The position numbers were made by a program, and so were the translations under genes. The notes beneath the pieces are model-generated. The model searched no databases. It saw only the letters and a list, made by a program, of their open reading frames with translations, and had not been told where the DNA came from. This document shows positions 1-64,000 of a DNA stretch of 64,000 nucleotides, piece by piece (position 1 is the stretch's first letter; every line of letters starts with the position of its first letter). This DNA is from Halovenus carboxidivorans. Lineage in GTDB: Archaea; Halobacteriota; Halobacteria; Halobacteriales; Haloarculaceae. The stretch lies in NCBI RefSeq assembly GCF_009831575.1, contig NZ_WUUT01000001.1, positions 1 through 64,000 on the forward strand. Direction: 5' to 3'.

Positions 1-172
1 CTGATATCACGTAGCGGAGAGATCGCAAGACCGGAACAGGACGGCGAGTGGGGGAAAGAGAGAGCTGATCGTGGGGAGAGACCGACAGGCATAGTGTGAG
101 ATCGGGCCGGATTCTCCGCTCGGTCCGGATCCGATTACTCAGCTCCGTTCCCTCGGACCGGTTTAGCCCCCC

Positions 173-194
173 ACCCCTTCGTTTCAGGTGGAAC
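173..194 (-). promoter_or_regulatory. Origin recognition box 1 (minus orientation)
   Basis: Read on the minus strand it begins GTTCCACCTGAAACGAAGG and continues GGGT followed by a G-run (to about 165). It matches the box at 443-464 at 20 of 22 positions in the opposite orientation. The core plus G-string layout is that of haloarchaeal ORBs. Confidence 0.9.
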
Positions 195-287
195 CAGCCA
201 CACCCTCGTCCGCCAACGGAGAGAGCAACCACACAATACTGAAATCTGATAGGAACGAACCACAAGACTGCGCCCGAGAAACGTCTC

Positions 288-410
288 TCATCTAGATAAA
301 TACACTAGAAGAACCGGTAAAATAACGCCGACTAGCTAGCGTATTCTATTTTTCTCTAGTACGGGTTTGGTTTAATTACATTGGATATAAATCTTTCCTA
401 GTCTAGACCG
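288..410. other. A+T-rich candidate duplex unwinding element
   Basis: A strongly A+T-rich stretch in an otherwise G+C-rich window, lying between the two inverted origin boxes. It contains several CTAG tetramers (for example CTAGATAAATACACTAG) and TTTAATTA- and GGATATAAAT-type runs. Its position between converging ORBs is where archaeal origins melt. The role is inferred from position and composition. Confidence 0.75.
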
Positions 411-442
411 ATCTCTCTCGAACCCCCTCCCCAGGTTTTCTC

Positions 443-464
443 GTTCCACTCGAAACGAAGGGGT
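443..464 (+). promoter_or_regulatory. Origin recognition box 2
   Basis: The sequence begins GTTCCACTCGAAACGAAGG and continues GGGT and then a run of seven G (465-471). It is the inverted partner of the box at 173-194 and is closest to the haloarchaeal ORB consensus. Confidence 0.9.
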
Positions 465-716
465 GGGGGGGTCACGGACCAGCCAGTTCCCCACCGGTCC
501 ACGGCTTCGTCGAATCGTCCCGGCTATCGACTCACATGACATCGAAACTGACAGTTCCGGGGGCTCCGCTCACTCACCAGTTCAAACAATCGAAATCTTT
601 AATATAGTATCAACCGGCGTTTCTCGTGGTTCATTTGGACGCGAAGGAACACCACGTTTCCCGGATTCCGACGTATCCCGGGCTCTGAAACCGGATAACT
701 CGTTCGCGTCCCGGGC

Positions 717-738
717 TCTCCACCCGAAACGAAGGGGT
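717..738 (+). promoter_or_regulatory. Origin recognition box 3, at the orc1 promoter
   Basis: The core CCACCCGAAACGAAGGGGT differs from box 2 at three positions. It lies 33 bases before the orc1 start, so initiator binding here could also repress orc1 transcription (inference). The 11-mer TCCCGGGCTCT occurs at 676-686 and again at 709-719, where it runs into this box, suggesting a duplicated or decayed fourth site. Confidence 0.8.
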
Positions 739-770
739 TCGACACGGTCGCCAAACGAAAGTTAAGACGC

Positions 771-2429
771 ATGACAGATACGAACGAACGTTCTCAGGAC
801 ACGCCAGAGTCGGTCGATCCCGGCGGGGAAGACGCCGGTGTCAACCACAGTGACGATGACTCGTCCGCTCGCCCCAACCGTCGGACGGGAGAGGATCCGT
901 CCTCCACCGAGCCTGTCACCGACGGACGTTCCGAGCAGGTGGACGGGGGAGATCCGCCGCTCCCGGACTCCGAGACGGACGAGAAGCCCCCGGAATCGCG
1001 GATCGACGAGATGCTCCGGGAGGAGTCCTCCGAGGAGAAAGGCCCCTCCCGTGGACTGTTCGACGACCTCCTCTCGGGAGAACCGATCTTCGAGAAAAAG
1101 GAGGTCCTCAGGCCGTCGTACACTCCTCGAAAGCTCCCACATCGCGAGGATCAGATCAACAACATGGCGACGATTCTCGTCTCTGCCCTCCGGGGAGACA
1201 CTCCCTCCAACATCCTGATCTACGGGAAAACGGGGACCGGAAAGACCGCGAGTGCGAAGTTCGTCAGCGAGGAACTCGAATCCACCTCGAAGAAGTACGA
1301 GGTCCCCTGCGAGGTCGAGTACATCAACTGCGAGGTCACCGACACGCAGTACCGCGTTCTCGCACAGCTAGCCAACAAGTTCATCGAGAAGAATCGAAGC
1401 CGGATCGACGAGACCATCGACGAGTACGAATCCCTCCGCGAGCGCGCCCGCGAGGACTCCTCCGCACTGGCAGATACCGAGTTCGACTCCGTCGAGGAGG
1501 TCGACGAACGGATCGACTCCCTCGAATCCGAACGGGACTCGTTCAACGAGGTTCCGATGACCGGGTGGCCCACCGACCGCGTGTACAACTCGTTTTTCGA
1601 CGCGGTGGACTACCGCGAACGGGTCGTCGTGATCATGCTCGACGAGATCGACAAACTCGTCGAGAAGTCGGGCGACGACACGCTGTACAATCTCTCGCGG
1701 ATGAACTCCGAACTCGAACGCTCCCGGGTGTCGATCATGGGTATCTCGAACGACCTGAAGTTCACCGACTTCCTCGACCCCCGGGTCAACTCCAGCCTCG
1801 GCGAGGAAGAGATCGTCTTCCCGCCGTACGACGCCAACCAGCTCCGGGATATCCTCGAAGCCCGCGCGGACATCGCGTTCAAGGACGGCGCGTTGACCGA
1901 GGAGGTGATTCCGCTCTGTGCGGCCTTCGCCGCCCAGGAACACGGCGACGCCCGCCGGGCGCTGGATCTGCTCCGAACGGCGGGCGAACTCGCCGAACGG
2001 GACAACACGAACAACGTCGAGGAGGATCACGTCCGCGAGGCCCAGGAGAAGATCGAAATCGACCGCGTCGTCGAGGTCGTCCGTACCCTCCCCCAGCAGT
2101 CGAAACTCGTTCTCTTCGCGATCATCCTCCTGGAGAAACAGGGGGTCCACAACATCAACACCGGCGAGGTCTACAACATCTACAAGCGACTCTGCGAGGA
2201 ACTCGATACGGACGTGCTCACCCAGCGCCGAGTCACGGACCTGATCAGCGAACTCGACATGCTCGGCATCGTCAACGCCGTCGTCGTCTCGAAGGGCCGG
2301 TACGGCCGGACCAAAGAGATCAGCCTCTCGGTTCCACTCGAAGAGACGGAAGCGGTTCTCCTCTCGGATTCGCGACTCGGCGATATCGAGGACGTACAGC
2401 CGTTCGTACAGGCTCGATTCGATAACTGA
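771..2429 (+). CDS. orc1: Orc1/Cdc6 replication initiator
   Basis: AAA+ initiator of 552 residues that binds ORBs and loads the MCM helicase. The first ~110 residues are an acidic, low-complexity tail without a recognised domain. The AAA+ core follows, with Walker A GKTGTGKT near residue 151 and Walker B VVIMLDEID near 285. The last ~110 residues form the winged helix that contacts ORB DNA. The ATG at 771 is used: it lies 33 bases after the third origin box, and no upstream start is possible without running into the box. It is convergent with the regulator at 2479-3288. Family assignment is firm. The acidic N-tail makes it longer than the usual ~400 residues. Confidence 0.96.
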   Translation: MTDTNERSQDTPESVDPGGEDAGVNHSDDDSSARPNRRTGEDPSSTEPVTDGRSEQVDGGDPPLPDSETDEKPPESRIDEMLREESSEEKGPSRGLFDDLLSGEPIFEKKEVLRPSYTPRKLPHREDQINNMATILVSALRGDTPSNILIYGKTGTGKTASAKFVSEELESTSKKYEVPCEVEYINCEVTDTQYRVLAQLANKFIEKNRSRIDETIDEYESLRERAREDSSALADTEFDSVEEVDERIDSLESERDSFNEVPMTGWPTDRVYNSFFDAVDYRERVVVIMLDEIDKLVEKSGDDTLYNLSRMNSELERSRVSIMGISNDLKFTDFLDPRVNSSLGEEEIVFPPYDANQLRDILEARADIAFKDGALTEEVIPLCAAFAAQEHGDARRALDLLRTAGELAERDNTNNVEEDHVREAQEKIEIDRVVEVVRTLPQQSKLVLFAIILLEKQGVHNINTGEVYNIYKRLCEELDTDVLTQRRVTDLISELDMLGIVNAVVVSKGRYGRTKEISLSVPLEETEAVLLSDSRLGDIEDVQPFVQARFDN

Positions 2430-2478
2430 CCGATAAATATATCCAGTACTATCCGCCCTTCGTTTCTACTGGAGCGAC

Positions 2479-3288
2479 TCACTCCCCGGCGTCGACGACC
2501 TCGTAACTCACGTTCTGTTCTCTGAGTTTGTCGGTGTGTCGTGACAGCGCGTCCGTCGCGGCGAGCAAGAGCACGTCGAGACCTTTCGCAGCGGCTTCCT
2601 GGACGGCGTCGGGAGTCCCAAAGCGGATGTCGGGATCGAGTCCCGTCCGCTCCGCGAGCGCGACGGCCTCGGCGCCGGCCACGGCGACCAGGTCGTGTTC
2701 CTCGCCCAGTTCGACGACACGCTGTCCGTCGACGCTTTGACTCCCACCGTTCTGGACCTGTGGAATCGAGACGACGGCGACCGTCCCGAGGTCGTATTCG
2801 ACGACCCCCTCGAAGTTGGTGATCCCGACATCCGTCCCCGGCGTCGCGTCCGTCACCGCAACCGCTGTTGCTCCTCCGGTGTCGCCCGACATCGCCCGCA
2901 ACACACCGTCCTGCATCGTCAGCGAGACGGTTTCGCCCTCGCTGATCTCCGTCGAGGCGATTGCCGTCTCGGTTTCGACCTGTCCGATCACGTCCTCCGA
3001 GACGTGCGAGACGAACTCCCGGAGGCCGTCGGTCTGGGAGATGAGCCAATCGACGCCTTCCTTGGTCACCTCGTAGCGCCCCCTCCCGTGTTTGTTGACG
3101 AAGCCCTGTTCGACGAGGTCCTGCAGGTAGTCGCTGACCGCCTGTGCGGTGATCCCGATCGCGTCTGCAATCTCCTGTTGGTTGACCGCAGGCTGTCGTT
3201 CCGCAATCTCGACCAGGATCTGGTATCTGGTCGCCGTCCGCTTGCTTCGGAGCACCCCGAACTCTCCTGAATCCGTCTCCTTCGCCAT
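2479..3288 (-). CDS. Winged-helix transcriptional regulator divergent from the corrin operon
   Basis: A 269-residue protein. Residues ~20-85 form a MarR-like winged helix (QQEIADAIGITAQAVSDYLQ recognition region, then GRGRYEVTKEG wing). The remaining ~180 residues are an uncharacterised effector-like domain. The start is set at ATG 3288 (MAKETDSGEF). An upstream in-frame start would add 30 residues encoded by the promoter region. It is read divergently from cbiT, and the 148-base gap contains a perfect inverted repeat and AAG-rich half sites, so it is the obvious candidate regulator of the corrin operon and of itself. The effector (cobalt, a corrinoid, or something else) is unknown. Confidence 0.8.
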   Translation of the reverse strand: MAKETDSGEFGVLRSKRTATRYQILVEIAERQPAVNQQEIADAIGITAQAVSDYLQDLVEQGFVNKHGRGRYEVTKEGVDWLISQTDGLREFVSHVSEDVIGQVETETAIASTEISEGETVSLTMQDGVLRAMSGDTGGATAVAVTDATPGTDVGITNFEGVVEYDLGTVAVVSIPQVQNGGSQSVDGQRVVELGEEHDLVAVAGAEAVALAERTGLDPDIRFGTPDAVQEAAAKGLDVLLLAATDALSRHTDKLREQNVSYEVVDAGE

Positions 3289-3390
3289 TACCGAATCTCC
3301 GTGCCGAAAACGCAAGTAAGTTTTCACTAGTATCTGTCTACCTGCGAAATAACCCCCGCCCGGCGGGACGTAGAACAAACTTGCTTACTC

Positions 3391-3412
3391 TAAAACAACC
3401 AAAATTGTTTTA
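3391..3412. promoter_or_regulatory. Perfect inverted repeat at the cbiT promoter
   Basis: TAAAACAA (3391-3398), six bases CCAAAA, then TTGTTTTA (3405-3412): eight perfect base pairs. It ends 24 bases before the cbiT ATG. For a leaderless haloarchaeal transcript this is where BRE/TATA lies, so a bound protein would block transcription. Related AAG-rich half sites lie at 3312-3320 and, inverted, at 3380-3388, near the regulator's own promoter. Confidence 0.6.
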
Positions 3413-3436
3413 CGTCCTACGCGAGTTGTATATCCC

Positions 3437-4009
3437 ATGGCACACCCAGTGCTTCCACACGAGGCAAAGGCCGGCCCGACGAAAGCGGAGGTCAGGGCGG
3501 TGTTGCTTCGCAAACTCGATCTCGATTCGACCGACCACTTCGTCGAGGTCGGATCGTGTACCGGGGCCGTCACGATCGAGGCGGCCCGACGGGCCGGTCG
3601 GGTCACTGCGCTCGAACGGAAGAGCAATCGACTGGAAACGACCCGGAAGAACCTCGCGGCCAACGACGTCGACGCGGCGGTCGAACTCCGGCGGGCGGAG
3701 GCACCCGACGGACTCCCTCGGGACGCCGACGCGCTCTTTCTCGGCGGGAGCAGAAACTACGCCGAGGTTCTGGACCGCGCGGTCGAGACTGGCATCGACC
3801 GCGTCGTGATGAACGTCGCTCGACTCGAAGTCGCCGGGGAGGCGACGGAGGCGTTTCGTGACCGGGACCTGCTCGACGAGGTCGTCCAGTTCCAGGTCAG
3901 CCACGGCTACGAACTCGCCGGCGCGACGAGTTTCGACTCGGACAACCCGGTCTACATGCTCGTCGGGGGAGTCGGCGGGGACGACCAGGCCGCCGAGGGG
4001 GGAGCATGA
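3437..4009 (+). CDS. cbiT: Cobalt-precorrin-6B/7 C15-methyltransferase (decarboxylating), CbiT
   Basis: A 190-residue class I SAM-dependent methyltransferase that methylates C15 and decarboxylates the C12 acetate side chain of the corrin precursor. The SAM loop is VEVGSCTGAVTIEAA near residues 36-50. The family's usual GCGTG is GSCTG here. Conserved order and length match stand-alone CbiT, as in other archaea where CbiT and CbiE are separate genes. CbiE is encoded far away at 31902-32651. It is the first gene of the corrin operon, and its last four bases overlap cbiL (ATGA). Confidence 0.92.
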   Translation: MAHPVLPHEAKAGPTKAEVRAVLLRKLDLDSTDHFVEVGSCTGAVTIEAARRAGRVTALERKSNRLETTRKNLAANDVDAAVELRRAEAPDGLPRDADALFLGGSRNYAEVLDRAVETGIDRVVMNVARLEVAGEATEAFRDRDLLDEVVQFQVSHGYELAGATSFDSDNPVYMLVGGVGGDDQAAEGGA

Positions 4010-4923
4010 CGCTGTACGGCGTCGGACTCGGGCCGGGTGATTCCGGGCTGATCACCGTCCGGGGACGGGAACTGCTGGAGAGCGCGGATGTCGTCTACAC
4101 GCCCGGCCGACTTTCCCGTTCGGTCGCGACCGAGTACGTTCCGACGGACCGCCTCGGGGATCTTGACTTCCCGATGACCCGCGACGAGGACGAACTCCGC
4201 CGGGCGTGGAAGGCGGCCGCCGCCGAAATCGCTCCCCGAGCACGCGGGGGGACCGCGGCCTTCGTCACCCTCGGTGACCCGAATATCTACTCGACGTTCG
4301 GCCACCTCCGTCGAACGCTCGACGCGTTTCACCCCGAGGTCGATCTGGAACTCGTTCCCGGCGTGAGCGCGGTGACCGCGTTCACGACGGCGCTGGGGAT
4401 CGAGATCGCCGCGGGCGCGAGTCTCACCCTTCACGAGGCCTCCCGCGGGGCCGCACCGACCGGCCCCGACCGGATGATCCTGTTCAAAGTGACCGACGTG
4501 GCGGAGACCCACGAGGGACTGACCGACGCGGGCTACGAGGTGACCTACGGCCGGCGGCTGTACATGGAGGACGGAGAGACGGTCGTCACCTCCGATCCCG
4601 CCGACCTCGCGGACCGGGATTACTACACGCTCGCGTACGCGGAGAAGGAGGGACTCGACTCCACGCCGGCCACGGCCACCTTCGAGACGGCCGATACGCC
4701 GGAGGCGAGGACCGACGAGTCGGCGGACTCGACGCAGCCGAAACCCCGGACCGACGGCAACGGGATTTCGACTCGAACCGGCGAGACCGACAGGTCGGTG
4801 AGTCCCGGAGCGGCCGAACGATCCGACAGCTATCTCCAGCAGTCCCAGCGCGAGATCATCGAGATGGAGCGGGCGATCGGCGAGGCCTGCGGCGACGAAC
4901 TCCCGGAGGTGCCGCCGCGATGA
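4006..4923 (+). CDS. cbiL: Cobalt-factor II C20-methyltransferase, CbiL
   Basis: Tetrapyrrole methylase fold: the N-terminal GVGLGPGDSGLITVRG binds SAM, FVTLGDPNIYSTFGH is the second conserved motif, and ELVPGVSAVTAFTTALG the third. It adds the C20 methyl group to cobalt-factor II. The protein has 305 residues, about 70 more than usual. The extra part is a C-terminal Asp/Glu/Thr-rich linker ending in a short predicted helix (SYLQQSQREIIEMERAIGEA). The start overlaps the cbiT stop, and the stop overlaps the cbiF start. Confidence 0.93.
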   Translation: MTLYGVGLGPGDSGLITVRGRELLESADVVYTPGRLSRSVATEYVPTDRLGDLDFPMTRDEDELRRAWKAAAAEIAPRARGGTAAFVTLGDPNIYSTFGHLRRTLDAFHPEVDLELVPGVSAVTAFTTALGIEIAAGASLTLHEASRGAAPTGPDRMILFKVTDVAETHEGLTDAGYEVTYGRRLYMEDGETVVTSDPADLADRDYYTLAYAEKEGLDSTPATATFETADTPEARTDESADSTQPKPRTDGNGISTRTGETDRSVSPGAAERSDSYLQQSQREIIEMERAIGEACGDELPEVPPR

Positions 4924-5780
4924 CCGACCCCCAGCGGGCCATCGACGCCCGGGGCCGACGGCCCGCCACAGAGCGCGACGAGCGCATCGCCGAACACAGC
5001 GCAGGCGAGAAACAGGAGGGGATCCCCTTCATCGGGGCCGGTCCGGGCGACCCCGGACTGTTGACCGTCACGGGCAAGGAACTCGTCGAGGAGGCGGATC
5101 TCGTCGTCCACGCGGGGTCGTTAGTCAACAGCGACCTGCTGGAGCGGTACTGTGCCGACGCCGAACAGGTGACGAGCATCGGCAAGGATCTCGAAGAACT
5201 GGTCCCGCTGATCCGGGACGCGTACGAGGAGGGCCGGACGGTCGTCCGTCTTCACAGCGGCGATCCGGCTATCTACGGGGCCGCGGTCGAGCAGATGGAC
5301 GCCCTCGAACACGAGGGCGTCCCGACGTACATCGTCCCCGGCGTGACCTCTGCCTTCGCCGCCAGCGCGTCGCTGCGCACCCAACTCACCCTCAACGGCG
5401 TCGCCAACCACGTCGCCTTTACCCGTCCGCAGGGCAAGACCCTCGACCCCGAGGACGACCACATCGGCGAGTTCGTCGAGATGGGCGACGTGACGACCTG
5501 CATCTACCTCGGCACGCACGCGATTCCGGAGACGATGGATCGCCTGCTCGCCGAGGACCACGACCCAGACACCCCAGTTACGGTGGTCTATCACGCCTCT
5601 TGGCCGGACGAGGACATCATCGAAGGCACCATCGAAACCATCGGCGAGCGAGTCGAGGCGGCGGGGTACCGCGCCTCGGCGATGGTCATCATCGGCGATG
5701 CCGCTCGGAAGGCCGGCTACGACCGCTCGTATCTCTACGACGGCTGGGCGAACCGATCTTCAGGCGAGGCTGACGACTGA
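4920..5780 (+). CDS. cbiF: Cobalt-precorrin-4 C11-methyltransferase, CbiF
   Basis: A 286-residue tetrapyrrole methylase. Motifs are IPFIGAGPGDPGLLTVTGKE, the GSLV(N) loop, VRLHSGDPAIYGA and VPGVTSAFAASASL. The set, especially HSGDPAIYGA, is diagnostic of CbiF/CobM, which methylates C11 after ring contraction. About 35 extra N-terminal residues precede the fold. It overlaps cbiL by four bases. cbiG starts 1 base after its stop codon, so the two are surely cotranscribed. Confidence 0.94.
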   Translation: MTDPQRAIDARGRRPATERDERIAEHSAGEKQEGIPFIGAGPGDPGLLTVTGKELVEEADLVVHAGSLVNSDLLERYCADAEQVTSIGKDLEELVPLIRDAYEEGRTVVRLHSGDPAIYGAAVEQMDALEHEGVPTYIVPGVTSAFAASASLRTQLTLNGVANHVAFTRPQGKTLDPEDDHIGEFVEMGDVTTCIYLGTHAIPETMDRLLAEDHDPDTPVTVVYHASWPDEDIIEGTIETIGERVEAAGYRASAMVIIGDAARKAGYDRSYLYDGWANRSSGEADD

Positions 5781-5781
5781 C

Positions 5782-6774
5782 ATGAGCACTGACACAGACA
5801 GCGATACGACAGAATCGACGGACAACGACTCGGGCGGACACTGCTCGACACCCGACTCCGACGGCGAGGTGGCCGAGGAGATCGCGATCATCAGTTTCGA
5901 GCGGAAGATGGACACCGCGGAGGAGATCGCGGCCGAACTCGACGGGCAGTACGACCGGATCGACATCGTCGAGTACCACGGCGAGGTCTTCGCCGAGCAC
6001 TGGGGCGAGTACGACTGTTTCGTCGGGCTGATGGCTTCGGGCATCGCGATGCGCAAGACCGCCCCCCTTCTGGACGACAAGTGGGACGACCCCGCAATCG
6101 TCGTCATCGACGAGGCGCTGACCTGGGCGATTCCGATCACGGGCGGCCACCACGGCGCGAATCAGGTCGCACACGATCTCTCCCAACTCGGCGCGGTGCC
6201 GGCGATGACGACCGCAAGCGAGGCCGCAGGCAAGCAGGGCGTCGAGAGCAAGGCCAAGGCGCTCGACACCCACGTCGTCAACGGCGATTCGACGGTCGCG
6301 ACGAACCTCGCCGTGCTCAACGACGAACTCGGTCCCGTCGCACGACTGGACGGTCCCCGCGCGGTGCTGGTCGGCGACGACGTCACGGTACTGAAACGCA
6401 ACGGCGACGACGGCGTCGTCCTCGGGACAGGCACCGTTTCGGGTGTGGGCAAAGCCCAGGTCATCGACGCCTGGGAGCAGGCGCTCGCCGACCTCGATCT
6501 GACGCTTGCGGACGTGGATTTCGTCGCCACAGGCACCCGAAAGGAGGGCGAGGACGGACTCTACGAGGCCGCACAGGAGATCGGCGTCGGGGTCGTCCTC
6601 TTCGAGAAGGAGACCCTCGAACGGTTCGAGGGGCCCTCCGAATCGCGCTCGAAGGAGCTGATCGGCTGGCCGGGCATCGCGGAGGCGTCGGCCATCGCCG
6701 GCGGCCGCGAGCACGACCTCGCCCGCGAGAAGGAACGCTTCGACGAGGCGGTCACCGTGGCGGTGGGGCGGTAA
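5782..6774 (+). CDS. cbiG: Cobalt-precorrin-5A hydrolase, CbiG
   Basis: A 330-residue protein that opens the delta-lactone of cobalt-precorrin-5A and releases acetaldehyde, following CbiF. Recognisable parts are the N-terminal domain (AIISFERKMDTAEEIAAEL), the central IGLMASGIAMRK-type segment (here FVGLMASGIAMRKTAPLL) with the GGHHGANQ motif, and the C-terminal CobE-like domain (VATGTRKEGEDGL). The ATG at 5782 is preferred. An earlier in-frame start at 5698 would lie inside cbiF and translate cbiF DNA. The first ~30 residues are an acidic Ser/Thr/Asp leader. Confidence 0.93.
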   Translation: MSTDTDSDTTESTDNDSGGHCSTPDSDGEVAEEIAIISFERKMDTAEEIAAELDGQYDRIDIVEYHGEVFAEHWGEYDCFVGLMASGIAMRKTAPLLDDKWDDPAIVVIDEALTWAIPITGGHHGANQVAHDLSQLGAVPAMTTASEAAGKQGVESKAKALDTHVVNGDSTVATNLAVLNDELGPVARLDGPRAVLVGDDVTVLKRNGDDGVVLGTGTVSGVGKAQVIDAWEQALADLDLTLADVDFVATGTRKEGEDGLYEAAQEIGVGVVLFEKETLERFEGPSESRSKELIGWPGIAEASAIAGGREHDLAREKERFDEAVTVAVGR

Positions 6775-6775
6775 G

Positions 6776-7687
6776 ATGGCTGCCGACGAGTACGGACGGC
6801 TCTACGTCGTCGGAATCGGTCCCGGCCTGCCACACGACATGACACAGGAGGCCACGGATGTCATCTCCACGGCCGACTGTGTCATCGCCTCGAACCTCTA
6901 CCAGGAGTTTCTGCGCACCGACGGGACACTCCCGCCGGAGAGCGCCGCGATCGACGCGGCGACCGACGGCGGCACCGCCGCTGACCGGGCCGCCGAGTCG
7001 GCGCGTCCCGGCAGCGAGGACGGCACGATTCTCGAACGGCCCGACGGCAGCCGCCAGACGCTGATTCGCTCGTCGATGGGCCGTCAGATCGAACTCGCGA
7101 CGGAGGCCTTCGAGCGCGTCCGGGCCGGTCAGACCGTCGCCCACGTCTCCGGCGGCGATCCGAACGTCTACGGCAAGAGCGATCTGCTCTTTCTGATGGC
7201 CCAGGAGGAGGAGGCGACGGACGTTCCGATCGAAATCGTCCCGGGCGTCACCGCCGCACTCGGCGGTGCGGCCAACGTCGGCGCGCCGCTGTCGAACGAC
7301 TTCTGTACGATTTCGCTGTCGGACAAGTGGCGCGGCTGGGACGAAATCGCGGAGAAGCTCCGGGCCGCGGCGATCAGCGGTTTCGTCATCGTCCTGTACA
7401 ACTGCTGGCGCGATTACGAGCGGGCGATCGACGTCATCCGCGAGGAGCGGGCCGACGACGTACCAGTCGCCATCGTCAACGACGCCGGCCGCGGCGACGC
7501 CGGCCGCAACCTCGACGACGAGACGGAGACGTTCTGCCGACTGGACGAGGCGACGGAGCACGACGACGAGGTCGGCGGCATGGGCACCTCGATCATCGTC
7601 GGCAACCACGAGACCGAACGCTGGGAAAACGACTACGAACAGTTTCTCGTCACGCCCCGCGGCGGGCGTGACGTGGAGGATTTCTAA
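6776..7687 (+). CDS. cbiH1: Precorrin-3B C17-methyltransferase paralogue 1, CbiH-type
   Basis: A 303-residue tetrapyrrole methylase. YVVGIGPGLPHDMTQEA is the SAM-binding start, VAHVSGGDPNVYGKSDLL the second motif, and EIVPGVTAALGGAANVGAPL the third, all typical of the CobJ/CbiH ring-contraction methyltransferases. An insertion at ~residues 55-90 (Ala/Asp/Gly-rich) lengthens it over the usual ~240. It is one of two adjacent CbiH-type genes. In other haloarchaea both copies are also annotated as C17 methyltransferases, but whether both do the same reaction is not settled. Confidence 0.88.
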   Translation: MAADEYGRLYVVGIGPGLPHDMTQEATDVISTADCVIASNLYQEFLRTDGTLPPESAAIDAATDGGTAADRAAESARPGSEDGTILERPDGSRQTLIRSSMGRQIELATEAFERVRAGQTVAHVSGGDPNVYGKSDLLFLMAQEEEATDVPIEIVPGVTAALGGAANVGAPLSNDFCTISLSDKWRGWDEIAEKLRAAAISGFVIVLYNCWRDYERAIDVIREERADDVPVAIVNDAGRGDAGRNLDDETETFCRLDEATEHDDEVGGMGTSIIVGNHETERWENDYEQFLVTPRGGRDVEDF

Positions 7688-8772
7688 TGAGCACTGACAA
7701 CACCACCGAGACGACCGACGCGAGCACAGACACTGAGACGAACACAGACACCGAATCGAACTGTGGAGCGAGTAGCGCAGAAACCAGTACAGAGTCGAAG
7801 TGTGGGGCTAGCAGCGCGGACGCCGCAAGCTCCAGTACGGAAGTCGATACGAGCAGTACGGAGTCGAAACGCGGAGCGAGTTCGGAGACCGACAGCACCT
7901 CGAAATGCGGCGCTAGCTCCGACTCGGAGTCGTCGAGTTCCGGCTGTGGTGCGAGCGACGAGAAAGAGGTCGCCTCGACGGTCGAGGACTTCGACGCCGA
8001 GCCCGGACAACTCCTCGCGGTCGGACTCGGCCCGGGCCAGCCCGAGGGGATGACACAGCGCGCCCAGTCGGCGCTGCTCGACGCCGAGCACATCGTCGGC
8101 TACACGACATACGTCGATCTGCTCCCCGACGAGATCACCGACGACGCCGAGGAGATCTACGACACGCCGATGTGCGGCGAGGTCTCTCGAACGGAGGAGG
8201 CAATCGACCGCGCGCTCGCGGGCAACGACGTGGCGATCATCGGCAGCGGCGACCCGAACGTCTACGCGCTGGCGGGCCTGGCACTCGAAATCCTGGAATC
8301 GAAGGGCGCGACCGCGAGCATGGTCGACTTCGAAGTCGTCCCCGGCGTCCCGGCCGCCCAGTCCTGTGGCGCTCGACTCGGCGCGCCGCTTGTCAACGAC
8401 ACCGTCTCCATCTCGCTGTCGGATCACCTCACCGATATGCCGACAATCGAGTCCCGGTTGCACGCCGCCGCCAAGGAGGGGTTCACGATCACGGTCTACA
8501 ACCCCTGGAGCCGCAAGCGCCGGGAGAACTTCCGGAAGTGCTGTGAGATCCTGCTCGAACACCGCGACCCCGAGACGCCGGTCGGCGTCGTCCACGGCGC
8601 GGGCCGAGAGGACGAACAGGTCGAAATCGTCGACCTCGCCGACCTGGAGGAGTTGGGCGAGAGCGACCTGATCGACATGACGACGACGCTGGTGGTCGGT
8701 AACGAGGAGACGTACGTCTGGGACGACCGGATGGTGACCCCCCGCGGCTACGAATCCAAATACGACTACTGA
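7687..8772 (+). CDS. cbiH2: Precorrin-3B C17-methyltransferase paralogue 2, CbiH-type with CGAS-repeat tail
   Basis: A 361-residue protein. Residues ~1-105 are an acidic Ser/Thr-rich tail with five near-regular CGAS units (NCGASS, KCGASS, KRGASS, KCGASS, GCGASD), the third having Arg for Cys. The methylase fold begins with LLAVGLGPGQPEGMTQRAQ (about residue 112), followed by AIIGSGDPNVYALAGLALE and VVPGVPAAQSCGARLGAPL. The fold is clearly CbiH/CobJ-like. The tail has no counterpart in its neighbour cbiH1. The cysteines could bind cobalt, iron-sulfur or another metal, or cross-link (inference). It overlaps cbiH1 and the ferredoxin gene by one base each. Confidence 0.88.
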   Translation: MSTDNTTETTDASTDTETNTDTESNCGASSAETSTESKCGASSADAASSSTEVDTSSTESKRGASSETDSTSKCGASSDSESSSSGCGASDEKEVASTVEDFDAEPGQLLAVGLGPGQPEGMTQRAQSALLDAEHIVGYTTYVDLLPDEITDDAEEIYDTPMCGEVSRTEEAIDRALAGNDVAIIGSGDPNVYALAGLALEILESKGATASMVDFEVVPGVPAAQSCGARLGAPLVNDTVSISLSDHLTDMPTIESRLHAAAKEGFTITVYNPWSRKRRENFRKCCEILLEHRDPETPVGVVHGAGREDEQVEIVDLADLEELGESDLIDMTTTLVVGNEETYVWDDRMVTPRGYESKYDY

Positions 8773-9059
8773 TGACCACCAGCTACAAGATCCGACTCGA
8801 CCGCGGAGCCTGCGACGGTATCTTCGCCTGTCTCGTCCGGGACGACCGCTTCGCCGAGGCCGACGACGGACTCGCGACGATCGACGTCGACGGGATCACA
8901 CGCGACGGCGAGGTCCTAATCGCGACGCTTGAGGACGACCAGATCGAAACCGCGCGGCAGGCCGCGGCCGCCTGTCCGGTGGATGCGATCACTGTCACGC
9001 CGACGGCTGACCTCGACCAGCACTCGACAGCACAGCCGACGGAGGTGAGCGATGACTGA
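8772..9059 (+). CDS. Small ferredoxin of the corrin operon
   Basis: A 95-residue protein with a single-cluster pattern: Cys-x5-Cys in ACDGIFACLVRD near the N-terminus and CPVDAI near residue 68. Three visible cysteines in this spacing are typical of [3Fe-4S] ferredoxins. A fourth cluster cysteine is not evident. Its position between cbiH2 and cbiX suggests an electron carrier for a corrin-ring step, for example the reduction that CbiJ does elsewhere, or a redox partner of CbiH. That role is inferred. It overlaps cbiH2 (TGATG) and the next gene by eight bases. Confidence 0.8.
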   Translation: MTTSYKIRLDRGACDGIFACLVRDDRFAEADDGLATIDVDGITRDGEVLIATLEDDQIETARQAAAACPVDAITVTPTADLDQHSTAQPTEVSDD

Positions 9060-9753
9060 CGCCGCCCCGACTCCCGACCCAGTACCGGACCTCCTCGAAG
9101 CGCGGCCGGAGACGGCGTACTTCTGGGGTCGCGTCGCCGGCGACGGCGAACTGACCGACGAGGCCGTCACCGTCCGAGCGGGCGACGAGCAGGCCGCCGA
9201 CGCGCTCGCGGCACTCACCGGCGTCGACGATGTCGACCACAGCCAGACCGCACGCACCTCCGCCCACGACAGTTCCATCGTCCGGTACGACGACGAGTAC
9301 GAACTCACCGTCGTCGGCGCCCCGGCCGACCGCGCCAGCGCCGCGCTCGGACTCCCACAATCGGGGTCGCCCGGCGGCTACCGCTTCGGCGCGTTCAGCG
9401 AGCAGTACAGCCAACTGCTGCGCGGGATGCTCGAAGCCTGCGGGACGGTTTGTTTCCGCGAGTCCTCGGGCTCGGTCGGCATCTCCTTCGTCCACGACGA
9501 CGAGCAGTTCCTCGACACGGTCCGCGCGCTTTTGGACGACATCGGGCCACACGTTCCGACCGAGGACCTCGAAGACTCCTCCTCGGGCGGCTACTGGTTC
9601 AGCGTCGCCGACGACGCCGACATCGACGAGTTCGCGGCGTGGCTGTACGCGGGCAGCGACCAGACGGGGCTGTACGCCAGCGACCGGAGACAGAAGCTCC
9701 GCCGGAGCGTCGAGCGAGCGACCGGCAAGGAGACGGGTGAACTCTCGCCATGA
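9052..9753 (+). CDS. LAGLIDADG-fold-like protein of the corrin operon, function unknown
   Basis: A 233-residue protein conserved in haloarchaeal cobalamin operons, without an assigned function. It has two similar halves. Each starts with a helix resembling a LAGLIDADG motif: FWGRVAGDGEL at residues 24-34 and LLRGMLEACGTV at 122-133. Each is followed by beta strands and a helix carrying a DxxxADAL/FLDTVRALL-type pattern, then LYASDRRQKLRR near the end, as in homing endonucleases and WhiA-like proteins. The second acidic motif position is Cys, so nuclease activity is doubtful. There is no intein or intron around it. Overlaps on both sides (ATGA) place it firmly in the operon. Confidence 0.75.
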   Translation: MTDAAPTPDPVPDLLEARPETAYFWGRVAGDGELTDEAVTVRAGDEQAADALAALTGVDDVDHSQTARTSAHDSSIVRYDDEYELTVVGAPADRASAALGLPQSGSPGGYRFGAFSEQYSQLLRGMLEACGTVCFRESSGSVGISFVHDDEQFLDTVRALLDDIGPHVPTEDLEDSSSGGYWFSVADDADIDEFAAWLYAGSDQTGLYASDRRQKLRRSVERATGKETGELSP

Positions 9754-10976
9754 CCACGAACGCACCGGCTCCCGCGCAGTCGCTCGACGGCGAAGCGGTG
9801 CTGTTGGTCGGCCACGGCTCCCGCCGCGAGAAGTCCAACGAGCAGGTCCGCGACCTCGCCGCCACTCTGGAGGGGCGGTTGGGCGTCCCGGTCGACGCCG
9901 GCTTTCTCGAACTCGCCGAGCCGTCGATTTCGGAGGCGATCGACGGTCTCGCGGCGAGTCACGACCGCATCACGGTCGTCCAGCTCTCGCTGTTCGCCGC
10001 GAGCCACGTGAAAAACGACGTGCCGCTGGCCGTCGAGCAGGCCCGGGCCGAACGACCGGAGACGACCATCCACAACGGCGCACACCTCGGCGTCCACCCC
10101 GCAATCGTCGATTTACTCGACGACCGAGCGGCCGCCGTCGAGGAATCCCTCGGCGTCGACCGCGAGGACGAGGACGTGGCCGTCGTCCTCTGTGCTCGCG
10201 GGTCCAGCGACCCCGACGCCAACAGCGACGCGGCCAAACTCGCGCGACTGCTCTACGAGGGCCGGGAGTTCTCCAGCGTCGAAACTGCCTTCATCGGTAT
10301 CACCGATCCGGAACTCGAATCGCGGCTCCACACGGTCGCGAAGGATCGGCCGGACGCCGTCGTCGTCCTCCCGTACATGCTCGGAGACGGGGTGCTCACC
10401 CAGCGCGTGCGCGAGCACACCGACGAGTTCGACGCTGAGTACCCGTACGTCGCGGCCGCGGCGGGCGACCCGCTCGGCACGGACTCACGGCTGCTCGACG
10501 TGCTCGGCGACCGCTGGCAGGAGGCCCGCACCGAGAGCGTCCAGATGTCCTGTGACACCTGCAAGTACAAAGTCGAACTCGACGGTTACGAGGAGGATGT
10601 CGGCGGAGCGCGAGCGATGTTGCGCGCCCTGACTCACCAGGAGGAACACGCCGACCGGACGGACGTGGACGACGACCCCCACGTCCACGACGCGCCGGCC
10701 AAACACGTCGCCGTCTGTACGAACCAGACCTGCGCCGCCGACGGCGCGCCGGCCGTCCTCGAACGACTCCGTCAGGAGGCACGCGACTCCGAGGCCTGCG
10801 ACGCCCGGATCACCCGCACCTCCTGTCTGGGCCGCTGTGGCGAGGGGCCGATGGTCGCCGTCTACCCCGACGGCGTCTGGTACGGCGGCGTCGAGACCGA
10901 CGACGCGGCAGAGATCGTTTCGTCCCACCTCGACCGGGACCGCATCGTTTCTCACCTCGTAGACCAAACACTGTAA
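9750..10976 (+). CDS. cbiX: Sirohydrochlorin cobaltochelatase CbiX with C-terminal [2Fe-2S] ferredoxin domain
   Basis: A 408-residue protein. Two CbiX halves are visible: LLVGHGSRREKSNEQV (active-site His in GHGS) with FAASHVKNDVPLAVEQ, and a second half with CARGSSDPDANSDAAKLA. A CDTCKYKVEL segment closes the chelatase part. A His/Asp-rich linker (EEHADRTDVDDDPHVHD) leads to a thioredoxin-like [2Fe-2S] domain at about residues 320-366 with CTNQTC and CLGRC. It inserts Co2+ into sirohydrochlorin, the entry step of the early-cobalt pathway. The iron-sulfur domain's role is not known. Bacterial CbiX also often carries a metal-binding C-terminus. Confidence 0.92.
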   Translation: MTTNAPAPAQSLDGEAVLLVGHGSRREKSNEQVRDLAATLEGRLGVPVDAGFLELAEPSISEAIDGLAASHDRITVVQLSLFAASHVKNDVPLAVEQARAERPETTIHNGAHLGVHPAIVDLLDDRAAAVEESLGVDREDEDVAVVLCARGSSDPDANSDAAKLARLLYEGREFSSVETAFIGITDPELESRLHTVAKDRPDAVVVLPYMLGDGVLTQRVREHTDEFDAEYPYVAAAAGDPLGTDSRLLDVLGDRWQEARTESVQMSCDTCKYKVELDGYEEDVGGARAMLRALTHQEEHADRTDVDDDPHVHDAPAKHVAVCTNQTCAADGAPAVLERLRQEARDSEACDARITRTSCLGRCGEGPMVAVYPDGVWYGGVETDDAAEIVSSHLDRDRIVSHLVDQTL

Positions 10977-10977
10977 C

Positions 10978-11349
10978 ATGGCTTGCCACGAAATCGAAGC
11001 ACTACGACTCGGACTGATGAACGTTCTCGGCACCGAAGACCGCAGCGCCCGCGAGCACGCGATGAGCGAACTCGAAGGGCACATGACCGGCCCAATCGAG
11101 GCGCTCGCGGAGGCCGATACGCTCTCCGAGATCGAACGCCACCTCGACGCGGCGCTGGTCGATCTCGAAGAGGAGATCGCCGAGACCGACAGCGACGACC
11201 CGGAGTACGACTACCTGCGGGGCCGACTGGTCGCCGTTCGCGACGCCGAGCAGGCGGTCCGTCGGCTGACCAGCCAGGGCGAGTCCGTCCTCGACGGACT
11301 CGCGGAGGCCCACGACGTGCTCCACGAGACTTTCCCGGTCGATGAGTAG
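10978..11349 (+). CDS. Small helical protein, DUF3209-like, of the corrin operon
   Basis: A 123-residue protein starting MACHEIEALRLGLMNVLG. It is almost entirely alpha-helical and acidic, with no signal peptide or membrane segment. It resembles the DUF3209 family, which is found with cobalamin genes. The N-terminal CHE motif could bind a metal. It lies 1 base after cbiX and overlaps the next gene by eight bases, so it is cotranscribed. No function is established. A chaperone or cobalt-delivery role for CbiX is only a guess from context. Confidence 0.7.
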   Translation: MACHEIEALRLGLMNVLGTEDRSAREHAMSELEGHMTGPIEALAEADTLSEIERHLDAALVDLEEEIAETDSDDPEYDYLRGRLVAVRDAEQAVRRLTSQGESVLDGLAEAHDVLHETFPVDE

Positions 11350-12571
11350 CCTCGCGAACACGGTCGCACTCGACGAGGTCGATCCGGCCCGTTCCCGACA
11401 CGCCGGCCGGCGCTCGGCGGTGGCACTTGGCTCCGATGCGGTCGTCGTCGGGACCGCCGCCGGGACTGTCCGCGCCTTCGACCGCGATCCACTGGCCGAA
11501 CGATGGCGGGCAACGCCGGCCCCTGGTCGCGAGGAGGATCCGTCGGTCGTCTCCGCGGTGATCTGCGAGGGAACTGTGATCGTCGGCGAGCGGAGCGCGA
11601 CCGGCCACGTCCGCGGGTACGACCTCGCGACCGGGGAGCTATCGTTCCGATACGCGACGGCCGACGACATCGGCGCTCCGGCCGAGGAGACGCGGTTTTT
11701 CCTGCCGTTCGTCGTCGATATTCGGACGGACGGGGACCGAGCGTACGTCGCCGCTCGCCGTTACGAACGCGACGGCGGCGACCGCTCGTTCGAGAGCGTG
11801 ATCCACGCCCTCGATCCGGAGGGAACAGTTCGGTGGCGGTACCAAACCGACGCCTCCCCGATCAGCCTCGACGCGGCCGGAGACCGACTCGCAGTCGCGT
11901 ACAACCGCTGTCCCGGCGAGTACCAGCACGGACTGGTCCTGTTGGACGCGAACACGGGCAGCGAACGCTGGCACTGGGATCCGGGTACCGACGGCCAGCG
12001 CCGAGTCGGTGACGTTTCGCTGCTTGCCGACGGTCTCGCGCTCACGTCTCACGGCGACTACCGCGGGTACCGTCTCGACCCCGGCGGAGCGATCCGCTGG
12101 CGTGTCGATCTGGCAACGCCCCGAGAGATCGGTGGCGAGACGCTGTACGCCTACCCGAACCACGTCCACGCGAGCGACCACGGCGTGGCCTTCGTCACCG
12201 GAAACACGTACGCGGAACAGGGCCGTGACACTGACGGGCTCCACCCGGACGAACACACCGTCTTCGGCTACGCTCCGGCGGGCGGCCAGCGCTGGAAAGC
12301 CGACATCGGCGGTTTCGCCCACGGCCTCGCCGCTGACGCCGACCGGATCGCGGTCCCTTCCGCTCAGCACTTCCGAAGCCGTGATCCGGACGACCACGGA
12401 CTATCGACGTTCGACATCGGTGACGGCCCGCTCCAGGCCACGGAGACAGACGGTATCGTGACGGCGACTGCCGTCGACGGAAATGGAGTCGTCGGGGTCG
12501 AGGAGCCGGTCAGCTACCACGACGACGACCGGACCCACGGTCGGTATCGACTGCACGCACAGCCGGTGTGA
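11342..12571 (+). CDS. PQQ-like beta-propeller protein at the end of the corrin operon
   Basis: A 409-residue protein with repeated blades of the BamB/PQQ-like type: recurring W-x-x-x and LDANTGSERWHWDPG, GTVRWRYQTD, GAIRWRVDL and GQRWKADIGG segments, each following an L/V-D-x-x-G core. There is no signal peptide or lipobox, so it is probably cytoplasmic, unlike BamB. It begins eight bases before the end of the previous gene, which ties it to the corrin operon. In haloarchaea similar genes occur in cobalamin clusters. A scaffold or corrinoid-binding role is conceivable but unproven. Confidence 0.75.
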   Translation: MSSLANTVALDEVDPARSRHAGRRSAVALGSDAVVVGTAAGTVRAFDRDPLAERWRATPAPGREEDPSVVSAVICEGTVIVGERSATGHVRGYDLATGELSFRYATADDIGAPAEETRFFLPFVVDIRTDGDRAYVAARRYERDGGDRSFESVIHALDPEGTVRWRYQTDASPISLDAAGDRLAVAYNRCPGEYQHGLVLLDANTGSERWHWDPGTDGQRRVGDVSLLADGLALTSHGDYRGYRLDPGGAIRWRVDLATPREIGGETLYAYPNHVHASDHGVAFVTGNTYAEQGRDTDGLHPDEHTVFGYAPAGGQRWKADIGGFAHGLAADADRIAVPSAQHFRSRDPDDHGLSTFDIGDGPLQATETDGIVTATAVDGNGVVGVEEPVSYHDDDRTHGRYRLHAQPV

Positions 12572-12625
12572 TCGCTGCCGGCCCGAATCGCGGCTTTTGA
12601 ATCCCCCCACGTCGAACAGAAGGCA

Positions 12626-13261
12626 ATGACACTCGTTGCGTTCGATTTCGACGGGACGCTGTCGGACTCGGAGATGACGGTCCTGCTCGGTGAGCAGTGT
12701 GGGGCGGCCGACCAGATGGACGAGATCACCGAACAAGCGATGAACGACGAGATCGAGTACGCCGAGAGCCTGCGCAAGCGCTGTGCGCTGCTCGACGGAC
12801 TCCCCGAGGCCGACGCACAGGAGGCCTTCGATCAGGTCGTCCTCCGGCCGGAGACGGATGCCGTCGTCGAAGCGCTCGACTCGGCGGGCGTCTACACCGC
12901 GATTCTGACCGGCGGGTTCGAGCGCGGCGTCGAATCTGCACTCGAAACGGCGGGGGTCGACGTGGAGACGCTGATCGCCAACCGCCTGCCCGTCGAGGAC
13001 GGCGAACTGACCGGCGAGGTCGAGGGGCCGTTGATCGAGGGGACCAAAGACGACGCGCTCGATATTCTGACGACGGTCGTCGAGGAACCCATGGAGGAGA
13101 CCGTCGCCGTCGGTGACGGCGCCAACGACCTCCCGATGCTCGAAGCCGCCGGCTTCGCGGTCGGGTTCGCCCCCAAACCCGCGGTCGAACCGGCCTGCGA
13201 TGTCGTCGTCGAGTCGATGCCCGAACTGCTCGACGTGCTCGAAGACCGCGGCGTCTGCTGA
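12626..13261 (+). CDS. serB: Phosphoserine phosphatase SerB (HAD family)
   Basis: A 211-residue HAD hydrolase with motif I FDFDGTLSDSE at the N-terminus, motif II ILTGGFERG, a motif III Lys region (EGTKDDAL) and motif IV VGDGANDLPML. This matches SerB, which dephosphorylates phosphoserine in the last step of serine synthesis. Other small HAD phosphatases are possible. It begins 54 bases after the propeller gene, with a TATA-like CTTTTGA stretch at about 12594-12600, so it has its own promoter. The GIY-YIG gene follows without a gap. Confidence 0.85.
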   Translation: MTLVAFDFDGTLSDSEMTVLLGEQCGAADQMDEITEQAMNDEIEYAESLRKRCALLDGLPEADAQEAFDQVVLRPETDAVVEALDSAGVYTAILTGGFERGVESALETAGVDVETLIANRLPVEDGELTGEVEGPLIEGTKDDALDILTTVVEEPMEETVAVGDGANDLPMLEAAGFAVGFAPKPAVEPACDVVVESMPELLDVLEDRGVC

Positions 13262-13543
13262 ATGCCGCAGTACGTCTACGTCGTCGAATGTGCCGACGGC
13301 TCGCTGTACACCGGCTACACGACCGACGTGGGCCGGCGCGTCGAGGAACACAACGCCGGAGACGGCGCGAAATACACCGCTGGCCGCCGGCCCGTCTCGC
13401 TCCGGTACGTCGAGTATCACCCCTCACGGAGCGCCGCCCAGAGCCGCGAACACGCGATCAAGTCCCTCTCTCGAAGCGAGAAAGACCGGTTGCTTCCCGA
13501 CGCCGACGACCGCGTCGGCATCGACTACTCCGCGGTCGTTTAG
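13262..13543 (+). CDS. GIY-YIG nuclease-domain protein (UPF0213 type)
   Basis: A 93-residue single-domain protein. The GIY-YIG fold is seen as YVYVVECADGSLYTGYTTD, where the motif reads VYVV...YTGYT, followed by RVEEHNAGDGAKYTAGRRPV (catalytic Arg), LRYVEYH and SREHAIKSLSRSEKDRL (Glu). This is the stand-alone UvrC-like GIY-YIG family. The start is immediately after the serB stop. The last four bases overlap the polymerase gene, which runs toward it from the other strand. Confidence 0.88.
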   Translation: MPQYVYVVECADGSLYTGYTTDVGRRVEEHNAGDGAKYTAGRRPVSLRYVEYHPSRSAAQSREHAIKSLSRSEKDRLLPDADDRVGIDYSAVV

Positions 13544-15429
13544 ACGAACTGTCGGATCGTCAGATCCAGCGTCTGCAGGTCGACGATGGGAGCATAGCCC
13601 ACGTCGGGATCGAGGTTGACTTTCTTCTGGAAGTCCGTCTGTGACTGCCAGCAACTGGAGTTGATCATCAACACGTCGTGATAGCTCCCGTAGCCGAGTT
13701 TGTGGACGTGGCCCGTGTGGAAGATATCGGGGACCTCCTCCATCACGAGATGATCCTCCGGTTCGGGTGCGATCCGGGTCTGGCCGCCGTACTGGGGGGC
13801 GACGTGGCGTTTCCGCAGGAGTTGCTCCATCGCGTCGTGCGGGCGTTCGTAGGTCGCGGACTCGTCGGGGAGTTCTGCGATCACCTCGTCCAGAGAGACG
13901 CCGTGATACATCAGGACGGACACCCCTTCGACGGTGACGACCGAGGGGTTCGCCGAGATGGTGGCGTCGTGTGCGGACATGATGTTCCGGAGTTCGTCGT
14001 CGAAGGCCGGTTGTGGCTCGGCCAGTCGGACGGCGTCGTGGTTCCCCGGGATCATCACAATCTCCATGTCGCCGGGCACGTCTTTCAGGTGTTCGCTGAA
14101 GGCCTCGTACTGGTCGTAGATGTCGACGATCTCTAACTCCTCGTCCTGGCCGGGGTAGACTCCCACGCCCTCGACCATATCCCCGGCGATCAGCAGATAC
14201 TCGACCTCCCCGGCCTCTTCCGTGTGTAGCCAGTCAGCGAACCGCTGCCAGCCCGCCTCCATGAACTCCTCGCTGCCGCAGTGTACGTCGGAGATCAGCG
14301 CCGCCTTTACCGGCCGGTCGGCGGTCGACGGTGAGTGTGTCCGCGGAATGTCCGGGAAGTGCAACGAGTCGACGAACAGGATCCCGCCGTCGTCCGCGAG
14401 CGTCCCTTCGACCGCGACCACCTCGTCGTGGAGCATGTTCCGCACCTCGTCGGCGAACTCCCGGTCTTTCATGATCAGGCAGGGAAAGGTCCCGGTCGTG
14501 TCTTCGAGTTCGACCAGCCAGTGCCCGCTCGCTGTCGAGCGGATATCCGACACTAGCCCGATCAGCGCGGCGTCGCTGCCCGGAGACATCTGTTCTATCG
14601 TCTCGGCCGGTCGGTGGTTGACTCGGCCCCGTAGCTGACCTGCGAGTTTCTCGTAGCGGTCCTGAAACACGGAGACGAAATCGCTGTACTCGCCGGTCCC
14701 GACGCTCGGGATGTCGCCGCTAACTTCGATCTCTCGGTCCTCTCTCGACCGTCGGTCCGCGGTCTGCTCCCCCGTCGGTTCGACTTCCGTTGTCTGCTCT
14801 TCTGTCGATCTGACTCCCGTCGTCTGCTCTCGCGTCGACCGGACCTCGGGAGATGACTCTCTCGCTGATTCGACTCCTGTCGTCTCCTCTTCCGCTGATC
14901 CGACCTCTGTGGCCTGCGCTGACTCGTCGAGAGCCGTCCCTGTCGTCGTCTCCCGGCCGCTCCGCGTCTCCGCCTCGGACCGCTGCTCGGTGACTGCGGC
15001 CCCTCCCGGCGAGTCGGCCGCCCCGGCCGAATCTCCCGTCTCTCCTTCGGTCTCCGCTCGGCCCGGCCCGGTGGCCGCCGCTGACCCCTCCGTTTCGACT
15101 GCAGTTTCCTGCCCCCCGTCACGCGGTTGTCCCTCCCGCGTTCCACCCGAAACGTGGGGGTCGTTCTCGTGGCGCTGACTCCCGGAACTGGCTCCGTCTG
15201 ACCGGCCCTGTGGCGTCGTGTAACCCTCGCCCGTCGGGTCGTTTTCGATGGTCGCTCGCACCTGTTCGGCGGAGAGTACGAGCGCGTCTTCGGGGGCGTT
15301 TTCGACTGCACGCTCGATTGCCCGCATCGGATCGGGTTGGTTGGCGATCAGCGTGACCGCCTCCCGCTCGGCGTTGTATCCCCGGTCGGCGAGCGCGCGG
15401 ACGATCCGGGCCGGCGTCTCCAGTGGCAC
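13540..15429 (-). CDS. polB: DNA polymerase D (Pol II) small subunit DP1, exonuclease
   Basis: A 629-residue protein, the 3'-5' proofreading subunit of archaeal family D polymerase. The N-terminal ~85 residues form a helical domain (PARIVRALADRGYNAER). Residues ~90-235 are a Ser/Thr/Glu/Arg-rich disordered linker with near-repeats of about ten residues (TTGVRSTREQ, TTGVRSTEEQ, TTEVEPTGEQ). An OB-fold follows (LIGLVSDIRSTASGHWLVEL), then a calcineurin-like phosphodiesterase with SDVHCGSEEF, AGDMVEG, PGNHDA, YHGVSLD and HTGHVHKLG. All metal ligands are present and there is no intein. Genes next to orc1 in haloarchaea commonly include this subunit. An ORB-like sequence lies within its linker codons. 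Confidence 0.95.
   Translation of the reverse strand: MPLETPARIVRALADRGYNAEREAVTLIANQPDPMRAIERAVENAPEDALVLSAEQVRATIENDPTGEGYTTPQGRSDGASSGSQRHENDPHVSGGTREGQPRDGGQETAVETEGSAAATGPGRAETEGETGDSAGAADSPGGAAVTEQRSEAETRSGRETTTGTALDESAQATEVGSAEEETTGVESARESSPEVRSTREQTTGVRSTEEQTTEVEPTGEQTADRRSREDREIEVSGDIPSVGTGEYSDFVSVFQDRYEKLAGQLRGRVNHRPAETIEQMSPGSDAALIGLVSDIRSTASGHWLVELEDTTGTFPCLIMKDREFADEVRNMLHDEVVAVEGTLADDGGILFVDSLHFPDIPRTHSPSTADRPVKAALISDVHCGSEEFMEAGWQRFADWLHTEEAGEVEYLLIAGDMVEGVGVYPGQDEELEIVDIYDQYEAFSEHLKDVPGDMEIVMIPGNHDAVRLAEPQPAFDDELRNIMSAHDATISANPSVVTVEGVSVLMYHGVSLDEVIAELPDESATYERPHDAMEQLLRKRHVAPQYGGQTRIAPEPEDHLVMEEVPDIFHTGHVHKLGYGSYHDVLMINSSCWQSQTDFQKKVNLDPDVGYAPIVDLQTLDLTIRQFV
15140..15161 (+). 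promoter_or_regulatory. ORB-like sequence inside the polymerase D small-subunit gene
   Basis: GTTCCACCCGAAACGTGGG followed by GGT matches origin box 2 (443-464) at 19 of 22 positions and lies in the disordered-linker codons of the DP1 gene. It may be a chance product of the codons for Pro-His-Val-Ser-Gly-Gly, or a real extra Orc1 site. There is no long A+T-rich stretch beside it. Confidence 0.4.
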
Positions 15430-15614
15430 ACTCGTACATACAGGTAGGCCAGCAAAAGCGTAGCGGAGTACGGCGCTCCAGAGAGTGGCGGCGGCGCTCG
15501 GCCCGACCAGCCGCCCTCAGTCGTGCTGTCTGCGACCAGTCCTTCCGGTATCTCGACGCCCCGCCGTAACCTCGCGGGATAACGCAGGTCCGAAACCCTC
15601 CGCTGACGCAGGCG

Positions 15615-16022
15615 TCAGTGTCGGCTGATTCGGTTGACTGCCACGTCCGCCGCCGCCGCAGCCGGGTAGACGATTTCGTCGACGAAGCGCCGGTGTCCGT
15701 AGTCTCTCTCGCCGTCTTCCGAGATCCGGAGGATCGTCCGGACGTCCGTGCCGTTCTCTGAGACAGTCTCACAGATTTCGAGATTCACCCCCGTGTCGTC
15801 GGTGAGGGCGGCCACGACATCTGCCTCGGCCAGTCCCGCCCGTTCGAGGATACTGTCGTCAGTTCCGTCCCCCGCAATTACGTTGTGCACCTTCGGCGAC
15901 ACCTGCTCGCACCGCTCGTGGTCTCGTTCGACGATGGTGACCGCGTTTCGCTCCTCGCTGAGTTGTTCTGCGACGCGACGCCCGACCCGGCCACCCCCGA
16001 TAATGATCACGTGTCTTGTCAT
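15615..16022 (-). CDS. TrkA-N domain NAD(H)-binding protein
   Basis: A 135-residue single Rossmann domain of the RCK/TrkA-N family: IIIGGGRVGRRVAEQL at the N-terminus, the acidic IVERD after strand 2, GDGTDDSILERAGL and ALTDDTGVNLEIC. The TrkA-C effector domain is absent. Such stand-alone domains regulate K+ transporters by binding NAD(H). No transporter gene is adjacent, so the partner is unknown. Upstream, TGTAA-AGTG-TTACA at 16053-16066 is a small perfect inverted repeat at promoter distance. Confidence 0.85.
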   Translation of the reverse strand: MTRHVIIIGGGRVGRRVAEQLSEERNAVTIVERDHERCEQVSPKVHNVIAGDGTDDSILERAGLAEADVVAALTDDTGVNLEICETVSENGTDVRTILRISEDGERDYGHRRFVDEIVYPAAAAADVAVNRISRH

Positions 16023-16147
16023 TGCCCTCTGTTATCTATTGTTCAGCCACAGTGTAAAGTGTTACAGACAGTCATTTCGGGGCGCCAACCCTGCGCTGGC
16101 TACCACAGTAGTTCACGAACGACCCAGCGAGCACGCCGCTCCGACCG

Positions 16148-16576
16148 TCACCGTCGTCTCGCTGTTTGGCTCGTCCGGCGGATCGTGTTCCGCAACCGGG
16201 GGAGATAATCCGTCAGATCGCTGGTCGTCAGCATCCCCACTGTCTCGCCGTCGTCGACGACTGGGAGCCGTTGCAGCGAGCGCTCTCTCATCAGCGCCGC
16301 GGCCGTGTGGATCTCCTCGCTACTGGACACGGAGACCAGTGATCTGCTCAGAAACGTCTCCACCCGGACCGCTCCGGTGTCCGCACCGGAAGCGACCTGT
16401 CGCATGATATCTGACTCGGTCACGATGCCGAGCGTCTCTCCGCTGTCCTGATCGACGACGAGCGCCGACCCGACATCTCGGCGCGCGAACAGTTTCGCGA
16501 CCGCGCAGGCCGTCGCCTCCGGACCCACTGTGTAGACCGACTCTGTCATCACGTCACCGACCGTCTGTTCAATCAT
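16148..16576 (-). CDS. Two-CBS-domain protein
   Basis: A 142-residue protein consisting of two CBS domains (VGDVMTESVYTVGPEATACA and VETFLSRSLVSVSSSEEIHT), ending with a basic RNTIRRTSQTARRR tail. CBS pairs bind adenine nucleotides such as AMP, ATP or SAM and regulate partner proteins. It lies head-to-tail behind TrkA-N on the same strand with 125 bases between them, so it may have its own promoter. The partner cannot be named from sequence. Confidence 0.85.
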   Translation of the reverse strand: MIEQTVGDVMTESVYTVGPEATACAVAKLFARRDVGSALVVDQDSGETLGIVTESDIMRQVASGADTGAVRVETFLSRSLVSVSSSEEIHTAAALMRERSLQRLPVVDDGETVGMLTTSDLTDYLPRLRNTIRRTSQTARRR

Positions 16577-16790
16577 ACTCCCTCTCTCTTCCAGGGACGG
16601 TTAACGCTGCCGCGTGGCTGATAGCCAGTCTATAACTAATCGGATAGCTCTGTCAGCGTATCGCATGACCGTCGAGCAACAGTCCGGGACGGACATCGAA
16701 ACTCACCTCCGGCGAGCGTTAGAGACCGCCGAAAACAGCGAGACGAGATATCACCTTCGGGAGGCGCTCCAGAAGTGTTCCGCGGCGGAG

Positions 16791-20606
<3,816 letters not shown>

Positions 20607-20675
20607 TACACGGAGGGAGTTCGCACATCGTAATAAGCCCGGCGATACGGTACGAAACTCGCAGACGAATTTCGA

Positions 20676-20695
20676 ATATCGTATTGTGACGATAT
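20676..20695. promoter_or_regulatory. Perfect inverted repeat between carB and the MaoC gene
   Basis: ATATCGT, six bases ATTGTG, then ACGATAT: seven perfect base pairs, in the 165-base gap between two divergent genes. A TATA-like CTTATTACG (minus strand, about 20627-20638) lies near the carB start. The repeat sits ~70 bases before carB and ~77 before the other gene, so it could regulate either. Confidence 0.5.
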
Positions 20696-20771
20696 CACAC
20701 GTCACCCGTTCGCAGACCCGGGGCCGTTGCCCGGGCGTAGCGTTCTTCCCTCCGCTGGTCGGATACCGGGT

Positions 20772-21155
20772 ATGGACGCGCCCAGCCAGGGAGACACGTA
20801 CACCTTCGAGCGCACGTTCACCCGCGAGGACGTCGAGCAGTTCGCCGAGGTATCGCAGGACACGCAGGCCCGCCACACCGAACCCGACGAGGACGGCCGT
20901 CTCATGGTACACGGTCTCCTGACGGCGACGCTTCCGACCAAGATCGGCGGCGACCTCGACGTGCTGGCGGCGTCGATGGAGTTCGAGTTCACGCGACCGG
21001 TCTACACCGGCGACACCGTCACCTGCGTCTGTACGGTCGAATCCGTCGAGGAGCGACCACAGCGGTACGACCTCAGTATCGACACCGTCTGCCGGAACGA
21101 GTCTGAGACGGTCGTCCTCAGGGCGACGATCGACGGGCACATCTGGAAGGATTAA
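20772..21155 (+). CDS. MaoC-like hot-dog dehydratase-family protein
   Basis: A 127-residue hot-dog fold protein. The N-terminal TYTFERTFTREDVEQFAEVS and the catalytic region VHGLLTATLPTKIGGD resemble MaoC/R-hydratase proteins, with His in VHGL. The common D...N...H catalytic set is only partly visible. ATG 20772 is preferred to an upstream start at 20727, which would translate promoter DNA. It is divergent from carB and convergent with cbiP. The substrate, presumably an acyl-CoA, is unknown. Confidence 0.75.
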   Translation: MDAPSQGDTYTFERTFTREDVEQFAEVSQDTQARHTEPDEDGRLMVHGLLTATLPTKIGGDLDVLAASMEFEFTRPVYTGDTVTCVCTVESVEERPQRYDLSIDTVCRNESETVVLRATIDGHIWKD

Positions 21156-21214
21156 GCCACGATTCGCACACGAACGAATACATCGTATACGCGGTCGGAC
21201 TGGAGCGCAGACCG

Positions 21215-22717
21215 CTACTCGCTCCACGGCTCTCCGAGCCCGAGCGCTCCCAGATCGACGTTGTCGGTGACGAGGTCGGCGGCCCGGTCGTACGGTGATC
21301 GGTCGTCCCGCCGAGCCTCGGGTTCCGGTCGGTTTCTCCCGGCGGCCTCGAACACCCGCTCGACGAACGCCGAGCGGGCGTTGTCGTTCTCGAACAGCCC
21401 GTGGACGTACGTTCCGAGCACCCGTTCCGTCCCGACACTCTCGCCGCCGAGCGGACGCTCGACCGACTCCGTCGGCGTCGACCGACCCATGTGGATCTCG
21501 TAGCCCGAGACTGTCCCCGAGCCACCGGCGAGCGGCCCGACGCCGGAGAGCGTCCGGGTCGTCCGTTCGAGACGCTTGTCGGCGGAAAACCGGGTTTCGA
21601 CCGGGAGTAACCCCACGGCTTCGACCGTCCCAGACACCGCCGTGCTCTCGATGCCGGCGTTCGTGATCCGCTCCCCGAGGATCTGAAAGCCCCCACAGAG
21701 GCCGACGATCGGTCCGTCGAACGCCCGAAGTCGGTCGTCGAACCCCGACTCCCGGAGCGCGAGCAGGTCGTCGACCGTGTTCTTCGAGCCGGGAACGACG
21801 ACGCCGTCGATCCCGGACAACGAGCCGTCGAGTGGCAGATAGACGACCCGAACGCCCGGCTCGCGGGCCAGCGGGTCGAGATCGGTGAAATTCGAGATCC
21901 GCGGCAACCGCGGGACGCCGACGTTGATCGTCCGCTCGTCGGCCACGTCGTCCCCGCCGACGACGCCGCGTTCGTCGCGGTCGGGGATGGAGATGCTGTC
22001 CTCGGCGGGCAGACCGGGGTCGTCGTACGGAATCACGCCCAGCACCGGCACTCCGGTTCGGTCTTCGATCTCCTCGATCCCCGGTTCGAGCAGGCTCCGG
22101 TCGCCGCGGAACTTCGTGATGACCGCGCCCGCGACCTGCCCGTGGAGTCGGTCGGGGAGCAGTTCGAGGGTGCCGTAGAGGCTGGCGAAAGCCCCGCCGC
22201 GCTCGATATCGACGACGACGAGTATCTCGGCGTCGGCGAACTCGGCGGTCTCGACGTTCGCGAGGTCGCGGTCGTGGAGGTTGATCTCCGCGATGCTGCC
22301 GGCTCCCTCGGCGACGATCACGTCGTGGTCGGCCGCGAGTCGCCGGTAGGAGTCGACGGCGGCCTCGCGAGCGCGCTCCCAGTGGTCGTCGTAGTAGTCG
22401 TCGACGCCGACGTGTTCGGTCGCCTCGCCCTGGATCACCAGTTGGCTCTCGCCGTCGCCCCGCGGCTTCAACAGCACGGGGTTCAGGTCCGTCGTCGGCG
22501 TGACCTCCGCCGCCGTCGCCTGGACGTACTGCGCGACGCCGATCTCCCCCCAGTCGCCCGACTGTGAGACGACGACCCGTGCGTTGTTGCTCATGTTCTG
22601 GGCCTTGTACGGCGCGACCGAGACGCCGCGACGGGCGAGTGCTCGGCACAACCCCGCTGCGACGGTGCTCTTCCCGACGTGGCTCGCGGTCCCCGCGATC
22701 AGCACTGTCTCGGTCAT
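21215..22717 (-). CDS. cbiP: Cobyric acid synthase CbiP
   Basis: A 500-residue amidotransferase that makes the b, d, e and g amides of adenosylcobyrinic acid diamide. The N-terminal P-loop [20 protein letters not shown] and [13 protein letters not shown] motifs are characteristic, as is the C-terminal glutamine amidotransferase domain with the Cys nucleophile in [11 protein letters not shown] and the partner His in [10 protein letters not shown]. Length matches the family. It is the last gene of the ten-gene operon that starts at 31141, nine bases after cobA. Confidence 0.95.
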
Positions 22718-22726
22718 GGTCTCCGC

Positions 22727-23410
22727 TCAGTACTCAGTTCCCTTCCGTGCGCTGTGGCCCGCGTCGAAGGGGTGGCTCTCCTTGGCGACGTTCGTGACGA
22801 GATCGGCCAGTTCGGTGACGTACTCGGGGCGGTCGTGTCCGCCGGTCAACACGAGTTCCAGCCCGTCGGGTTTCGACTCGACCAGGTCGACGACGTTCCC
22901 GGGGTCGACGAGCCCCCGGTTCGCGGCGTAGAGAATCTCGTCGAGGACGAGCATGTGGACGCCCTCTTGCGGTGGTCCGTCGAGCGCGAACGGCGAGTCG
23001 AGGTCGGCATCTCGGCAGCCGTCCAGTAGCTCGCGAGTCCGTTCGAGGGCACCCCGGGCCTGTGCGGCGTGGTCGTCGTCGTCGGAGCCGTCCCGGAAGC
23101 CGTGCCAGCCGTAGTGACCCGCGTTCTCGTAGCTAAAGCCCGGCATCGCGGTGATCGCGTTGTACTCCCCGCGGATCGACTCGACGCTGCCGGCGCCGCC
23201 TTTCATGAACTGGAGCATGTGTACGCGGTAGCCGTGGCCGGCCGCCCGGAAGCCCATCCCCATCGCGGCGGTCGTCTTCCCCTTCCCGTCGCCCCACCAG
23301 ACCTGTGTGAGTCCGAACTCCGCCGGCGCAGCGGGTTCGATCGGCTCGGGCGTCGGCCGCTGGTCGTCCGTCGATTCGTCCGCCGGTTCGCTGTCGTGTT
23401 CGTCTGTCAT
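22727..23410 (-). CDS. cobA: Cob(I)yrinic acid a,c-diamide adenosyltransferase (CobA/BtuR type)
   Basis: A 227-residue protein that transfers the 5'-deoxyadenosyl group of ATP to Co(I) corrinoids. The P-loop WWGDGKGKTTAAMGMGFRAA, the VHMLQFMKG strand and the later LDEILYAANRGLVD (Walker B-like) are diagnostic of CobA/BtuR. The first ~30 residues are an acidic haloarchaeal extension. The start codon overlaps the cbiZ stop by four bases, and it is followed closely by cbiP. Confidence 0.94.
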   Translation of the reverse strand: MTDEHDSEPADESTDDQRPTPEPIEPAAPAEFGLTQVWWGDGKGKTTAAMGMGFRAAGHGYRVHMLQFMKGGAGSVESIRGEYNAITAMPGFSYENAGHYGWHGFRDGSDDDDHAAQARGALERTRELLDGCRDADLDSPFALDGPPQEGVHMLVLDEILYAANRGLVDPGNVVDLVESKPDGLELVLTGGHDRPEYVTELADLVTNVAKESHPFDAGHSARKGTEY

Positions 23411-24123
23411 GAGTGCTCTCGTGGATCGAAAACGTCCGCGCGCTGGTCAGTTACGACGCCGTACCTCGCTGCCTCGACGGTTTCCGGTGGCTCGTCCTCG
23501 GCGTACCGCGCCTCGAAACCCGCTCGGATCGCCTCGCGGACGCAGGCTCGGGCCGCGGCGCCGACCTCGGTCGCGCTCCCGCTGAACTCGGCCTCCTCAC
23601 CGTCGACCGCGCTCCCGACGACGATTGCGTCCGTCGTCGTCCCGGTCACGCCGGCAACGTCGAGCAGCGTCGCGGTCTTCGCTTCGGCGACGACGCTGAC
23701 GAGATTCGCCTGCGCACCGTCTGTCAGCGACCGATCCGTTGCGACGATTAGATTCACCGTTCCGACCGACCCTGGGCCCGCTTCCGAGATATTTCCCTCG
23801 TGAGTCTCTTTCGGATCGGCCGGAAGCGTCGCCGGGTTCGAGAGGCCGACAGTGGCGTAGGCCACCACGGGGCCGAGTCGTGCGCCGCGGGCGTGGTTCA
23901 CGTCGACGCCGGTCAGCAGCGTCGGCCCGGACTCCCGGAATCCCGCCGCCTCGCGTTTTTCGCGGCTGTACCGGTCGATATCCTCGCGCTCCCAGCCCTC
24001 CGGCACGGTGATGTTGTACGCCGCCGGTGCGCGCTCGAACCCACCGCTGTAGCCGGTCGAGAGCCACCGCGCGCCGGGACGCCGAAGTCGGAACACGCCC
24101 TCGGTCACAGCCGGTTCATACAC
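23407..24123 (-). CDS. cbiZ: Adenosylcobinamide amidohydrolase CbiZ
   Basis: A 238-residue CbiZ-family protein. The archaeal CbiZ pattern is present: RWLSTGYSGGFERAPAAYN, LLTGVDVNHARGA and VVAYATVGLSNPATLP, ending VVVGSAVDGE and SATEVGAAARACVREAI. It cleaves the aminopropanol amide of adenosylcobinamide to adenosylcobyric acid, so imported incomplete corrinoids can be rebuilt. Together with cbiB, cobY and cobS this completes archaeal salvage. It overlaps both cobA (four bases) and the cobY-cobD fusion (eight bases). Confidence 0.92.
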   Translation of the reverse strand: MYEPAVTEGVFRLRRPGARWLSTGYSGGFERAPAAYNITVPEGWEREDIDRYSREKREAAGFRESGPTLLTGVDVNHARGARLGPVVAYATVGLSNPATLPADPKETHEGNISEAGPGSVGTVNLIVATDRSLTDGAQANLVSVVAEAKTATLLDVAGVTGTTTDAIVVGSAVDGEEAEFSGSATEVGAAARACVREAIRAGFEARYAEDEPPETVEAARYGVVTDQRADVFDPREHS

Positions 24124-25726
24124 CGTCCACCACCTCCAGCAGTCGGTCGTTCTCCGCCGGCAGTCGGACGGCGACCCGGACGTGATTGTCCAACCCGCGG
24201 AACGTCCGCGCGTCTCTGAGAATCACGCCCTGCTCGCGGGCGGCTTCGAGCACTGCATCCACCGACCGCCCCTTCACGTCGAGCAGCAAAAACGGAGCCG
24301 CAGAGGGCGCGACATCGAACGTCTCGGACAGTTCCGCTCGGAGTCGCTGGCGCTCGCTCTCGACACGCTCTCTTGTCTCTGCAACGAACGCCTCCGCCCG
24401 GAGACAGTGCGTCCCGACGGCGAGTGCCGGGGCGGAGAGATTCCACGTCCGCCGGGCGGCCGACAGCGCCTGCCCGAACCGTCCGGTCGCGACGGCGAAT
24501 CCGGCACGAATCCCGGGCATCCCGTACAGTTTCGTCAGCGCCCGCGCGACGACGACCCCCTCCGTTCCGGCCATCGACGGCTGTTCGGTGAACCCGAGAA
24601 ACGCCTCGTCGACCAGTAGCGTCGTTCCCGCCTCCCGACACGCGGCGGCGAACCGCTCCAGGTCGGCCCTGTCGTACAGCCTCCCGGTCGGGTTGTTCGG
24701 GTTGCAGACGACCGCCGTGGCGTGTCCCGATGGGTCGGCAGCGGGAATCTCCTCGGCGTCGACGAAGACGGGGTCTGCGCCCTGGAGACGGACCTCGCGG
24801 GCGTACTCCCCGAAGCTCGGAGCCGGGACGAGCACGGAGTCGCCCGGGGAGACCGCGAGTTCGATGCTCCGACGGATGGCCGCGAGCCCACCGGGCGTCG
24901 GAACGACGGACTCGGGATCACAGCCGACGTACGCCGCCGCCGCCTCGCGGTACTCTTCCGGCGGCTCCGGCGGATAGCGCTGTGTCTCGCTGAACGCCTT
25001 CCCGTAGACCTCCTCGGTCCCCGGCGGCACCCGCGGATTCGTGTTCGCGCTGAAATCGAGCACGTCGGCTCTGTCGCTGCTCCCGTGGGGCGTCCGACCG
25101 ACCCGCCCTGCGGTTTCGACGCCGCCGGTCGACCGGGCGGTTCCCGGCGGTCGGTCGCCGGCGAGGGACTCGGCGACCGCGGCGTCCTCGGGGTAGTTGA
25201 CGTTCACCGCCACGCGTACGTCGTGGCTGACTGTGACCCCCTCTCGCTCTGTCTCACCGACGACGTTCACACCTGCCGAAGCGATTGTCTGCCCGTCCCG
25301 TTCCATCGTCGTGTCGCTGCTCACCCCGAGCGTTCCTTTGAGGGTATCTGGAACGTAGACGGACAGCGACCCGCTTTCGTGTCGATTCAGCAGTCGATCT
25401 ATCACTTCACCGTCGAGCAGCGGGAGGTCGGCGGCGACTGTCACGACCGGCGGTTCGATCCGGCCGAGAGCGTACCCCAGGTCTGCGACGTAGCCCTCGC
25501 CCGGCGCGTCGATGATCGTCACCGCTTCCCCTCGCTTCGAGTCGAGATACCGGCGCGTCTCCGGGGTGTGCGGGGAGACAACCGCGTAGATGTTCTCGAC
25601 TCGGCTGTCGACGAGCGCCCCGCAGACGCGGTCGACCATCGGAACGCCACCGACCTCGTACAGCGGCTTCTCGGTGTCGGCGCCGAGGCGGGTGCCGCGG
25701 CCGCCGCACATCACGAGAGCGTCCAC
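24116..25726 (-). CDS. cobY-cobD: CobY-CobD fusion: adenosylcobinamide-phosphate guanylyltransferase with threonine-phosphate decarboxylase
   Basis: One 536-residue frame contains two enzymes. Residues 1-~190 are CobY: VDALVMCGGRGTRL matches archaeal CobY starts, so the GTG at 25726 is the start. SPHTPETRRYLDSKRGEAV and VAADLPLL follow. After a Gly/Pro/Arg linker (~190-220) begins a PLP aminotransferase-fold CobD (SANTNPRVPPG, CNPNNPTGRLYDRADL, and the Lys in ALTKLYGMPGIRAGFAV). There is no in-frame ATG or GTG in the linker, so both parts are likely translated as one. CobY activates adenosylcobinamide phosphate with GTP. CobD makes aminopropanol phosphate from threonine phosphate. Confidence 0.9.
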   Translation of the reverse strand: MDALVMCGGRGTRLGADTEKPLYEVGGVPMVDRVCGALVDSRVENIYAVVSPHTPETRRYLDSKRGEAVTIIDAPGEGYVADLGYALGRIEPPVVTVAADLPLLDGEVIDRLLNRHESGSLSVYVPDTLKGTLGVSSDTTMERDGQTIASAGVNVVGETEREGVTVSHDVRVAVNVNYPEDAAVAESLAGDRPPGTARSTGGVETAGRVGRTPHGSSDRADVLDFSANTNPRVPPGTEEVYGKAFSETQRYPPEPPEEYREAAAAYVGCDPESVVPTPGGLAAIRRSIELAVSPGDSVLVPAPSFGEYAREVRLQGADPVFVDAEEIPAADPSGHATAVVCNPNNPTGRLYDRADLERFAAACREAGTTLLVDEAFLGFTEQPSMAGTEGVVVARALTKLYGMPGIRAGFAVATGRFGQALSAARRTWNLSAPALAVGTHCLRAEAFVAETRERVESERQRLRAELSETFDVAPSAAPFLLLDVKGRSVDAVLEAAREQGVILRDARTFRGLDNHVRVAVRLPAENDRLLEVVDGV

Positions 25727-26457
25727 GCCATCACCCCCGCGTGCAGCGCCGTCGCCCGCGCCAGTTCGTTGGTCGCGCCGAGTACGTCCCCGCTCACGCC
25801 GCCGAGGCGTCCTCTCGCCCACCGAGAGACGGCGGCGGCGCTCACCCCCGCACCGAGCAGCGCCGCCGCCCCCGGGAGCAGTCGGGGCCAGCTCAGAAGG
25901 GCTGCTGGGGCCGCGAGCAGTCCGACGACGACCCCATCTCGGGCCGTCGCGTTGCCGGTCAGCGACGACCCGAGGCCGTCGTGTGCAGCAGTCCCGAGGC
26001 AGACGACCCCGGCCATCGCCGCCTTCGCTCCGACCTCCGCGACGACGACGAGCGCCAGCGCCCGTCTCGGCAGGCCAGCCACGCCGACCGCCGCGGTCCC
26101 GAGCGCGAAGACGACCAGCGCGACGCCGAGCACGCCGCCGGTCCCGACTTCGGTGTCTGTCATGACCGCCCGCCGCCGCTGCGGGTCGCCGTGGACGACC
26201 GCGGCGTCACCGAGGTCGGCAACGCCGTCCAGGTGGGTGATCCCCGTCAGACCGTAGACGAGTGCGACGAAGATCACGGCGGCGGTCACGTCAGGTCCCG
26301 GCAGCAGGAAGACGGGTGCGAGGAGGCACCCGAGTAGCAGACCGACGACCGGGAACACCGTCGGCGTCCGCCGAAACGCGTCCCAGTCGCGCTCGCTCCC
26401 GCCGACGGGGATCCGCGAGAGGAACCCGACCGCCCCGCGGACCGCGGCGATGCTCAT
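25711..26457 (-). CDS. cobS: Adenosylcobinamide-GDP ribazoletransferase CobS (cobalamin synthase)
   Basis: A 248-residue integral membrane protein, with about six or seven Ala/Val/Leu-rich segments. FLSRIPVGGSERDW near the start and the acidic motif THLDGVADLGDA are characteristic. It joins adenosylcobinamide-GDP and alpha-ribazole phosphate or alpha-ribazole in the membrane. The start ATG at 26457 overlaps the cbiB stop (ATGA). The 3' end overlaps the cobY start by 16 bases. Confidence 0.92.
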   Translation of the reverse strand: MSIAAVRGAVGFLSRIPVGGSERDWDAFRRTPTVFPVVGLLLGCLLAPVFLLPGPDVTAAVIFVALVYGLTGITHLDGVADLGDAAVVHGDPQRRRAVMTDTEVGTGGVLGVALVVFALGTAAVGVAGLPRRALALVVVAEVGAKAAMAGVVCLGTAAHDGLGSSLTGNATARDGVVVGLLAAPAALLSWPRLLPGAAALLGAGVSAAAVSRWARGRLGGVSGDVLGATNELARATALHAGVMAWTLS

Positions 26458-27371
26458 CCGATCACCCCCGCCGCCCCGGCGGCGACGCCCGCGAGCAGGA
26501 AGGCGACCGCACCGGCGACTGCGACGATTCGAGTCCCCCGGCGGGCCTCGGCCGCGCTCGGCAGGTCCCGCTCCGGGTTGAGGACGTACGCGTCTGTCTT
26601 GACGAGTTTGACATCCAGCACGGCCGCGAGCGTCGCCATCGGCCACCCGGAGTTCGGCGACGGAGGTGCGGACGCCCACTGGCCGGCTCGGACCATCGCG
26701 GCGGGGTCGCCCGCCGCGAGCGCGATACAGCCAGCGCTGACTCGCGCCGGTATCCACATCGCGACGTCGTCGAGTCGGGCGCTCGCCCACCCGACGGGTT
26801 TGCTGCGGTAGCCGAGCATCGAATCCAGCGTGTTCACCGCTTTCACCCAGACCGCCGCCCCGACACCGACCGCCAGCGAGAGGTGGACGCCGACCGCGAA
26901 GGCGGCAAGCGGCGCGACCACCCCGTCTGCGAGGTTCTCCGCCGCGCTCTCCACTGCTCCGCTCCGGAGTTCGCCCGGTGAGAGGGCGGCGGTGTCCCGT
27001 CCGACCAGCGCACTGACGGACTCGCGCGCCGTCGCCGGGTCGGATTCGGTCCCGTCGATCACCTCCTGTGCGACCGAGACGAGCATCCGCAGGCTCACCG
27101 TCGAGAACAGGACAAGTCCCGCGAGCACGCCGGCCAGCGCTGTGCTGATCGCCAGCGCGGCCGCCGTCGTCGCCGCAGCGAGCAGGCCGGCGACGAGCGG
27201 CAGCACGACGGCGACGACCAGCCCGATGACCTTCGGGCGACGCCACTCCCGGTCGACGGCGGCGACGACCCGGCCGAACCACGCGACGGGGTGGACTCGC
27301 TCGGGCGGCTCCTCGAAGAGCAGGTCTCCGGTCAGCGAGAGGCCGACCGCCCCCGCCGCTGTCAGCCCCAT
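26454..27371 (-). CDS. cbiB: Adenosylcobinamide-phosphate synthase CbiB
   Basis: A 305-residue membrane protein that attaches aminopropanol (phosphate) to cobyric acid. Conserved segments are LLFEEPPERVHPVAWFGRVV, SAVESAAENLADGVVAPL (here GAVESAAENLADGVVAPL), VKAVNTLDSMLGYRSKPVGW and a C-terminal NSGWPMATLAAVL. Several hydrophobic helices surround these motifs. The start overlaps the preceding HAD gene by ten bases and the stop overlaps cobS. Confidence 0.93.
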   Translation of the reverse strand: MGLTAAGAVGLSLTGDLLFEEPPERVHPVAWFGRVVAAVDREWRRPKVIGLVVAVVLPLVAGLLAAATTAAALAISTALAGVLAGLVLFSTVSLRMLVSVAQEVIDGTESDPATARESVSALVGRDTAALSPGELRSGAVESAAENLADGVVAPLAAFAVGVHLSLAVGVGAAVWVKAVNTLDSMLGYRSKPVGWASARLDDVAMWIPARVSAGCIALAAGDPAAMVRAGQWASAPPSPNSGWPMATLAAVLDVKLVKTDAYVLNPERDLPSAAEARRGTRIVAVAGAVAFLLAGVAAGAAGVIG

Positions 27372-28027
27372 CTCTCACCCCGCGCGAGCGGTCCGTCGCC
27401 GACGATCCAACTCGACCCGCCGACTTCGCTGATCCCCCCGTCGGTCTCCGGGTCGTCACCGATATGCAACAGCTCTCCGGTCTCGACGCCGAGGGCGTCA
27501 GCGACTGCGGTAAACGCGTGGCTGTCGGGTTTCCGCCAGCCGCAGTCGACGCTCGTCACGACGGCCTCGAACCGCTCTCGGTCGATTCCTGCGCTGTCGA
27601 GGGCGTGTTCGGCCAGTCCGGCGACGGCACAGTTCGAGAGCACACCGACCGGTCGCCGGTCAGTCAGGTACTCGAGCAGGCGCTCGGCACCCGGTCGGGG
27701 TTCGGCCTCGACGGCGAAGGCGGCCCGAACCGCCTCCGCGACGGTCGGCCGTATCTCCTCCCGACGGAGCGGTTCGTTTCGGCTCGCCAGCGCCGCTGCG
27801 ACGTGGTCTGCGAGCGGGAGTTCGCCCCCCTCTTTCACGTCGAGATGTGCCTCGCGGTAGGCTGTCGCCCAGTCGTCTGGCACGCTCACCCCCCGGGCGT
27901 CGAGTTCCCGCGCGACCGCCGCGGCGGGGTCGTCGGGCCGTTCGACGCTGACGAGCGTGCCGAACAGGTCGACGGAGACGGCCGCGCAGTCGGCCACCGC
28001 CGCCCGGAGAGCCGTCTCCCGGCACAT
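27362..28027 (-). CDS. HAD-family hydrolase of the cob operon, substrate unknown
   Basis: A 221-residue HAD protein. Motif I is SVDLFGTLVSVE, with the nucleophile Asp but Phe where phosphatases have the second Asp. Motif II is GVLSNCAV, motif III CGWRKPDSHAF with its Lys, and motif IV IGDDPETDGG. It starts two bases before the end of cbiA's intergenic gap and overlaps cbiB, so it is in the operon. Alpha-ribazole-phosphate phosphatase (CobZ/CobC) is not otherwise visible here and could be its role, but the DxF motif makes simple phosphatase chemistry uncertain. Confidence 0.75.
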   Translation of the reverse strand: MCRETALRAAVADCAAVSVDLFGTLVSVERPDDPAAAVARELDARGVSVPDDWATAYREAHLDVKEGGELPLADHVAAALASRNEPLRREEIRPTVAEAVRAAFAVEAEPRPGAERLLEYLTDRRPVGVLSNCAVAGLAEHALDSAGIDRERFEAVVTSVDCGWRKPDSHAFTAVADALGVETGELLHIGDDPETDGGISEVGGSSWIVGDGPLARGERWG

Positions 28028-28028
28028 C

Positions 28029-29327
28029 TCAGAGCACCTCGAGAAAGGAGTCGAAGGCGCCGCTTTCGGGGTGGAGGTGGGCGTAGGTCCCGAGCGTGTC
28101 GTACTCGGTCAGTCCGTCGCGCTCGTCGGTGATCCCGTCCCCTCGAACCACCTCGAAGGCGAATCTGGCGTCTCTCCCGACCGTCAGCGAGGAGTAGTGA
28201 AACTCGTGACCGCGGCGCCGTTCGCCGGTCCGGGCGGTCAGCGTCTCCCGCTTTGCGGCGAGTTCGACGTGATCGAGCGCCTGGTAGCGGTCGTGCATTC
28301 GGACCTCGGCCGGGAACACTCCGCTCATCTCGTGGCTCTCTCCGTCCGTTGTCTCCAGTTTCTCACACAGCGCCATCAACCCCCCGCATTCGCCGAGCAC
28401 CGGCAGGCCCTCTTCGGCCCGGTCGCCCAACTCGTCTAACGCGTCGCTCGACGCGAGGGAGTCGCCGTGCAGTTCCGGATAGCCGCCGGGGAGATACACC
28501 CCGTCGCAGGCCGGGAGTTCGTCGTCGGCCGTCGGCGCGAAGGTCACCACCTCCGCTCGGCTCCGGAGTCGTTCCAGCGTCGCCGGATAGGCGAAACAGA
28601 ACGCCCGGTCGCTGGCGACCGCGACCCGGGCACCCGTCTCCGGTCGGCGCTCGGGACTCGGAGCGTCGGCCGCCGGTTCGGCGAGTTCCCGGATCGCCTC
28701 GACTCGGATGTGCTCGCTGGCCGCCTCCAACTGTTCGGCCGTCAGCCCGGTCTCCTCGCCCATCTCCAGGCCGAGATGTCGGTCCGGGATCTCCAGATCC
28801 TCGCTGGGCGGGATTCGACCCAGGTAGGTCAGCCGCTCCGGCAGTGCCTCCCGGACCCCGTTCTCGTGGCGGCCGCCGTGACACCGCTGTGCGATGACGC
28901 CGGCCACGTCGACCTCCCGACCGGCCGCTTCGGCGTACCGCTCGAAGCCGAGGGCCGTCGCGGCGACGCTCTCCATCCCGGCGCTGGCGTCGACGACGAG
29001 GACGACTGGCAGGCCGAGCGCTTCCGCGACCATGGCCGTGCTCGACGCGTCGCCGTCGTACAACCCCATGACGCCCTCGACGAGGCAGATGTCACCGTCG
29101 CCGCGGTGGTAGTTGCGGCGGATCCCGTCCTCGCCTTCGAGCCAGCAATCGAGCGTTCGGGAGGGCCGGCCCAGGAGTTGCTCGTGGTGGCTCGGATCGA
29201 TGAAATCCGGGCCGGCTTTCGCCGGCTGGACCGTCAGCCCGGCGTCTTCGAGGGCGACGCTGACCGCAAGCGTCGCGACTGTCTTTCCGACTCCCGAGCT
29301 CGTTCCCCCGAGTACGAGCCCGTTCAT
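28029..29327 (-). CDS. cbiA: Cobyrinic acid a,c-diamide synthase CbiA
   Basis: A 432-residue glutamine-dependent amidotransferase that makes the a and c amides. The P-loop GGTSSGVGKTVATLAVS, AGPDFIDPSHHEQL (substrate-binding FIDP/H motif) and EGVMGLYDG identify CbiA/CobB rather than CbiP. The C-terminal amidotransferase domain has the catalytic Cys in LGECGGLMAL and the motif YLPGGYPEL. It lies two bases upstream of the HAD gene and 34 bases after cobT. Confidence 0.95.
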   Translation of the reverse strand: MNGLVLGGTSSGVGKTVATLAVSVALEDAGLTVQPAKAGPDFIDPSHHEQLLGRPSRTLDCWLEGEDGIRRNYHRGDGDICLVEGVMGLYDGDASSTAMVAEALGLPVVLVVDASAGMESVAATALGFERYAEAAGREVDVAGVIAQRCHGGRHENGVREALPERLTYLGRIPPSEDLEIPDRHLGLEMGEETGLTAEQLEAASEHIRVEAIRELAEPAADAPSPERRPETGARVAVASDRAFCFAYPATLERLRSRAEVVTFAPTADDELPACDGVYLPGGYPELHGDSLASSDALDELGDRAEEGLPVLGECGGLMALCEKLETTDGESHEMSGVFPAEVRMHDRYQALDHVELAAKRETLTARTGERRRGHEFHYSSLTVGRDARFAFEVVRGDGITDERDGLTEYDTLGTYAHLHPESGAFDSFLEVL

Positions 29328-29361
29328 CGACTGTGCCTCCGGGGTGCTGGATGGCCGTCTC

Positions 29362-30360
29362 TCATGGCTGTGGTCGCTGTTCGGTTACCCGGTCGTACAC
29401 CGCGGTGACTCGGTCACGAAACCGTTCCATCTCGATGTCGCGCTCCCGACAGCGCGCGAGCAGTCCTCCCATCCCGACGCCTTCCTTGGCCTCGCCCGCG
29501 ACGTAGCCGTTCAGCGCCGGATGGTCCCGGTGCTCGAAGCCGGGATCGGTGACCGTCAGCTCCAGACCCAATCGGTCGGCAAGCTCTTCGATTGCGGCGC
29601 TGTCGTCCTCTGCGACGAACGACGTCGTCGCGAGCGACAGCGGCGCGTCGACCCCCTCGTGACGGACCAGCGCGGCCCCGGTCGCCAGTTGCGTTCCGCC
29701 GGCCAGCGTCACGTCGGTCCCCGATTCCAGCGCACCGACGGTCAGTCCGAACACCGCCGCGAGCACGGGATCACCCATCGTCTCGACGGCCCGGACCGGA
29801 TCGTCGGCGGCGTCGCCGTCCACCAGACCGCTCGCGTCCATCCCCTCCGCCACGACGCGTCTCTTCAGCCCGAGGGGATTCTCCGGCAACGACGACGAGA
29901 CTCCCGTGGGTTCGCCGAGCGCGGTGAGCACGCCGAGCGCCGTGGTCGTCCCGCCGGGAATCGTCTCGCCGATCAGTACGCGCTCGTCGCCGAGCGCACG
30001 ACCCACTCGCTTCCCGGCGGCGACGACCGCCTCGGCGTCCGGGAGCGGCTCCGGTTCGCGAACGTCGGCACCGACCGACCCCCCGAAATCGACCGTCGGT
30101 GTCACCGTCTCCGCCGCCAGTCCGGCGTCGACGCCGAGCAGGTCGATTCCGAGCAGTTCGCGAGCGGCCCGGCTCATCACCGCCGGTGTCGGACAGCCGC
30201 TCGGGCTCACGGGCACCGGGCGGTCCACCGGCTGTCCGTATTCGAGCAGTTCGAGGTCGGCGGCCGGCGTCTGTCTCATCAGTTCGGGCGTGGCTCCGGC
30301 GGCGCTGATCCCGTCGATGCGAGCGGTCTCGGTGTGTCCCCCGACGAGTACGAGCCGCAT
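29362..30360 (-). CDS. cobT: Archaeal CobT, nicotinate-nucleotide:dimethylbenzimidazole phosphoribosyltransferase family (UPF0284)
   Basis: A 332-residue protein of the archaeal CobT-like family. It matches in the [10 protein letters not shown] start, [54 protein letters not shown] and the C-terminal [10 protein letters not shown] motif. It activates the lower-ligand base as its alpha-ribotide for the nucleotide loop. Which base this organism uses is unknown; no DMB synthesis gene lies in the window. It is one base from the cbiX-like gene upstream. Confidence 0.88.
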
Positions 30361-30361
30361 C

Positions 30362-31141
30362 TTACGACCGGGAGTGGCCGTCGCCGTCCGTGGCGACTGG
30401 CTGCTGGGTCCGGGTTAGCTTCGCCTCGAACTCCTCGCCCGCGTTCCCGAGCGTGCGCCGCTTTTCCACCTCGGCATGAATCGCGTCGGTGATGCGTGGA
30501 TGACCCGCGAGCGGGCCGGTGTACTCCAGCCCGCCCCGGCCGAGTTCGAGTTCCGTCGGAATCTGCTCGGCTGTCGCCTCGCTCTCCCCCAGAAACAGCG
30601 GCACGGCGACCGCGCTCGGATTGCTGACGTTGTACCGGACGCACTCGACGGCCGGGTTCTGCAGCAGATAACAGCTCACGATCTCCCCGTATTCCGTCCG
30701 CTCGCGGAGCCGCTCGGCGTGGCGTTCGGTCGTCCGCCGGTGCTCGGGCTGTGAGTTGCTCCCGAATCCGACGAGAACCAGCGTCGCGTCCGAACGGGCC
30801 GGGACCACCTCGCCGGCCTTCTGTTCGACCACGTCGGTCACGGCCGCGCTCCTGCCCGGTGGCTCGCAGTAGACGACCTCACCGGAGACGTGCGACAGCG
30901 CCGCGGGCACGCCCCGGGTCGTGGCGTGGCTGTGTGCGATCCGCATCGGGACGGCGTACACCCGGTCAGCGGATAGCTCCCGGAGCTGTCCCCGGAGTTC
31001 CTGAACCGGCTCGGTCTCGTAGGTCGCCGTCTCGACGGCGTCGACCCCGCTCCGCTCGCGCAACCGGTCGGCGTGTGTCTCGAATAGCCGCGCGCTATCG
31101 GCTCGCTCGCGCCCGACGAGCACGATCGATTCCGTCGTCAT
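30362..31141 (-). CDS. CbiX-like chelatase paralogue, operon-leading
   Basis: A 259-residue protein with two CbiX/CbiK-type halves. The first half lacks the canonical GHGS at its start ([17 protein letters not shown]) but has [17 protein letters not shown] with two His. The second begins [19 protein letters not shown], where Phe replaces the usual His of GHGS. The strands end in [10 protein letters not shown]. The family is clear, but the usual metal-inserting His is altered, so it may be another chelatase, a cobalt chaperone or inactive. It leads the ten-gene operon, with a TATA-like sequence at 31175-31183 on the minus strand. Confidence 0.75.
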
Positions 31142-31186
31142 GGGTCGACCGCCTGCCCCCGATAGTTCAATTTCATCTTAATTACT

Positions 31187-31200
31187 CCAAGTTGGCTTGG
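31187..31200. promoter_or_regulatory. Inverted repeat upstream of the late cobamide operon
   Basis: CCAAG TTGG CTTGG, five perfect base pairs around four bases, with a nested CCAA-G-TTGG. It lies just upstream of the minus-strand TATA-like element of the cbiX-like gene, where an activator or repressor would bind. Confidence 0.45.
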
Positions 31201-31219
31201 TCTAGCTGTGGCCGTGATC

Positions 31220-31236
31220 CCAAAAATAGCTTTTGG
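31220..31236. promoter_or_regulatory. Inverted repeat before the small gene at 31282
   Basis: CCAAAA ATAGC TTTTGG: six perfect base pairs around five bases, 45 bases before the ATG at 31282. It is in the same gap as the repeat at 31187-31200 but oriented toward the plus-strand gene. Confidence 0.4.
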
Positions 31237-31281
31237 TCGGCCCGACCCAACCCGTAAACTGCTCGCTCCCGTAGTAGAGGT

Positions 31282-31593
31282 ATGTCGACACTTCAGGCGG
31301 ACACTGCGGCCGATCCCGACCGACTCGTCGAGGCGCTGCCGCCCGCCCGAGGGGCGTGGGAGCGGACCGACCACGAGGGTGGGATCGTCGAGTACGTCAT
31401 CGCGGGCGACGACGGCGTCTGTACGGCGGCGAAACTGGTCGTCAGGCCCGACGTCATCGAGGAGACCGCGGTCAGACTCGACCGCAAACGCGACTGCACC
31501 GACGTCGGTACGGACCGCTTCGACGACGTTGCGGCGGCCCGAGAGACGGTCGAACGCGAACTCTCGGCCGTGCTCGACGGCATCGAAGCGTAA
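31282..31593 (+). CDS. Small conserved haloarchaeal protein, function unknown
   Basis: A 103-residue acidic protein (MSTLQADTAADPDRLVEALP start). No domain is recognised. The predicted arrangement is a beta-rich middle (GIVEYVIAGDDGVCTAAKLVV) and a C-terminal helix. It is divergent from the late cob operon and followed on the same strand by another small gene. Codon composition is like its neighbours, so it is likely real. Confidence 0.6.
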   Translation: MSTLQADTAADPDRLVEALPPARGAWERTDHEGGIVEYVIAGDDGVCTAAKLVVRPDVIEETAVRLDRKRDCTDVGTDRFDDVAAARETVERELSAVLDGIEA

Positions 31594-31648
31594 CCAGTGT
31601 CGTCCGGAACTGTCCCGAGCTTTTGTCTCTGGAACCCGAGCACCCACT

Positions 31649-31897
31649 GTGAACCACGACCGCATCCACGCCCGCGAACCGCAGCAGGATCCCGAGCGGT
31701 GGACGAGCGGCCGGATCGACTCGATTCGGGAGGAAGACGGCCACTGCGTCGTGACTGTCCGCCCCGAGGACGGCGACCAGCGGGTCGAACTCACGGTCAC
31801 GTTCGCAGTTCGGGACCTGTTCGTGGAACGACTTCCCATCGACGGCGACCAGTCGCCGGTCGGCGAACGGATCTGGTACCGCGAACGCGGGGGCTGA
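31649..31897 (+). CDS. Small conserved haloarchaeal protein (GTG start), function unknown
   Basis: An 82-residue product from GTG 31649 (VNHDRIHAREPQQDPERWTS). It consists mostly of beta strands (GHCVVTVRPEDGDQRVELTV). The frame is open upstream to 31208, but that part overlaps the previous gene and reads as Ser/Arg-rich shadow. It is four bases from the cbiE stop on the other strand. No known domain. Confidence 0.55.
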   Translation: MNHDRIHAREPQQDPERWTSGRIDSIREEDGHCVVTVRPEDGDQRVELTVTFAVRDLFVERLPIDGDQSPVGERIWYRERGG

Positions 31898-31901
31898 GCG
31901 T

Positions 31902-32651
31902 TCAGTCCGCTCGCAGGACGAACACCGACAGATCCGAAAACGGCGACTCCTGCTCGGTCTCTGTCGTCTGCTCTGCCAGATCCGCGAGCGCGGTTCGCGT
32001 GATCGTCTCCTCGTCGTGTGTCAGGTGTTCGAGCACGAGCGCGTCGAGACCGCCCGCGACCCCGCTGTCGAGTAGATCCGCCGCGATGTCCTCGGGCATC
32101 CAGTCGTAGGGTCGCGGCAGGACGAGGAGGTGTCGATCACCGGCGACCGCCCGGATCCGGTCGAGATCCGCCGAGATGTCCCCGCTTTTGTGCAGCGTGA
32201 CGAATCGGCTGTCCTCCATCGGCGTCCGCGCCCGACTGGCCGCGATCTGCAGCGACGAAATCCCCGGGATCACCTCGACGGGCCGCTCGACCGCCGCCTC
32301 GACCTTGCCGACGAACTGATAGCCCGAGTGGTTGGGGTCGCCCATCGCCACCGCGGTTCCGTCCTCGCCCGCGGCGACCCGGTCACCGAACGCCGACAGC
32401 GTCTCTGCTTCGTCCCGGTAGCCGCAGGTCAGCGCCTCGCCCTCGATCACGTCGGCTACGAACTCGACGACGCTCTCGAACCCGACGACGACATCCGCCT
32501 CCGCTATCGCCCGTCGCCCGCGCGGCGTCAGATACGCCAGATTTCCGGGACCGATTCCGACCGCCGGGACGGCGTTCTCGTGGCGCTGTTCCGGCGCGGC
32601 GGCCGCGCGGTCGGCGGGGTCGGGGCCGCTGTCGAGGTCGTACTCACTCAT
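31902..32651 (-). CDS. cbiE: Cobalt-precorrin-7 C5-methyltransferase CbiE
   Basis: A 249-residue tetrapyrrole methylase starting with an acidic ~28-residue leader. The fold shows VGIGPGNLAYLTPRGRRAI, AVAMGDPNHSGYQFVG and EVIPGISSLQIAASRA, with the late SRFVTLHKSGD motif typical of CbiE/CobL N-terminal halves. It methylates C5, while CbiT, encoded separately at 3437-4009, methylates C15. Its start overlaps the cbiC stop by eight bases. Confidence 0.93.
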   Translation of the reverse strand: MSEYDLDSGPDPADRAAAAPEQRHENAVPAVGIGPGNLAYLTPRGRRAIAEADVVVGFESVVEFVADVIEGEALTCGYRDEAETLSAFGDRVAAGEDGTAVAMGDPNHSGYQFVGKVEAAVERPVEVIPGISSLQIAASRARTPMEDSRFVTLHKSGDISADLDRIRAVAGDRHLLVLPRPYDWMPEDIAADLLDSGVAGGLDALVLEHLTHDEETITRTALADLAEQTTETEQESPFSDLSVFVLRAD

Positions 32652-33372
32652 CGAGATCCACCGCGCCGTCGCGCGCGTCGCTGGCGACGTGGACGAGTTC
32701 GTTCGTCAGTCCGGCAGCCAGGCCGCTCCCGCCGCGGCGACCGACGTTCGTGATCGCCGGGACGCCGCGTTCCGCTGCGACCGCCCGGAGTCGCTTCCTG
32801 CTCTCGGCGGCCTTGACGAAGCCGACCGGCGTGGCGACGACGACCGCCGGTCGCGTCCCGTCCGCGATGCAGTCCGCGAGCGCGAGCGCCGCCGTCGGCG
32901 CATTACCCACGACGGCAATCGCTCCGTCGTAGACGCCCTCGCGGTCGAGTTCGAGTACCGACGCGGCGGTTCTGGTTATCCCCGTCTCGGCGGCCAACTC
33001 CGCGCCGTTGCCGATGGCTTTCCGGACGGGACAGTCGTGGCCGCGCCCGGTGATCCCGGACTCGACCATCGTGATGTCTGTCACGATAGGCTGTTCGTCG
33101 AGCACCGCCCGCGCGCCGGCGCGGATCGGTTCGTCCTCCTCCTCGCCGGTGAACCGGACGAGATGCTGGAACTCGGGGTCGCCGGTCGCGTGGACGCTCT
33201 TCTGCCGGATCCGGTCGGCGAGCGTCTCGTCGGGGACGAGTTCGCGCACGCGATCCATGCTCGTCTCGGCAATCTCCATCGCGTCCTCCGTCGTCGCGCC
33301 GAGGTCGGCGTACTCTTCTGTCGGTTCGCCCGCGTCGACGCCGCCGTCCGTCCGCGTCTCCTCAGTCGTCAT
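32644..33372 (-). CDS. cbiC: Cobalt-precorrin-8 methylmutase CbiC
   Basis: A 242-residue enzyme that moves the C11 methyl group to C12, giving cobyrinic acid. The catalytic His lies in RQKSVHATGDPEFQHL, and the other typical blocks are TDITMVESGITG, VGNAPTAALALADCI and PAVVVATPVGFVKAAESR. An acidic leader of ~25 residues is extra. It overlaps the end of cobN by 11 bases, forming a tight cobN-cbiC-cbiE operon. Confidence 0.95.
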   Translation of the reverse strand: MTTEETRTDGGVDAGEPTEEYADLGATTEDAMEIAETSMDRVRELVPDETLADRIRQKSVHATGDPEFQHLVRFTGEEEDEPIRAGARAVLDEQPIVTDITMVESGITGRGHDCPVRKAIGNGAELAAETGITRTAASVLELDREGVYDGAIAVVGNAPTAALALADCIADGTRPAVVVATPVGFVKAAESRKRLRAVAAERGVPAITNVGRRGGSGLAAGLTNELVHVASDARDGAVDLDE

Positions 33373-36300
33373 CGCTCGTCACCTCCGTTCGGTTCGCCGC
33401 CGTATCCCGCGCTTCGATGTCGCCGTCGGCCCGGAGGTTGATGTCGCGGAGTCGATCCGCCGTCTGGTCGTCGGCGTCCCACAGCCCCCGGTCGATTGCT
33501 TCCAGCAGGGTGTCGGTGATGCTCTCCAGCGCCCAGGGGTTCACCTCGCTCAGCCACTCCTGGCGGTCCTCGTCGAAGGCGTACTTCTCGGCGACATCCT
33601 CCCAGAGTCGGTCGCTGATGACGCCGGTCGTGGCGTCCCACCCGAGCGCAACGTCGACCGTGGTCGAGAGATCACCCGCGCCCTTGTAGCCGTGTTCCTC
33701 CATCGAGTCGAGCCACTCGGGGTTGAGCACGCGCGCTCGCATCGCCTTCCGGACCTTCTCCTCGTTGGTGTAGACATCCACGTTGTCGGGGTCGCTCGAA
33801 TCGCCCACGTACGAGGCCGGCTCCTCCCCGCTCAGTTCCGTCACCGCGGTGATGAACCCGCCGTGGAAGGCGTACCAGTCGGAGCTATCGAACTCGTCCT
33901 GCTCGGCGGTGTCTTCGATCTTCACCGTCGCCTCGACGCTGCCGAGGCGGCGCTCGAAGGCGTCGTGGGCCTCCGAGACGTTGCCGCGGCTGCCGAGCGC
34001 GTAGCCTCCCCACTGGACGTAGACATCCGAGAGGTCGCCGCTGTCCTCCCAGTTCCCCTCGTCGACGGCCTTGTTCGTCCCCGCGCCGTAGCCGCCGGGC
34101 CGAGTGGTGAACACGCGCTGTTTCGCCGTCTCGGTCGGCTTCTCGACGCCCGCCGCGTCGAGTTCCTCGGCCTCCTCCTCGACGTGCTTTTTGACGTAGT
34201 TCATCTCGTGCGGTTCGTCGAGGTCGACGACGGCGTCGACCGCGTCGTGGATCACCCCCGCCGCCTGCGGGAAGGCATCGCGGAAGAGCCCGGAGACACG
34301 GGTGGTCACGTCGATCCGCGGCCTGCCCAGTTCGTCGAGCGGGATCGGGTGTACGCCGTCGATCCGTCCGGCGTCGGTCCACTCCGGTTCGACGCCCATC
34401 AGCGCGAGCACCTGCGCGATGGTCTCGCCGCGGGTCCGGACCGTCGGCGTCCCCCAGGCGACGACGCCGATCTCCTCGGGGTACTCGCCGTGGTCGTCGC
34501 GGTGACGGGCGACGGTGCCAGCGGCGACTTCGCTGCCGACCTCCCAGGCGCTGTTCGCGGGCACTTTCCGCGGATCGAGCGTGTAGAAGTTCCGGCCCGT
34601 CGGGAGCAGATCGACGCCGCCGCGGGTCGGCGCGCCGCTGCCGCCCGGGGGGACGTACTCCCCGTTCAGCGCGTCCGCAGTCTGTGGAATCTCCGCGCTC
34701 GCTTCCTCGACGCGGGGTGCCACCTCCTCGCAGATGAACGACAGCGCCTCACGGAGGTCGTCGTGTGCGCCGCCCGCGACGCGTGCCTCACCCAGCGGCT
34801 CGATATCGACGACCAGGAGGTTCATGTTCACCTCTTGATCCGGGCCGGCATCGACCTCCGAGGCCGGCACGTCGAACTCGTGGTCCGCGAGCGTCTCCAC
34901 GAGGTCGAGACTCGTCTCGTAGACCTCGTCGGCGGCCTCCGCGTATGTCATCCCGAGTTGCTCGTCGTAGCTTCCCGGTTCGTCGAGCATACGCTCGTAG
35001 TCGACACCGAGCACGCCTGCGACGCTCTCGCGGAGACTCGGCCCGCCCGGGTTCTCCAGGCGGGTGAGCGCGACGAGATACTCGACGAGTCGCTCTCCCG
35101 CCGGCGGTTCGCCCATCGTGTGCAGGCCCAGCCGGATCTGTGTCGTCTTCACGTCGGTCAGGTACTCGTGGACGCGCTCGACCAGTTCGTCGATAGCGAG
35201 GTCGTCGCCGTCGACGCGCCCCTCGGCGAGCGTCGTCCCGGCCTCGTCGGGGCCCCGTACGTCCGCTTTCCCGTCGATCGCCCCCGAGATCCCGAGTTCG
35301 ACGGCCAGATCGAGGTCGTCGATCTTCGCCCGCAGCAGGTCTTCCAGGTGTTCACCGTCGTCGGTCCGGGCGTCCTCCATACCCGCTTCGCGGTACTGGT
35401 CGGCCAGCGACTCCAGTTCGGCCAGGTCGTCGTACGTGCCCGCGTTGCCCATCACCGGCGTCAGGTAGTCGACGACCGCGGCGTAGGAGCGCCGCTTCGC
35501 CTGTGTCCCCTCGCCGGGGTTGTTGATGATATAGGGGTAGATGTTCGGCAGCGCACCGACCAACTGATCAGGAGCGCTCTCGCCGTTCAGTCCGACGGTC
35601 TTGCCGGGCAACCACTCCAGACTGCCGTGGGTCCCCAGGTGGACCACCGCGTCGGCGTCGAAGGAGTTCCGGAGCCACTTGTAGAAGGCCACGTAGTCGT
35701 GCGGCGGCTGGAGGTCCGAATCGTGATACACCTTCGAGGGATCCATCCCGAACCCGCGGGGGGGCTGGACAGTCACGAGCACGTTGCCGAACTCGACGCC
35801 CGGAATCGCGAACGGTCGGTCGGGGGCCTCGCCCCACTCCTCGACGATGTTCTCCTGGAACCGCTCGTCGGTCGACGCGAAGTACTCCTGATACTGCTCG
35901 GGGGCGACCGTATCGACGCTCGACTCCCGCACGTCCTCCGGAGCGACCCAGCGGTCGTCCAGGGTGAGTTGCGCGGTCAGGCGGTCGATCAGAGCCTGTC
36001 CGTCGGCGGCGTGGCCCCCGCCCAGGTCGTACCCACGCGCGTCGAGTTCGTCGAGCAGATTGACCGTCGACTCCGGCGAGTCGAGGCCGAAGGCGGTCCC
36101 GATGCCGTCGTCGCTCGGGGGATAGTTGTGCAGGACGACGGCGACCTGTTTCTCCTCGTTGGGGGTGTGGCGCAGGTTCGCCCAGTTGACCGCGAGTTCG
36201 GCGGCGTGCTCGACGCGGTCCTCGATGGGGAAGTGCTGTTTCGGCGCGGTCCCGATACCCGCCTCGTCGTCGGTCCGTTCCTTCCCGCTGATCGGGTGGG

Positions 36301-37243
36301 TGATGACGTTGCCGTCGAACTCCGGCAGCGCGACCGACAGCGCGAGCTCGAAGCCCATCACGCCCGTGTCGCTGGCCTCGTACCGCGACCGCGAGCGCAT
36401 CGTCGTGACGGTCTGAATGACGGGCACCCCGAGACGATCCAGGAAGACCGCCTCCGCGTCGTCGCCCTCGTCGTCGGCCGAGCGACCCCGCTCGTCCATC
36501 GACAGCGAGAACATAAACGAGGAGAGCACGCCGTCGACGACCGGTTCGCCGTCGTCGAGCAGCCACTCCTCGGTGACGCGCTCGGCGTCCCACTGTTCAT
36601 CCGTCTCCGTCGCCGGGTTGCAGAAGATCGGCAGGGCGTTCGCGCCCCGGGCCTCCAGCGCTCGAACCTGCGCGTCGACGTATCTGGTGTTCTCGTGGGT
36701 CCAGTGAGACTCGTAGAACCAGACGGCGACAGTCGGCTTGTCGGGGTCGAACGTCGACCGCAGTTCCTCGTAGGAGACGCCCGGACGGTCGGGATGGTAC
36801 ACCCCCTCGGTCGGCAGCGTCACCGCGTCGTCGTACTCGAAGCGCTCGTCGCCGTACTCGTCTGCGAGAAACCGCAGACAGTTGGCGACGTTGCTCGTCC
36901 CGCCTTTCTCCAGGTACTCGCAGACGCGGTCGCGGTCCGCGGCCGTCGTCGAGGTGTCCTCGATGGCGTAGCCGTCGCCGGTCGATTTCACGACCAGCGG
37001 CACGCCCGCCTCCGCGAGACGTTCGACGGCGTGGTCGTACCCCGGCATGCTCTCCTCCGCCCCGTGTAGCCAGAACACCGCCGCCGTCGCCTCGCTGATC
37101 TCGTCGAGAAAGGCCTCGACGTCTTCCTGACCGTCGAAGTCGCTCTCCGACCGGACGATCAGATCGATACCGACCTCGGCGGCGGCCCGCTGGACGGCCC
37201 CGAGTTCGTTCTCCGTCGCCGTGTAGAGTCCAATCGTTGGCAT
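33362..37243 (-). CDS. cobN: Cobaltochelatase large subunit CobN
   Basis: A 1293-residue CobN/BchH-like chelatase subunit, the normal length. It has the N-terminal CobN domain (TIGLYTATENELG), the long central region with PPRGFGMDPSKVYHDSDL and HLGTHGSLEWLPGK (His-rich tetrapyrrole-binding motif), and a C-terminal domain with YDLGGGHAADGQ-type and GRPRIDVTTRVSGLFRD motifs. CobN inserts Co2+ with help from an AAA+/VWA motor, which is encoded divergently only 33 bases away. It is read before cbiC and cbiE. Confidence 0.95.
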   Translation of the reverse strand: MPTIGLYTATENELGAVQRAAAEVGIDLIVRSESDFDGQEDVEAFLDEISEATAAVFWLHGAEESMPGYDHAVERLAEAGVPLVVKSTGDGYAIEDTSTTAADRDRVCEYLEKGGTSNVANCLRFLADEYGDERFEYDDAVTLPTEGVYHPDRPGVSYEELRSTFDPDKPTVAVWFYESHWTHENTRYVDAQVRALEARGANALPIFCNPATETDEQWDAERVTEEWLLDDGEPVVDGVLSSFMFSLSMDERGRSADDEGDDAEAVFLDRLGVPVIQTVTTMRSRSRYEASDTGVMGFELALSVALPEFDGNVITHPISGKERTDDEAGIGTAPKQHFPIEDRVEHAAELAVNWANLRHTPNEEKQVAVVLHNYPPSDDGIGTAFGLDSPESTVNLLDELDARGYDLGGGHAADGQALIDRLTAQLTLDDRWVAPEDVRESSVDTVAPEQYQEYFASTDERFQENIVEEWGEAPDRPFAIPGVEFGNVLVTVQPPRGFGMDPSKVYHDSDLQPPHDYVAFYKWLRNSFDADAVVHLGTHGSLEWLPGKTVGLNGESAPDQLVGALPNIYPYIINNPGEGTQAKRRSYAAVVDYLTPVMGNAGTYDDLAELESLADQYREAGMEDARTDDGEHLEDLLRAKIDDLDLAVELGISGAIDGKADVRGPDEAGTTLAEGRVDGDDLAIDELVERVHEYLTDVKTTQIRLGLHTMGEPPAGERLVEYLVALTRLENPGGPSLRESVAGVLGVDYERMLDEPGSYDEQLGMTYAEAADEVYETSLDLVETLADHEFDVPASEVDAGPDQEVNMNLLVVDIEPLGEARVAGGAHDDLREALSFICEEVAPRVEEASAEIPQTADALNGEYVPPGGSGAPTRGGVDLLPTGRNFYTLDPRKVPANSAWEVGSEVAAGTVARHRDDHGEYPEEIGVVAWGTPTVRTRGETIAQVLALMGVEPEWTDAGRIDGVHPIPLDELGRPRIDVTTRVSGLFRDAFPQAAGVIHDAVDAVVDLDEPHEMNYVKKHVEEEAEELDAAGVEKPTETAKQRVFTTRPGGYGAGTNKAVDEGNWEDSGDLSDVYVQWGGYALGSRGNVSEAHDAFERRLGSVEATVKIEDTAEQDEFDSSDWYAFHGGFITAVTELSGEEPASYVGDSSDPDNVDVYTNEEKVRKAMRARVLNPEWLDSMEEHGYKGAGDLSTTVDVALGWDATTGVISDRLWEDVAEKYAFDEDRQEWLSEVNPWALESITDTLLEAIDRGLWDADDQTADRLRDINLRADGDIEARDTAANRTEVTSDDD

Positions 37244-37276
37244 AACGTTTTAAACCTCTGTTTGTCTAATACAAGT
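37244..37276. promoter_or_regulatory. 33-base divergent promoter between cobN and the chelatase motor gene
   Basis: The whole space between two ATG codons is 33 bases. TTTTAAAC at about 37248-37255 is positioned as the TATA box of the plus-strand gene, and TATTAGA (minus strand, about 37267-37272) as that of cobN. Both transcripts must therefore be leaderless or nearly so, and the two polymerases compete. TTGT-CTAAT-ACAA at 37262-37274 is a short inverted repeat. Confidence 0.6.
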
Positions 37277-39475
37277 ATGATTGAATACGGGCAGGACAAA
37301 AAAAGTTCGCACGAGCGGACTTCCAGGCCCTCATTTTCGGATATAACCGGCCAACAGGAACTCAAACAGGCTTTACTGGCCGTCGGCGCGAACGACGAGT
37401 TGGACGGTCTGTTGATCCAGGGAGAGAAGGGGACGGCGAAATCGACCGCGGTGCGGGCGCTCGGGGAACTGCTCGGCGAGCAGCGCGTCGTCGCGGACTG
37501 CCCGTACGGCTGTCCGCCGGCAGATCCGGCCCGGCAGTGCGCGGACTGCCGGGAGCGCACCGATCCGCCGGTCGAACGCCGGTCCGTCCCGCTGGTGACG
37601 CTGCCGCTGGGCGCGACCCGCGAGCGCGTCGTCGGCACCCTGTCGGTCGCGGACGCGCTGGCGGGGGAGTACGAGTTCGACCCCGGACTGCTCGCCCGCG
37701 CCAACCGGGGCATCCTCTACGTCGACGAGGTGAACCTGCTCGACGACCACCTCGTCGACGTGTTGCTCGATGCCGCCGCGAGCGGTCAGAATCAGGTCGA
37801 ACGCGACGGGGTGAGCGTCTCCCACCCGGCGGAGTTCACGCTCGTCGGGACGATGAACCCCGAGGAGGGCGAACTCCGCCCGCAGCTCCGCGACCGGTTC
37901 GCGCTCCAGACGACCGTCACCGGCTGTCCCGACCTCGACGACCGCGTCGAGATTATCGACCGCGCGCTCGGCGAGACAGACGACTCGTCCTCGGCGGACG
38001 ACCCGAGAGACCGATTTACCAGCGCCCGACAGTCCCTCGACGACGTTGTACTGCCACGGGAGTACAAAACTGATATCGCCGAACTGTGCCGCGATGCCGG
38101 CATCGACGGCCACCGCGGGGACATCGCCACCGCCCGCGCGGCCCGGACTCTCGCCGCGCTGGACGGTCGCTCGAAGGTCATCGAGAGCGACGTTCGGCGG
38201 GCGGCCGAACTCGCCCTGGCGCACCGGCTCAAATCCCGCCCGTTCGAGGATCCCCCTGATCTCGACGATCTGCTGGACGAGCAGTTCGGCGACGAGCAGG
38301 ACGAGGACGGCTCCGAAGAGCAGGATGCCGACGATGCGGACGGAGACGACCCCGACGAGGGCGAGGAGGGCGAACGCGACGGGGCTGAGGCCGACGGAGA
38401 CGGGGGCGACGAAGCCGACGACGGTGGCGACGCTGATCCCGAGCGGAGCGACGGCTCGGCCGACCAGCCAGACCACTCCGACGACTCCGGGGATGGGGAC
38501 ACTCCCTCCCCGGAGACGGAGCAGCACGACGACCAGGCAGAGGACCCGCCAGCAGAGGATTCGGGAACTGCCGGCGCGGCCGATCCCCCGGAACCGGAGG
38601 GAGAGTCCTCGATGTCGGATGGTGGTGATTCCTCGGACGCGCCCGACGAGGAAACAGAGGGACAGCCGCTGGTGCCCGGGCAGTCCAGAGCCGCCGTCGG
38701 GGACGCGACGGCTCCCGAGATGGAGATTCCAGACGCGGCCGGGCAGACCGACGGCTCGTCGGCAGGCGGTTCCACGCGGACGACACCCACGACCGACGGC
38801 ACCGGGAGCCGCGTCCGGACGACCAGCGCGACCGACGGCGCGGACATCGACGCCGCGGCCTCGGTTCGGGCCGCGGCCGCTCGGGGCGGCGACAGCGTTC
38901 AGTCGCGGGACCTCCGCCAGTCGGTCCGCGTGAGCGACAGCGCCGCGCTCGTCCTGTTCGTCGTCGATGCGAGCGCGTCGATGCGGCCCGCGATGCGCGC
39001 CGCGAAAGGCACGCTACTCGACCTGCTGGACGACGCCTACAGGAACCGCGACGAGGTCGGATTCGTCGCGTTCGCGGGCGAGCGCGCCGAGGTGTTGCTC
39101 CCGCCGACGGACAGCGTCACCCGCGCGGCCCGCCATCTCAAGGAACTTCCGACGGGCGACCGGACGCCGCTTCCCGACGGCCTCCGCACCGCCGGGACCG
39201 TGCTGAACCGTGCGGACCCGGCGACCAGCGTCGTCGTTCTCGTCACCGACGGAAAGGCGAACGTCGCCGACGGAAGTCCCGTCGCCGAGACCCGTCAGGC
39301 CGCGCGACGACTCGCCGCACTCGACGCACGGGTCCTCGTCGTCGATGCGGGCGACGAGCGGGAGGCCGGCCTCGTCGGCCCGATTGTCGAAGCGACCGGC
39401 GGTGAACGCGTCCCGCTCGCCGCGCTGTCTGCCGACCGGATCGACGCCGCCGTCGGCGGCGCGAGCGAAACCTGA
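37277..39475 (+). CDS. ChlI/ChlD-type AAA+ and VWA chelatase motor subunit (CobN partner)
   Basis: A 732-residue protein joining a ChlI-like AAA+ domain and a ChlD-like VWA domain. Near the start are FSDITGQQELKQAL and Walker A GEKGTAKST, then a Cys motif CPYGCPPADPARQCADC, Walker B GILYVDEVNLL and the GTMNPEEGELRPQLRDRF sensor. A ~180-residue Asp/Glu-rich linker follows, then VWA with the MIDAS DASASM and GDRTPLPDGL. It hydrolyses ATP to drive CobN. ATG 37277 is chosen. The frame extends 15 bases further only through a TTG. Confidence 0.9.
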   Translation: MIEYGQDKKSSHERTSRPSFSDITGQQELKQALLAVGANDELDGLLIQGEKGTAKSTAVRALGELLGEQRVVADCPYGCPPADPARQCADCRERTDPPVERRSVPLVTLPLGATRERVVGTLSVADALAGEYEFDPGLLARANRGILYVDEVNLLDDHLVDVLLDAAASGQNQVERDGVSVSHPAEFTLVGTMNPEEGELRPQLRDRFALQTTVTGCPDLDDRVEIIDRALGETDDSSSADDPRDRFTSARQSLDDVVLPREYKTDIAELCRDAGIDGHRGDIATARAARTLAALDGRSKVIESDVRRAAELALAHRLKSRPFEDPPDLDDLLDEQFGDEQDEDGSEEQDADDADGDDPDEGEEGERDGAEADGDGGDEADDGGDADPERSDGSADQPDHSDDSGDGDTPSPETEQHDDQAEDPPAEDSGTAGAADPPEPEGESSMSDGGDSSDAPDEETEGQPLVPGQSRAAVGDATAPEMEIPDAAGQTDGSSAGGSTRTTPTTDGTGSRVRTTSATDGADIDAAASVRAAAARGGDSVQSRDLRQSVRVSDSAALVLFVVDASASMRPAMRAAKGTLLDLLDDAYRNRDEVGFVAFAGERAEVLLPPTDSVTRAARHLKELPTGDRTPLPDGLRTAGTVLNRADPATSVVVLVTDGKANVADGSPVAETRQAARRLAALDARVLVVDAGDEREAGLVGPIVEATGGERVPLAALSADRIDAAVGGASET

Positions 39476-39533
39476 GTTTTGTCGTCCCGTAAGTTTTACA
39501 ACTGAGCTTGTACTCTATCAACTGTGGTTTCAG

Positions 39534-39719
39534 ATGTCGCAAACTGAGACAGTTCACGACCGGATCGAACAGGCCCGCACGGAGTTGACGCCGACACAGA
39601 TCGCCGTCGGTCTCGCACTGGCGGCGTCGCTCGGGTTCGTCCTCATGTTCCTGCAGGACCCGATGGTCCACGACGCGATGCACACGTTCAGACACGGCGC
39701 GGGGATCACCTGTCACTGA
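39534..39719 (+). CDS. cbtB: Cobalt transporter subunit CbtB
   Basis: A 61-residue protein with one membrane helix (IAVGLALAASLGFVLMFLQD) and a C-terminal His-rich tail (VHDAMHTFRHGAGITCH), the CbtB signature in which His and Cys bind cobalt. The ATG at 39534 is preferred; upstream frame codes antisense-like sequence. It is 58 bases after the motor gene, and its stop overlaps the cbtA ATG (TGATG). Confidence 0.88.
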   Translation: MSQTETVHDRIEQARTELTPTQIAVGLALAASLGFVLMFLQDPMVHDAMHTFRHGAGITCH

Positions 39720-40432
39720 TGTGGCCCACGCTGAAACGCGGGGTGGCGGCCGGCGGTCTCGTCGGCGTCGTCTACGGGCTGTTCACGGCCGTGGTCGTCC
39801 ATCCGCTGACCGCGTCGCTCGCGGAGATCGCACACCACGGCGGACACGGTCACGACGCGGGCGCACACAGCCACGCCGTCTCCGAGACGACGACGGCGGT
39901 CGTCAGCGTCGGTAGCGGCGTTCTCTGGGGGATCTTCCTCGGCGCGGCCCTCGGACTCGCCTACTACTTCCTCGAACCGGCAGTTCCGGGATCGTCGGCC
40001 ACCCGTCCGTACGTTCTCGCCGGCGCCGGCTTCCTGACGGTCTCCGTCGGCCCGTGGCTCGCTCTCCCGCCGGTCGCGCCCGGGATGGAACACCAACTGG
40101 CGGCGTCGACTCGCCTCGTTCTCTACGCGGGGCTGATGCTCGCTGGCGCGGTGCTAGCCGTCCTCGGGACGGCCCTGTACCGGCGGGCCGGTGACCGGAG
40201 ACGCGGCGTCGCCGCGGGGCTGGCACCGATCGTCGCCGCCGTCGCGGTCGTCCCGCTTCTCACGCCGACGGTCGTCACCGCCGGCGGACTGTCGACGGAT
40301 CTCGTCGCCGCTTACCGGGGACTCGTCGTCTTCGGGCAGGCCGGCCTGTGGTTCGGACTCGCGACCGCGTTCCGCTGGCTCGGCCCGGCACCCACCAATC
40401 TCGACCTCACGCCCCATGAAACGCAGATCTGA
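39719..40432 (+). CDS. cbtA: Cobalt transporter subunit CbtA
   Basis: A 237-residue membrane protein with about six hydrophobic helices (the first is GVAAGGLVGVVYGLFTAVVV), a His-rich loop between the first two (EIAHHGGHGHDAGAHSHAVS), and a conserved WLALPPVAPGME segment. This matches CbtA, the B12-regulated cobalt permease partner of CbtB. The location beside CobN's motor fits cobalt supply to chelation. It overlaps cbtB at the start and the downstream gene by 17 bases. Confidence 0.9.
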   Translation: MWPTLKRGVAAGGLVGVVYGLFTAVVVHPLTASLAEIAHHGGHGHDAGAHSHAVSETTTAVVSVGSGVLWGIFLGAALGLAYYFLEPAVPGSSATRPYVLAGAGFLTVSVGPWLALPPVAPGMEHQLAASTRLVLYAGLMLAGAVLAVLGTALYRRAGDRRRGVAAGLAPIVAAVAVVPLLTPTVVTAGGLSTDLVAAYRGLVVFGQAGLWFGLATAFRWLGPAPTNLDLTPHETQI

Positions 40433-40766
40433 CCAGCACCGAGACCGCCTCGACGCCCACGTCTTCGTCTGTACGAACGACCGCGAGGAACACGACTGCT
40501 GTGCCGGGGCGGACGGCGAGGCCGTCGCGACGGCGATCAAACAGTGGCTCCGCGACCGTGACGCCTTCTGGACCGCCGTGTCGGTGAGCACGACCGACTG
40601 TCTGGGACTGTGTAGCGCCGACGGCGCGGCGCTGACGATCCAGCCCCGCAACGAGTGGTACTCCGACGTTAGACCCGAGGACGTTCCGGAGTTGCTCGCC
40701 GCCGAGTTCGGGCCGGAGGCCGATCAGACCGGTGCCGGTCCGACATCGGCTCCGGCAGACGACTGA
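40416..40766 (+). CDS. Thioredoxin-like [2Fe-2S] protein of the cobalt uptake operon
   Basis: A 116-residue protein with four cysteines in the thioredoxin-like [2Fe-2S] pattern: FVCTNDREEHDCC near the start and TTDCLGLCSADGAAL later. It is the same fold as the C-terminal domain of CbiX at 9750. The start ATG at 40416 lies within the end of cbtA. Since it closes the motor-cbtB-cbtA operon, it may reduce cobalt or a corrinoid before or after insertion, or bind cobalt (inference). Confidence 0.8.
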   Translation: MKRRSDQHRDRLDAHVFVCTNDREEHDCCAGADGEAVATAIKQWLRDRDAFWTAVSVSTTDCLGLCSADGAALTIQPRNEWYSDVRPEDVPELLAAEFGPEADQTGAGPTSAPADD

Positions 40767-42995
40767 CTACGGCGTCGGCGGATCGCCGTCGTAGGCGTCC
40801 ATATCGGCGTAGAAGTTCAACAGCCCGAACTTCAACTTCTCCGGGTCCATGTCGATCATCTCCGCGCGTTCCTCCGGCGGGAAACTCCCCCGGACGGCGT
40901 AACTGGGCATCTCCATCTCCGCTCGCTCGGTGTACCGGGAGTCGACGAGCACCCGGGCACCGAAATCCTCCGGCGAGCGGACGACCCGCCCCAGCGCCTG
41001 CCGGGTCTTCCGGATCGTCGGAATCTCGACGGCGTATCGCCAGCCGGCGCTGTCCTCGCCGCGGCCGGTTCCGCTGGTCTCGTCGCCGAAACTCTCCTCG
41101 TAGGCGTCTTGGACCGCCTGCATCCGCTCGTCCAGATGCGGGTAGGGGACGCCGACGACGATCACGCTCCGCGCGTCGTCGCCGTCGTAGCTCACTCCCT
41201 CGCCGAGGGTCCCCCACATCGAGGTGTAGAGGACGCCGTCGTCGTCGTCGGTGAACCGCTCGCGGAGGTCGTGGGCCGACGTGCCGGGTTCGTCGAGGTA
41301 GGTCGTCCCCTCGCTCACCCGTTCGCTGTATCGCTCGGCCTCGCCGTAACTCGGGAAAAAGACGAGCGTGTTTCCGGGGGTCATCCGCACCGTGTCCTCG
41401 ATGATCTCGGTGACCGACTCCTGCACTGCGGGTTCCTCGCGTTTGCTCGCGAACAGCGCCGGCCCGTCGACGGTGTACGTGCGCCGGCGCTGCTCGGGGA
41501 ACTGCGCGCCGTAGGCCATCGTCTCGACATCGTCCAGACCGAGCACGTCCTCGGTCACGTCGAACGGCCGCAACGTCGCGCTCATCAGCACGCTCGCGTG
41601 GAGGTCGTCGAACAGGGCTCTGGTCACCTGGTTCGGGATGCAGGTGTACAACTCCGCGCGGCCGTATATCTCGCCGTCGGCGGGATCGGTCCCGGTATCC
41701 AGCGTCTCCCCGTCGGTCCCGTCCTGCTCTCGGCGCACGCTGACGACTGGGTAGGTCCCCATCGCGCCGCTCTCTTCGAGCCACTGGGCGACGAACTCCG
41801 CGGCTTGGAGGGTCTGACACTCCTTGCGGACGCTTCGCTCGCCGTTTTTGTACTCCCGCTCGTACCGGCTGTCGAGTTCGTTGCCGAGTTCGACCGCGGC
41901 GTCGATCTCGCTCTCGTAGCCCGGGCCGACGTACGTCTGCAGGAAGGCGAGCGTCAGGTCGTCACGCCTGTCCTCGTTGTCGATTGCCAGGTCGTACCAG
42001 TTCTCGCCGACGGTCGCGCGCTCGCCGAACTCGAAGCCCTCCTCGTAGGCCTCCCGGAGCGCGCCCAGAAACGTCTCCAGGACGTTCTCGGCGTTGTCCG
42101 CCCGCGGGTCCTCGACCCCGGAGAGTTCGTCCAGCGCGCTCTCGACGGTGTTCTCGGTCAGCGTCCGCCGAGCGTGGTCCCGCGCCGCCGATTCAACGTT
42201 GTGGGCCTCGTCGAAGATCGCGATCACGTCCTCCGGGTCCCGCCCCAGCCACCGGAAGAACTGCTCGCGGATCATCGGACTCAGCAGGTGGTGGTAGTTA
42301 CAGACCACCAGATCGACGCCTTCGACGCCCTCCTTGAGCAGTTCGTACCCGCAGAGGCCGCGCTCGTGGGCGTACTCGTAGATCTCGTCGGGCGTCCGAA
42401 CGTCCTCGTACAGCCAGGCGAAGAAGTCGGTCGTATCGGCGGTCAGGTTCCGGTAGTAGTGGTCGCAGGTCGCGCGGTCGGCAAACTCCTCCAGTTCCTC
42501 CTCGACCGATTCGAGTTCGTCCATCACCGAACTCCGCGCGGCCGCGGCGTCGCTGTCGCCGGCCTGACCCTCGGCCAGCAGTTCCCCCTGTTTCCGTTCG
42601 AGTTCGGCCTGCTCCTGTTCGGCCTCGACCAGGTCGCGGGTCGTGTCCCGAAGCGCCTGACACTCCTGGTAGTCCACGTCGATGTGACACATCGATCCCT
42701 TCCCGCGGAAGACGACCGCCCGGATGTCCTCCGTCTCGGCGATGGCGCTGGCGTCCCGCCGGAACTGCCGCATCTGCTGGTGGACGTTCGTGGTGATGAC
42801 GACCGTCTTGTCGTGTTCCCGGGCGTACTCCAGGGCGGGCACCAGCGAGGCCAGCGTCTTTCCCGTCCCGGTGGCCCCCTCGAACAGCATGTCCGAGCCG
42901 TCTTCTAAGGCCTCGTAGATCCGACCCATCGCCTCGCGCTGGTGTTCGTAAGGTTCGCTGTAGGGGAAATACCGGAGATACGACGCCTGTGACAC
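40767..42995 (-). CDS. XPD/DinG-family 5'-3' DNA helicase with Fe-S cluster
   Basis: A 742-residue superfamily 2 helicase: Q-motif FPYSEPYEHQREAM, Walker A EGATGTGKTLAS, DEAH box AIFDEAHNVESAARD, and late motifs such as FFPSYGEAERYSE and GRVVRSPEDFGARVLVDSRY. Cysteines for an XPD-type Fe-S cluster are seen in MCHIDVDYQECQAL, DRATCDHYYRN and GLCGYELL. GTG 42995 is chosen. The open frame further upstream (to 43142) is Arg/Val-rich and lies in the promoter region of the next gene. It acts in repair or replication and converges with the preceding operon. Confidence 0.88.
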   Translation of the reverse strand: MSQASYLRYFPYSEPYEHQREAMGRIYEALEDGSDMLFEGATGTGKTLASLVPALEYAREHDKTVVITTNVHQQMRQFRRDASAIAETEDIRAVVFRGKGSMCHIDVDYQECQALRDTTRDLVEAEQEQAELERKQGELLAEGQAGDSDAAAARSSVMDELESVEEELEEFADRATCDHYYRNLTADTTDFFAWLYEDVRTPDEIYEYAHERGLCGYELLKEGVEGVDLVVCNYHHLLSPMIREQFFRWLGRDPEDVIAIFDEAHNVESAARDHARRTLTENTVESALDELSGVEDPRADNAENVLETFLGALREAYEEGFEFGERATVGENWYDLAIDNEDRRDDLTLAFLQTYVGPGYESEIDAAVELGNELDSRYEREYKNGERSVRKECQTLQAAEFVAQWLEESGAMGTYPVVSVRREQDGTDGETLDTGTDPADGEIYGRAELYTCIPNQVTRALFDDLHASVLMSATLRPFDVTEDVLGLDDVETMAYGAQFPEQRRRTYTVDGPALFASKREEPAVQESVTEIIEDTVRMTPGNTLVFFPSYGEAERYSERVSEGTTYLDEPGTSAHDLRERFTDDDDGVLYTSMWGTLGEGVSYDGDDARSVIVVGVPYPHLDERMQAVQDAYEESFGDETSGTGRGEDSAGWRYAVEIPTIRKTRQALGRVVRSPEDFGARVLVDSRYTERAEMEMPSYAVRGSFPPEERAEMIDMDPEKLKFGLLNFYADMDAYDGDPPTP

Positions 42996-43196
42996 GACCG
43001 GGGTTAGGCCCCTCTGGAATAAAACGCTGATCCCTCCAGGGTGGACGGTGTCCCGCCCCGCCCCGGCAACCACCGGAGCGACGGCGGGAGTGCCGGTTCG
43101 GATTGCCACACTGCGGTCCTTTCTCTCAGACGAACCCATCAATAATCACGAAACACAACAGTAAATTTTTACTCGATACACGTAAATTCGTCCTGT

Positions 43197-44210
43197 ATGA
43201 GAAATCCAAGCCGGCCCGTCGCTGGTGTCCTCGCCCTCCCCCTGGTTTGCTGTGTAGCGGTCGGCTACGCCGCAGCGGCCGGGATCGCCGGGGACACCAG
43301 CGCCCCCGCTGAACTTCGTTCCGACAGCATCGACACCGCTCAGGAGAACATCACGGCCTTTCCGGTTGCAGGTGGTGCCAACGGCACCGTTCCGATCAAA
43401 GTCGAGATGTACGGTATCGAGACGGTGACGGTCACGTACGGTCAACTGGGAGGGGGTCAGCACGTGCGCTTCGATGTGACCCTCCGTGATGCGAACAACG
43501 ACGGTATCGGGACTGTCACCTTCGACCCGGTCGAGTTCGGAGCCCCGAACGACGGGTTCACCAACAACGACACGACCGACATCGTCAACACGAGTGCGGA
43601 GTACGCGACCGGACTCGACGAGGTCGGCCTCGCTAACGGAACCTACGATGTCTACGTCTCGACAGGCGAGACCCCGCATTACAACTCCGAGGTCGCGGAC
43701 TCGGCACAGTCGGTGATCGAAGACGAGTATCTCACGAACGGCACCTACGAACGGGTCGAACTCGTCGCCGCCGCAGCGCCCGAGTTCACGATCACGGAGA
43801 CCGATCTCTCGGCGACGACCGTCACCGTCTCCGAGTCGGTCAACCTGACCACGACCGTCCGCAACAGCGGCGGTTCCGCGGCGGAGTACACGGTCACCTT
43901 CACCAGCGACGGCGAGGAGATCGGAACCGAGACTGCGACCGTCGAGCCAGGTTCGACAGAGGTGCTCGCGTACGAGCACAGTTTCGAGTCCGCGGGCACC
44001 TACGAGGTTGCGGCTAACGGAATGCAGATCGGTGAGGTCGCCGTCCAGGCAGACGGACAAAGCGACGGAGGCTCGAACGGCGGTGAGAACGGCGAGTCGG
44101 ACGACGGCACCGACGAGGATTCGAGCGACGGTAGCGGACCCGGATTCGGCGTCTTCGTCGCCCTCCTCGCGCTCTCGGGCGCGGCCGTCGTCGCGAAACG
44201 TCGCGGATAA
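43197..44210 (+). CDS. Secreted cell-surface protein with PGF-CTERM anchor
   Basis: A 337-residue exported protein. Residues 1-~28 form a signal peptide (LALPLVCCVAVGYAAAAG). The body is Thr/Asn/Ser-rich with many N-x-S/T sequons (NGT, NDT, NLT), typical of glycosylated haloarchaeal proteins, and contains a CARDB-like beta domain (VSESVNLTTTVRNSGGSAAE). The end is an acidic Ser/Gly linker then GPGFG, a hydrophobic helix and AKRRG, the PGF-CTERM sorting signal cut by archaeosortase A. The gene is monocistronic, with A+T-rich promoter sequence before it. Function is unknown. Confidence 0.85.
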   Translation: MRNPSRPVAGVLALPLVCCVAVGYAAAAGIAGDTSAPAELRSDSIDTAQENITAFPVAGGANGTVPIKVEMYGIETVTVTYGQLGGGQHVRFDVTLRDANNDGIGTVTFDPVEFGAPNDGFTNNDTTDIVNTSAEYATGLDEVGLANGTYDVYVSTGETPHYNSEVADSAQSVIEDEYLTNGTYERVELVAAAAPEFTITETDLSATTVTVSESVNLTTTVRNSGGSAAEYTVTFTSDGEEIGTETATVEPGSTEVLAYEHSFESAGTYEVAANGMQIGEVAVQADGQSDGGSNGGENGESDDGTDEDSSDGSGPGFGVFVALLALSGAAVVAKRRG

Positions 44211-44274
44211 GGAGTCGCCCTGCCCTCCTACACCCGAATCGTCCGTTTCGACGCGGGAGCCTCGCCGTCGGTCC

Positions 44275-44760
44275 TCACTCGCCGCCGAGTGTACCCCACT
44301 CGCCCTCGAAGAAGGTCAGCGCGTCGCCGTCTTCGAGTTGCTCGGCGGCCTCGACGTGGCCGATGTAGATCGTGTGATCGCCGGCTTCGACGGCCTCGTG
44401 GATCGAGCAGTCGACGTACCCGAGCGACTCCGAGAAGACGGGCGCGCCGGTCTCGGCGGTCGTGGTCGGGTGGTCCTCGAAGGGGTCGATATCCTCCTCG
44501 GCCATGTCGGCGAAGTGTTCGCCGAGGATCTGCTGGTCGGCGGCGAGGATGTTGACACAGTAGCCGTCGGCCTCGCCGCTCTGCAGTTGGTCGTGGGCTT
44601 CCGTCCCGTGATCGAGACAGACGAGCACCAGCGGCGGGTCCAGAGAGACGCTACTGAAGGCGTTGACCGTGATCCCGTGTGGCTGGTCGCCGTTCAGTGT
44701 CACCGCAGTGACGCCGGTTGCGAACTCGCCCATCACGCTCCGCAGGTCGATGTCTGACAT
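44275..44760 (-). CDS. Flavin reductase-family (FMN-binding split-barrel) protein
   Basis: A 161-residue protein of the flavin reductase domain family: MGEFATGVTAVTLNGDQPHG, TVNAFSSVSLDPPLVLVCL (FMN phosphate loop) and VNILAADQQILGEHFAD. It could serve a monooxygenase as an NAD(P)H:flavin reductase. No partner oxygenase is adjacent. It is read divergently from the transducer gene across a 107-base gap containing a perfect palindrome. Confidence 0.85.
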   Translation of the reverse strand: MSDIDLRSVMGEFATGVTAVTLNGDQPHGITVNAFSSVSLDPPLVLVCLDHGTEAHDQLQSGEADGYCVNILAADQQILGEHFADMAEEDIDPFEDHPTTTAETGAPVFSESLGYVDCSIHEAVEAGDHTIYIGHVEAAEQLEDGDALTFFEGEWGTLGGE

Positions 44761-44809
44761 ACCGTTCTGTTAGGGGTTCCGACAGATGAAGATTCGTCTT
44801 TCCGTCCGG

Positions 44810-44823
44810 TATCAGCGCTGATA
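44810..44823. promoter_or_regulatory. Perfect palindrome between flavin reductase and transducer genes
   Basis: TATCAGCGCTGATA is a 14-base perfect palindrome, flanked by CCGG on both sides (44807-44810 and 44827-44830, not perfectly spaced). It starts 49 bases after the flavin reductase ATG and ends 44 bases before the transducer ATG, so a dimeric regulator could control both genes. Confidence 0.5.
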
Positions 44824-44867
44824 GCACCGGGGCAAAGCCTTTCGTACTGGCAGCGAATGCCCGTCGT

Positions 44868-46175
44868 ATGTCAGAGGGTGCGTTCGTGCTCGACGAACCG
44901 GGAGTGTATGGGGAGTTCGATCCTGCCGAACGACAGTGGATCCAGGCGCTGTACGAACTCCCGTTGCCGGTCGTCGTCGCCGACGAGTCCAGCCGTATCG
45001 TGGTGTTCAACGACGCGATGCAGGAGCTGTTGTCGCTCGACGCGGCGGCGGTTCCCGACCTCGAACCGTGGGAGATCTTCCGCACCTACGAGACCCACGG
45101 CACGAAGACGACGATGGCCGAGCGGACCAGAGAGGCCGGCGAGCCGATCCGCGGCATCGAGACGGAACTGCTCGATCACGACGACGTGACCCACGATGTC
45201 GTCATCTCCAGCACACCGATGTACGACGCCGCCGGAGAGATCACGGGGACGGTGACCGCGATCCGGGACGTGACCGAACTGCGGGAGAAAGAGCGCGAAC
45301 TGACGGCGACCCACGAACGGGTCGCCGACCAGCTCGCGGATGTCGTCGAGCGACTCGACGATATCTCCGGGCGCGTCGCGGCCAACGCCGAGCGCATCGA
45401 GAGCGACGCCGTCGAGCAGGACTCGAACCTCCAGGACGCGCTCTCGGAGATCGAGTCCGTCAGTGCGAGCATGGAGGAGATTGCGGCGACGACCGACCAG
45501 ATCACCGAGACGGTCGGGGAGGCCCGGGAACTGGCGAGTGCGGGCCAGCAGGCCGGCGAAGAGGCCGGCGAGGCCGCCGACGGGGTGCTCGCGGCCAGCG
45601 AGCAGCTCACCGAGACGATCACCCAACTCGCCGACCGGATGGACGACATCGACGAGATCACCGAGGTGATCGCCGAGATTGCCGACCAGACGAACATGCT
45701 CGCGCTGAACGCGAACATCGAGGCCGCCCGCGCCGATCAGGGCGGCGAGGGCTTCGCCGTCGTCGCCGACGAGGTGAAATCGCTGGCGAACGAGACCCAG
45801 GAGTACACCGACGAGATCAGCGAGGAAGTTCGGGAGATTCAGGAGAGCAGCCGCACGGCCGTCTCGGAGGTCGAACAGGCCTACGACCAGGCGGTCACGG
45901 CGAGCGAGCAGGTCGACGCGGCGCTGGACTCGCTGTCGGAGATCGTCGGCGCAATCGAGGACGCGGCGGCGAGCACCGACGAGATCGCATCGGCCAACGA
46001 CGAACAGGCCTCTCGCGTCGAATCCGTCGCCGCAACGATCGACGAGGCGGCCGACCAGGCCGAGACGGTCCGGGAGGGTGCTCAGGATACCGCCGAACTG
46101 GCCGACACACAGACTGCTATCGTCGACGACGTCCGACGGACTGTCGACGACCTCGCCGCCGATCTGGAGGACTGA
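44868..46175 (+). CDS. Soluble methyl-accepting chemotaxis transducer with PAS domain
   Basis: A 435-residue haloarchaeal transducer (Htr type). No membrane helix is found, so it senses inside the cell. The N-terminal PAS domain begins [20 protein letters not shown] and ends [14 protein letters not shown]. Long coiled-coil helices follow, with the conserved signalling hairpin [20 protein letters not shown] and [18 protein letters not shown]. Glu/Gln-rich helices on both sides provide methylation sites. It signals to CheA/CheW, which are not in the window. The DJ-1 gene follows one base after it. Confidence 0.93.
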
Positions 46176-46176
46176 G

Positions 46177-46773
46177 ATGGAGGTCGCAATTCTCGTCTAC
46201 GGCGGCTTCGACGAACTCGACGCTATCGGTCCCTACGAGGTCTTCGAGAACGCCGCCGACGCCGGCGCGGACTGTTCGGTCTCGCTCCGGACCATCGAGG
46301 CTACCGACCCGGTGACGGCCAGCCACGATCTGACGATCCAGCCCGACGGTCCGCTCGACGCCGTCGAACCGGATCTGCTGGTCGTGCCCGGCGGCGGATG
46401 GAACGACCGCTCGACAGCGGGCGCGTGGTCGGCCGCAGAGGAGGGGACGATCCCCCAGCGGATCCGCGCCCTCCACGACGAGGGGGTCTCTGTCGCCGGG
46501 GTCTGCACCGGCGGGATGCTCCTCGCCCGTGCCGGGGTTCTCGACGGCCGCCCGGCGGTCACCCACGCGGGCGCACTCGCTGACCTCCGAGCGACCGACG
46601 CGGAGGTCGTCGACGCGCGGGTCGTCGACGACGGCGACGTACTGACCGCCGGCGGCGTTACCTCGGGGCTGGATCTGGCCGTCCACCTCGTCGACCGGGA
46701 GTTCGGCAGCGAGGTGGCCGAGACCGTCCGGACGGAGATGGAGTACGAACCGCGCGGCCGGGTCCACCGGTAA
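46177..46773 (+). CDS. DJ-1/PfpI-family protein
   Basis: A 198-residue protein with a class I glutamine amidotransferase-like fold. AILVYGGFDELDAIGPYEVF starts it, VPGGGWNDRS is typical, and the nucleophile elbow is VAGVCTGGMLLARAG with Cys. Thiol-dependent functions (deglycase, hydratase, ThiJ-like) differ across this family. Start ATG 46177 lies one base after the transducer stop. Earlier in-frame starts are within the transducer gene. Linkage with the transducer suggests co-regulation only. Confidence 0.88.
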   Translation: MEVAILVYGGFDELDAIGPYEVFENAADAGADCSVSLRTIEATDPVTASHDLTIQPDGPLDAVEPDLLVVPGGGWNDRSTAGAWSAAEEGTIPQRIRALHDEGVSVAGVCTGGMLLARAGVLDGRPAVTHAGALADLRATDAEVVDARVVDDGDVLTAGGVTSGLDLAVHLVDREFGSEVAETVRTEMEYEPRGRVHR

Positions 46774-46816
46774 TCGAAGGGAAGATTTGTACCACCGGCC
46801 CGCTAACCCCACGCTA

Positions 46817-47821
46817 ATGGAGGGGCCACTCTGGACCGAACGGCACGCGCCGACCATCGAGGAGTTGCCGCAGGCGGAGGTACGCGATCACTTCGAGCGG
46901 GCGCTGGAGGAGCCGATGAATCTCGTGGTCCACGGTCCGGCGGGCAGCGGCAAGACCGCCGCCGTCCGCGCGCTCACCCGGGCGGCCCACGACACCCCCG
47001 ACGCCGACCGGATCGAGATCAACGTCGCCGACTTCTTCGATTCCACGAAAAAGGAGATCGCAGAGGACCCGCGGTTCAGTCGCTTCATCGACGCCAAGCG
47101 CCGCCGGAACTCCTCGAAGGCCGATCTGATCAACCACGTCCTCAAGGAGTCGGCCAGCTACTCCCCCGCGACCGGCGAGTACAAGACGGTGGTACTGGAC
47201 AACGCCGAGGCGATGCGGGAGGACTTCCAGCAGGCGTTGCGCCGGGTGATGGAGCAGTACTACGAGGCCAGTCAGTTCGTCATCACGACCCGCCAGCCCT
47301 CCGCGCTGATCGCGCCGATCCGCTCGCGGTGTTTCCCGATTCCGGTCCGTGCGCCGACACAGGACGAGATCATCGGTGTCCTCGAAGAGATTGCCGAGGC
47401 CGAGGACGCCGCCTACGACGACGAGGGCCTCGAATACATCGCCGGCGCGGCCGACGGCGACCTCCGACAGGCCATTCTGAACGCGCAGACGACACACGAG
47501 CAGGAGGGTGAGATCACGATGAACGCCGCCTACGAGACGCTGTCCTCACTGGGCATCGACGAGCGCGTCCAGGAGATGATCGCCGACGCGGAGGCCGGCG
47601 AGTTCACCGACGCCCGCTCGACGCTGGACGAGTTGCTCGTCGACGAGGGATACAGCGGCAGCGAAGTCCTCGAAGACGTCCTCGCGGTGGCCCGCTCTCG
47701 GTACTCCGGCGACCAACTGGCGGAACTCCACCGCCTCGCCGGCGAGATCGATATGGATCTCCACGAGGGGACCAACGACCGCCTGCACGTCTCTCACCTG
47801 CTCGCGAACCTCGCGGAATAA
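46817..47821 (+). CDS. rfcC: Replication factor C small subunit, divergent type RfcC
   Basis: A 334-residue AAA+ clamp-loader subunit. WTERHAPTIEELPQ starts it, Walker A is HGPAGSGKTAAVRAL, and Walker B is degraded to VVLDNAEAM. The arginine-finger region is APIRSRCFPIPV, and a C-terminal collar domain follows. Haloarchaea carry a second, diverged small subunit (RfcC) beside RfcS; the altered DEAD box fits. ATG 46817 is chosen; the upstream in-frame ATG-like codon at 46787 adds ten residues that do not fit. The neighbouring rfcL gene is 12 kb away in this window. Confidence 0.88.
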   Translation: MEGPLWTERHAPTIEELPQAEVRDHFERALEEPMNLVVHGPAGSGKTAAVRALTRAAHDTPDADRIEINVADFFDSTKKEIAEDPRFSRFIDAKRRRNSSKADLINHVLKESASYSPATGEYKTVVLDNAEAMREDFQQALRRVMEQYYEASQFVITTRQPSALIAPIRSRCFPIPVRAPTQDEIIGVLEEIAEAEDAAYDDEGLEYIAGAADGDLRQAILNAQTTHEQEGEITMNAAYETLSSLGIDERVQEMIADAEAGEFTDARSTLDELLVDEGYSGSEVLEDVLAVARSRYSGDQLAELHRLAGEIDMDLHEGTNDRLHVSHLLANLAE

Positions 47822-47843
47822 CCCCCCGAGGGCGCTTCTCTCG

Positions 47844-47857
47844 ATTTATTTTGTTTT
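47844..47857 (+). terminator. T-rich tract after rfcC
   Basis: TTTATTTTGTTTTC lies about 25 bases after the rfcC stop and just before the stop of the convergent gene at 47866. T-rich tracts act as archaeal terminators. Confidence 0.55.
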
Positions 47858-47865
47858 CGGTCGGT

Positions 47866-48417
47866 TCAGTCCCGCTTCCCACGCACCGGTCTCCGTCTCG
47901 TCTCCTGGTCGCGGTCTCGTCTCCGGCCGCCGTCGAGGTGTTTGCCCAGCGCCTCGATCCGCTCGGTGAGTTCCGCAGCCACGTCGCCGCCCCGCCCGTC
48001 GAGTTCTTCGAGTCCGCCGACTAGCTGTGCTTCGAGCGTTCGGTTCAGATCGAGCGCGATGGTCAGTTGTTCGGCCCCGCGGGTCATCGCCGCCCGCTCC
48101 GTCCGTTCGTGGCTCTGTTCGACGGCGGTGTACAGTTCTCCCTGCTGCTCTCGTAGCCCGTCGAAGACGGTATCGACCGTCCCGTGCAGTCCGTTATCCG
48201 TCGACCCCTGCACACACTCCGCGACGGCCAGCGACCGATGGACGGACCCCCGGCCCAGTTCGAGCAGTTGTCGCCCGGCCTCCTCGCTGGCAGACAGCCC
48301 CTCCGCCGTGACCTCGCTGTGGACCGACCGCGGTAGCTCCAAGAGGTCTGCGCCGCGTTTGAGCGTCTCCCGCTGGAGTTCGAAGAGCGGCCCGATTGGC
48401 GTCTGGTACTCGCTCAT
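47866..48417 (-). CDS. Helical haloarchaeal protein of unknown function
   Basis: A 183-residue protein, predicted fully helical (MSEYQTPIGPLFELQRETLK, then heptad-like helices), ending in a basic Arg-rich tail (GGRRRDRDQETRRRPVRGK). There is no signal peptide or membrane helix. The helical layout resembles phasin-like granule-associated proteins, but I see no diagnostic motif and do not assign one. It is convergent with rfcC and follows the M50 protease gene on the same strand after 45 bases. Confidence 0.55.
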   Translation of the reverse strand: MSEYQTPIGPLFELQRETLKRGADLLELPRSVHSEVTAEGLSASEEAGRQLLELGRGSVHRSLAVAECVQGSTDNGLHGTVDTVFDGLREQQGELYTAVEQSHERTERAAMTRGAEQLTIALDLNRTLEAQLVGGLEELDGRGGDVAAELTERIEALGKHLDGGRRRDRDQETRRRPVRGKRD

Positions 48418-48462
48418 CGCTTCGCTCCGAACACGGGCGGACAGGATCGAAAAGTCGTCGGT

Positions 48463-49599
48463 TCAGAACGCGCCGGTCTCCCGTCGCATATTCAACGCGC
48501 TAGTGAAGTCCGGCCGGGAGATCAGCCCGATCGGTCGGCCGTCCCACTCCACGAGCGCGACCGGAGAGTCGCTCCCGATCAGTTCGTACAGTCCGTCGAC
48601 GGCGGCCGCCCGCCCGTCGATCCGCGGCACCTCGTCGGTCGCCACCGACCCGACCGCGGTCGTCGCGAACCTGTCGGTCGGCACCGACCGCAACTCGCCC
48701 GTTGTCACGACGCCGACGATGTCGCCGTCGCCGTCGACGACCGGGAGTTCGGATCGCCGGCTGGCGAACAGTCGATCCAGTGCGGCCTCGACGGTGGTGT
48801 CTGCCGGCAACGGCTCCTGATCGCTGACGAGATCCGCCACGGTGAGATCCGAGAGCAGCCCCGCGATGACGACCGACCGGGACTCGTTGGTCGCCGCGAC
48901 GTGGACGAACAGCGCCAGGATCAAAAGCAGGGGGCTGAACGTGATGATCCCCACGCCGAGAAAGAGCAGCGCGAAGATCGTTCCGACGCTCGCGGCCGTC
49001 CGGGTCGCGCTGACGTACGAGCGGTTGCGGGCCAGAAGCGCCCGCAGCACGCGACCGCCGTCCATCGGAAAGGCCGGGAGCATGTTGAACGCGGCCAGGA
49101 AGACGTTCATCACCGCGAGAAAGCCGACGCAGTAGACGGGCAGTACCGCCGACTCCGGGAGCACGACCAGCACCGCGAGCGCGGCGCCAGCGAGCAGGAG
49201 ACTCGACGCCGGGCCGGCGATGGCGATCCAGAACTCCCGGTCCCACTCGTCGGGCATACTCGACAGACTCGCGAGTCCGCCGAGCAACCACAGCGTGATC
49301 GACTCCACTTCGATCTCGTAGTGCATCGCGGCCCACGCGTGGCCGAGTTCGTGGAAGGTGACGCTGCCGAACAGCGCAACCGCCGAGACGGTCCCGATCA
49401 GCCACCTGTCCTCCGGTCCCGACAGCGCCGCCGGATCGACCGTCGCCGGGGTCAGCCCCGTAATCACTCGCGAGTAGGCCTCGATCTGCTCGCCGCTGCC
49501 GATCAGAAACGCCAGAATCGGGAGAAACACCAGCAGGGAGATGTTGATCCTGATGGGGATCCCCCAGACGCGGAAAATCGTGTAGTTGTACTTCGACAT
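48463..49599 (-). CDS. Site-2-type M50 metalloprotease with CBS domains
   Basis: A 378-residue membrane protein. The zinc motif FHELGHAWAAMHY is in the second or third helix and the second metal motif NMLPAFPMDGGRVLR follows, as in site-2 proteases that cut substrates within the membrane. The last ~130 residues are two CBS domains (VADLVSDQEPLPADTTVEAA and VGSVATDEVPRI), a common architecture in archaea for nucleotide-sensing control. The start ATG 49599 (MSKYNYTIFRVWGIPI) is sensible. The frame stays open further upstream only through antisense of the F420 enzyme gene. Confidence 0.9.
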   Translation of the reverse strand: MSKYNYTIFRVWGIPIRINISLLVFLPILAFLIGSGEQIEAYSRVITGLTPATVDPAALSGPEDRWLIGTVSAVALFGSVTFHELGHAWAAMHYEIEVESITLWLLGGLASLSSMPDEWDREFWIAIAGPASSLLLAGAALAVLVVLPESAVLPVYCVGFLAVMNVFLAAFNMLPAFPMDGGRVLRALLARNRSYVSATRTAASVGTIFALLFLGVGIITFSPLLLILALFVHVAATNESRSVVIAGLLSDLTVADLVSDQEPLPADTTVEAALDRLFASRRSELPVVDGDGDIVGVVTTGELRSVPTDRFATTAVGSVATDEVPRIDGRAAAVDGLYELIGSDSPVALVEWDGRPIGLISRPDFTSALNMRRETGAF

Positions 49600-49673
49600 A
49601 CTCCCCGGAGGTGCGGCCCGGAGGTATGTTTTGGGATCCCCCGACTCCCTGCCCACGCGCCCCGGCCCGCAGG

Positions 49674-50684
49674 CTACTCGATCATCGGCTCGACCGCCGT
49701 CATCGTGAACTCCTTGTCTTCCTGGCTCATCCCGCTGACGAACCCGAGTCGGATCGCGTCGACGCCCTCGATGTCGGCGAAGGTGTCGAGTTTCGACCGC
49801 ACGTCTTCTGGCGTTCCGACGGCGGCCACCGAATCGAGCAGGTCGTCCGGCAGCGCCTCGGCCATCGCCGCCGTGTCCCGATTCTCCCACAGATCCCGAA
49901 TCTCGGCGACGGTGTCCTCGTATCCCTGCTCCGCAATCGAATTGCCGTAGAACGGTCCGTACGCGCCGATCAGAAAGGAGATCATCTGCTTCGCGACCGC
50001 GCGGGCGCGGTCGGGGTCCTCGCTGGCGAACGTGCGGATCAGCGGGCTGACCCGGATCTCTTCGGCCGAGCGCTCGCCCAACTCCGCCCCGCGCCGTAGA
50101 TCCGCCAGCCGGTCTTCGAGTCCCTCGACGGTGAACAGTTGCGGTACCCAGCCGTCGGCGAACCGCCCGGTCAGTTCGGTCCCTTTCGGTCCGAGCGCCG
50201 CCACGTCGATTGCCGGCGGCTGGTCCGGAATCGAGCGCTCGTAGCTCAGTCCGCCGAGATCGTAGATCTCGCCGTCGTAGGTGACCGATCCGCCCTCGTA
50301 GACCTCGTGGACGATGTCGATGGTCTCGCGGAGTCGCCGGAGCGGGCGGTCGAACTCCCCGCCGTGCCAGCGCTCGGCCAGGGCGGGCGAACTCGTCCCG
50401 AGTCCGAGCCGAAACCGGCCGTCGGTGATCTCGTCCATCGTCAGCGCGGTCTGGGCGTACACCGTCGGGGCACGGGCGTACGGCGAGAGCACGTCGTCGG
50501 TGATGCCGATCTCGTCGGTGCGCTCGGCGATGACCGTCAGGACCGGGACGATGTTCCACCCGGTTGTCTCGCCCATCGTCACGTTCGCGAAGCCGTGTTC
50601 TTCGGCCAGTTTTGCCTGTTCGGCGATCGAATCGATCTCGCTGTGGTCGTCGGTCATCAGGACCAGATCGAACGGCGCTGTCAT
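49674..50684 (-). CDS. F420-dependent luciferase-like oxidoreductase
   Basis: A 336-residue TIM-barrel protein of the LLM class (5,10-methylenetetrahydromethanopterin reductase-like). APFDLVLMTDDHSEIDSIAE starts it, the family's GRFRLGLGTSSP is present, and the C-terminal GTPEDVRSKLDTFADIEGVD closes it. Halophiles have F420, so a coenzyme F420 cofactor is likely. ATG 50684 is favoured over the upstream start at 50705, which adds seven residues. The substrate is unknown. It diverges from an MFS transporter gene with 36 bases between them. Confidence 0.85.
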   Translation of the reverse strand: MTAPFDLVLMTDDHSEIDSIAEQAKLAEEHGFANVTMGETTGWNIVPVLTVIAERTDEIGITDDVLSPYARAPTVYAQTALTMDEITDGRFRLGLGTSSPALAERWHGGEFDRPLRRLRETIDIVHEVYEGGSVTYDGEIYDLGGLSYERSIPDQPPAIDVAALGPKGTELTGRFADGWVPQLFTVEGLEDRLADLRRGAELGERSAEEIRVSPLIRTFASEDPDRARAVAKQMISFLIGAYGPFYGNSIAEQGYEDTVAEIRDLWENRDTAAMAEALPDDLLDSVAAVGTPEDVRSKLDTFADIEGVDAIRLGFVSGMSQEDKEFTMTAVEPMIE

Positions 50685-50720
50685 CGGTGTCGGTGACACA
50701 GCCACCGGATAAAAACGTGG

Positions 50721-52103
50721 GTGTCCGCGCCAGCCGACAGCCAGATACCGCTCCGGGTCGAAGCCAGCCTCGTGAGTGCTCGCCAGGCGACGACGGGCGC
50801 CGACACCGACGCCACACTTCCCGACAGCGCACGCCGCCGCGTCGCCGCCGTCGTCGCCATCGTCTTCGTTGACCTGCTCGGGTTCGGCATCATCATCCCG
50901 ATTCTTCCCTTCTACGTCCGTTCCTTCGGCGTGAGCGACGTGTTCATCGGCCTGCTGGCGGCCTCGTACTCGCTCGCACAGTTCGCCGCCGCACCGGCGC
51001 TCGGGCGGATCTCCGACCAGCGCGGCCGGCGACCGGTGCTCATGCTCTCGGTCGGCGTCGCCGGTATCGCCTGGCTGGTCTTCGGCGTCGCGGCGGAGAT
51101 CGGCTCCGCGTACGGGACGACTCTCGGACTCGTCGTGCTGTTCGGCGCCCGTCTGTTGGCGGGAGCCGCGGGCGGAAACATCGCCGCGGCACAGGCGTAC
51201 ATCGCGGACGTGACGCCGCCGGCAGATCGCCCCGCCGCTCTCGGTCTGGTCGGGGCGGCCTTCGGTCTCGGTTTCGTCTTCGGACCGGCCATCGGTGGGC
51301 TGCTCGCGAGTCCGGCGGCCGTCTCCCTCGCCGGTCGGTTCGTCCCCGCCGTCGTTCCCGTGACGCCGTTTTCCCTGCCGAGTTTCGCCGCCGCGGGCTT
51401 CTCCTTTCTCGCGCTCGCGGCGGCGGCGGTCGTCCTCGAAGAGCCCGACCGGCCGCGCTCGCCGGCCCGGAAGGTGACCTTCGTCGGCCAGTTCCGCTCG
51501 GCGCTGTCCGACGCCGCGCTCCGACCGCTGGTCGTCGCCTTCTTTTTGAGTTCGCTCGCGTTCGCCGGCCTGACGGTGATGTTCGTTCCGTTCGTGGCCG
51601 ATTTCTTCGGCTACGACGCCACCGACGCGGCGCTGTTTCTCGCGTACATCGGCGCACTCGGCATCGTCAACCAGGGATTTCTCGTCGGTCGGCTCTCCCG
51701 GCGGATCGGGGTCAGGCAGGTCGTCCGGGTCGGCGTCGTCTCGCTGTTCGTCGCGCTCGTCCTCGTCGCGGCCTCGCCGCTCGCGGGCACCGCGGCGCTG
51801 TCGACGGCCGGTCCGGAGTGGCTGACCGGCGGGCTCGTCGTCCTGCTAGCCTTCGGCGCGTTGACTTCTTTCGGCAACGGTGCGATCACGGTCGGCCTGG
51901 CGTCGCTGGTCTCGCAGGCGACGGCCGCGGACGCCCAGGGCTCGGCGTTCGGCGTCACGCAGGCGGCCGGCAGTCTCGGCCGGACTATCGGGCCCCCGGT
52001 CGCTGCCGCCGCCTACGTCGGGGCCTACTGGTCGCCGTTTCTCGGCGGTGCGCTGTTGCTCGTCCCCGTGTGGCTGTTGCTCCGGACCGCCCCGAAGCTC
52101 TAA
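50721..52103 (+). CDS. MFS transporter (drug/H+ antiporter type)
   Basis: A protein of up to 460 residues with about 12 hydrophobic segments. It starts GTG 50721, or more likely at GTG 50772 (VSARQ), giving 443 residues. The MFS signature lies between helices 2 and 3 as LGRISDQRGRRPVL, and RDPRR-type charged loops follow. The first membrane helix is VAAVVAIVFVDLLGFGIIIP. The long Ala/Val-rich segments and lack of a soluble domain fit a 12-helix efflux carrier. The substrate is not predictable. Confidence 0.88.
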   Translation: MSAPADSQIPLRVEASLVSARQATTGADTDATLPDSARRRVAAVVAIVFVDLLGFGIIIPILPFYVRSFGVSDVFIGLLAASYSLAQFAAAPALGRISDQRGRRPVLMLSVGVAGIAWLVFGVAAEIGSAYGTTLGLVVLFGARLLAGAAGGNIAAAQAYIADVTPPADRPAALGLVGAAFGLGFVFGPAIGGLLASPAAVSLAGRFVPAVVPVTPFSLPSFAAAGFSFLALAAAAVVLEEPDRPRSPARKVTFVGQFRSALSDAALRPLVVAFFLSSLAFAGLTVMFVPFVADFFGYDATDAALFLAYIGALGIVNQGFLVGRLSRRIGVRQVVRVGVVSLFVALVLVAASPLAGTAALSTAGPEWLTGGLVVLLAFGALTSFGNGAITVGLASLVSQATAADAQGSAFGVTQAAGSLGRTIGPPVAAAAYVGAYWSPFLGGALLLVPVWLLLRTAPKL

Positions 52104-52127
52104 CACCCGACCGGTCGAACCCCCGCT

Positions 52128-52985
52128 ATGCGCGTGCTCGTTCTCGGATCGGGCGGCAACACGCCCATCCCGACACCGACCTGTCGCTGTGCCGTCTGCA
52201 AACAGGCCCGCTCCGAAGGCGTCCCCTACGCCCGCGGCGGCAACTCGCTGTATCTCCCCGAGTCGGCGGCGCTGATCGACGCCCCGGAGTTCGCCTTCCG
52301 GGCGCTGAACCGCGAGCGAGTCGAGGCACTCGAGTACATCCTCCTCACCCACTGGCACCCAGACCACGTCAACGGTCTCCGACTGGTTCAGTCGCGGGAT
52401 CTGAGCGCTCACGACGGACTGCTCGACGCCGTCGCCGCGGGCGGCCCGACACTGGTCACGACCGAGGCGGTCTACGAGCGCACCCGCGAGGTCTTCGGTC
52501 AGATCGACCACTTCCGCCAGCAGGGGTTTTTCGACGTGACCTTCCTGGACGACGGCCCCCTGCGGATCGACGGGACGACAGTCCGCTCGATTCCCTACGC
52601 CCTCGAAGGCGAGGAAGAAGACGCGACGGCCTTCGAGATCACTCGCGGCGAGCAGACGGTGCTGATCGCCTCCGACGACTCCCGGTATCTGGAGGAGGAC
52701 CGACTCCCAGAGGAGATCGATCTCGCGGTCTTCGAGTGTGGCTACTTCGAGCGCGGCCCCGACGGCGAGCGGATCCTGACCGAAGCGGATCTGTCCTTTC
52801 TCGCCGACGAACTCGGCCACGAGGAGGTCATGGCCCGGATCGACCGCCTCGATCCCGACCGAACGCTGCTGACCGAGATCGAACACTTCACCGCCCGCAG
52901 CCACGACCACTTCGCGGAACTCGCCTCGACCGACGGCTACGAGGGCGTCGAGTTCGCCCACGACGGCCTGGAGATCGAAATCTGA
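52128..52985 (+). CDS. Metallo-beta-lactamase-fold hydrolase (PhnP/PqqB-like)
   Basis: A 285-residue enzyme. It starts VLVLGSGGNTPIPTPTCRCA with the CRCAVCKQAR cysteine cluster common in cyclic phosphodiesterases of the PhnP/PqqB branch. The metal motif is LTHWHPDHVNGL, and SDDSRYL plus later His residues (EHFTARSH) complete it. It could hydrolyse phosphoribosyl cyclic phosphate or another small ester. No phosphonate genes are nearby. The next gene overlaps it by one base (TGATG). Confidence 0.85.
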   Translation: MRVLVLGSGGNTPIPTPTCRCAVCKQARSEGVPYARGGNSLYLPESAALIDAPEFAFRALNRERVEALEYILLTHWHPDHVNGLRLVQSRDLSAHDGLLDAVAAGGPTLVTTEAVYERTREVFGQIDHFRQQGFFDVTFLDDGPLRIDGTTVRSIPYALEGEEEDATAFEITRGEQTVLIASDDSRYLEEDRLPEEIDLAVFECGYFERGPDGERILTEADLSFLADELGHEEVMARIDRLDPDRTLLTEIEHFTARSHDHFAELASTDGYEGVEFAHDGLEIEI

Positions 52986-53404
52986 TGAACGTCGTTCGCA
53001 CGCCCGACGGTCGTCGTCTGGAGGTCGACCGGCGGATCGACGCCGACCCCGCGAGCGCGTGGGACCTGCTCGTCACGCCGGACCGCTGGCCGGAGTGGGG
53101 GCCGAGCGTCCGGGCCGTCGACTGCGCGGCGGCGCGGATCAGCGAGGGGACGACCGGCCGCGTCAGGGTGCCCGGCGGCGTGTGGATCTTTTTCGAGATC
53201 ACGGCCTGCCGGGAGCCGACGGCCGGGCGAGCGGGGCGGTGGAGTTGGCGCGTGGCGAAGATCCCGGCCACCGGCCACCGGGTCGAACCCGTTTCTGGAG
53301 GCTGTCGAGTCGTCTTCGAGATACCGCTCGTCGCGGCGGGGTACGCGCCCGTCTGTTCCCGGGCGCTCGATCGAATCGCGTCGATCCTGCGGTCGGAGCC
53401 GTGA
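52985..53404 (+). CDS. SRPBCC-family (START-like) protein
   Basis: A 139-residue protein. LEVDRRIDADPASAWDLLVT and TPDRWPEWGPSVRAVDCAAA are the N-terminal signatures of polyketide cyclase/SRPBCC domains, which have a deep hydrophobic pocket. ATG 52985 overlaps the previous stop. It is likely translated with the hydrolase upstream. The ligand is not known. Confidence 0.8.
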   Translation: MNVVRTPDGRRLEVDRRIDADPASAWDLLVTPDRWPEWGPSVRAVDCAAARISEGTTGRVRVPGGVWIFFEITACREPTAGRAGRWSWRVAKIPATGHRVEPVSGGCRVVFEIPLVAAGYAPVCSRALDRIASILRSEP

Positions 53405-53408
53405 GGCG

Positions 53409-54002
53409 TTACGACCCCGGCATCCGTACCTCGCCGCCCCCGCTTCGTCCCGCACCGCCCTCTCTGCCGCCGCCCCGCTGCCAGTGGACAATCACGCCTC
53501 CGAGACCGAGCGTCAGTACGACCAACCCGCCAATCGTTCCGAGCACCGGGATCACCGAGAACAACCCCCCGAGCACGGTGGCGACTGCCAGTGCCGCCGG
53601 CCACGTCTCCCCGACGACTCGACCCGCGGTGAGATAGCCGATCACGCCGACGACGACGATCCCGAACGCTATCGGGACCAACAGCACGACGCCGATCCGA
53701 CTGAGCACGAGAATCACCGCCAGCCCGAACAGACTGAACAGTCCGAGGAGTCCGGCCCCAAACGAGCTACCAGGTTCCTCCAGGATGGTGTCCGTCACGT
53801 CCTCCGTGTACTCCGGAGAGACCAGCACTAACGCGGTGCCGATAACGAATATCGTGACCACAGTGAGCAGTGGTCGTTCGTGCAGCACGAAACTGGGATC
53901 TGCGGCCCCGCCGACCTCTGCACTCGCGGGTTCGACGAACACCGACGCGCAGACGAGACCGCAACTCACCAGCGCCGGCCGTCGCGGCGAGTGTCGCTCC
54001 AT
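53409..54002 (-). CDS. Membrane protein with signal peptide, unknown function
   Basis: A 197-residue protein. An N-terminal signal-like segment (ALVSCGLVCASVFVEPASAE) is followed by four or five membrane helices, a short hydrophilic stretch (SPEYTEDVTDTILEEPGSSF) between helices 1 and 2, and a Gly/Arg-rich tail (GGGREGGAGRSGGGE). No domain is recognised. Convergent with the SRPBCC gene, with four bases between. Confidence 0.65.
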   Translation of the reverse strand: MERHSPRRPALVSCGLVCASVFVEPASAEVGGAADPSFVLHERPLLTVVTIFVIGTALVLVSPEYTEDVTDTILEEPGSSFGAGLLGLFSLFGLAVILVLSRIGVVLLVPIAFGIVVVGVIGYLTAGRVVGETWPAALAVATVLGGLFSVIPVLGTIGGLVVLTLGLGGVIVHWQRGGGREGGAGRSGGGEVRMPGS

Positions 54003-54109
54003 CGCTTCGGAAGTGTCCGGCCGACACTAAGTCTGTGGTCACGGTTCCCGCGGAGAGAAACGCGGACTGTGCGGGACGGCCCCGCCGACAGCAGTCCCGG
54101 CAGAAACTC

Positions 54110-54418
54110 TCAGCCGGAGTGTTTCGCGGCCAGCACGTCGACCTCTTCGATCTGTGGCTCCTCGGCGAGCAGTTCGTCGGCGTTCGCCATCAGTTGCTCG
54201 GCAATCTCCCCGTCGAGGTGTGCCTGTCGGCCGTCCTCGTCGGGGAAGGTATCGAAGATGCCGAAGGTCGTGTCGTCGAATCGCAGCGCGAACCACGTCG
54301 TCGTCTTCTCCTCGTCTTCGGCCATCGGCAGTGCCGATTCGAGAAACTCCTCGACCTCCTCGGCCTTCTCGGGTTTCGCTTCGAGCGTCGCCTGCAGCGC
54401 GTATTCGGACTCAGACAT
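54110..54418 (-). CDS. Antibiotic biosynthesis monooxygenase (ABM)-fold protein
   Basis: A 102-residue dimeric ferredoxin-like fold: YALQATLEAKPEKAEEVEEF, WFALRFDDTTFGIFDTFPDE and HLDGEIAEQLMANAD match small ABM/quinol monooxygenase-like proteins, some of which act on quinones or heme. No cofactor is needed. The gene stands alone, 108 bases from the previous gene and 42 from the next. Confidence 0.85.
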   Translation of the reverse strand: MSESEYALQATLEAKPEKAEEVEEFLESALPMAEDEEKTTTWFALRFDDTTFGIFDTFPDEDGRQAHLDGEIAEQLMANADELLAEEPQIEEVDVLAAKHSG

Positions 54419-54459
54419 TCCAGATCAGGATACGCTCGGCCCGCGAATAAAGCCAGGAC

Positions 54460-55653
54460 CTAACGAGGTTGGGCCGCGGGTGCGCGCTCGCGTCTGTGTC
54501 GGCGGTACTGCCGGGCCAGCAGGGCCACGCTGATCAGCAGGCTCCCGGCCAGCGCCCAGAACGCGGTCGTGAACCCGGCCTGCTGGGCGACGATGCCGAC
54601 GAACCCCGGGCCGAGGGCGTTCGCCGTCAGGAACACCGCTCGGGAGGCCCCGACATCGCTGCCCATACTCCCGTCGGGGGCGGCCTCCATCACGACGGTA
54701 TCTGCGATCGGAAAGCCGGATTTGTAGCCGAGCGCGGTCAGCACCGTCCCGACCGCGATCACCGGCAGGGAGGGTGCAACCAACACCAGAGCCGTGCCGA
54801 CCAGCGAGACGAGCAGGCCACAGACGCCGACCAGCAGCCGAGGGAACCGATCAGAGAGGTCTCCGGCGACCGGCTTGGCGAGGATCCCGGCCCCGAACAG
54901 CAGCGCGAAACTCCCGCTCGCAACCGTCTCGGAGAAGCCACCGGAGACAAGCAGCGTCGGGAAGAAATTGGTCAACCCGCCGACGAAGAAGTAGAATATC
55001 GAGAACGCGACGAGCGTCTCCCGCTGGTCGCGCGTCGCGACGAGACGGCCCGCAGTCTCCCCTGGGCTCAGCTCCACCCGTGCCCGCTCGTACGGCTCCC
55101 GGTTCCAGAGTACGTACAGCACCCCCACGAGCGTCAGGACGACGATCACCGGCAGAAACGCGACTTGCCACACCGTCGTCGCGAGGACGGCGACGGCCAG
55201 CCCCGAGGCGAGGACGCCGCCCACGTCCGTCCCGGCGGAGTAGATCCCGAGCGCCCGCCCCCGGCGAGCGGTGAAGAGATCGCCCAGCAGCGCCCGCGAC
55301 GGGCTGGCGAACAGCCCTTTTCCGATCCCGAGGACGACGACCGCGCCGACGAACAGCGCGGCGGTGACCGACAGCGCAATCGCGACGAAGCCGACGACCA
55401 GCACGCCGAATCCGGGGACGATCAGCGTCGCCCGCGAGAGTTCATCGGAGTACGTGCCGCTGGGATACTGGACGACGGCGTAGACCAACCCGAAGGCGGT
55501 CAGCGCCGCCCCGATTCCCGCCGGCGAAAACGACAGCGTCTCGGTGATCCGGGGCAGCAACGGCGGCAACAGAAACCGGCCGCACTGCAGCGTCGCCCAC
55601 CCGAGCGCGAGCGCGAGCAGAATCCGGTTCTCGTAGCGGAGGCGCCTGGTCAC
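54460..55653 (-). CDS. MFS transporter
   Basis: A 397-residue transporter with 11 or 12 hydrophobic segments. YENRILLALALGWATLQCGR is the first, and the MFS motif after helix 2 is seen as YPSGTYSDELSRATLI. GTG 55653 is the start and overlaps the prs stop (GTGA), so it is cotranscribed with prs. The frame extends upstream only through Arg-rich antisense-like sequence. The substrate cannot be predicted. Confidence 0.87.
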   Translation of the reverse strand: MTRRLRYENRILLALALGWATLQCGRFLLPPLLPRITETLSFSPAGIGAALTAFGLVYAVVQYPSGTYSDELSRATLIVPGFGVLVVGFVAIALSVTAALFVGAVVVLGIGKGLFASPSRALLGDLFTARRGRALGIYSAGTDVGGVLASGLAVAVLATTVWQVAFLPVIVVLTLVGVLYVLWNREPYERARVELSPGETAGRLVATRDQRETLVAFSIFYFFVGGLTNFFPTLLVSGGFSETVASGSFALLFGAGILAKPVAGDLSDRFPRLLVGVCGLLVSLVGTALVLVAPSLPVIAVGTVLTALGYKSGFPIADTVVMEAAPDGSMGSDVGASRAVFLTANALGPGFVGIVAQQAGFTTAFWALAGSLLISVALLARQYRRHRRERAPAAQPR

Positions 55654-56492
55654 AGCGCGTCTGCAATCGCGGGTGCGGCGCTCACTTCGCTGACGCCACG
55701 CTCGATGGTGTCGGTCCCGTAGATCGCCTCGACGCCGGCCCGGGCGAGTTTCAACTGGGCGTTCCGGACCAACAGGGGATGGACGCAACTGACGAACACG
55801 CGCGCGGCGTCGCGCTCGTTCAACACCGCGACGGACTGACTCATCGTCGACCCCGTCGCGATGATGTCGTCGACGAGGACCACGTCACGCCCGTCGACGG
55901 CGGCCTCGCTCGGTTCGATCTCCACCTCGGTGCCGGAGTGCCGGGTCTTCTCGAAGTGATCGACGGCTCCGGCCCCGTAGGCGTCCCGAACCGTCTCGGC
56001 GAGGCTGATCGCCCCGGCGTCCGGCGAGAGAAACAGCGGATCGGACAGCTCTGACAGCGGGGCGGCGAGTCGGCCGGCGGCGTCGACGGTCTCGGTCGGC
56101 ACGTCGAAAAACTCACAGACGGCGGCTTCGTGTGGGTTGACCGTCAGCACCCGGTCGCTTCCGGTGGAGATCGCCCGTGCCATCGCCCGTGCGGAGACGG
56201 GATCGCCCTCCTCGAAGGCCTTGTCCTGGCGGGCGTAACCCATGTACGGCAGGACGGTCGTCACGGTCTCGACGCCCGATTCGGTCAGGGCGTCCTGTAG
56301 CTGGAGCAGTTCGACCCAATCTCCATCCGAAACCGTCGACGCGACGATGGTCGCCCGGTCGCCCTCCGCCGCGACCTGGACTTTCCGTTCGCCGTCGGGG
56401 AACCGGTCGTAGGAGACCCGGGCGAGCGGTCTGCCCGTCTCGGCGGCGAGTTCGGCCGCCAGTCCCTGTGTGGCCGACCCTGCAACGATCAT
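55650..56492 (-). CDS. prs: Ribose-phosphate pyrophosphokinase Prs
   Basis: A 280-residue enzyme that makes PRPP from ribose 5-phosphate and ATP, used for nucleotides, histidine and the corrinoid lower ligand. IVAGSATQGLAAELAAETGR, DRFPDGE, PYMGYARQDKAFEEGDPVSA and the PRPP motif VVLVDDIIATGSTM are diagnostic. It is of the short archaeal class. ATG 56492 is chosen; an upstream extension has 27 residues that do not align with the family. The MFS gene is downstream by overlap. Confidence 0.95.
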   Translation of the reverse strand: MIVAGSATQGLAAELAAETGRPLARVSYDRFPDGERKVQVAAEGDRATIVASTVSDGDWVELLQLQDALTESGVETVTTVLPYMGYARQDKAFEEGDPVSARAMARAISTGSDRVLTVNPHEAAVCEFFDVPTETVDAAGRLAAPLSELSDPLFLSPDAGAISLAETVRDAYGAGAVDHFEKTRHSGTEVEIEPSEAAVDGRDVVLVDDIIATGSTMSQSVAVLNERDAARVFVSCVHPLLVRNAQLKLARAGVEAIYGTDTIERGVSEVSAAPAIADAL

Positions 56493-56612
56493 GTTGAGCC
56501 AGTCGCCGCGCGGGCTAAACCAGTTTACGATTTTTCGCCGCTCGTGGTGTTCGCTCCCACCCCAGCACCGCAACGAAACGCTTACACTTCCCTCGCCGCG
56601 AGTAGTAGATGC

Positions 56613-56685
56613 GGGACCGTAGGGTAGCTTGGTATCCTTCGGGCCTTGGGTGCCCGTGACCCCGGTTCAAATCCGGGCGGTCCCA
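56613..56685 (+). tRNA. tRNA-Pro (anticodon TGG)
   Basis: A 73-base tRNA without encoded CCA. The acceptor stem GGGACCG (56613-56619) pairs with CGGTCCC (56678-56684), with A as discriminator. The D stem is GGGT/ATCC. The anticodon stem CGGGC/GCCCG encloses the loop CTTGGGT, with anticodon TGG at 56647-56649. The T stem CCCGG/CCGGG encloses TTCAAAT. No intron is present. It is read on the plus strand between divergent prs and a histidine kinase gene. Confidence 0.95.
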
Positions 56686-56695
56686 TAGCGACTAA

Positions 56696-56713
56696 AAGGC
56701 TTGCTAAAGCCTT
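56696..56713 (+). terminator. Inverted repeat just after tRNA-Pro
   Basis: AAGGCTT GCTA AAGCCTT: seven perfect base pairs with a four-base loop, 10 bases after the tRNA end. A T-rich stretch (GGTTTTATC) follows about ten bases later. It may be a termination or processing signal. The remaining bases to 56869 (about 155) hold no gene that I can support. Confidence 0.5.
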
Positions 56714-56869
56714 ATACGGCTGGTTTTATCGACTCTCAAAATACGTTGTTTCGCGGCAACTACGGTACAATTCTCAGCGGTTCGCTCACACACCCGAGCG
56801 ACAGCCTCGCGGAGCGACGGACCTGGAAGTTCGTGAAGCAATCGAGCGCGTCGAGGACGGTGGTTCTCG

Positions 56870-57916
56870 ATGACTGCCAGCCGGTCAGACTCGACCGCCA
56901 TCGGCTGGTCGGCAGTCTCGAAGCCCGGTTCGGATCTCGCTGTCGATCTCCCCGCGGCCGTCCTGCGGTACCTCCAAGCCGATGCCGGAGATCGCGTGTT
57001 CTACCTCGTCGAGGACGAGGGAACAGTTCTCGCGTATCACGAGCGGGACGTTCCCGACGAGAGCGAGCGGATTGTCGGCGTTCGCACGGTCACCGAGCAG
57101 TCCGACGGCAGGCCGACCGTCCGGCTGACGAGTACCGCTCTCACCCTGCTCGACGCCGCCGAGGATGACCACATCTACGCCGACGACGGCCCCGGTGAGT
57201 CTGCGCGTCTCCACCACTCCCCCGGTCGGCCTGACGCCGGTCGTGACGTGACTGACCGGCGGCAGCGCGAACAGATTCTGGACGTTCTCAACCGCGTTCT
57301 GCGGCACAATCTGCGCAACGAGTTGAGCGTCATCAAATCCCGGACCGGAATCGTCGAGGAACGACTCGAGGACCCGGGGCTGAGGACACACCTCGAAAAG
57401 ACGGCCGAGGCGGTCGACTCGCTGGTCGGGCTAGGCGAAGAAGCCCGGGTAATCGAGCGGGCACTGGAGTACGACACGGTCCCGACAGAGGTCGACGTCG
57501 ACGAACTACTCGACGAGATCACGGCGGAGACTGTCCCGCCGGCTGGGACCGTCGAGATGAGCGGCGAGTCGACGACGGTACGGACAGATCGGTACCTGCT
57601 GGCGGTTGCTCTCGAAAATATCGTCGAAAACGCCGTCGAACACACCACCGATGGCCGTCCGTGGATTCGCATCCGGACAGTCGATACCGGTGCAGGAGTC
57701 CATATCCGGGTCGACGACAACGGCCCCGGGATTCCACAGGTGGAGGTGGACGTGATCCGCCGCGGCCGGGAGACGGCGACCGAACACGGAAGCAGCATGG
57801 GACTGTGGCTCATCTCCTGGGCGGCGACCGCCTGCGGCGGTACGGCGTCGTTCGGCGACGGACCCGACGGCGCCCGGGTCGACCTCTGGATTCCCGACCA
57901 GCCGGCGTCCGACTGA
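56870..57916 (+). CDS. Histidine kinase with N-terminal AbrB-like domains
   Basis: A 348-residue soluble protein. Residues ~15-100 hold two similar segments, DLAVDLPAAVLRYLQADAGD and GRPTVRLTSTALTLLDAA, each with the strand-helix-strand pattern of SpoVT/AbrB DNA-binding domains. The histidine kinase part follows: H-box VLNRVLRHNLRNEL with phosphoacceptor His at about 149, N-box ENIVENAVEHTTDG, and G boxes RVDDNGPGIPQVE and HGSSMGLWLISW. There is no membrane helix. A response regulator is not adjacent. Confidence 0.85.
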   Translation: MTASRSDSTAIGWSAVSKPGSDLAVDLPAAVLRYLQADAGDRVFYLVEDEGTVLAYHERDVPDESERIVGVRTVTEQSDGRPTVRLTSTALTLLDAAEDDHIYADDGPGESARLHHSPGRPDAGRDVTDRRQREQILDVLNRVLRHNLRNELSVIKSRTGIVEERLEDPGLRTHLEKTAEAVDSLVGLGEEARVIERALEYDTVPTEVDVDELLDEITAETVPPAGTVEMSGESTTVRTDRYLLAVALENIVENAVEHTTDGRPWIRIRTVDTGAGVHIRVDDNGPGIPQVEVDVIRRGRETATEHGSSMGLWLISWAATACGGTASFGDGPDGARVDLWIPDQPASD

Positions 57917-57997
57917 CCGGGTGCCGACGGGAGCCACTTAAACTGGCCCGGATACTCGGGAGGGGCTACTTTGGAAGAACAGTACCTGTCTCTGTGT

Positions 57998-58144
57998 ATG
58001 CACGCAAGCGACACGCGGGCGTTCGTCTGTCCGGGGTGTGGGGAGCGGATGAACGTCTCACCGGCGATGCGCGAAGCGGTACTGCAAAACGGCTGTCCGT
58101 TCTGTACCGACGCTGTCGAGAGTCCCGAGGCGTTCGTTAGCTGA
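57998..58144 (+). CDS. Small CPxCG-type zinc-finger protein
   Basis: A 48-residue protein with two Cys pairs: [12 protein letters not shown] and [10 protein letters not shown], a standard four-cysteine zinc ribbon. It is typical of haloarchaeal micro-proteins. ATG 57998 has a plausible promoter space after the histidine kinase gene (81 bases). Its last eight bases overlap the mdh gene, which runs convergently. No partner is known. Confidence 0.8.
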
Positions 58145-59051
58145 TCTTCTCGTACTGCTCGGAGAGTTTGTCGGCGGCCTCCTGCATCTGCTCGCGCTCG
58201 AACTCGGTGAGTTCCCACTCGATGACCTCTTCGACGCCGTTCTCCCCGAGTCGGACCGGGACACCGAAGCCGACGCCCTCGTGACCGTACTCGCCGTCAA
58301 GCGGGATCGAACACGGGAGCACTTCGCCGGTGTCGTTGAGAATCGCGTCGACGATGTGGGTGACACCGCGGGCGGGACCCCACTCGGTCGCGCCCTTGCG
58401 CTCGATGACGTTCATGGCGCTTTCCTGCAGATCCGCGAGAATCTCCTCCTGTTCGTCCTCGGTGAACTCCGGATCCGTGCCGTCGACGCGGACCTTCGAG
58501 AAGACCGGAACCTGCGCGTCGCCGTGCTCGCCCAGAATCGTCGCCTCGACGTTGCCGACCGGCGTGTCGAAGCGCTCGGAGAGTACGTAGCGGAAGCGGG
58601 CGGAGTCGAGTCGGCCGCCGAAGCCGATGACTTTGCTCCGGTCGCGGTCGCCGGCCTCGTAGAGGTGCCGGTTGAGGAGGTCGACCGGGTTCGAGGTGGT
58701 GACGGTGATGAAGTCGTCGCTGTGCTCCGCGAGCGAATCCTGAATGTCCTCCATGATCGGGGCGTTGTCGTCGGCCAGATCAAGCCGCGTGTCGCCCGGA
58801 CTGCGCGGCAGTCCCGCTGTGATGACGACGACATCGGAGCCGGCGGTGTCGGCGTAATCGCCCTGTCGAACCTCGGTGTTCGAGTCGTAGGCGATGCCGT
58901 GGTTGGTGTCGGCCGCCTGTCCGACGGTCACGTCCTCCTGCTCGGGAATGTCGACGAAGACGACCTCGTCGGCGATATCTTCCAGTGCAATCGTGTACCC
59001 TGCTGCCGCGCCGACGGTGCCTGCCGCACCGACGATGCTTACTTTTGCCAT
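58137..59051 (-). CDS. mdh: Malate dehydrogenase (NAD(P)-dependent, LDH-like)
   Basis: A 304-residue enzyme, the haloarchaeal LDH-like [23 protein letters not shown] binds [20 protein letters not shown] has the mobile loop with catalytic-site Arg residues, and [17 protein letters not shown] carries the active-site His. The Arg in the [10 protein letters not shown] region selects oxaloacetate over pyruvate. ATG 59051 is chosen, as upstream codons from 59129 are not conserved sequence. It interconverts malate and oxaloacetate in the TCA cycle; malic enzyme is encoded at 61287-63539. Confidence 0.96.
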
Positions 59052-59215
59052 GGTTGCATCTCCCTCAGCCCTCGCCGTAAACATGTCGAAACGACGGCGC
59101 GTATCTTCATTCGATATTACTGTTAACAAATACTATATTTTCACTTACCCCCTCACAGCGGGGGCGGGTCGGTGGCTCCGCAACCACTAAACGCGCTTCG
59201 CACCTTGTCCCGGTA

Positions 59216-60658
59216 ATGACCGACTGGACGGAGAAGTACCGCCCCAGTTCGCTGTCGGAACTGCGGGGCAACGACAAAGCCCGTGACGCCTTGCGGGAGT
59301 GGGCCGAGACCTGGGACGACCACCGCAAGGCGGTCATCCTCCACGGGCCGCCGGGGATCGGGAAGACCTCGGCGGCGCACGCCCTGGCCGCGGACAAGGG
59401 CTGGCCGACCATCGAACTGAACGCCTCGGACTCCCGGACGAAAGACGTGATCGAACGGGTCGCCGGCGAGGCCGCAAAGAGCGGAACGCTCACCGGGGGT
59501 GGCGGCGGTCGCCGTCTGCTCATCATGGACGAGGCCGACAACATTCACGGCAACGCCGACCGCGGTGGCTCCCGGGCGATCACCAGCCTCGTCAAGGAGG
59601 CCAGCCAGCCGATGATTCTCATCGCGAACGACTTCTACGAGATGTCGAACGGCCTCCGCAACGCCTGCGAGGACATCGAGTTCCGCGGCGTCTCGAAACG
59701 CTCGATTCTTCCCGTCCTGCGTGATCTCTGCCGCAAAGAGGGAATCGAGTTCGACTCCGAGGCGCTCGAACAGATCGCGGAGACCAACAGCGGCGACCTG
59801 CGCGGCGCGATCAAGGATCTGCAAGCGCTCGCCGAAGGGAAGGACCGACTCACGCCCGAGGATGTCGTCACCAGCGAGCGCGACACCACCGAGGGCGTGT
59901 TCGACTACCTCGACACCGTGATCAAAAACGCGGGACCGCAGGAGGCCTTGGAGGCCAGCTACGACGTCGACGAGACCCCGGACGATCTGATCAACTGGAT
60001 CGAGGACAACATGCCCAAAGACTACCACGGCGAGGAACTCGTCGTCGCCTACGACTTCCTGGCGAACGCCGACCGCTGGCTCGGGCGCGTTCGCGCCACG
60101 CAGAACTACTCGTTTTGGCGCTACGCCGGGGACAACATGACCGCGGGCGTGGCCGCCGCCCGCCGCGAGGAGAAAGGCGGATGGACCCGCTACGGCCCGC
60201 CGAGCTACTGGTCGAAACTCGGCCGCTCGCGGGGCACGCGAGACAAGCGCGATTACATCGCCCGGAAAATCGCCGAGGCCAACGGCGTGAGCATGTCGAC
60301 CGCCCGCCGCAAGATCATGCCGCAACTCGCGGTGATGACTCACCACTGCAAGAACCGCGAACTGACGGTGGCGATGGCCGCCCGCTACGAGCTAGACGAG
60401 GAACACGTCGCCTTCGTCACTGGCAGCGGCAAGAACACCAACAAGGTCGAATCGATCGTCGAAGACGCCCAGGAACTCCGGGAGGCGGCGTCCGTCGCGG
60501 CCTCACAGGGCGCTTTCGAGGGGACGGCCGAGGGGGACCACGACGCGTCGGAGTCGGCGGACGACTCCGAGGAGTCCGACCCGGCCGCCGCTGAGGAGAC
60601 GAGCGAGGAGGATCCCTCGGAAGAAGACGAACAGGCCGGGCTTTCGGAGTTTATGTGA
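59216..60658 (+). CDS. rfcL: Replication factor C large subunit RfcL
   Basis: A 480-residue clamp-loader subunit. It starts WTEKYRPSSLSELRGND, Walker A is HGPPGIGKTSAAHALA, Walker B is LLIMDEADNIHG, and there is a Gly-rich loop (SGTLTGGGGGR) before it. The C-terminus is a long Asp/Glu/Ser-rich tail ending QAGLSEFM, a near-match to a PCNA-interaction (PIP) motif, as is usual for RfcL. It loads the PCNA clamp with RfcS/RfcC. It stands divergent from mdh and converges with the CtaA-like gene. Confidence 0.95.
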   Translation: MTDWTEKYRPSSLSELRGNDKARDALREWAETWDDHRKAVILHGPPGIGKTSAAHALAADKGWPTIELNASDSRTKDVIERVAGEAAKSGTLTGGGGGRRLLIMDEADNIHGNADRGGSRAITSLVKEASQPMILIANDFYEMSNGLRNACEDIEFRGVSKRSILPVLRDLCRKEGIEFDSEALEQIAETNSGDLRGAIKDLQALAEGKDRLTPEDVVTSERDTTEGVFDYLDTVIKNAGPQEALEASYDVDETPDDLINWIEDNMPKDYHGEELVVAYDFLANADRWLGRVRATQNYSFWRYAGDNMTAGVAAARREEKGGWTRYGPPSYWSKLGRSRGTRDKRDYIARKIAEANGVSMSTARRKIMPQLAVMTHHCKNRELTVAMAARYELDEEHVAFVTGSGKNTNKVESIVEDAQELREAASVAASQGAFEGTAEGDHDASESADDSEESDPAAAEETSEEDPSEEDEQAGLSEFM

Positions 60659-60664
60659 GGCTTC

Positions 60665-61156
60665 TCAGTCGCCGGTGACTGCGGTTTCCGTGTCTGCTTC
60701 TGTCGTGCTCTCGGTGGGGCGCCCGCTGGCGGTCCAGAAGGACAGCGCCGTCGCGTAGACGAGCGAGGCGAAGATCAACTGCGCCGCGGTCTGGTGGAGC
60801 ATCGACGCGGTGATGCCGAAGTTGAGCACGGTGTTCGCGCCGAACAGGATCTGCAGCGGCAACATCACGACCGCGACGCCGAGGGCGTAGGTGATCCGGG
60901 TGTCGTACTCGCCGCGCCAGGCGATCAGTCCCGCGCCGAGGATCATGAACCCGACGACCATCGCGACCAGACGGTGGAACCACTCGACGAAACTCGGCCA
61001 CGTCGCCGGGAAGAGCCCGAGCCAGCCGTCACAGAACGGCCACCGCCCCGCACAGGTCAACCCCGCGCCGATCTTGCCGGTGTAGACGCCGAGCAGGATG
61101 AGCCCGAACGTCCCGACCGTCGTCGCAGCCAGGTAGTGGCGGAATGAAAGACGCAT
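60665..61156 (-). CDS. CtaA/COX15-like heme A synthase-family protein (short form)
   Basis: A 163-residue membrane protein with four helices, half the length of bacterial CtaA (~300). [20 protein letters not shown] is the first helix. Conserved heme ligand positions are seen as [16 protein letters not shown] and [16 protein letters not shown], each with a His. A Cys pair lies in [13 protein letters not shown], as in archaeal and bacterial CtaA. It is likely to oxidise heme O to heme A for terminal oxidases. ATG 61156 is used; two more residues are possible with a TTG. Confidence 0.85.
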
Positions 61157-61286
61157 ATCCAACCCTCAGGAGTGCGGATATTTCAATTGTGGCATTCGTC
61201 TCTCCCCGGATCGGCCCGCCCGTCCCCCCCGATTCGAGCCCCGGGGTTCCGATGCTCTTTTGGGCTCTCCGCCTGCTGATACTGGC

Positions 61287-63539
<2,253 letters not shown>

Positions 63540-63560
63540 CCCGAAGGAGTGGGCGGGCGG

Positions 63561-63566
63561 TTTTTT
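63561..63566 (+). terminator. T-run after the malic enzyme gene
   Basis: Six T residues follow a G+C-rich stretch, 22 bases after the maeB stop, a usual archaeal terminator position. The convergent gene's stop is at 63594. Confidence 0.5.
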
Positions 63567-63593
63567 CGCCACCGGAAGACTCGCCGTCCTCGA

Positions 63594-64000
63594 TTAGTTC
63601 GCGTACTCGAACAGTACCGACGCGAGCAGGAACACGGCGAGTCCGGCCGCGACGCCGGCGCCGCCCCCGAGCAACACGTCCTCGAACGCGAGTCGACCGG
63701 CGAGCATCCCGATTGCAGCGGCCTCCAGACCGGCACCGAAGGCGGCCGTTCGGGCGCCGCTTGACTCCTCCTCGCGGTGTGCCGCCGTGACCGCTTCCCC
63801 GACCTCGTCGCTCTCCGACTCGGCTTCCTGTTGCTGCTGGAGGAGCCACGGCAGCAGGAAGAACGATCCGACGCCCGAGAGCAACCCGACCGTCAGCCCG
63901 AAGACCAGCCAGTTGCTCTCGAAGAGGAAGTAACTGACCGCCGTCAGCGCGAGGAAGTTCCCGACGCTCGAAGCGACGCCGATGAGCCGTACGACGTTCT
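63594..64000 (-). CDS. Membrane protein of unknown function, N-terminus outside the window
   Basis: The frame enters from the window edge at about 63998 and ends at 63594, so at least 134 residues are coded: NVVRLIGVASSVGNFLALTA at the visible start, then helices around LVFGLTVGLLSGVGSFFLLP, a Gln/Glu-rich loop (QQQQEAESESDEVGEA) and two more helices (GAGLEAAAIGMLAGRLAF, and near the end VAAGLAVFLLASVLFEYAN). Four membrane helices are seen. No domain is recognised. Confidence 0.65.
   Translation of the reverse strand, partial: NVVRLIGVASSVGNFLALTAVSYFLFESNWLVFGLTVGLLSGVGSFFLLPWLLQQQQEAESESDEVGEAVTAAHREEESSGARTAAFGAGLEAAAIGMLAGRLAFEDVLLGGGAGVAAGLAVFLLASVLFEYAN

Follow-up and report, generated by a model that had tools for sequence, protein, structure and literature searches.

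The window, by which we mean the whole stretch of 64,000 nucleotides analysed here, contains a corrin operon in the order cbiT-cbiL-cbiF-cbiG-cbiH-cbiH'-ferredoxin-LAG-cbiX-DUF3209-propeller (Table 1). LAG is used here as a short name for the LAGLIDADG-fold protein encoded at 9052-9753. Ferredoxin, LAG, the [2Fe-2S] form of CbiX, DUF3209 and the propeller are referred to as the accessory set. The LAG open reading frame shares 8 bp with the ferredoxin gene at its 5' end and 4 bp with cbiX at its 3' end. This confirms the operon membership that a preliminary description of this DNA had read from the gene overlaps. The same description had seen no mobile context, and the ORF is indeed intact, has neither intein nor intron and keeps its operon position in 80/80 loci. 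A dN/dS of 0.17-0.30 reveals purifying selection. LAG is a real, conserved haloarchaeal gene.

Table 1. Coordinates of LAG and of the surrounding corrin operon in the window
Feature	Position	Strand	Remark
Palindrome TAAAACAACCAAAATTGTTTTA	3391..3412	.	5' of cbiT; conserved, independent of LAG
cbiT	3437..4009	+	first gene of the operon
cbiL, cbiF, cbiG, first cbiH paralogue	4006..7687 (starts 4006, 4920, 5698, 6776)	+	
Second CbiH paralogue (CbiH')	7687..8772	+	Ser/Thr-rich N-terminal tail with CGASS repeats
Ferredoxin, 95 aa (Fer4_15)	8772..9059	+	directly 5' of LAG in 78/79 assessable loci
LAG, LAGLIDADG-fold protein, 233 aa	9052..9753	+	ortholog by position of Hfx. volcanii HVO_B0055
End of first LAGLIDADG-like helix, FWGRVAGDGEL, residues 24-34	9121..9153	+	acid position D31
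Second LAGLIDADG-like motif, LLRGMLEACGTV, residues 122-133	9415..9450	+	C130 at the catalytic-acid position
C130 codon	9439-9441	+	Cys replaces the catalytic acid
C134 codon	9451-9453	+	invariant
Basic C-terminal helix, residues 208-224	9673..9723	+	R212 and K215 invariant; sole strongly basic stretch of LAG
CbiX cobaltochelatase, long form	9750..10976	+	MSCDTC (MXCXXC) motif, then thioredoxin-like [2Fe-2S] C-terminal domain
DUF3209, helical protein	10978..11349	+	structural homologue of Thermus TTHB059
PQQ_2-type beta-propeller	11342..12571	+	last gene of the accessory set

Several neighbours of LAG carry features of their own. In CbiX of the window, the [2Fe-2S] domain (about 10698-10922) stands where a His-rich tail would be. 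DUF3209 matches Thermus TTHB059, an undescribed protein of solved structure (PDB 2ehw), with Z 16.1 and 36% identity, and its invariant residues C3, E5, E7, H27, H55, H112 and H116 suggest a putative metal site. The N-terminal tail of CbiH' (window 7687-7990) has repeated CGASS and, in the homologues looked at, 2-5 Cys; it is possibly metal- or thiol-active. No Rfam elements are found in 2400-13000.

A second corrin cluster lies at 21215-40763. It encodes CbiP, CbiZ, CbiA and CbiC according to Pfam and, judged by sequence, cobA, cbiB, cbiE, cobN, a chlI/D-type chelatase and CbtA/CbtB-like genes. A [2Fe-2S] protein similar to the C-terminal domain of CbiX is encoded as a free-standing gene at about 40440-40706. 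Moreover, 30362-31141 encodes another CbiX-like protein of 259 aa (by Pfam CbiX), which we take to be perhaps the unassigned cbiX3 of Natronomonas, beside a DBI_PRT-like protein.

LAG has the fold but not the active site of a LAGLIDADG nuclease

The AlphaFold2 model of LAG (17 homologues; pLDDT 87.3, pTM 0.86) consists of two alpha-beta-beta-alpha-beta-beta-alpha halves. The LAGLIDADG helices, residues 19-31 and 113-130, lie at the interface and cover both motifs. Foldseek searches of the PDB with this model gave 14 matches at E<=0.001, all of them LAGLIDADG proteins (best E 3.1e-6), comprising inteins, a maturase, I-DmoI, I-SceI and WhiA. VIA-align gives Z 13.3 for PI-PfuI, 12.5 for I-DmoI and 11.6 for WhiA, and all 50 proteins among the matches listed are LAGLIDADG proteins. 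At the level of sequence profiles, the LAG family aligns with five homing endonucleases of haloarchaea (hhalign, E 9.3e-6), and both motifs fall in register. Pfam LAGLIDADG_3 (PF14528) matches the second half in 14/55 LAG homologues at E<0.01; a single homologue (L012, 24.8 bits) passes the curated cut-off of 22.5, and LAG of the window scores below it (14.8 bits, E 0.036). Searching the sequences of the PDB with LAG yielded chance matches only, NCBIfam no match and PHROGs weak matches only. The LAGLIDADG fold of LAG is strongly supported. The preliminary description had read this fold and its two helices from the sequence and had proposed structure prediction and Foldseek as a check; both helices are in place, and LAGLIDADG proteins are the best matches.

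Concerning the catalytic residues, position 130 is Cys in 89/90 LAG homologues. The preliminary description had noted this Cys in LAG itself and had concluded that LAG is not a typical nuclease. It had missed that the first acid is variable: position 31 is D or E in 63/90 homologues, so that this acid is lost in 30% of them. Five LAGLIDADG endonucleases of haloarchaea keep D/E at both catalytic positions; the loss in LAG is therefore not a halophile feature. Invariant or nearly so in the alignment of 90 homologues are C134, H72, R124, E128, S145, W182, F183, R212 and K215, and R68, R78 and H148 are also conserved. The hairpins that would face DNA have changed as well. Hairpin 165-188 contains 0.3% K+R in the LAG family compared to 17% in the haloarchaeal nucleases, and hairpin 131-150 contains 5% compared to 11%; hairpin 60-90 does not differ in K+R. 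To judge from these residues, LAG is a catalytically dead, domesticated nuclease and probably not a DNA binder.

Distribution of LAG and two types of corrin cluster

Of 194 haloarchaeal genomes with a completeness of at least 90%, 101 encode LAG, and all of these belong to the 105 genomes with CbiG. Including a further set of CbiG-bearing haloarchaeal genomes (LAG in 76/80), LAG is present in 177/185 genomes with CbiG and in 0/89 without. In the haloarchaeal set surveyed, LAG is thus confined to genomes that have the de novo corrin pathway. A relative is encoded in 146 stretches of a GTDB species set, of which we retained 80 LAG loci, haloarchaeal or on MAG contigs with the same cluster; the order ferredoxin-LAG-cbiX is kept in 78/79 assessable loci. 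A sample comprising 197 genomes from the phylum gave no match outside Halobacteria, and the plasmids encoding LAG are haloarchaeal ones only. One divergent homologue (31-34% identity; L117:7826-8422) lies outside a corrin cluster, among genes whose apparent products are two transporters of the CDF type and a rhodanese; the locus also has an intein-bearing dCTP-deaminase-like gene. In genome G044, LAG is flanked by two genes which, judged by sequence, encode cation-diffusion-facilitator transporters.

All eight CbiG-bearing genomes without LAG have a His-tailed CbiX. Seven of these (G043, G045, G060, G464, G511, G510, G552; four genera, four families) have clusters composed of cbiT-L-F-G-H-H' and a short CbiX, in which the MXCXXC motif is followed by a His-rich tail. 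On reading of the regions, ferredoxin, LAG, DUF3209 and propeller are absent from these seven clusters, and their CbiH' has neither the Cys-rich tail nor the CGASS repeats. Where LAG is present, CbiX bears the [2Fe-2S] domain and not a His tail in 81/82 complete cases. LAG and the His-tailed CbiX are hence anti-correlated. In trees of CbiG and of CbiX the seven LAG-less clusters fall on one side of a branch, and their shared features therefore amount to about one evolutionary event.

Two genomes represent events separate from these seven. The eighth LAG-less genome, G096, keeps the long CbiX, ferredoxin, DUF3209 and propeller; here a His-tailed CbiX (L116:11706-12644) fills the slot of LAG directly before the long CbiX. 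Locus L046 (H-GB1-1) has lost DUF3209 and keeps LAG beside a His-tailed CbiX, which means that LAG and His tail are not strictly exclusive. A strict link between LAG and the [2Fe-2S] form of CbiX is broken by L046 and G096.

Possible roles of LAG

The preliminary description had offered two roles: regulation in the manner of WhiA, with the palindrome 5' of cbiT as operator, and an enzyme or scaffold function in corrin synthesis. A regulatory role might appear attractive, since WhiA shares the fold, the nuclease-like domain of Mycoplasma WhiA binds DNA (PMC11701221), the C-terminal helix of LAG is basic and the palindrome is strongly conserved. In 69 LAG-bearing loci the TAAAACAACCAAAATTGTTTTA core shows 0-2 mismatches and in nearly all cases lies 40-44 bases 5' of cbiT; shuffled sequence almost never gets to 2 mismatches. 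The core is, however, equally present at -43/-44, with 0-2 mismatches, in 8/8 CbiG-bearing genomes without LAG, and it is therefore assigned to the operon promoter or to another regulator. A gene for a MarR-type regulator with DUF7839 adjoins cbiT divergently in the window. Furthermore, the domain search matched no HTH domain in LAG and its model ends in a single helix, and its saddle hairpins are acidic and nearly devoid of K+R. We consider a WhiA-like transcription factor very improbable and rejected it as the main reading. Of the likeness to WhiA drawn previously, the fold and the dead nuclease stand, and the regulatory role is not supported. The palindrome at 3391-3412 is kept in both haloarchaeal corrin cluster types. 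Even further from the data is the idea that the operon has captured a homing endonuclease which is active or was so until recently. Fold and motif similarity would fit it, but such an enzyme has an acid in each motif, basic DNA-binding hairpins and a location in an intein, an intron or a free-standing mobile gene. LAG has not kept the catalytic acids, its position is fixed without intein or intron, and its distribution is vertical-like and tied to CbiG. There is next to no chance of this explanation being correct.

The better half of the earlier guess is the role in corrin synthesis, which was said to be as yet undescribed. This agrees with the passages of PMC8305020 drawn upon here, where the Hfx. 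volcanii ortholog HVO_B0055 is 'function unassigned' and one of four cluster genes proposed as fillers of a pathway gap. The gap itself is already known (PMC6719526, PMC3403918 and the same passages of PMC8305020): in our searches CbiD is absent from 194/194 haloarchaeal genomes and CbiJ is above cut-off in 0/194. As a replacement, LAG would methylate C1 in place of CbiD or reduce cobalt-precorrin-6A in place of CbiJ, perhaps with the adjoining ferredoxin as electron donor, and its invariant Cys, His and Arg residues would suit an enzyme. Yet LAG is not present wherever CbiD and CbiJ are missing. The seven genomes with the short cluster have CbiG without any of the four candidates, and G043, G045 and G060 lack LAG though they are CbiG-bearing and devoid of CbiD and CbiJ in our searches. 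Since LAG-less genomes have the pathway with the same gap, LAG is probably not the missing enzyme, and we lowered this candidate. CbiJ is, in addition, absent from CbiG-bearing control genomes of Thermus, Sulfolobus and Methanosarcina; CbiH', a tetrapyrrole methylase found in both cluster types, is a simpler candidate for the C1 methyltransferase; and no SAM or nucleotide site is known for the LAGLIDADG fold. Replacement of CbiD or CbiJ thus appears distinctly unlikely. Somewhat better placed, though still on the unlikely side, is the idea that LAG structurally scaffolds or shields cobalt-corrin intermediates in aerobic life, with no specific role in cobalt insertion. Aerobic synthesis via the 'anaerobic' pathway is unusual (PMC3403918), LAG is co-inherited with Fe-S and Cys-rich partners, and a haem-copper oxidase is found in 81/81 tested LAG genomes and missing in 3/8 LAG-less ones. 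Those three represent two lineages only, however, and 5/8 LAG-less genomes have the oxidase. A strict aerobic link, to which the first three LAG-less genomes conformed, was weakened when four more had a haem-copper oxidase. A link between LAG and aerobic life is possible but incomplete.

Our preferred explanation, to which we assign a probability of about 0.4, is that LAG has been domesticated as an accessory factor that acts not on DNA but in cobalt insertion or in the early handling of cobalt-corrins. The His-rich tail of Bacillus megaterium CbiX-L has been proposed to store and deliver metal (PMC7689651). Because genomes without this tail have a Cys-rich and Fe-S set of which LAG is a member, we infer a role in cobalt handling, and likewise ligand, partner and step. 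LAG would serve solely the de novo (cobalt-early) corrin pathway of haloarchaea, in which it would act in an accessory capacity beside ferredoxin and the cobaltochelatase CbiX. Together with the [2Fe-2S] CbiX, DUF3209 and the Cys-tailed CbiH, it may supply, insert or protect cobalt, and the accessory set would stand in for the His-rich CbiX tail of the other haloarchaeal cluster type. The cleft of the former nuclease, with the pair C130 and C134 and with H72, R68, R78 and H148, is a putative site for cobalt or an anionic cobalt-corrin. That this cleft, bearing Cys for the catalytic acid, binds cobalt or cobalt-corrin, with LAG a core accessory to B12 synthesis in haloarchaea, is the more tentative part of the proposal. 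There is a precedent for a small ligand on a LAGLIDADG domain, as Mycoplasma WhiA binds ATP (PMC11701221). The flanking of LAG by genes read as cation-diffusion-facilitator transporters in G044 also speaks for cobalt handling. Against it speak L046, in which LAG and a His-tailed CbiX occur together, the grouping of the seven LAG-less clusters into about one event, and Thermus, in which DUF3209 and the [2Fe-2S] CbiX work without LAG.

LAG in comparison with known systems

The LAG family is also carried, in the same gene order, by seven Haloferax species other than Hfx. volcanii; HVO_B0055 is assigned as the ortholog on the basis of cluster order, and neither fold nor mechanism is given for it in the passages of PMC8305020 used. 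The findings bear on the open problem of B12 synthesis in aerobic haloarchaea, which follow the cobalt-early route although CbiD and CbiJ are missing. One haloarchaeal cluster type does without all four unassigned cluster genes, and the search for the gap enzymes therefore shifts elsewhere.

A [2Fe-2S] CbiX followed by DUF3209 is found in Thermus and Leptospira replicons as well. The corrin cluster of Thermus pTT27 shares this arrangement with the window and differs in that CbiD is present and both a LAGLIDADG protein and a ferredoxin are missing. The metal storage and delivery proposed for the tail of B. megaterium CbiX-L at cobalt insertion is the role that we suggest for the accessory set; that tail is a disordered part of the chelatase, whereas LAG is a separate folded protein.

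I-DmoI, PI-PfuI and the haloarchaeal intein nucleases have the fold and the two in-register motif helices in common with LAG. In contrast to these endonucleases, LAG has Cys as second acid, an unconserved first acid and no basic saddle, and is not associated with an intein or intron. Its closest counterpart in kind is WhiA (DUF199), a bacterial regulator of sporulation and cell division, which is likewise a nuclease-dead, domesticated two-domain LAGLIDADG fold (VIA-align Z 11.6 for 8dy7_I and 9.9 for 3hyi). WhiA has a C-terminal HTH and binds DNA, whereas LAG has no HTH, has acidic hairpins and is encoded in a metabolic operon; in the searches made here LAG, unlike WhiA, was found only in haloarchaea. 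The domesticated LAGLIDADG proteins in the literature searched, WhiA and yeast HO, all act on nucleic acid. If our reading is true, LAG would be a family of a vitamin pathway which has lost its DNA surface and exchanged an acid for Cys, and would widen the known uses of the fold.

What the first reader, a model, noticed from the sequence alone, without database searches (positions are those of the whole stretch)
24116..25726. CobY and CobD fused in one open reading frame
Adenosylcobinamide-phosphate guanylyltransferase (CobY) and threonine-phosphate decarboxylase (CobD) are read as one 536-residue protein. Both catalytic parts look intact (VAADLPLL region in CobY, ALTKLYGM Lys in CobD), and no ATG or GTG occurs in the linker, so separate translation is unlikely. 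These two enzymes act on opposite sides of the aminopropanol and nucleotide steps, so the fusion could channel intermediates or keep stoichiometry.
Basis: seen in the sequence. Interest (0 to 1): 0.55.

Follow-up and report, generated by a model that had tools for sequence, protein, structure and literature searches.

The report
Fused CobY–CobD vitamin B12 gene
In this salt-loving archaeon two neighbouring vitamin B12 genes have run together into one long gene; both enzyme halves look intact, but no other genome that was read has the fusion, so it looks like a private quirk of one lineage rather than a new system.

Summary
Window 24116-25726 (minus strand) is one 536-codon ORF: an intact CobY half (1-188), a tether (about 189-213) and an intact CobD half (214-536), inside a B12 operon. 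It holds the genome's only CobY; the other CobD-like hits there are 30-34% identical. Among 146 genomes of the family and 337 matching of 392 of the order (rows completed), no other printed match runs stop-free through both halves. In 130 cobY/cobD junctions read, none is fused: 84 adjacent, 46 with a gene between, cobT in 45. AlphaFold gives two confident domains and a disordered linker, 191-215. CobD's product is not CobY's substrate, because CbiB acts between them, so direct channelling is not supported. The linker has no start or stop in any frame. Of 1485 single-base events one (deletion at 25131) would give the 4-nt stop/start overlap seen in 29 of 84 adjacent relatives (19 of the 29 from one genus), so a recent frameshift or assembly error is not excluded; sampled frameshifts are few. 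Probably a genuine but private two-domain fusion; modest interest.

The parts
24116..25726 (-). cobY-cobD fused ORF, 536 codons plus TGA
   Evidence: only printed stop-free match over both halves among the genomes searched
25163..25726 (-). CobY domain (residues 1-188), GTP:adenosylcobinamide-phosphate guanylyltransferase
   Evidence: PF12804; PDB 2mzb/3rsb; residues of GGRGTRL, ADLPLL and VNVN invariant or nearly so in 20 rows; pLDDT of 10-residue blocks 76-96
25088..25162 (-). linker (residues 189-213), no start or stop codon in any frame
   Evidence: pLDDT below 50 at residues 191-215
25128..25134 (-). site where a one-base deletion (at 25131) would give GTGA, a 4-nt overlap of a CobY stop with a CobD start; place to re-sequence
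   Evidence: the only one of 1485 single-base events that restores two genes
24119..25087 (-). CobD domain (residues 214-536), L-threonine-O-3-phosphate decarboxylase
   Evidence: TIGR01140 above cut-off; PDB 3fkd and 1lc5 by sequence and 1lc8/1lkc by fold, Foldseek E about 4e-24
24530..24532 (-). codon of K399, the PLP lysine of CobD by family rule (LTK)
   Evidence: invariant in 20 of 20 rows, window included; its role is recalled for this fold, from no call
25711..26466 (-). cobS, adenosylcobinamide-GDP ribazoletransferase; its 3' end overlaps the fused ORF
   Evidence: TIGR00317 149.5 bits, cut-off 110
26454..27371 (-). cbiB, adenosylcobinamide-phosphate synthase, the step between CobD and CobY
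   Evidence: TIGR00380 186.3 bits, cut-off 165.9
23407..24123 (-). cbiZ-like adenosylcobinamide amidohydrolase; overlaps the end of the fused ORF by 8 nt
   Evidence: NF038002 amidohydrolase part, E 3.7e-29, 102.2 bits against a cut-off of 250; HVO_0592 cbiZ has a like place by locus number in Hfx. volcanii
29362..30360 (-). cobT, here away from cobY/cobD
   Evidence: NF003371 485.3 bits, cut-off 434, a model described only as 'hypothetical protein'; TIGR00303 (CobT) 238.9 bits, just under its cut-off of 240; its relative lies between cobY and cobD in 45 of 46 spaced relatives

Best explanation
A genuine, lineage-private gene fusion. Two operon neighbours, cobY and cobD, lost the stop and start between them and now make one two-domain polypeptide. 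Each half should work as its separate relatives do: CobD decarboxylates L-threonine-O-3-phosphate to aminopropanol phosphate, membrane CbiB attaches that to cobyric acid, and CobY transfers GMP from GTP to the resulting adenosylcobinamide phosphate. The halves are tied by a flexible tether of about 25 residues, so the likely effect is no more than co-production and co-localisation around CbiB, with no direct channel. Shown: one ORF, intact domains, sole CobY copy, absence elsewhere in the sample. Inferred: translation as one chain, and both activities.
For: One ORF with both domains full length. Residues invariant among relatives kept in both halves. Only CobY in the genome at E <= 0.001; the other CobD-like hits are 30-34% identical. 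B12 operon with overlaps on both sides. Separate neighbours are the usual state: 84 adjacent and 46 spaced of 130 junctions, 0 fused. No start or stop in the linker in any frame, and only 1 of 1485 single-base events would undo the fusion. Sampled assembly (464 kb): 7 of 114 same-strand frame switches flagged; two of the seven lie in one decayed gene, four look like false alarms, one is unresolved. AlphaFold: mean pLDDT 88.3, below 50 only at 191-215.
Against: Seen in one genome only, so conservation gives no support for function as a fusion. One single-base deletion would restore a common relative architecture: a 4-nt overlap is found in 29 of 84 adjacent pairs, 16 of them GTGA, and the restored start would lie 15 codons before the CobD His-Gly. 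Codon shuffles of the linker give a like site in 9 of 400, random codons in 68 of 400; any restoring event in 18 and 373 of 400. The frameshift scan finds only 38 of 63 planted insertions. The nearest relatives are too distant (trees unresolved) to date the event. In-frame GTGs at codons 172/174 could start a separate CobD. Both curated CobY models score below cut-off.
Confidence: 0.7

Rival explanations
1. Assembly or sequencing error, or an unfixed frameshift in the sequenced clone: one extra base at about 25131 hides a GTGA overlap, and the organism has two ordinary genes.
For: The only single-base event of 1485 that restores two genes gives exactly this kind of architecture; 29 of 84 adjacent relatives overlap by 4 nt, 16 as GTGA; matched codon shuffles show a like site in 9 of 400; fusion seen in no other genome examined.
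Against: Not a homopolymer (CGGTCGACC). Few frameshifts in 464 kb of the assembly, and the one clear case is a decayed gene; completeness 98.31%. With random codons a like site arises in 68 of 400 linkers. 19 of the 29 overlapping relatives are of one genus, g21, in another family. The restored start would lie 15 codons before the His-Gly, against 13 in several relatives.
Confidence: 0.22
2. Fused ORF, but the cell also makes separate CobD by starting at in-frame GTG 172 or 174 inside cobY.
For: Both GTGs are in frame and open into cobD; starts that overlap the end of cobY are common in relatives.
Against: Such a start would lie 40-42 codons upstream of the CobD His-Gly, longer than in most relatives read; no promoter or ribosome-site evidence was sought.
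Confidence: 0.06
3. Junction made by deletion of a CobY C-terminal tail of the kind seen in genus g21 together with stop and start, the linker being a tail remnant.
For: Linker resembles the L012 tail (score 41; 10 of 2000 shuffles reach it).
Against: The tail group was picked after seeing the likeness; six of the seven tails score only 19-27; the CobY tree does not join the window to g21.
Confidence: 0.1

Closest known systems
Separate cobY and cobD1 genes of haloarchaea (HVO_0587 cbiB, 0588 cobS, 0589 cobY, 0590 cobT, 0591 cobD1, 0592 cbiZ; PMC8305020, passage, order taken from the locus numbers)
   Same: Same two enzymes in the same kind of gene cluster
   Different: Two proteins, with cobT between them in Hfx. 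volcanii; no fusion
CobBC fusion (NCBIfam NF053748, bifunctional a,c-diamide synthase / CobC aminotransferase)
   Same: A CobD/CobC-type domain at the C-terminal end of another B12 enzyme; the window CobD half matches its C-terminal part
   Different: Partner is CobB, not CobY; whole-protein score 132.4 against a cut-off of 950, so not a member
Methanosarcina MM2060 kinase-decarboxylase (recalled; the paper was not read)
   Same: CobD-type enzyme with an extra activity in one chain
   Different: Extra activity is L-threonine kinase

Membership tests
CobY (EC 2.7.7.62) | NTP-transferase fold related to solved CobY | tested here: met
   2mzb E 8.9e-23, 3rsb E 6.2e-22; PF12804 72.5 bits, cut-off 27
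CobY (EC 2.7.7.62) | Curated NCBIfam score (NF045495, TIGR00454) | tested here: not met
   103.4 of 250 and 109.9 of 174.7; NF045495 bears the label 'Meth'; the haloarchaeal relatives were not scored against these models
CobY (EC 2.7.7.62) | Conserved residues of GGRGTRL, ADLPLL and N177 | tested here: met
   invariant or nearly so in 20 rows, window included; their role in nucleotide binding is recalled
CobD (EC 4.1.1.81) | Curated NCBIfam score TIGR01140 | tested here: met
   292.7 against 290.55
CobD (EC 4.1.1.81) | PLP lysine and N-terminal His-Gly | tested here: met
   K399, H214, G215 invariant in 20 rows, window included
CobD (EC 4.1.1.81) | Decarboxylase rather than aminotransferase activity | not testable with these tools
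   needs assay
A conserved CobY-CobD fusion family | Fusion present in more than one genome | tested here: not met
   1 of 146 family genomes searched; 1 of 392 order genomes searched, 337 of them with a match (rows completed); 0 of 130 junctions read
CobBC fusion | CobB domain before the CobC domain | tested here: not met
   132.4 of 950, best stretch residues 194-532

The most novel reading that the evidence does not exclude
The fusion is functional and selected: CobD and CobY, which act just before and just after the membrane enzyme CbiB, are tethered so that one soluble bifunctional protein docks on CbiB and serves both its supply of aminopropanol phosphate and the capping of its product, a minimal nucleotide-loop metabolon.
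Probability: 0.1. Interest if true: 0.45.

Novelty: new variant of a known kind. Interest (0 to 1): 0.22.

Why it matters
If real, it is a natural tether of the enzymes on either side of CbiB, and a ready construct for testing whether late B12 enzymes work as a complex at the membrane. It also shows how tightly overlapping genes in haloarchaeal operons can turn into a bifunctional protein by very few changes. Otherwise it changes nothing in the known pathway.

Tried and rejected
First reasoning, dropped: that at least two independent errors would be needed to fake the fusion, since no start or stop exists in the linker. The enumeration showed that one deletion suffices.

Candidates for further fusions were opened and rejected: G367 (one 810-aa open frame reported for both halves; the fetched DNA has a stop 111 nt before the CobD match), genus g46 (G291 match from residue 125 without a stop; cobY lies 1 kb upstream), and 20 long-open-frame cases: none fused.

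The first protein alignment for folding (A1) was wrong, CobY rows laid over CobD, and was not used.

Paper searches for the fusion: six phrases, 0 papers; 1 paper, PMC8123684; 12 of 17 passages were shown, no such fusion in them; listings with starts of abstracts only, apart from the papers named here. Passages of PMC8305020 and PMC6719526 were seen. Rodionov 2003 is not held.

Full report
What is there. Window 24116-25726 on the minus strand is one open frame of 536 codons with a GTG start and TGA stop. Residues 1-188 are CobY: NTP-transferase domain PF12804, best solved relatives 2mzb and 3rsb, both adenosylcobinamide-phosphate guanylyltransferase. The two NCBIfam models of CobY type match well below their cut-offs. 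Residues 214-536 are CobD: TIGR01140 just above its cut-off; 3fkd, 3ftb and 1lc5 by sequence; 1lc8/1lkc by fold. Residues that never or hardly vary among 20 aligned pairs are kept in both halves. The neighbours are late B12 genes: cbiP, cobA, cbiZ-like, the fused ORF, cobS, cbiB, a HAD hydrolase, cbiA and cobT (the matches for cobA, cbiZ and the HAD gene are below curated cut-offs, and that for cobT is 1.1 bits below its CobT-named model). The ORF overlaps cobS and the cbiZ-like ORF at its two ends.

Is it the usual state? No. The own genome has one match to CobY at E <= 0.001; its five other matches cover all or part of CobD at 30-34% identity. In the family, 123 of 146 genomes match at E <= 1e-60, and only G000 has a stop-free match over residues 1-536; the five other matches over nearly the whole length (G073, G006, G017, G169, G019) and one over 1-528 (G089) each hold one stop codon. 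In the order, 337 of 392 match at E <= 1e-75, but the printed rows are capped; rows for the remaining genomes are, (80 of 80 and 66 of 66 match at 1e-40) and, for G171. No printed row other than G000's is stop-free over both halves.

Because a fusion with a different linker could be split into two matches, I fetched DNA and read junctions, including the cases with long open frames. A recount over 139 distinct stretches gives 84 adjacent pairs, 46 with a gene between and 0 fused; nine stretches lack one of the two genes and are not counted. The gene between is cobT in 45 of 46. The stretches are the best matches and the long-frame cases, not a random sample. Outside the haloarchaea, CobY frames among the rows printed are about 200-360 residues, too short to hold CobD; 362 of 392 genomes matched there and not all rows are printed.

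How did it arise? The linker has no ATG, GTG or TTG in any frame, and no stop in any frame between codons 175 and 260. I tested 1485 single-base substitutions, insertions and one- or two-base deletions. Nine substitutions would create an in-frame stop but none a usable CobD start; exactly one event, deletion at 25131, gives a CobY of 198 residues whose stop overlaps a GTG start for CobD (GTGA) 15 codons before the His-Gly. A 4-nt overlap is found in 29 of 84 adjacent relatives, 16 as GTGA and 13 as ATGA; 19 of the 29 are of genus g21 (labels). Under a null of shuffled linker codons a like site appears in 9 of 400, under random codons of this gene in 68 of 400; any restoring event appears in 18 and 373 of 400. 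So a one-base insertion into an ancestral overlap is a fair guess at the origin, and the same change could be an error.

Is it an error? A codon-usage scan of 464 kb (window plus 20 stretches) found 114 same-strand frame switches, of which 7 lacked a nearby stop or start. For five of the seven I gave Pfam both ORFs (10 of 14 ORFs). Two belong to one decayed malic-enzyme/phosphate-acetyltransferase remnant near an ORF that looks like an integrase by eye. Two have a full family match in one frame. One has no match in either frame and stays unresolved. The other two are neighbouring ORFs. The scan recovers 38 of 63 planted insertions. Frameshifts are thus rare in this sample, but one error cannot be excluded without reads.

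How would it work? AlphaFold from 20 read-through rows gives mean pLDDT 88.3, below 50 only at residues 191-215, and pTM 0.61: two folded domains on a loose tether. In the pathway CobD's product goes to CbiB, and CobY acts on CbiB's product (established; the table in PMC8305020 lists cobD1, cbiB and cobY as separate genes, passage). The two active sites share no intermediate, so direct channelling is not expected; tethering both around CbiB is possible and untested.

Novelty. No paper in the held library uses the fusion's likely names, and a broader search gave one paper whose shown passages do not mention it. CobD-type domains fused to another B12 enzyme are known (CobBC, NF053748). This is a new domain pairing of known enzymes, seen once. 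Interest is modest.

Noticed in passing
window 27362-28027 (-): HAD-family hydrolase between cbiA and cbiB; the Haloferax counterpart by position, HVO_0586, is a predicted alpha-ribazole-phosphate phosphatase (EC 3.1.3.73) in PMC8305020.
   Followed up: partly
window 29362-30360 (-): cobT lies upstream of the cobY-cobD pair here, whereas in 45 of 46 spaced relatives it lies between cobY and cobD.
   Followed up: partly
L147 about 11500-13300 (G000:C2 about 111.5-113.3 kb): Decayed, frameshifted remnant of a malic enzyme with phosphate-acetyltransferase domain, close to an ORF that looks like an integrase by eye.
   Followed up: partly
L012, L070-L073, L075-L079, L082, L085, L089: CobY of many genus g21 genomes carries a C-terminal tail with a GGV/I-D/E-W-L-like motif that was not seen in the other CobY tails listed.
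   Followed up: no
G006:C2, G017:C68, G023:C1 and several g65 genomes: A second CobD copy, 44-48% identical to the window's; Hfx. volcanii also has cobD1 and cobD2.
   Followed up: no
window 22727-23410 (-): CobA-type adenosyltransferase matches its models in two stretches and well below the cut-off, as if it carried a divergent middle.
   Followed up: no
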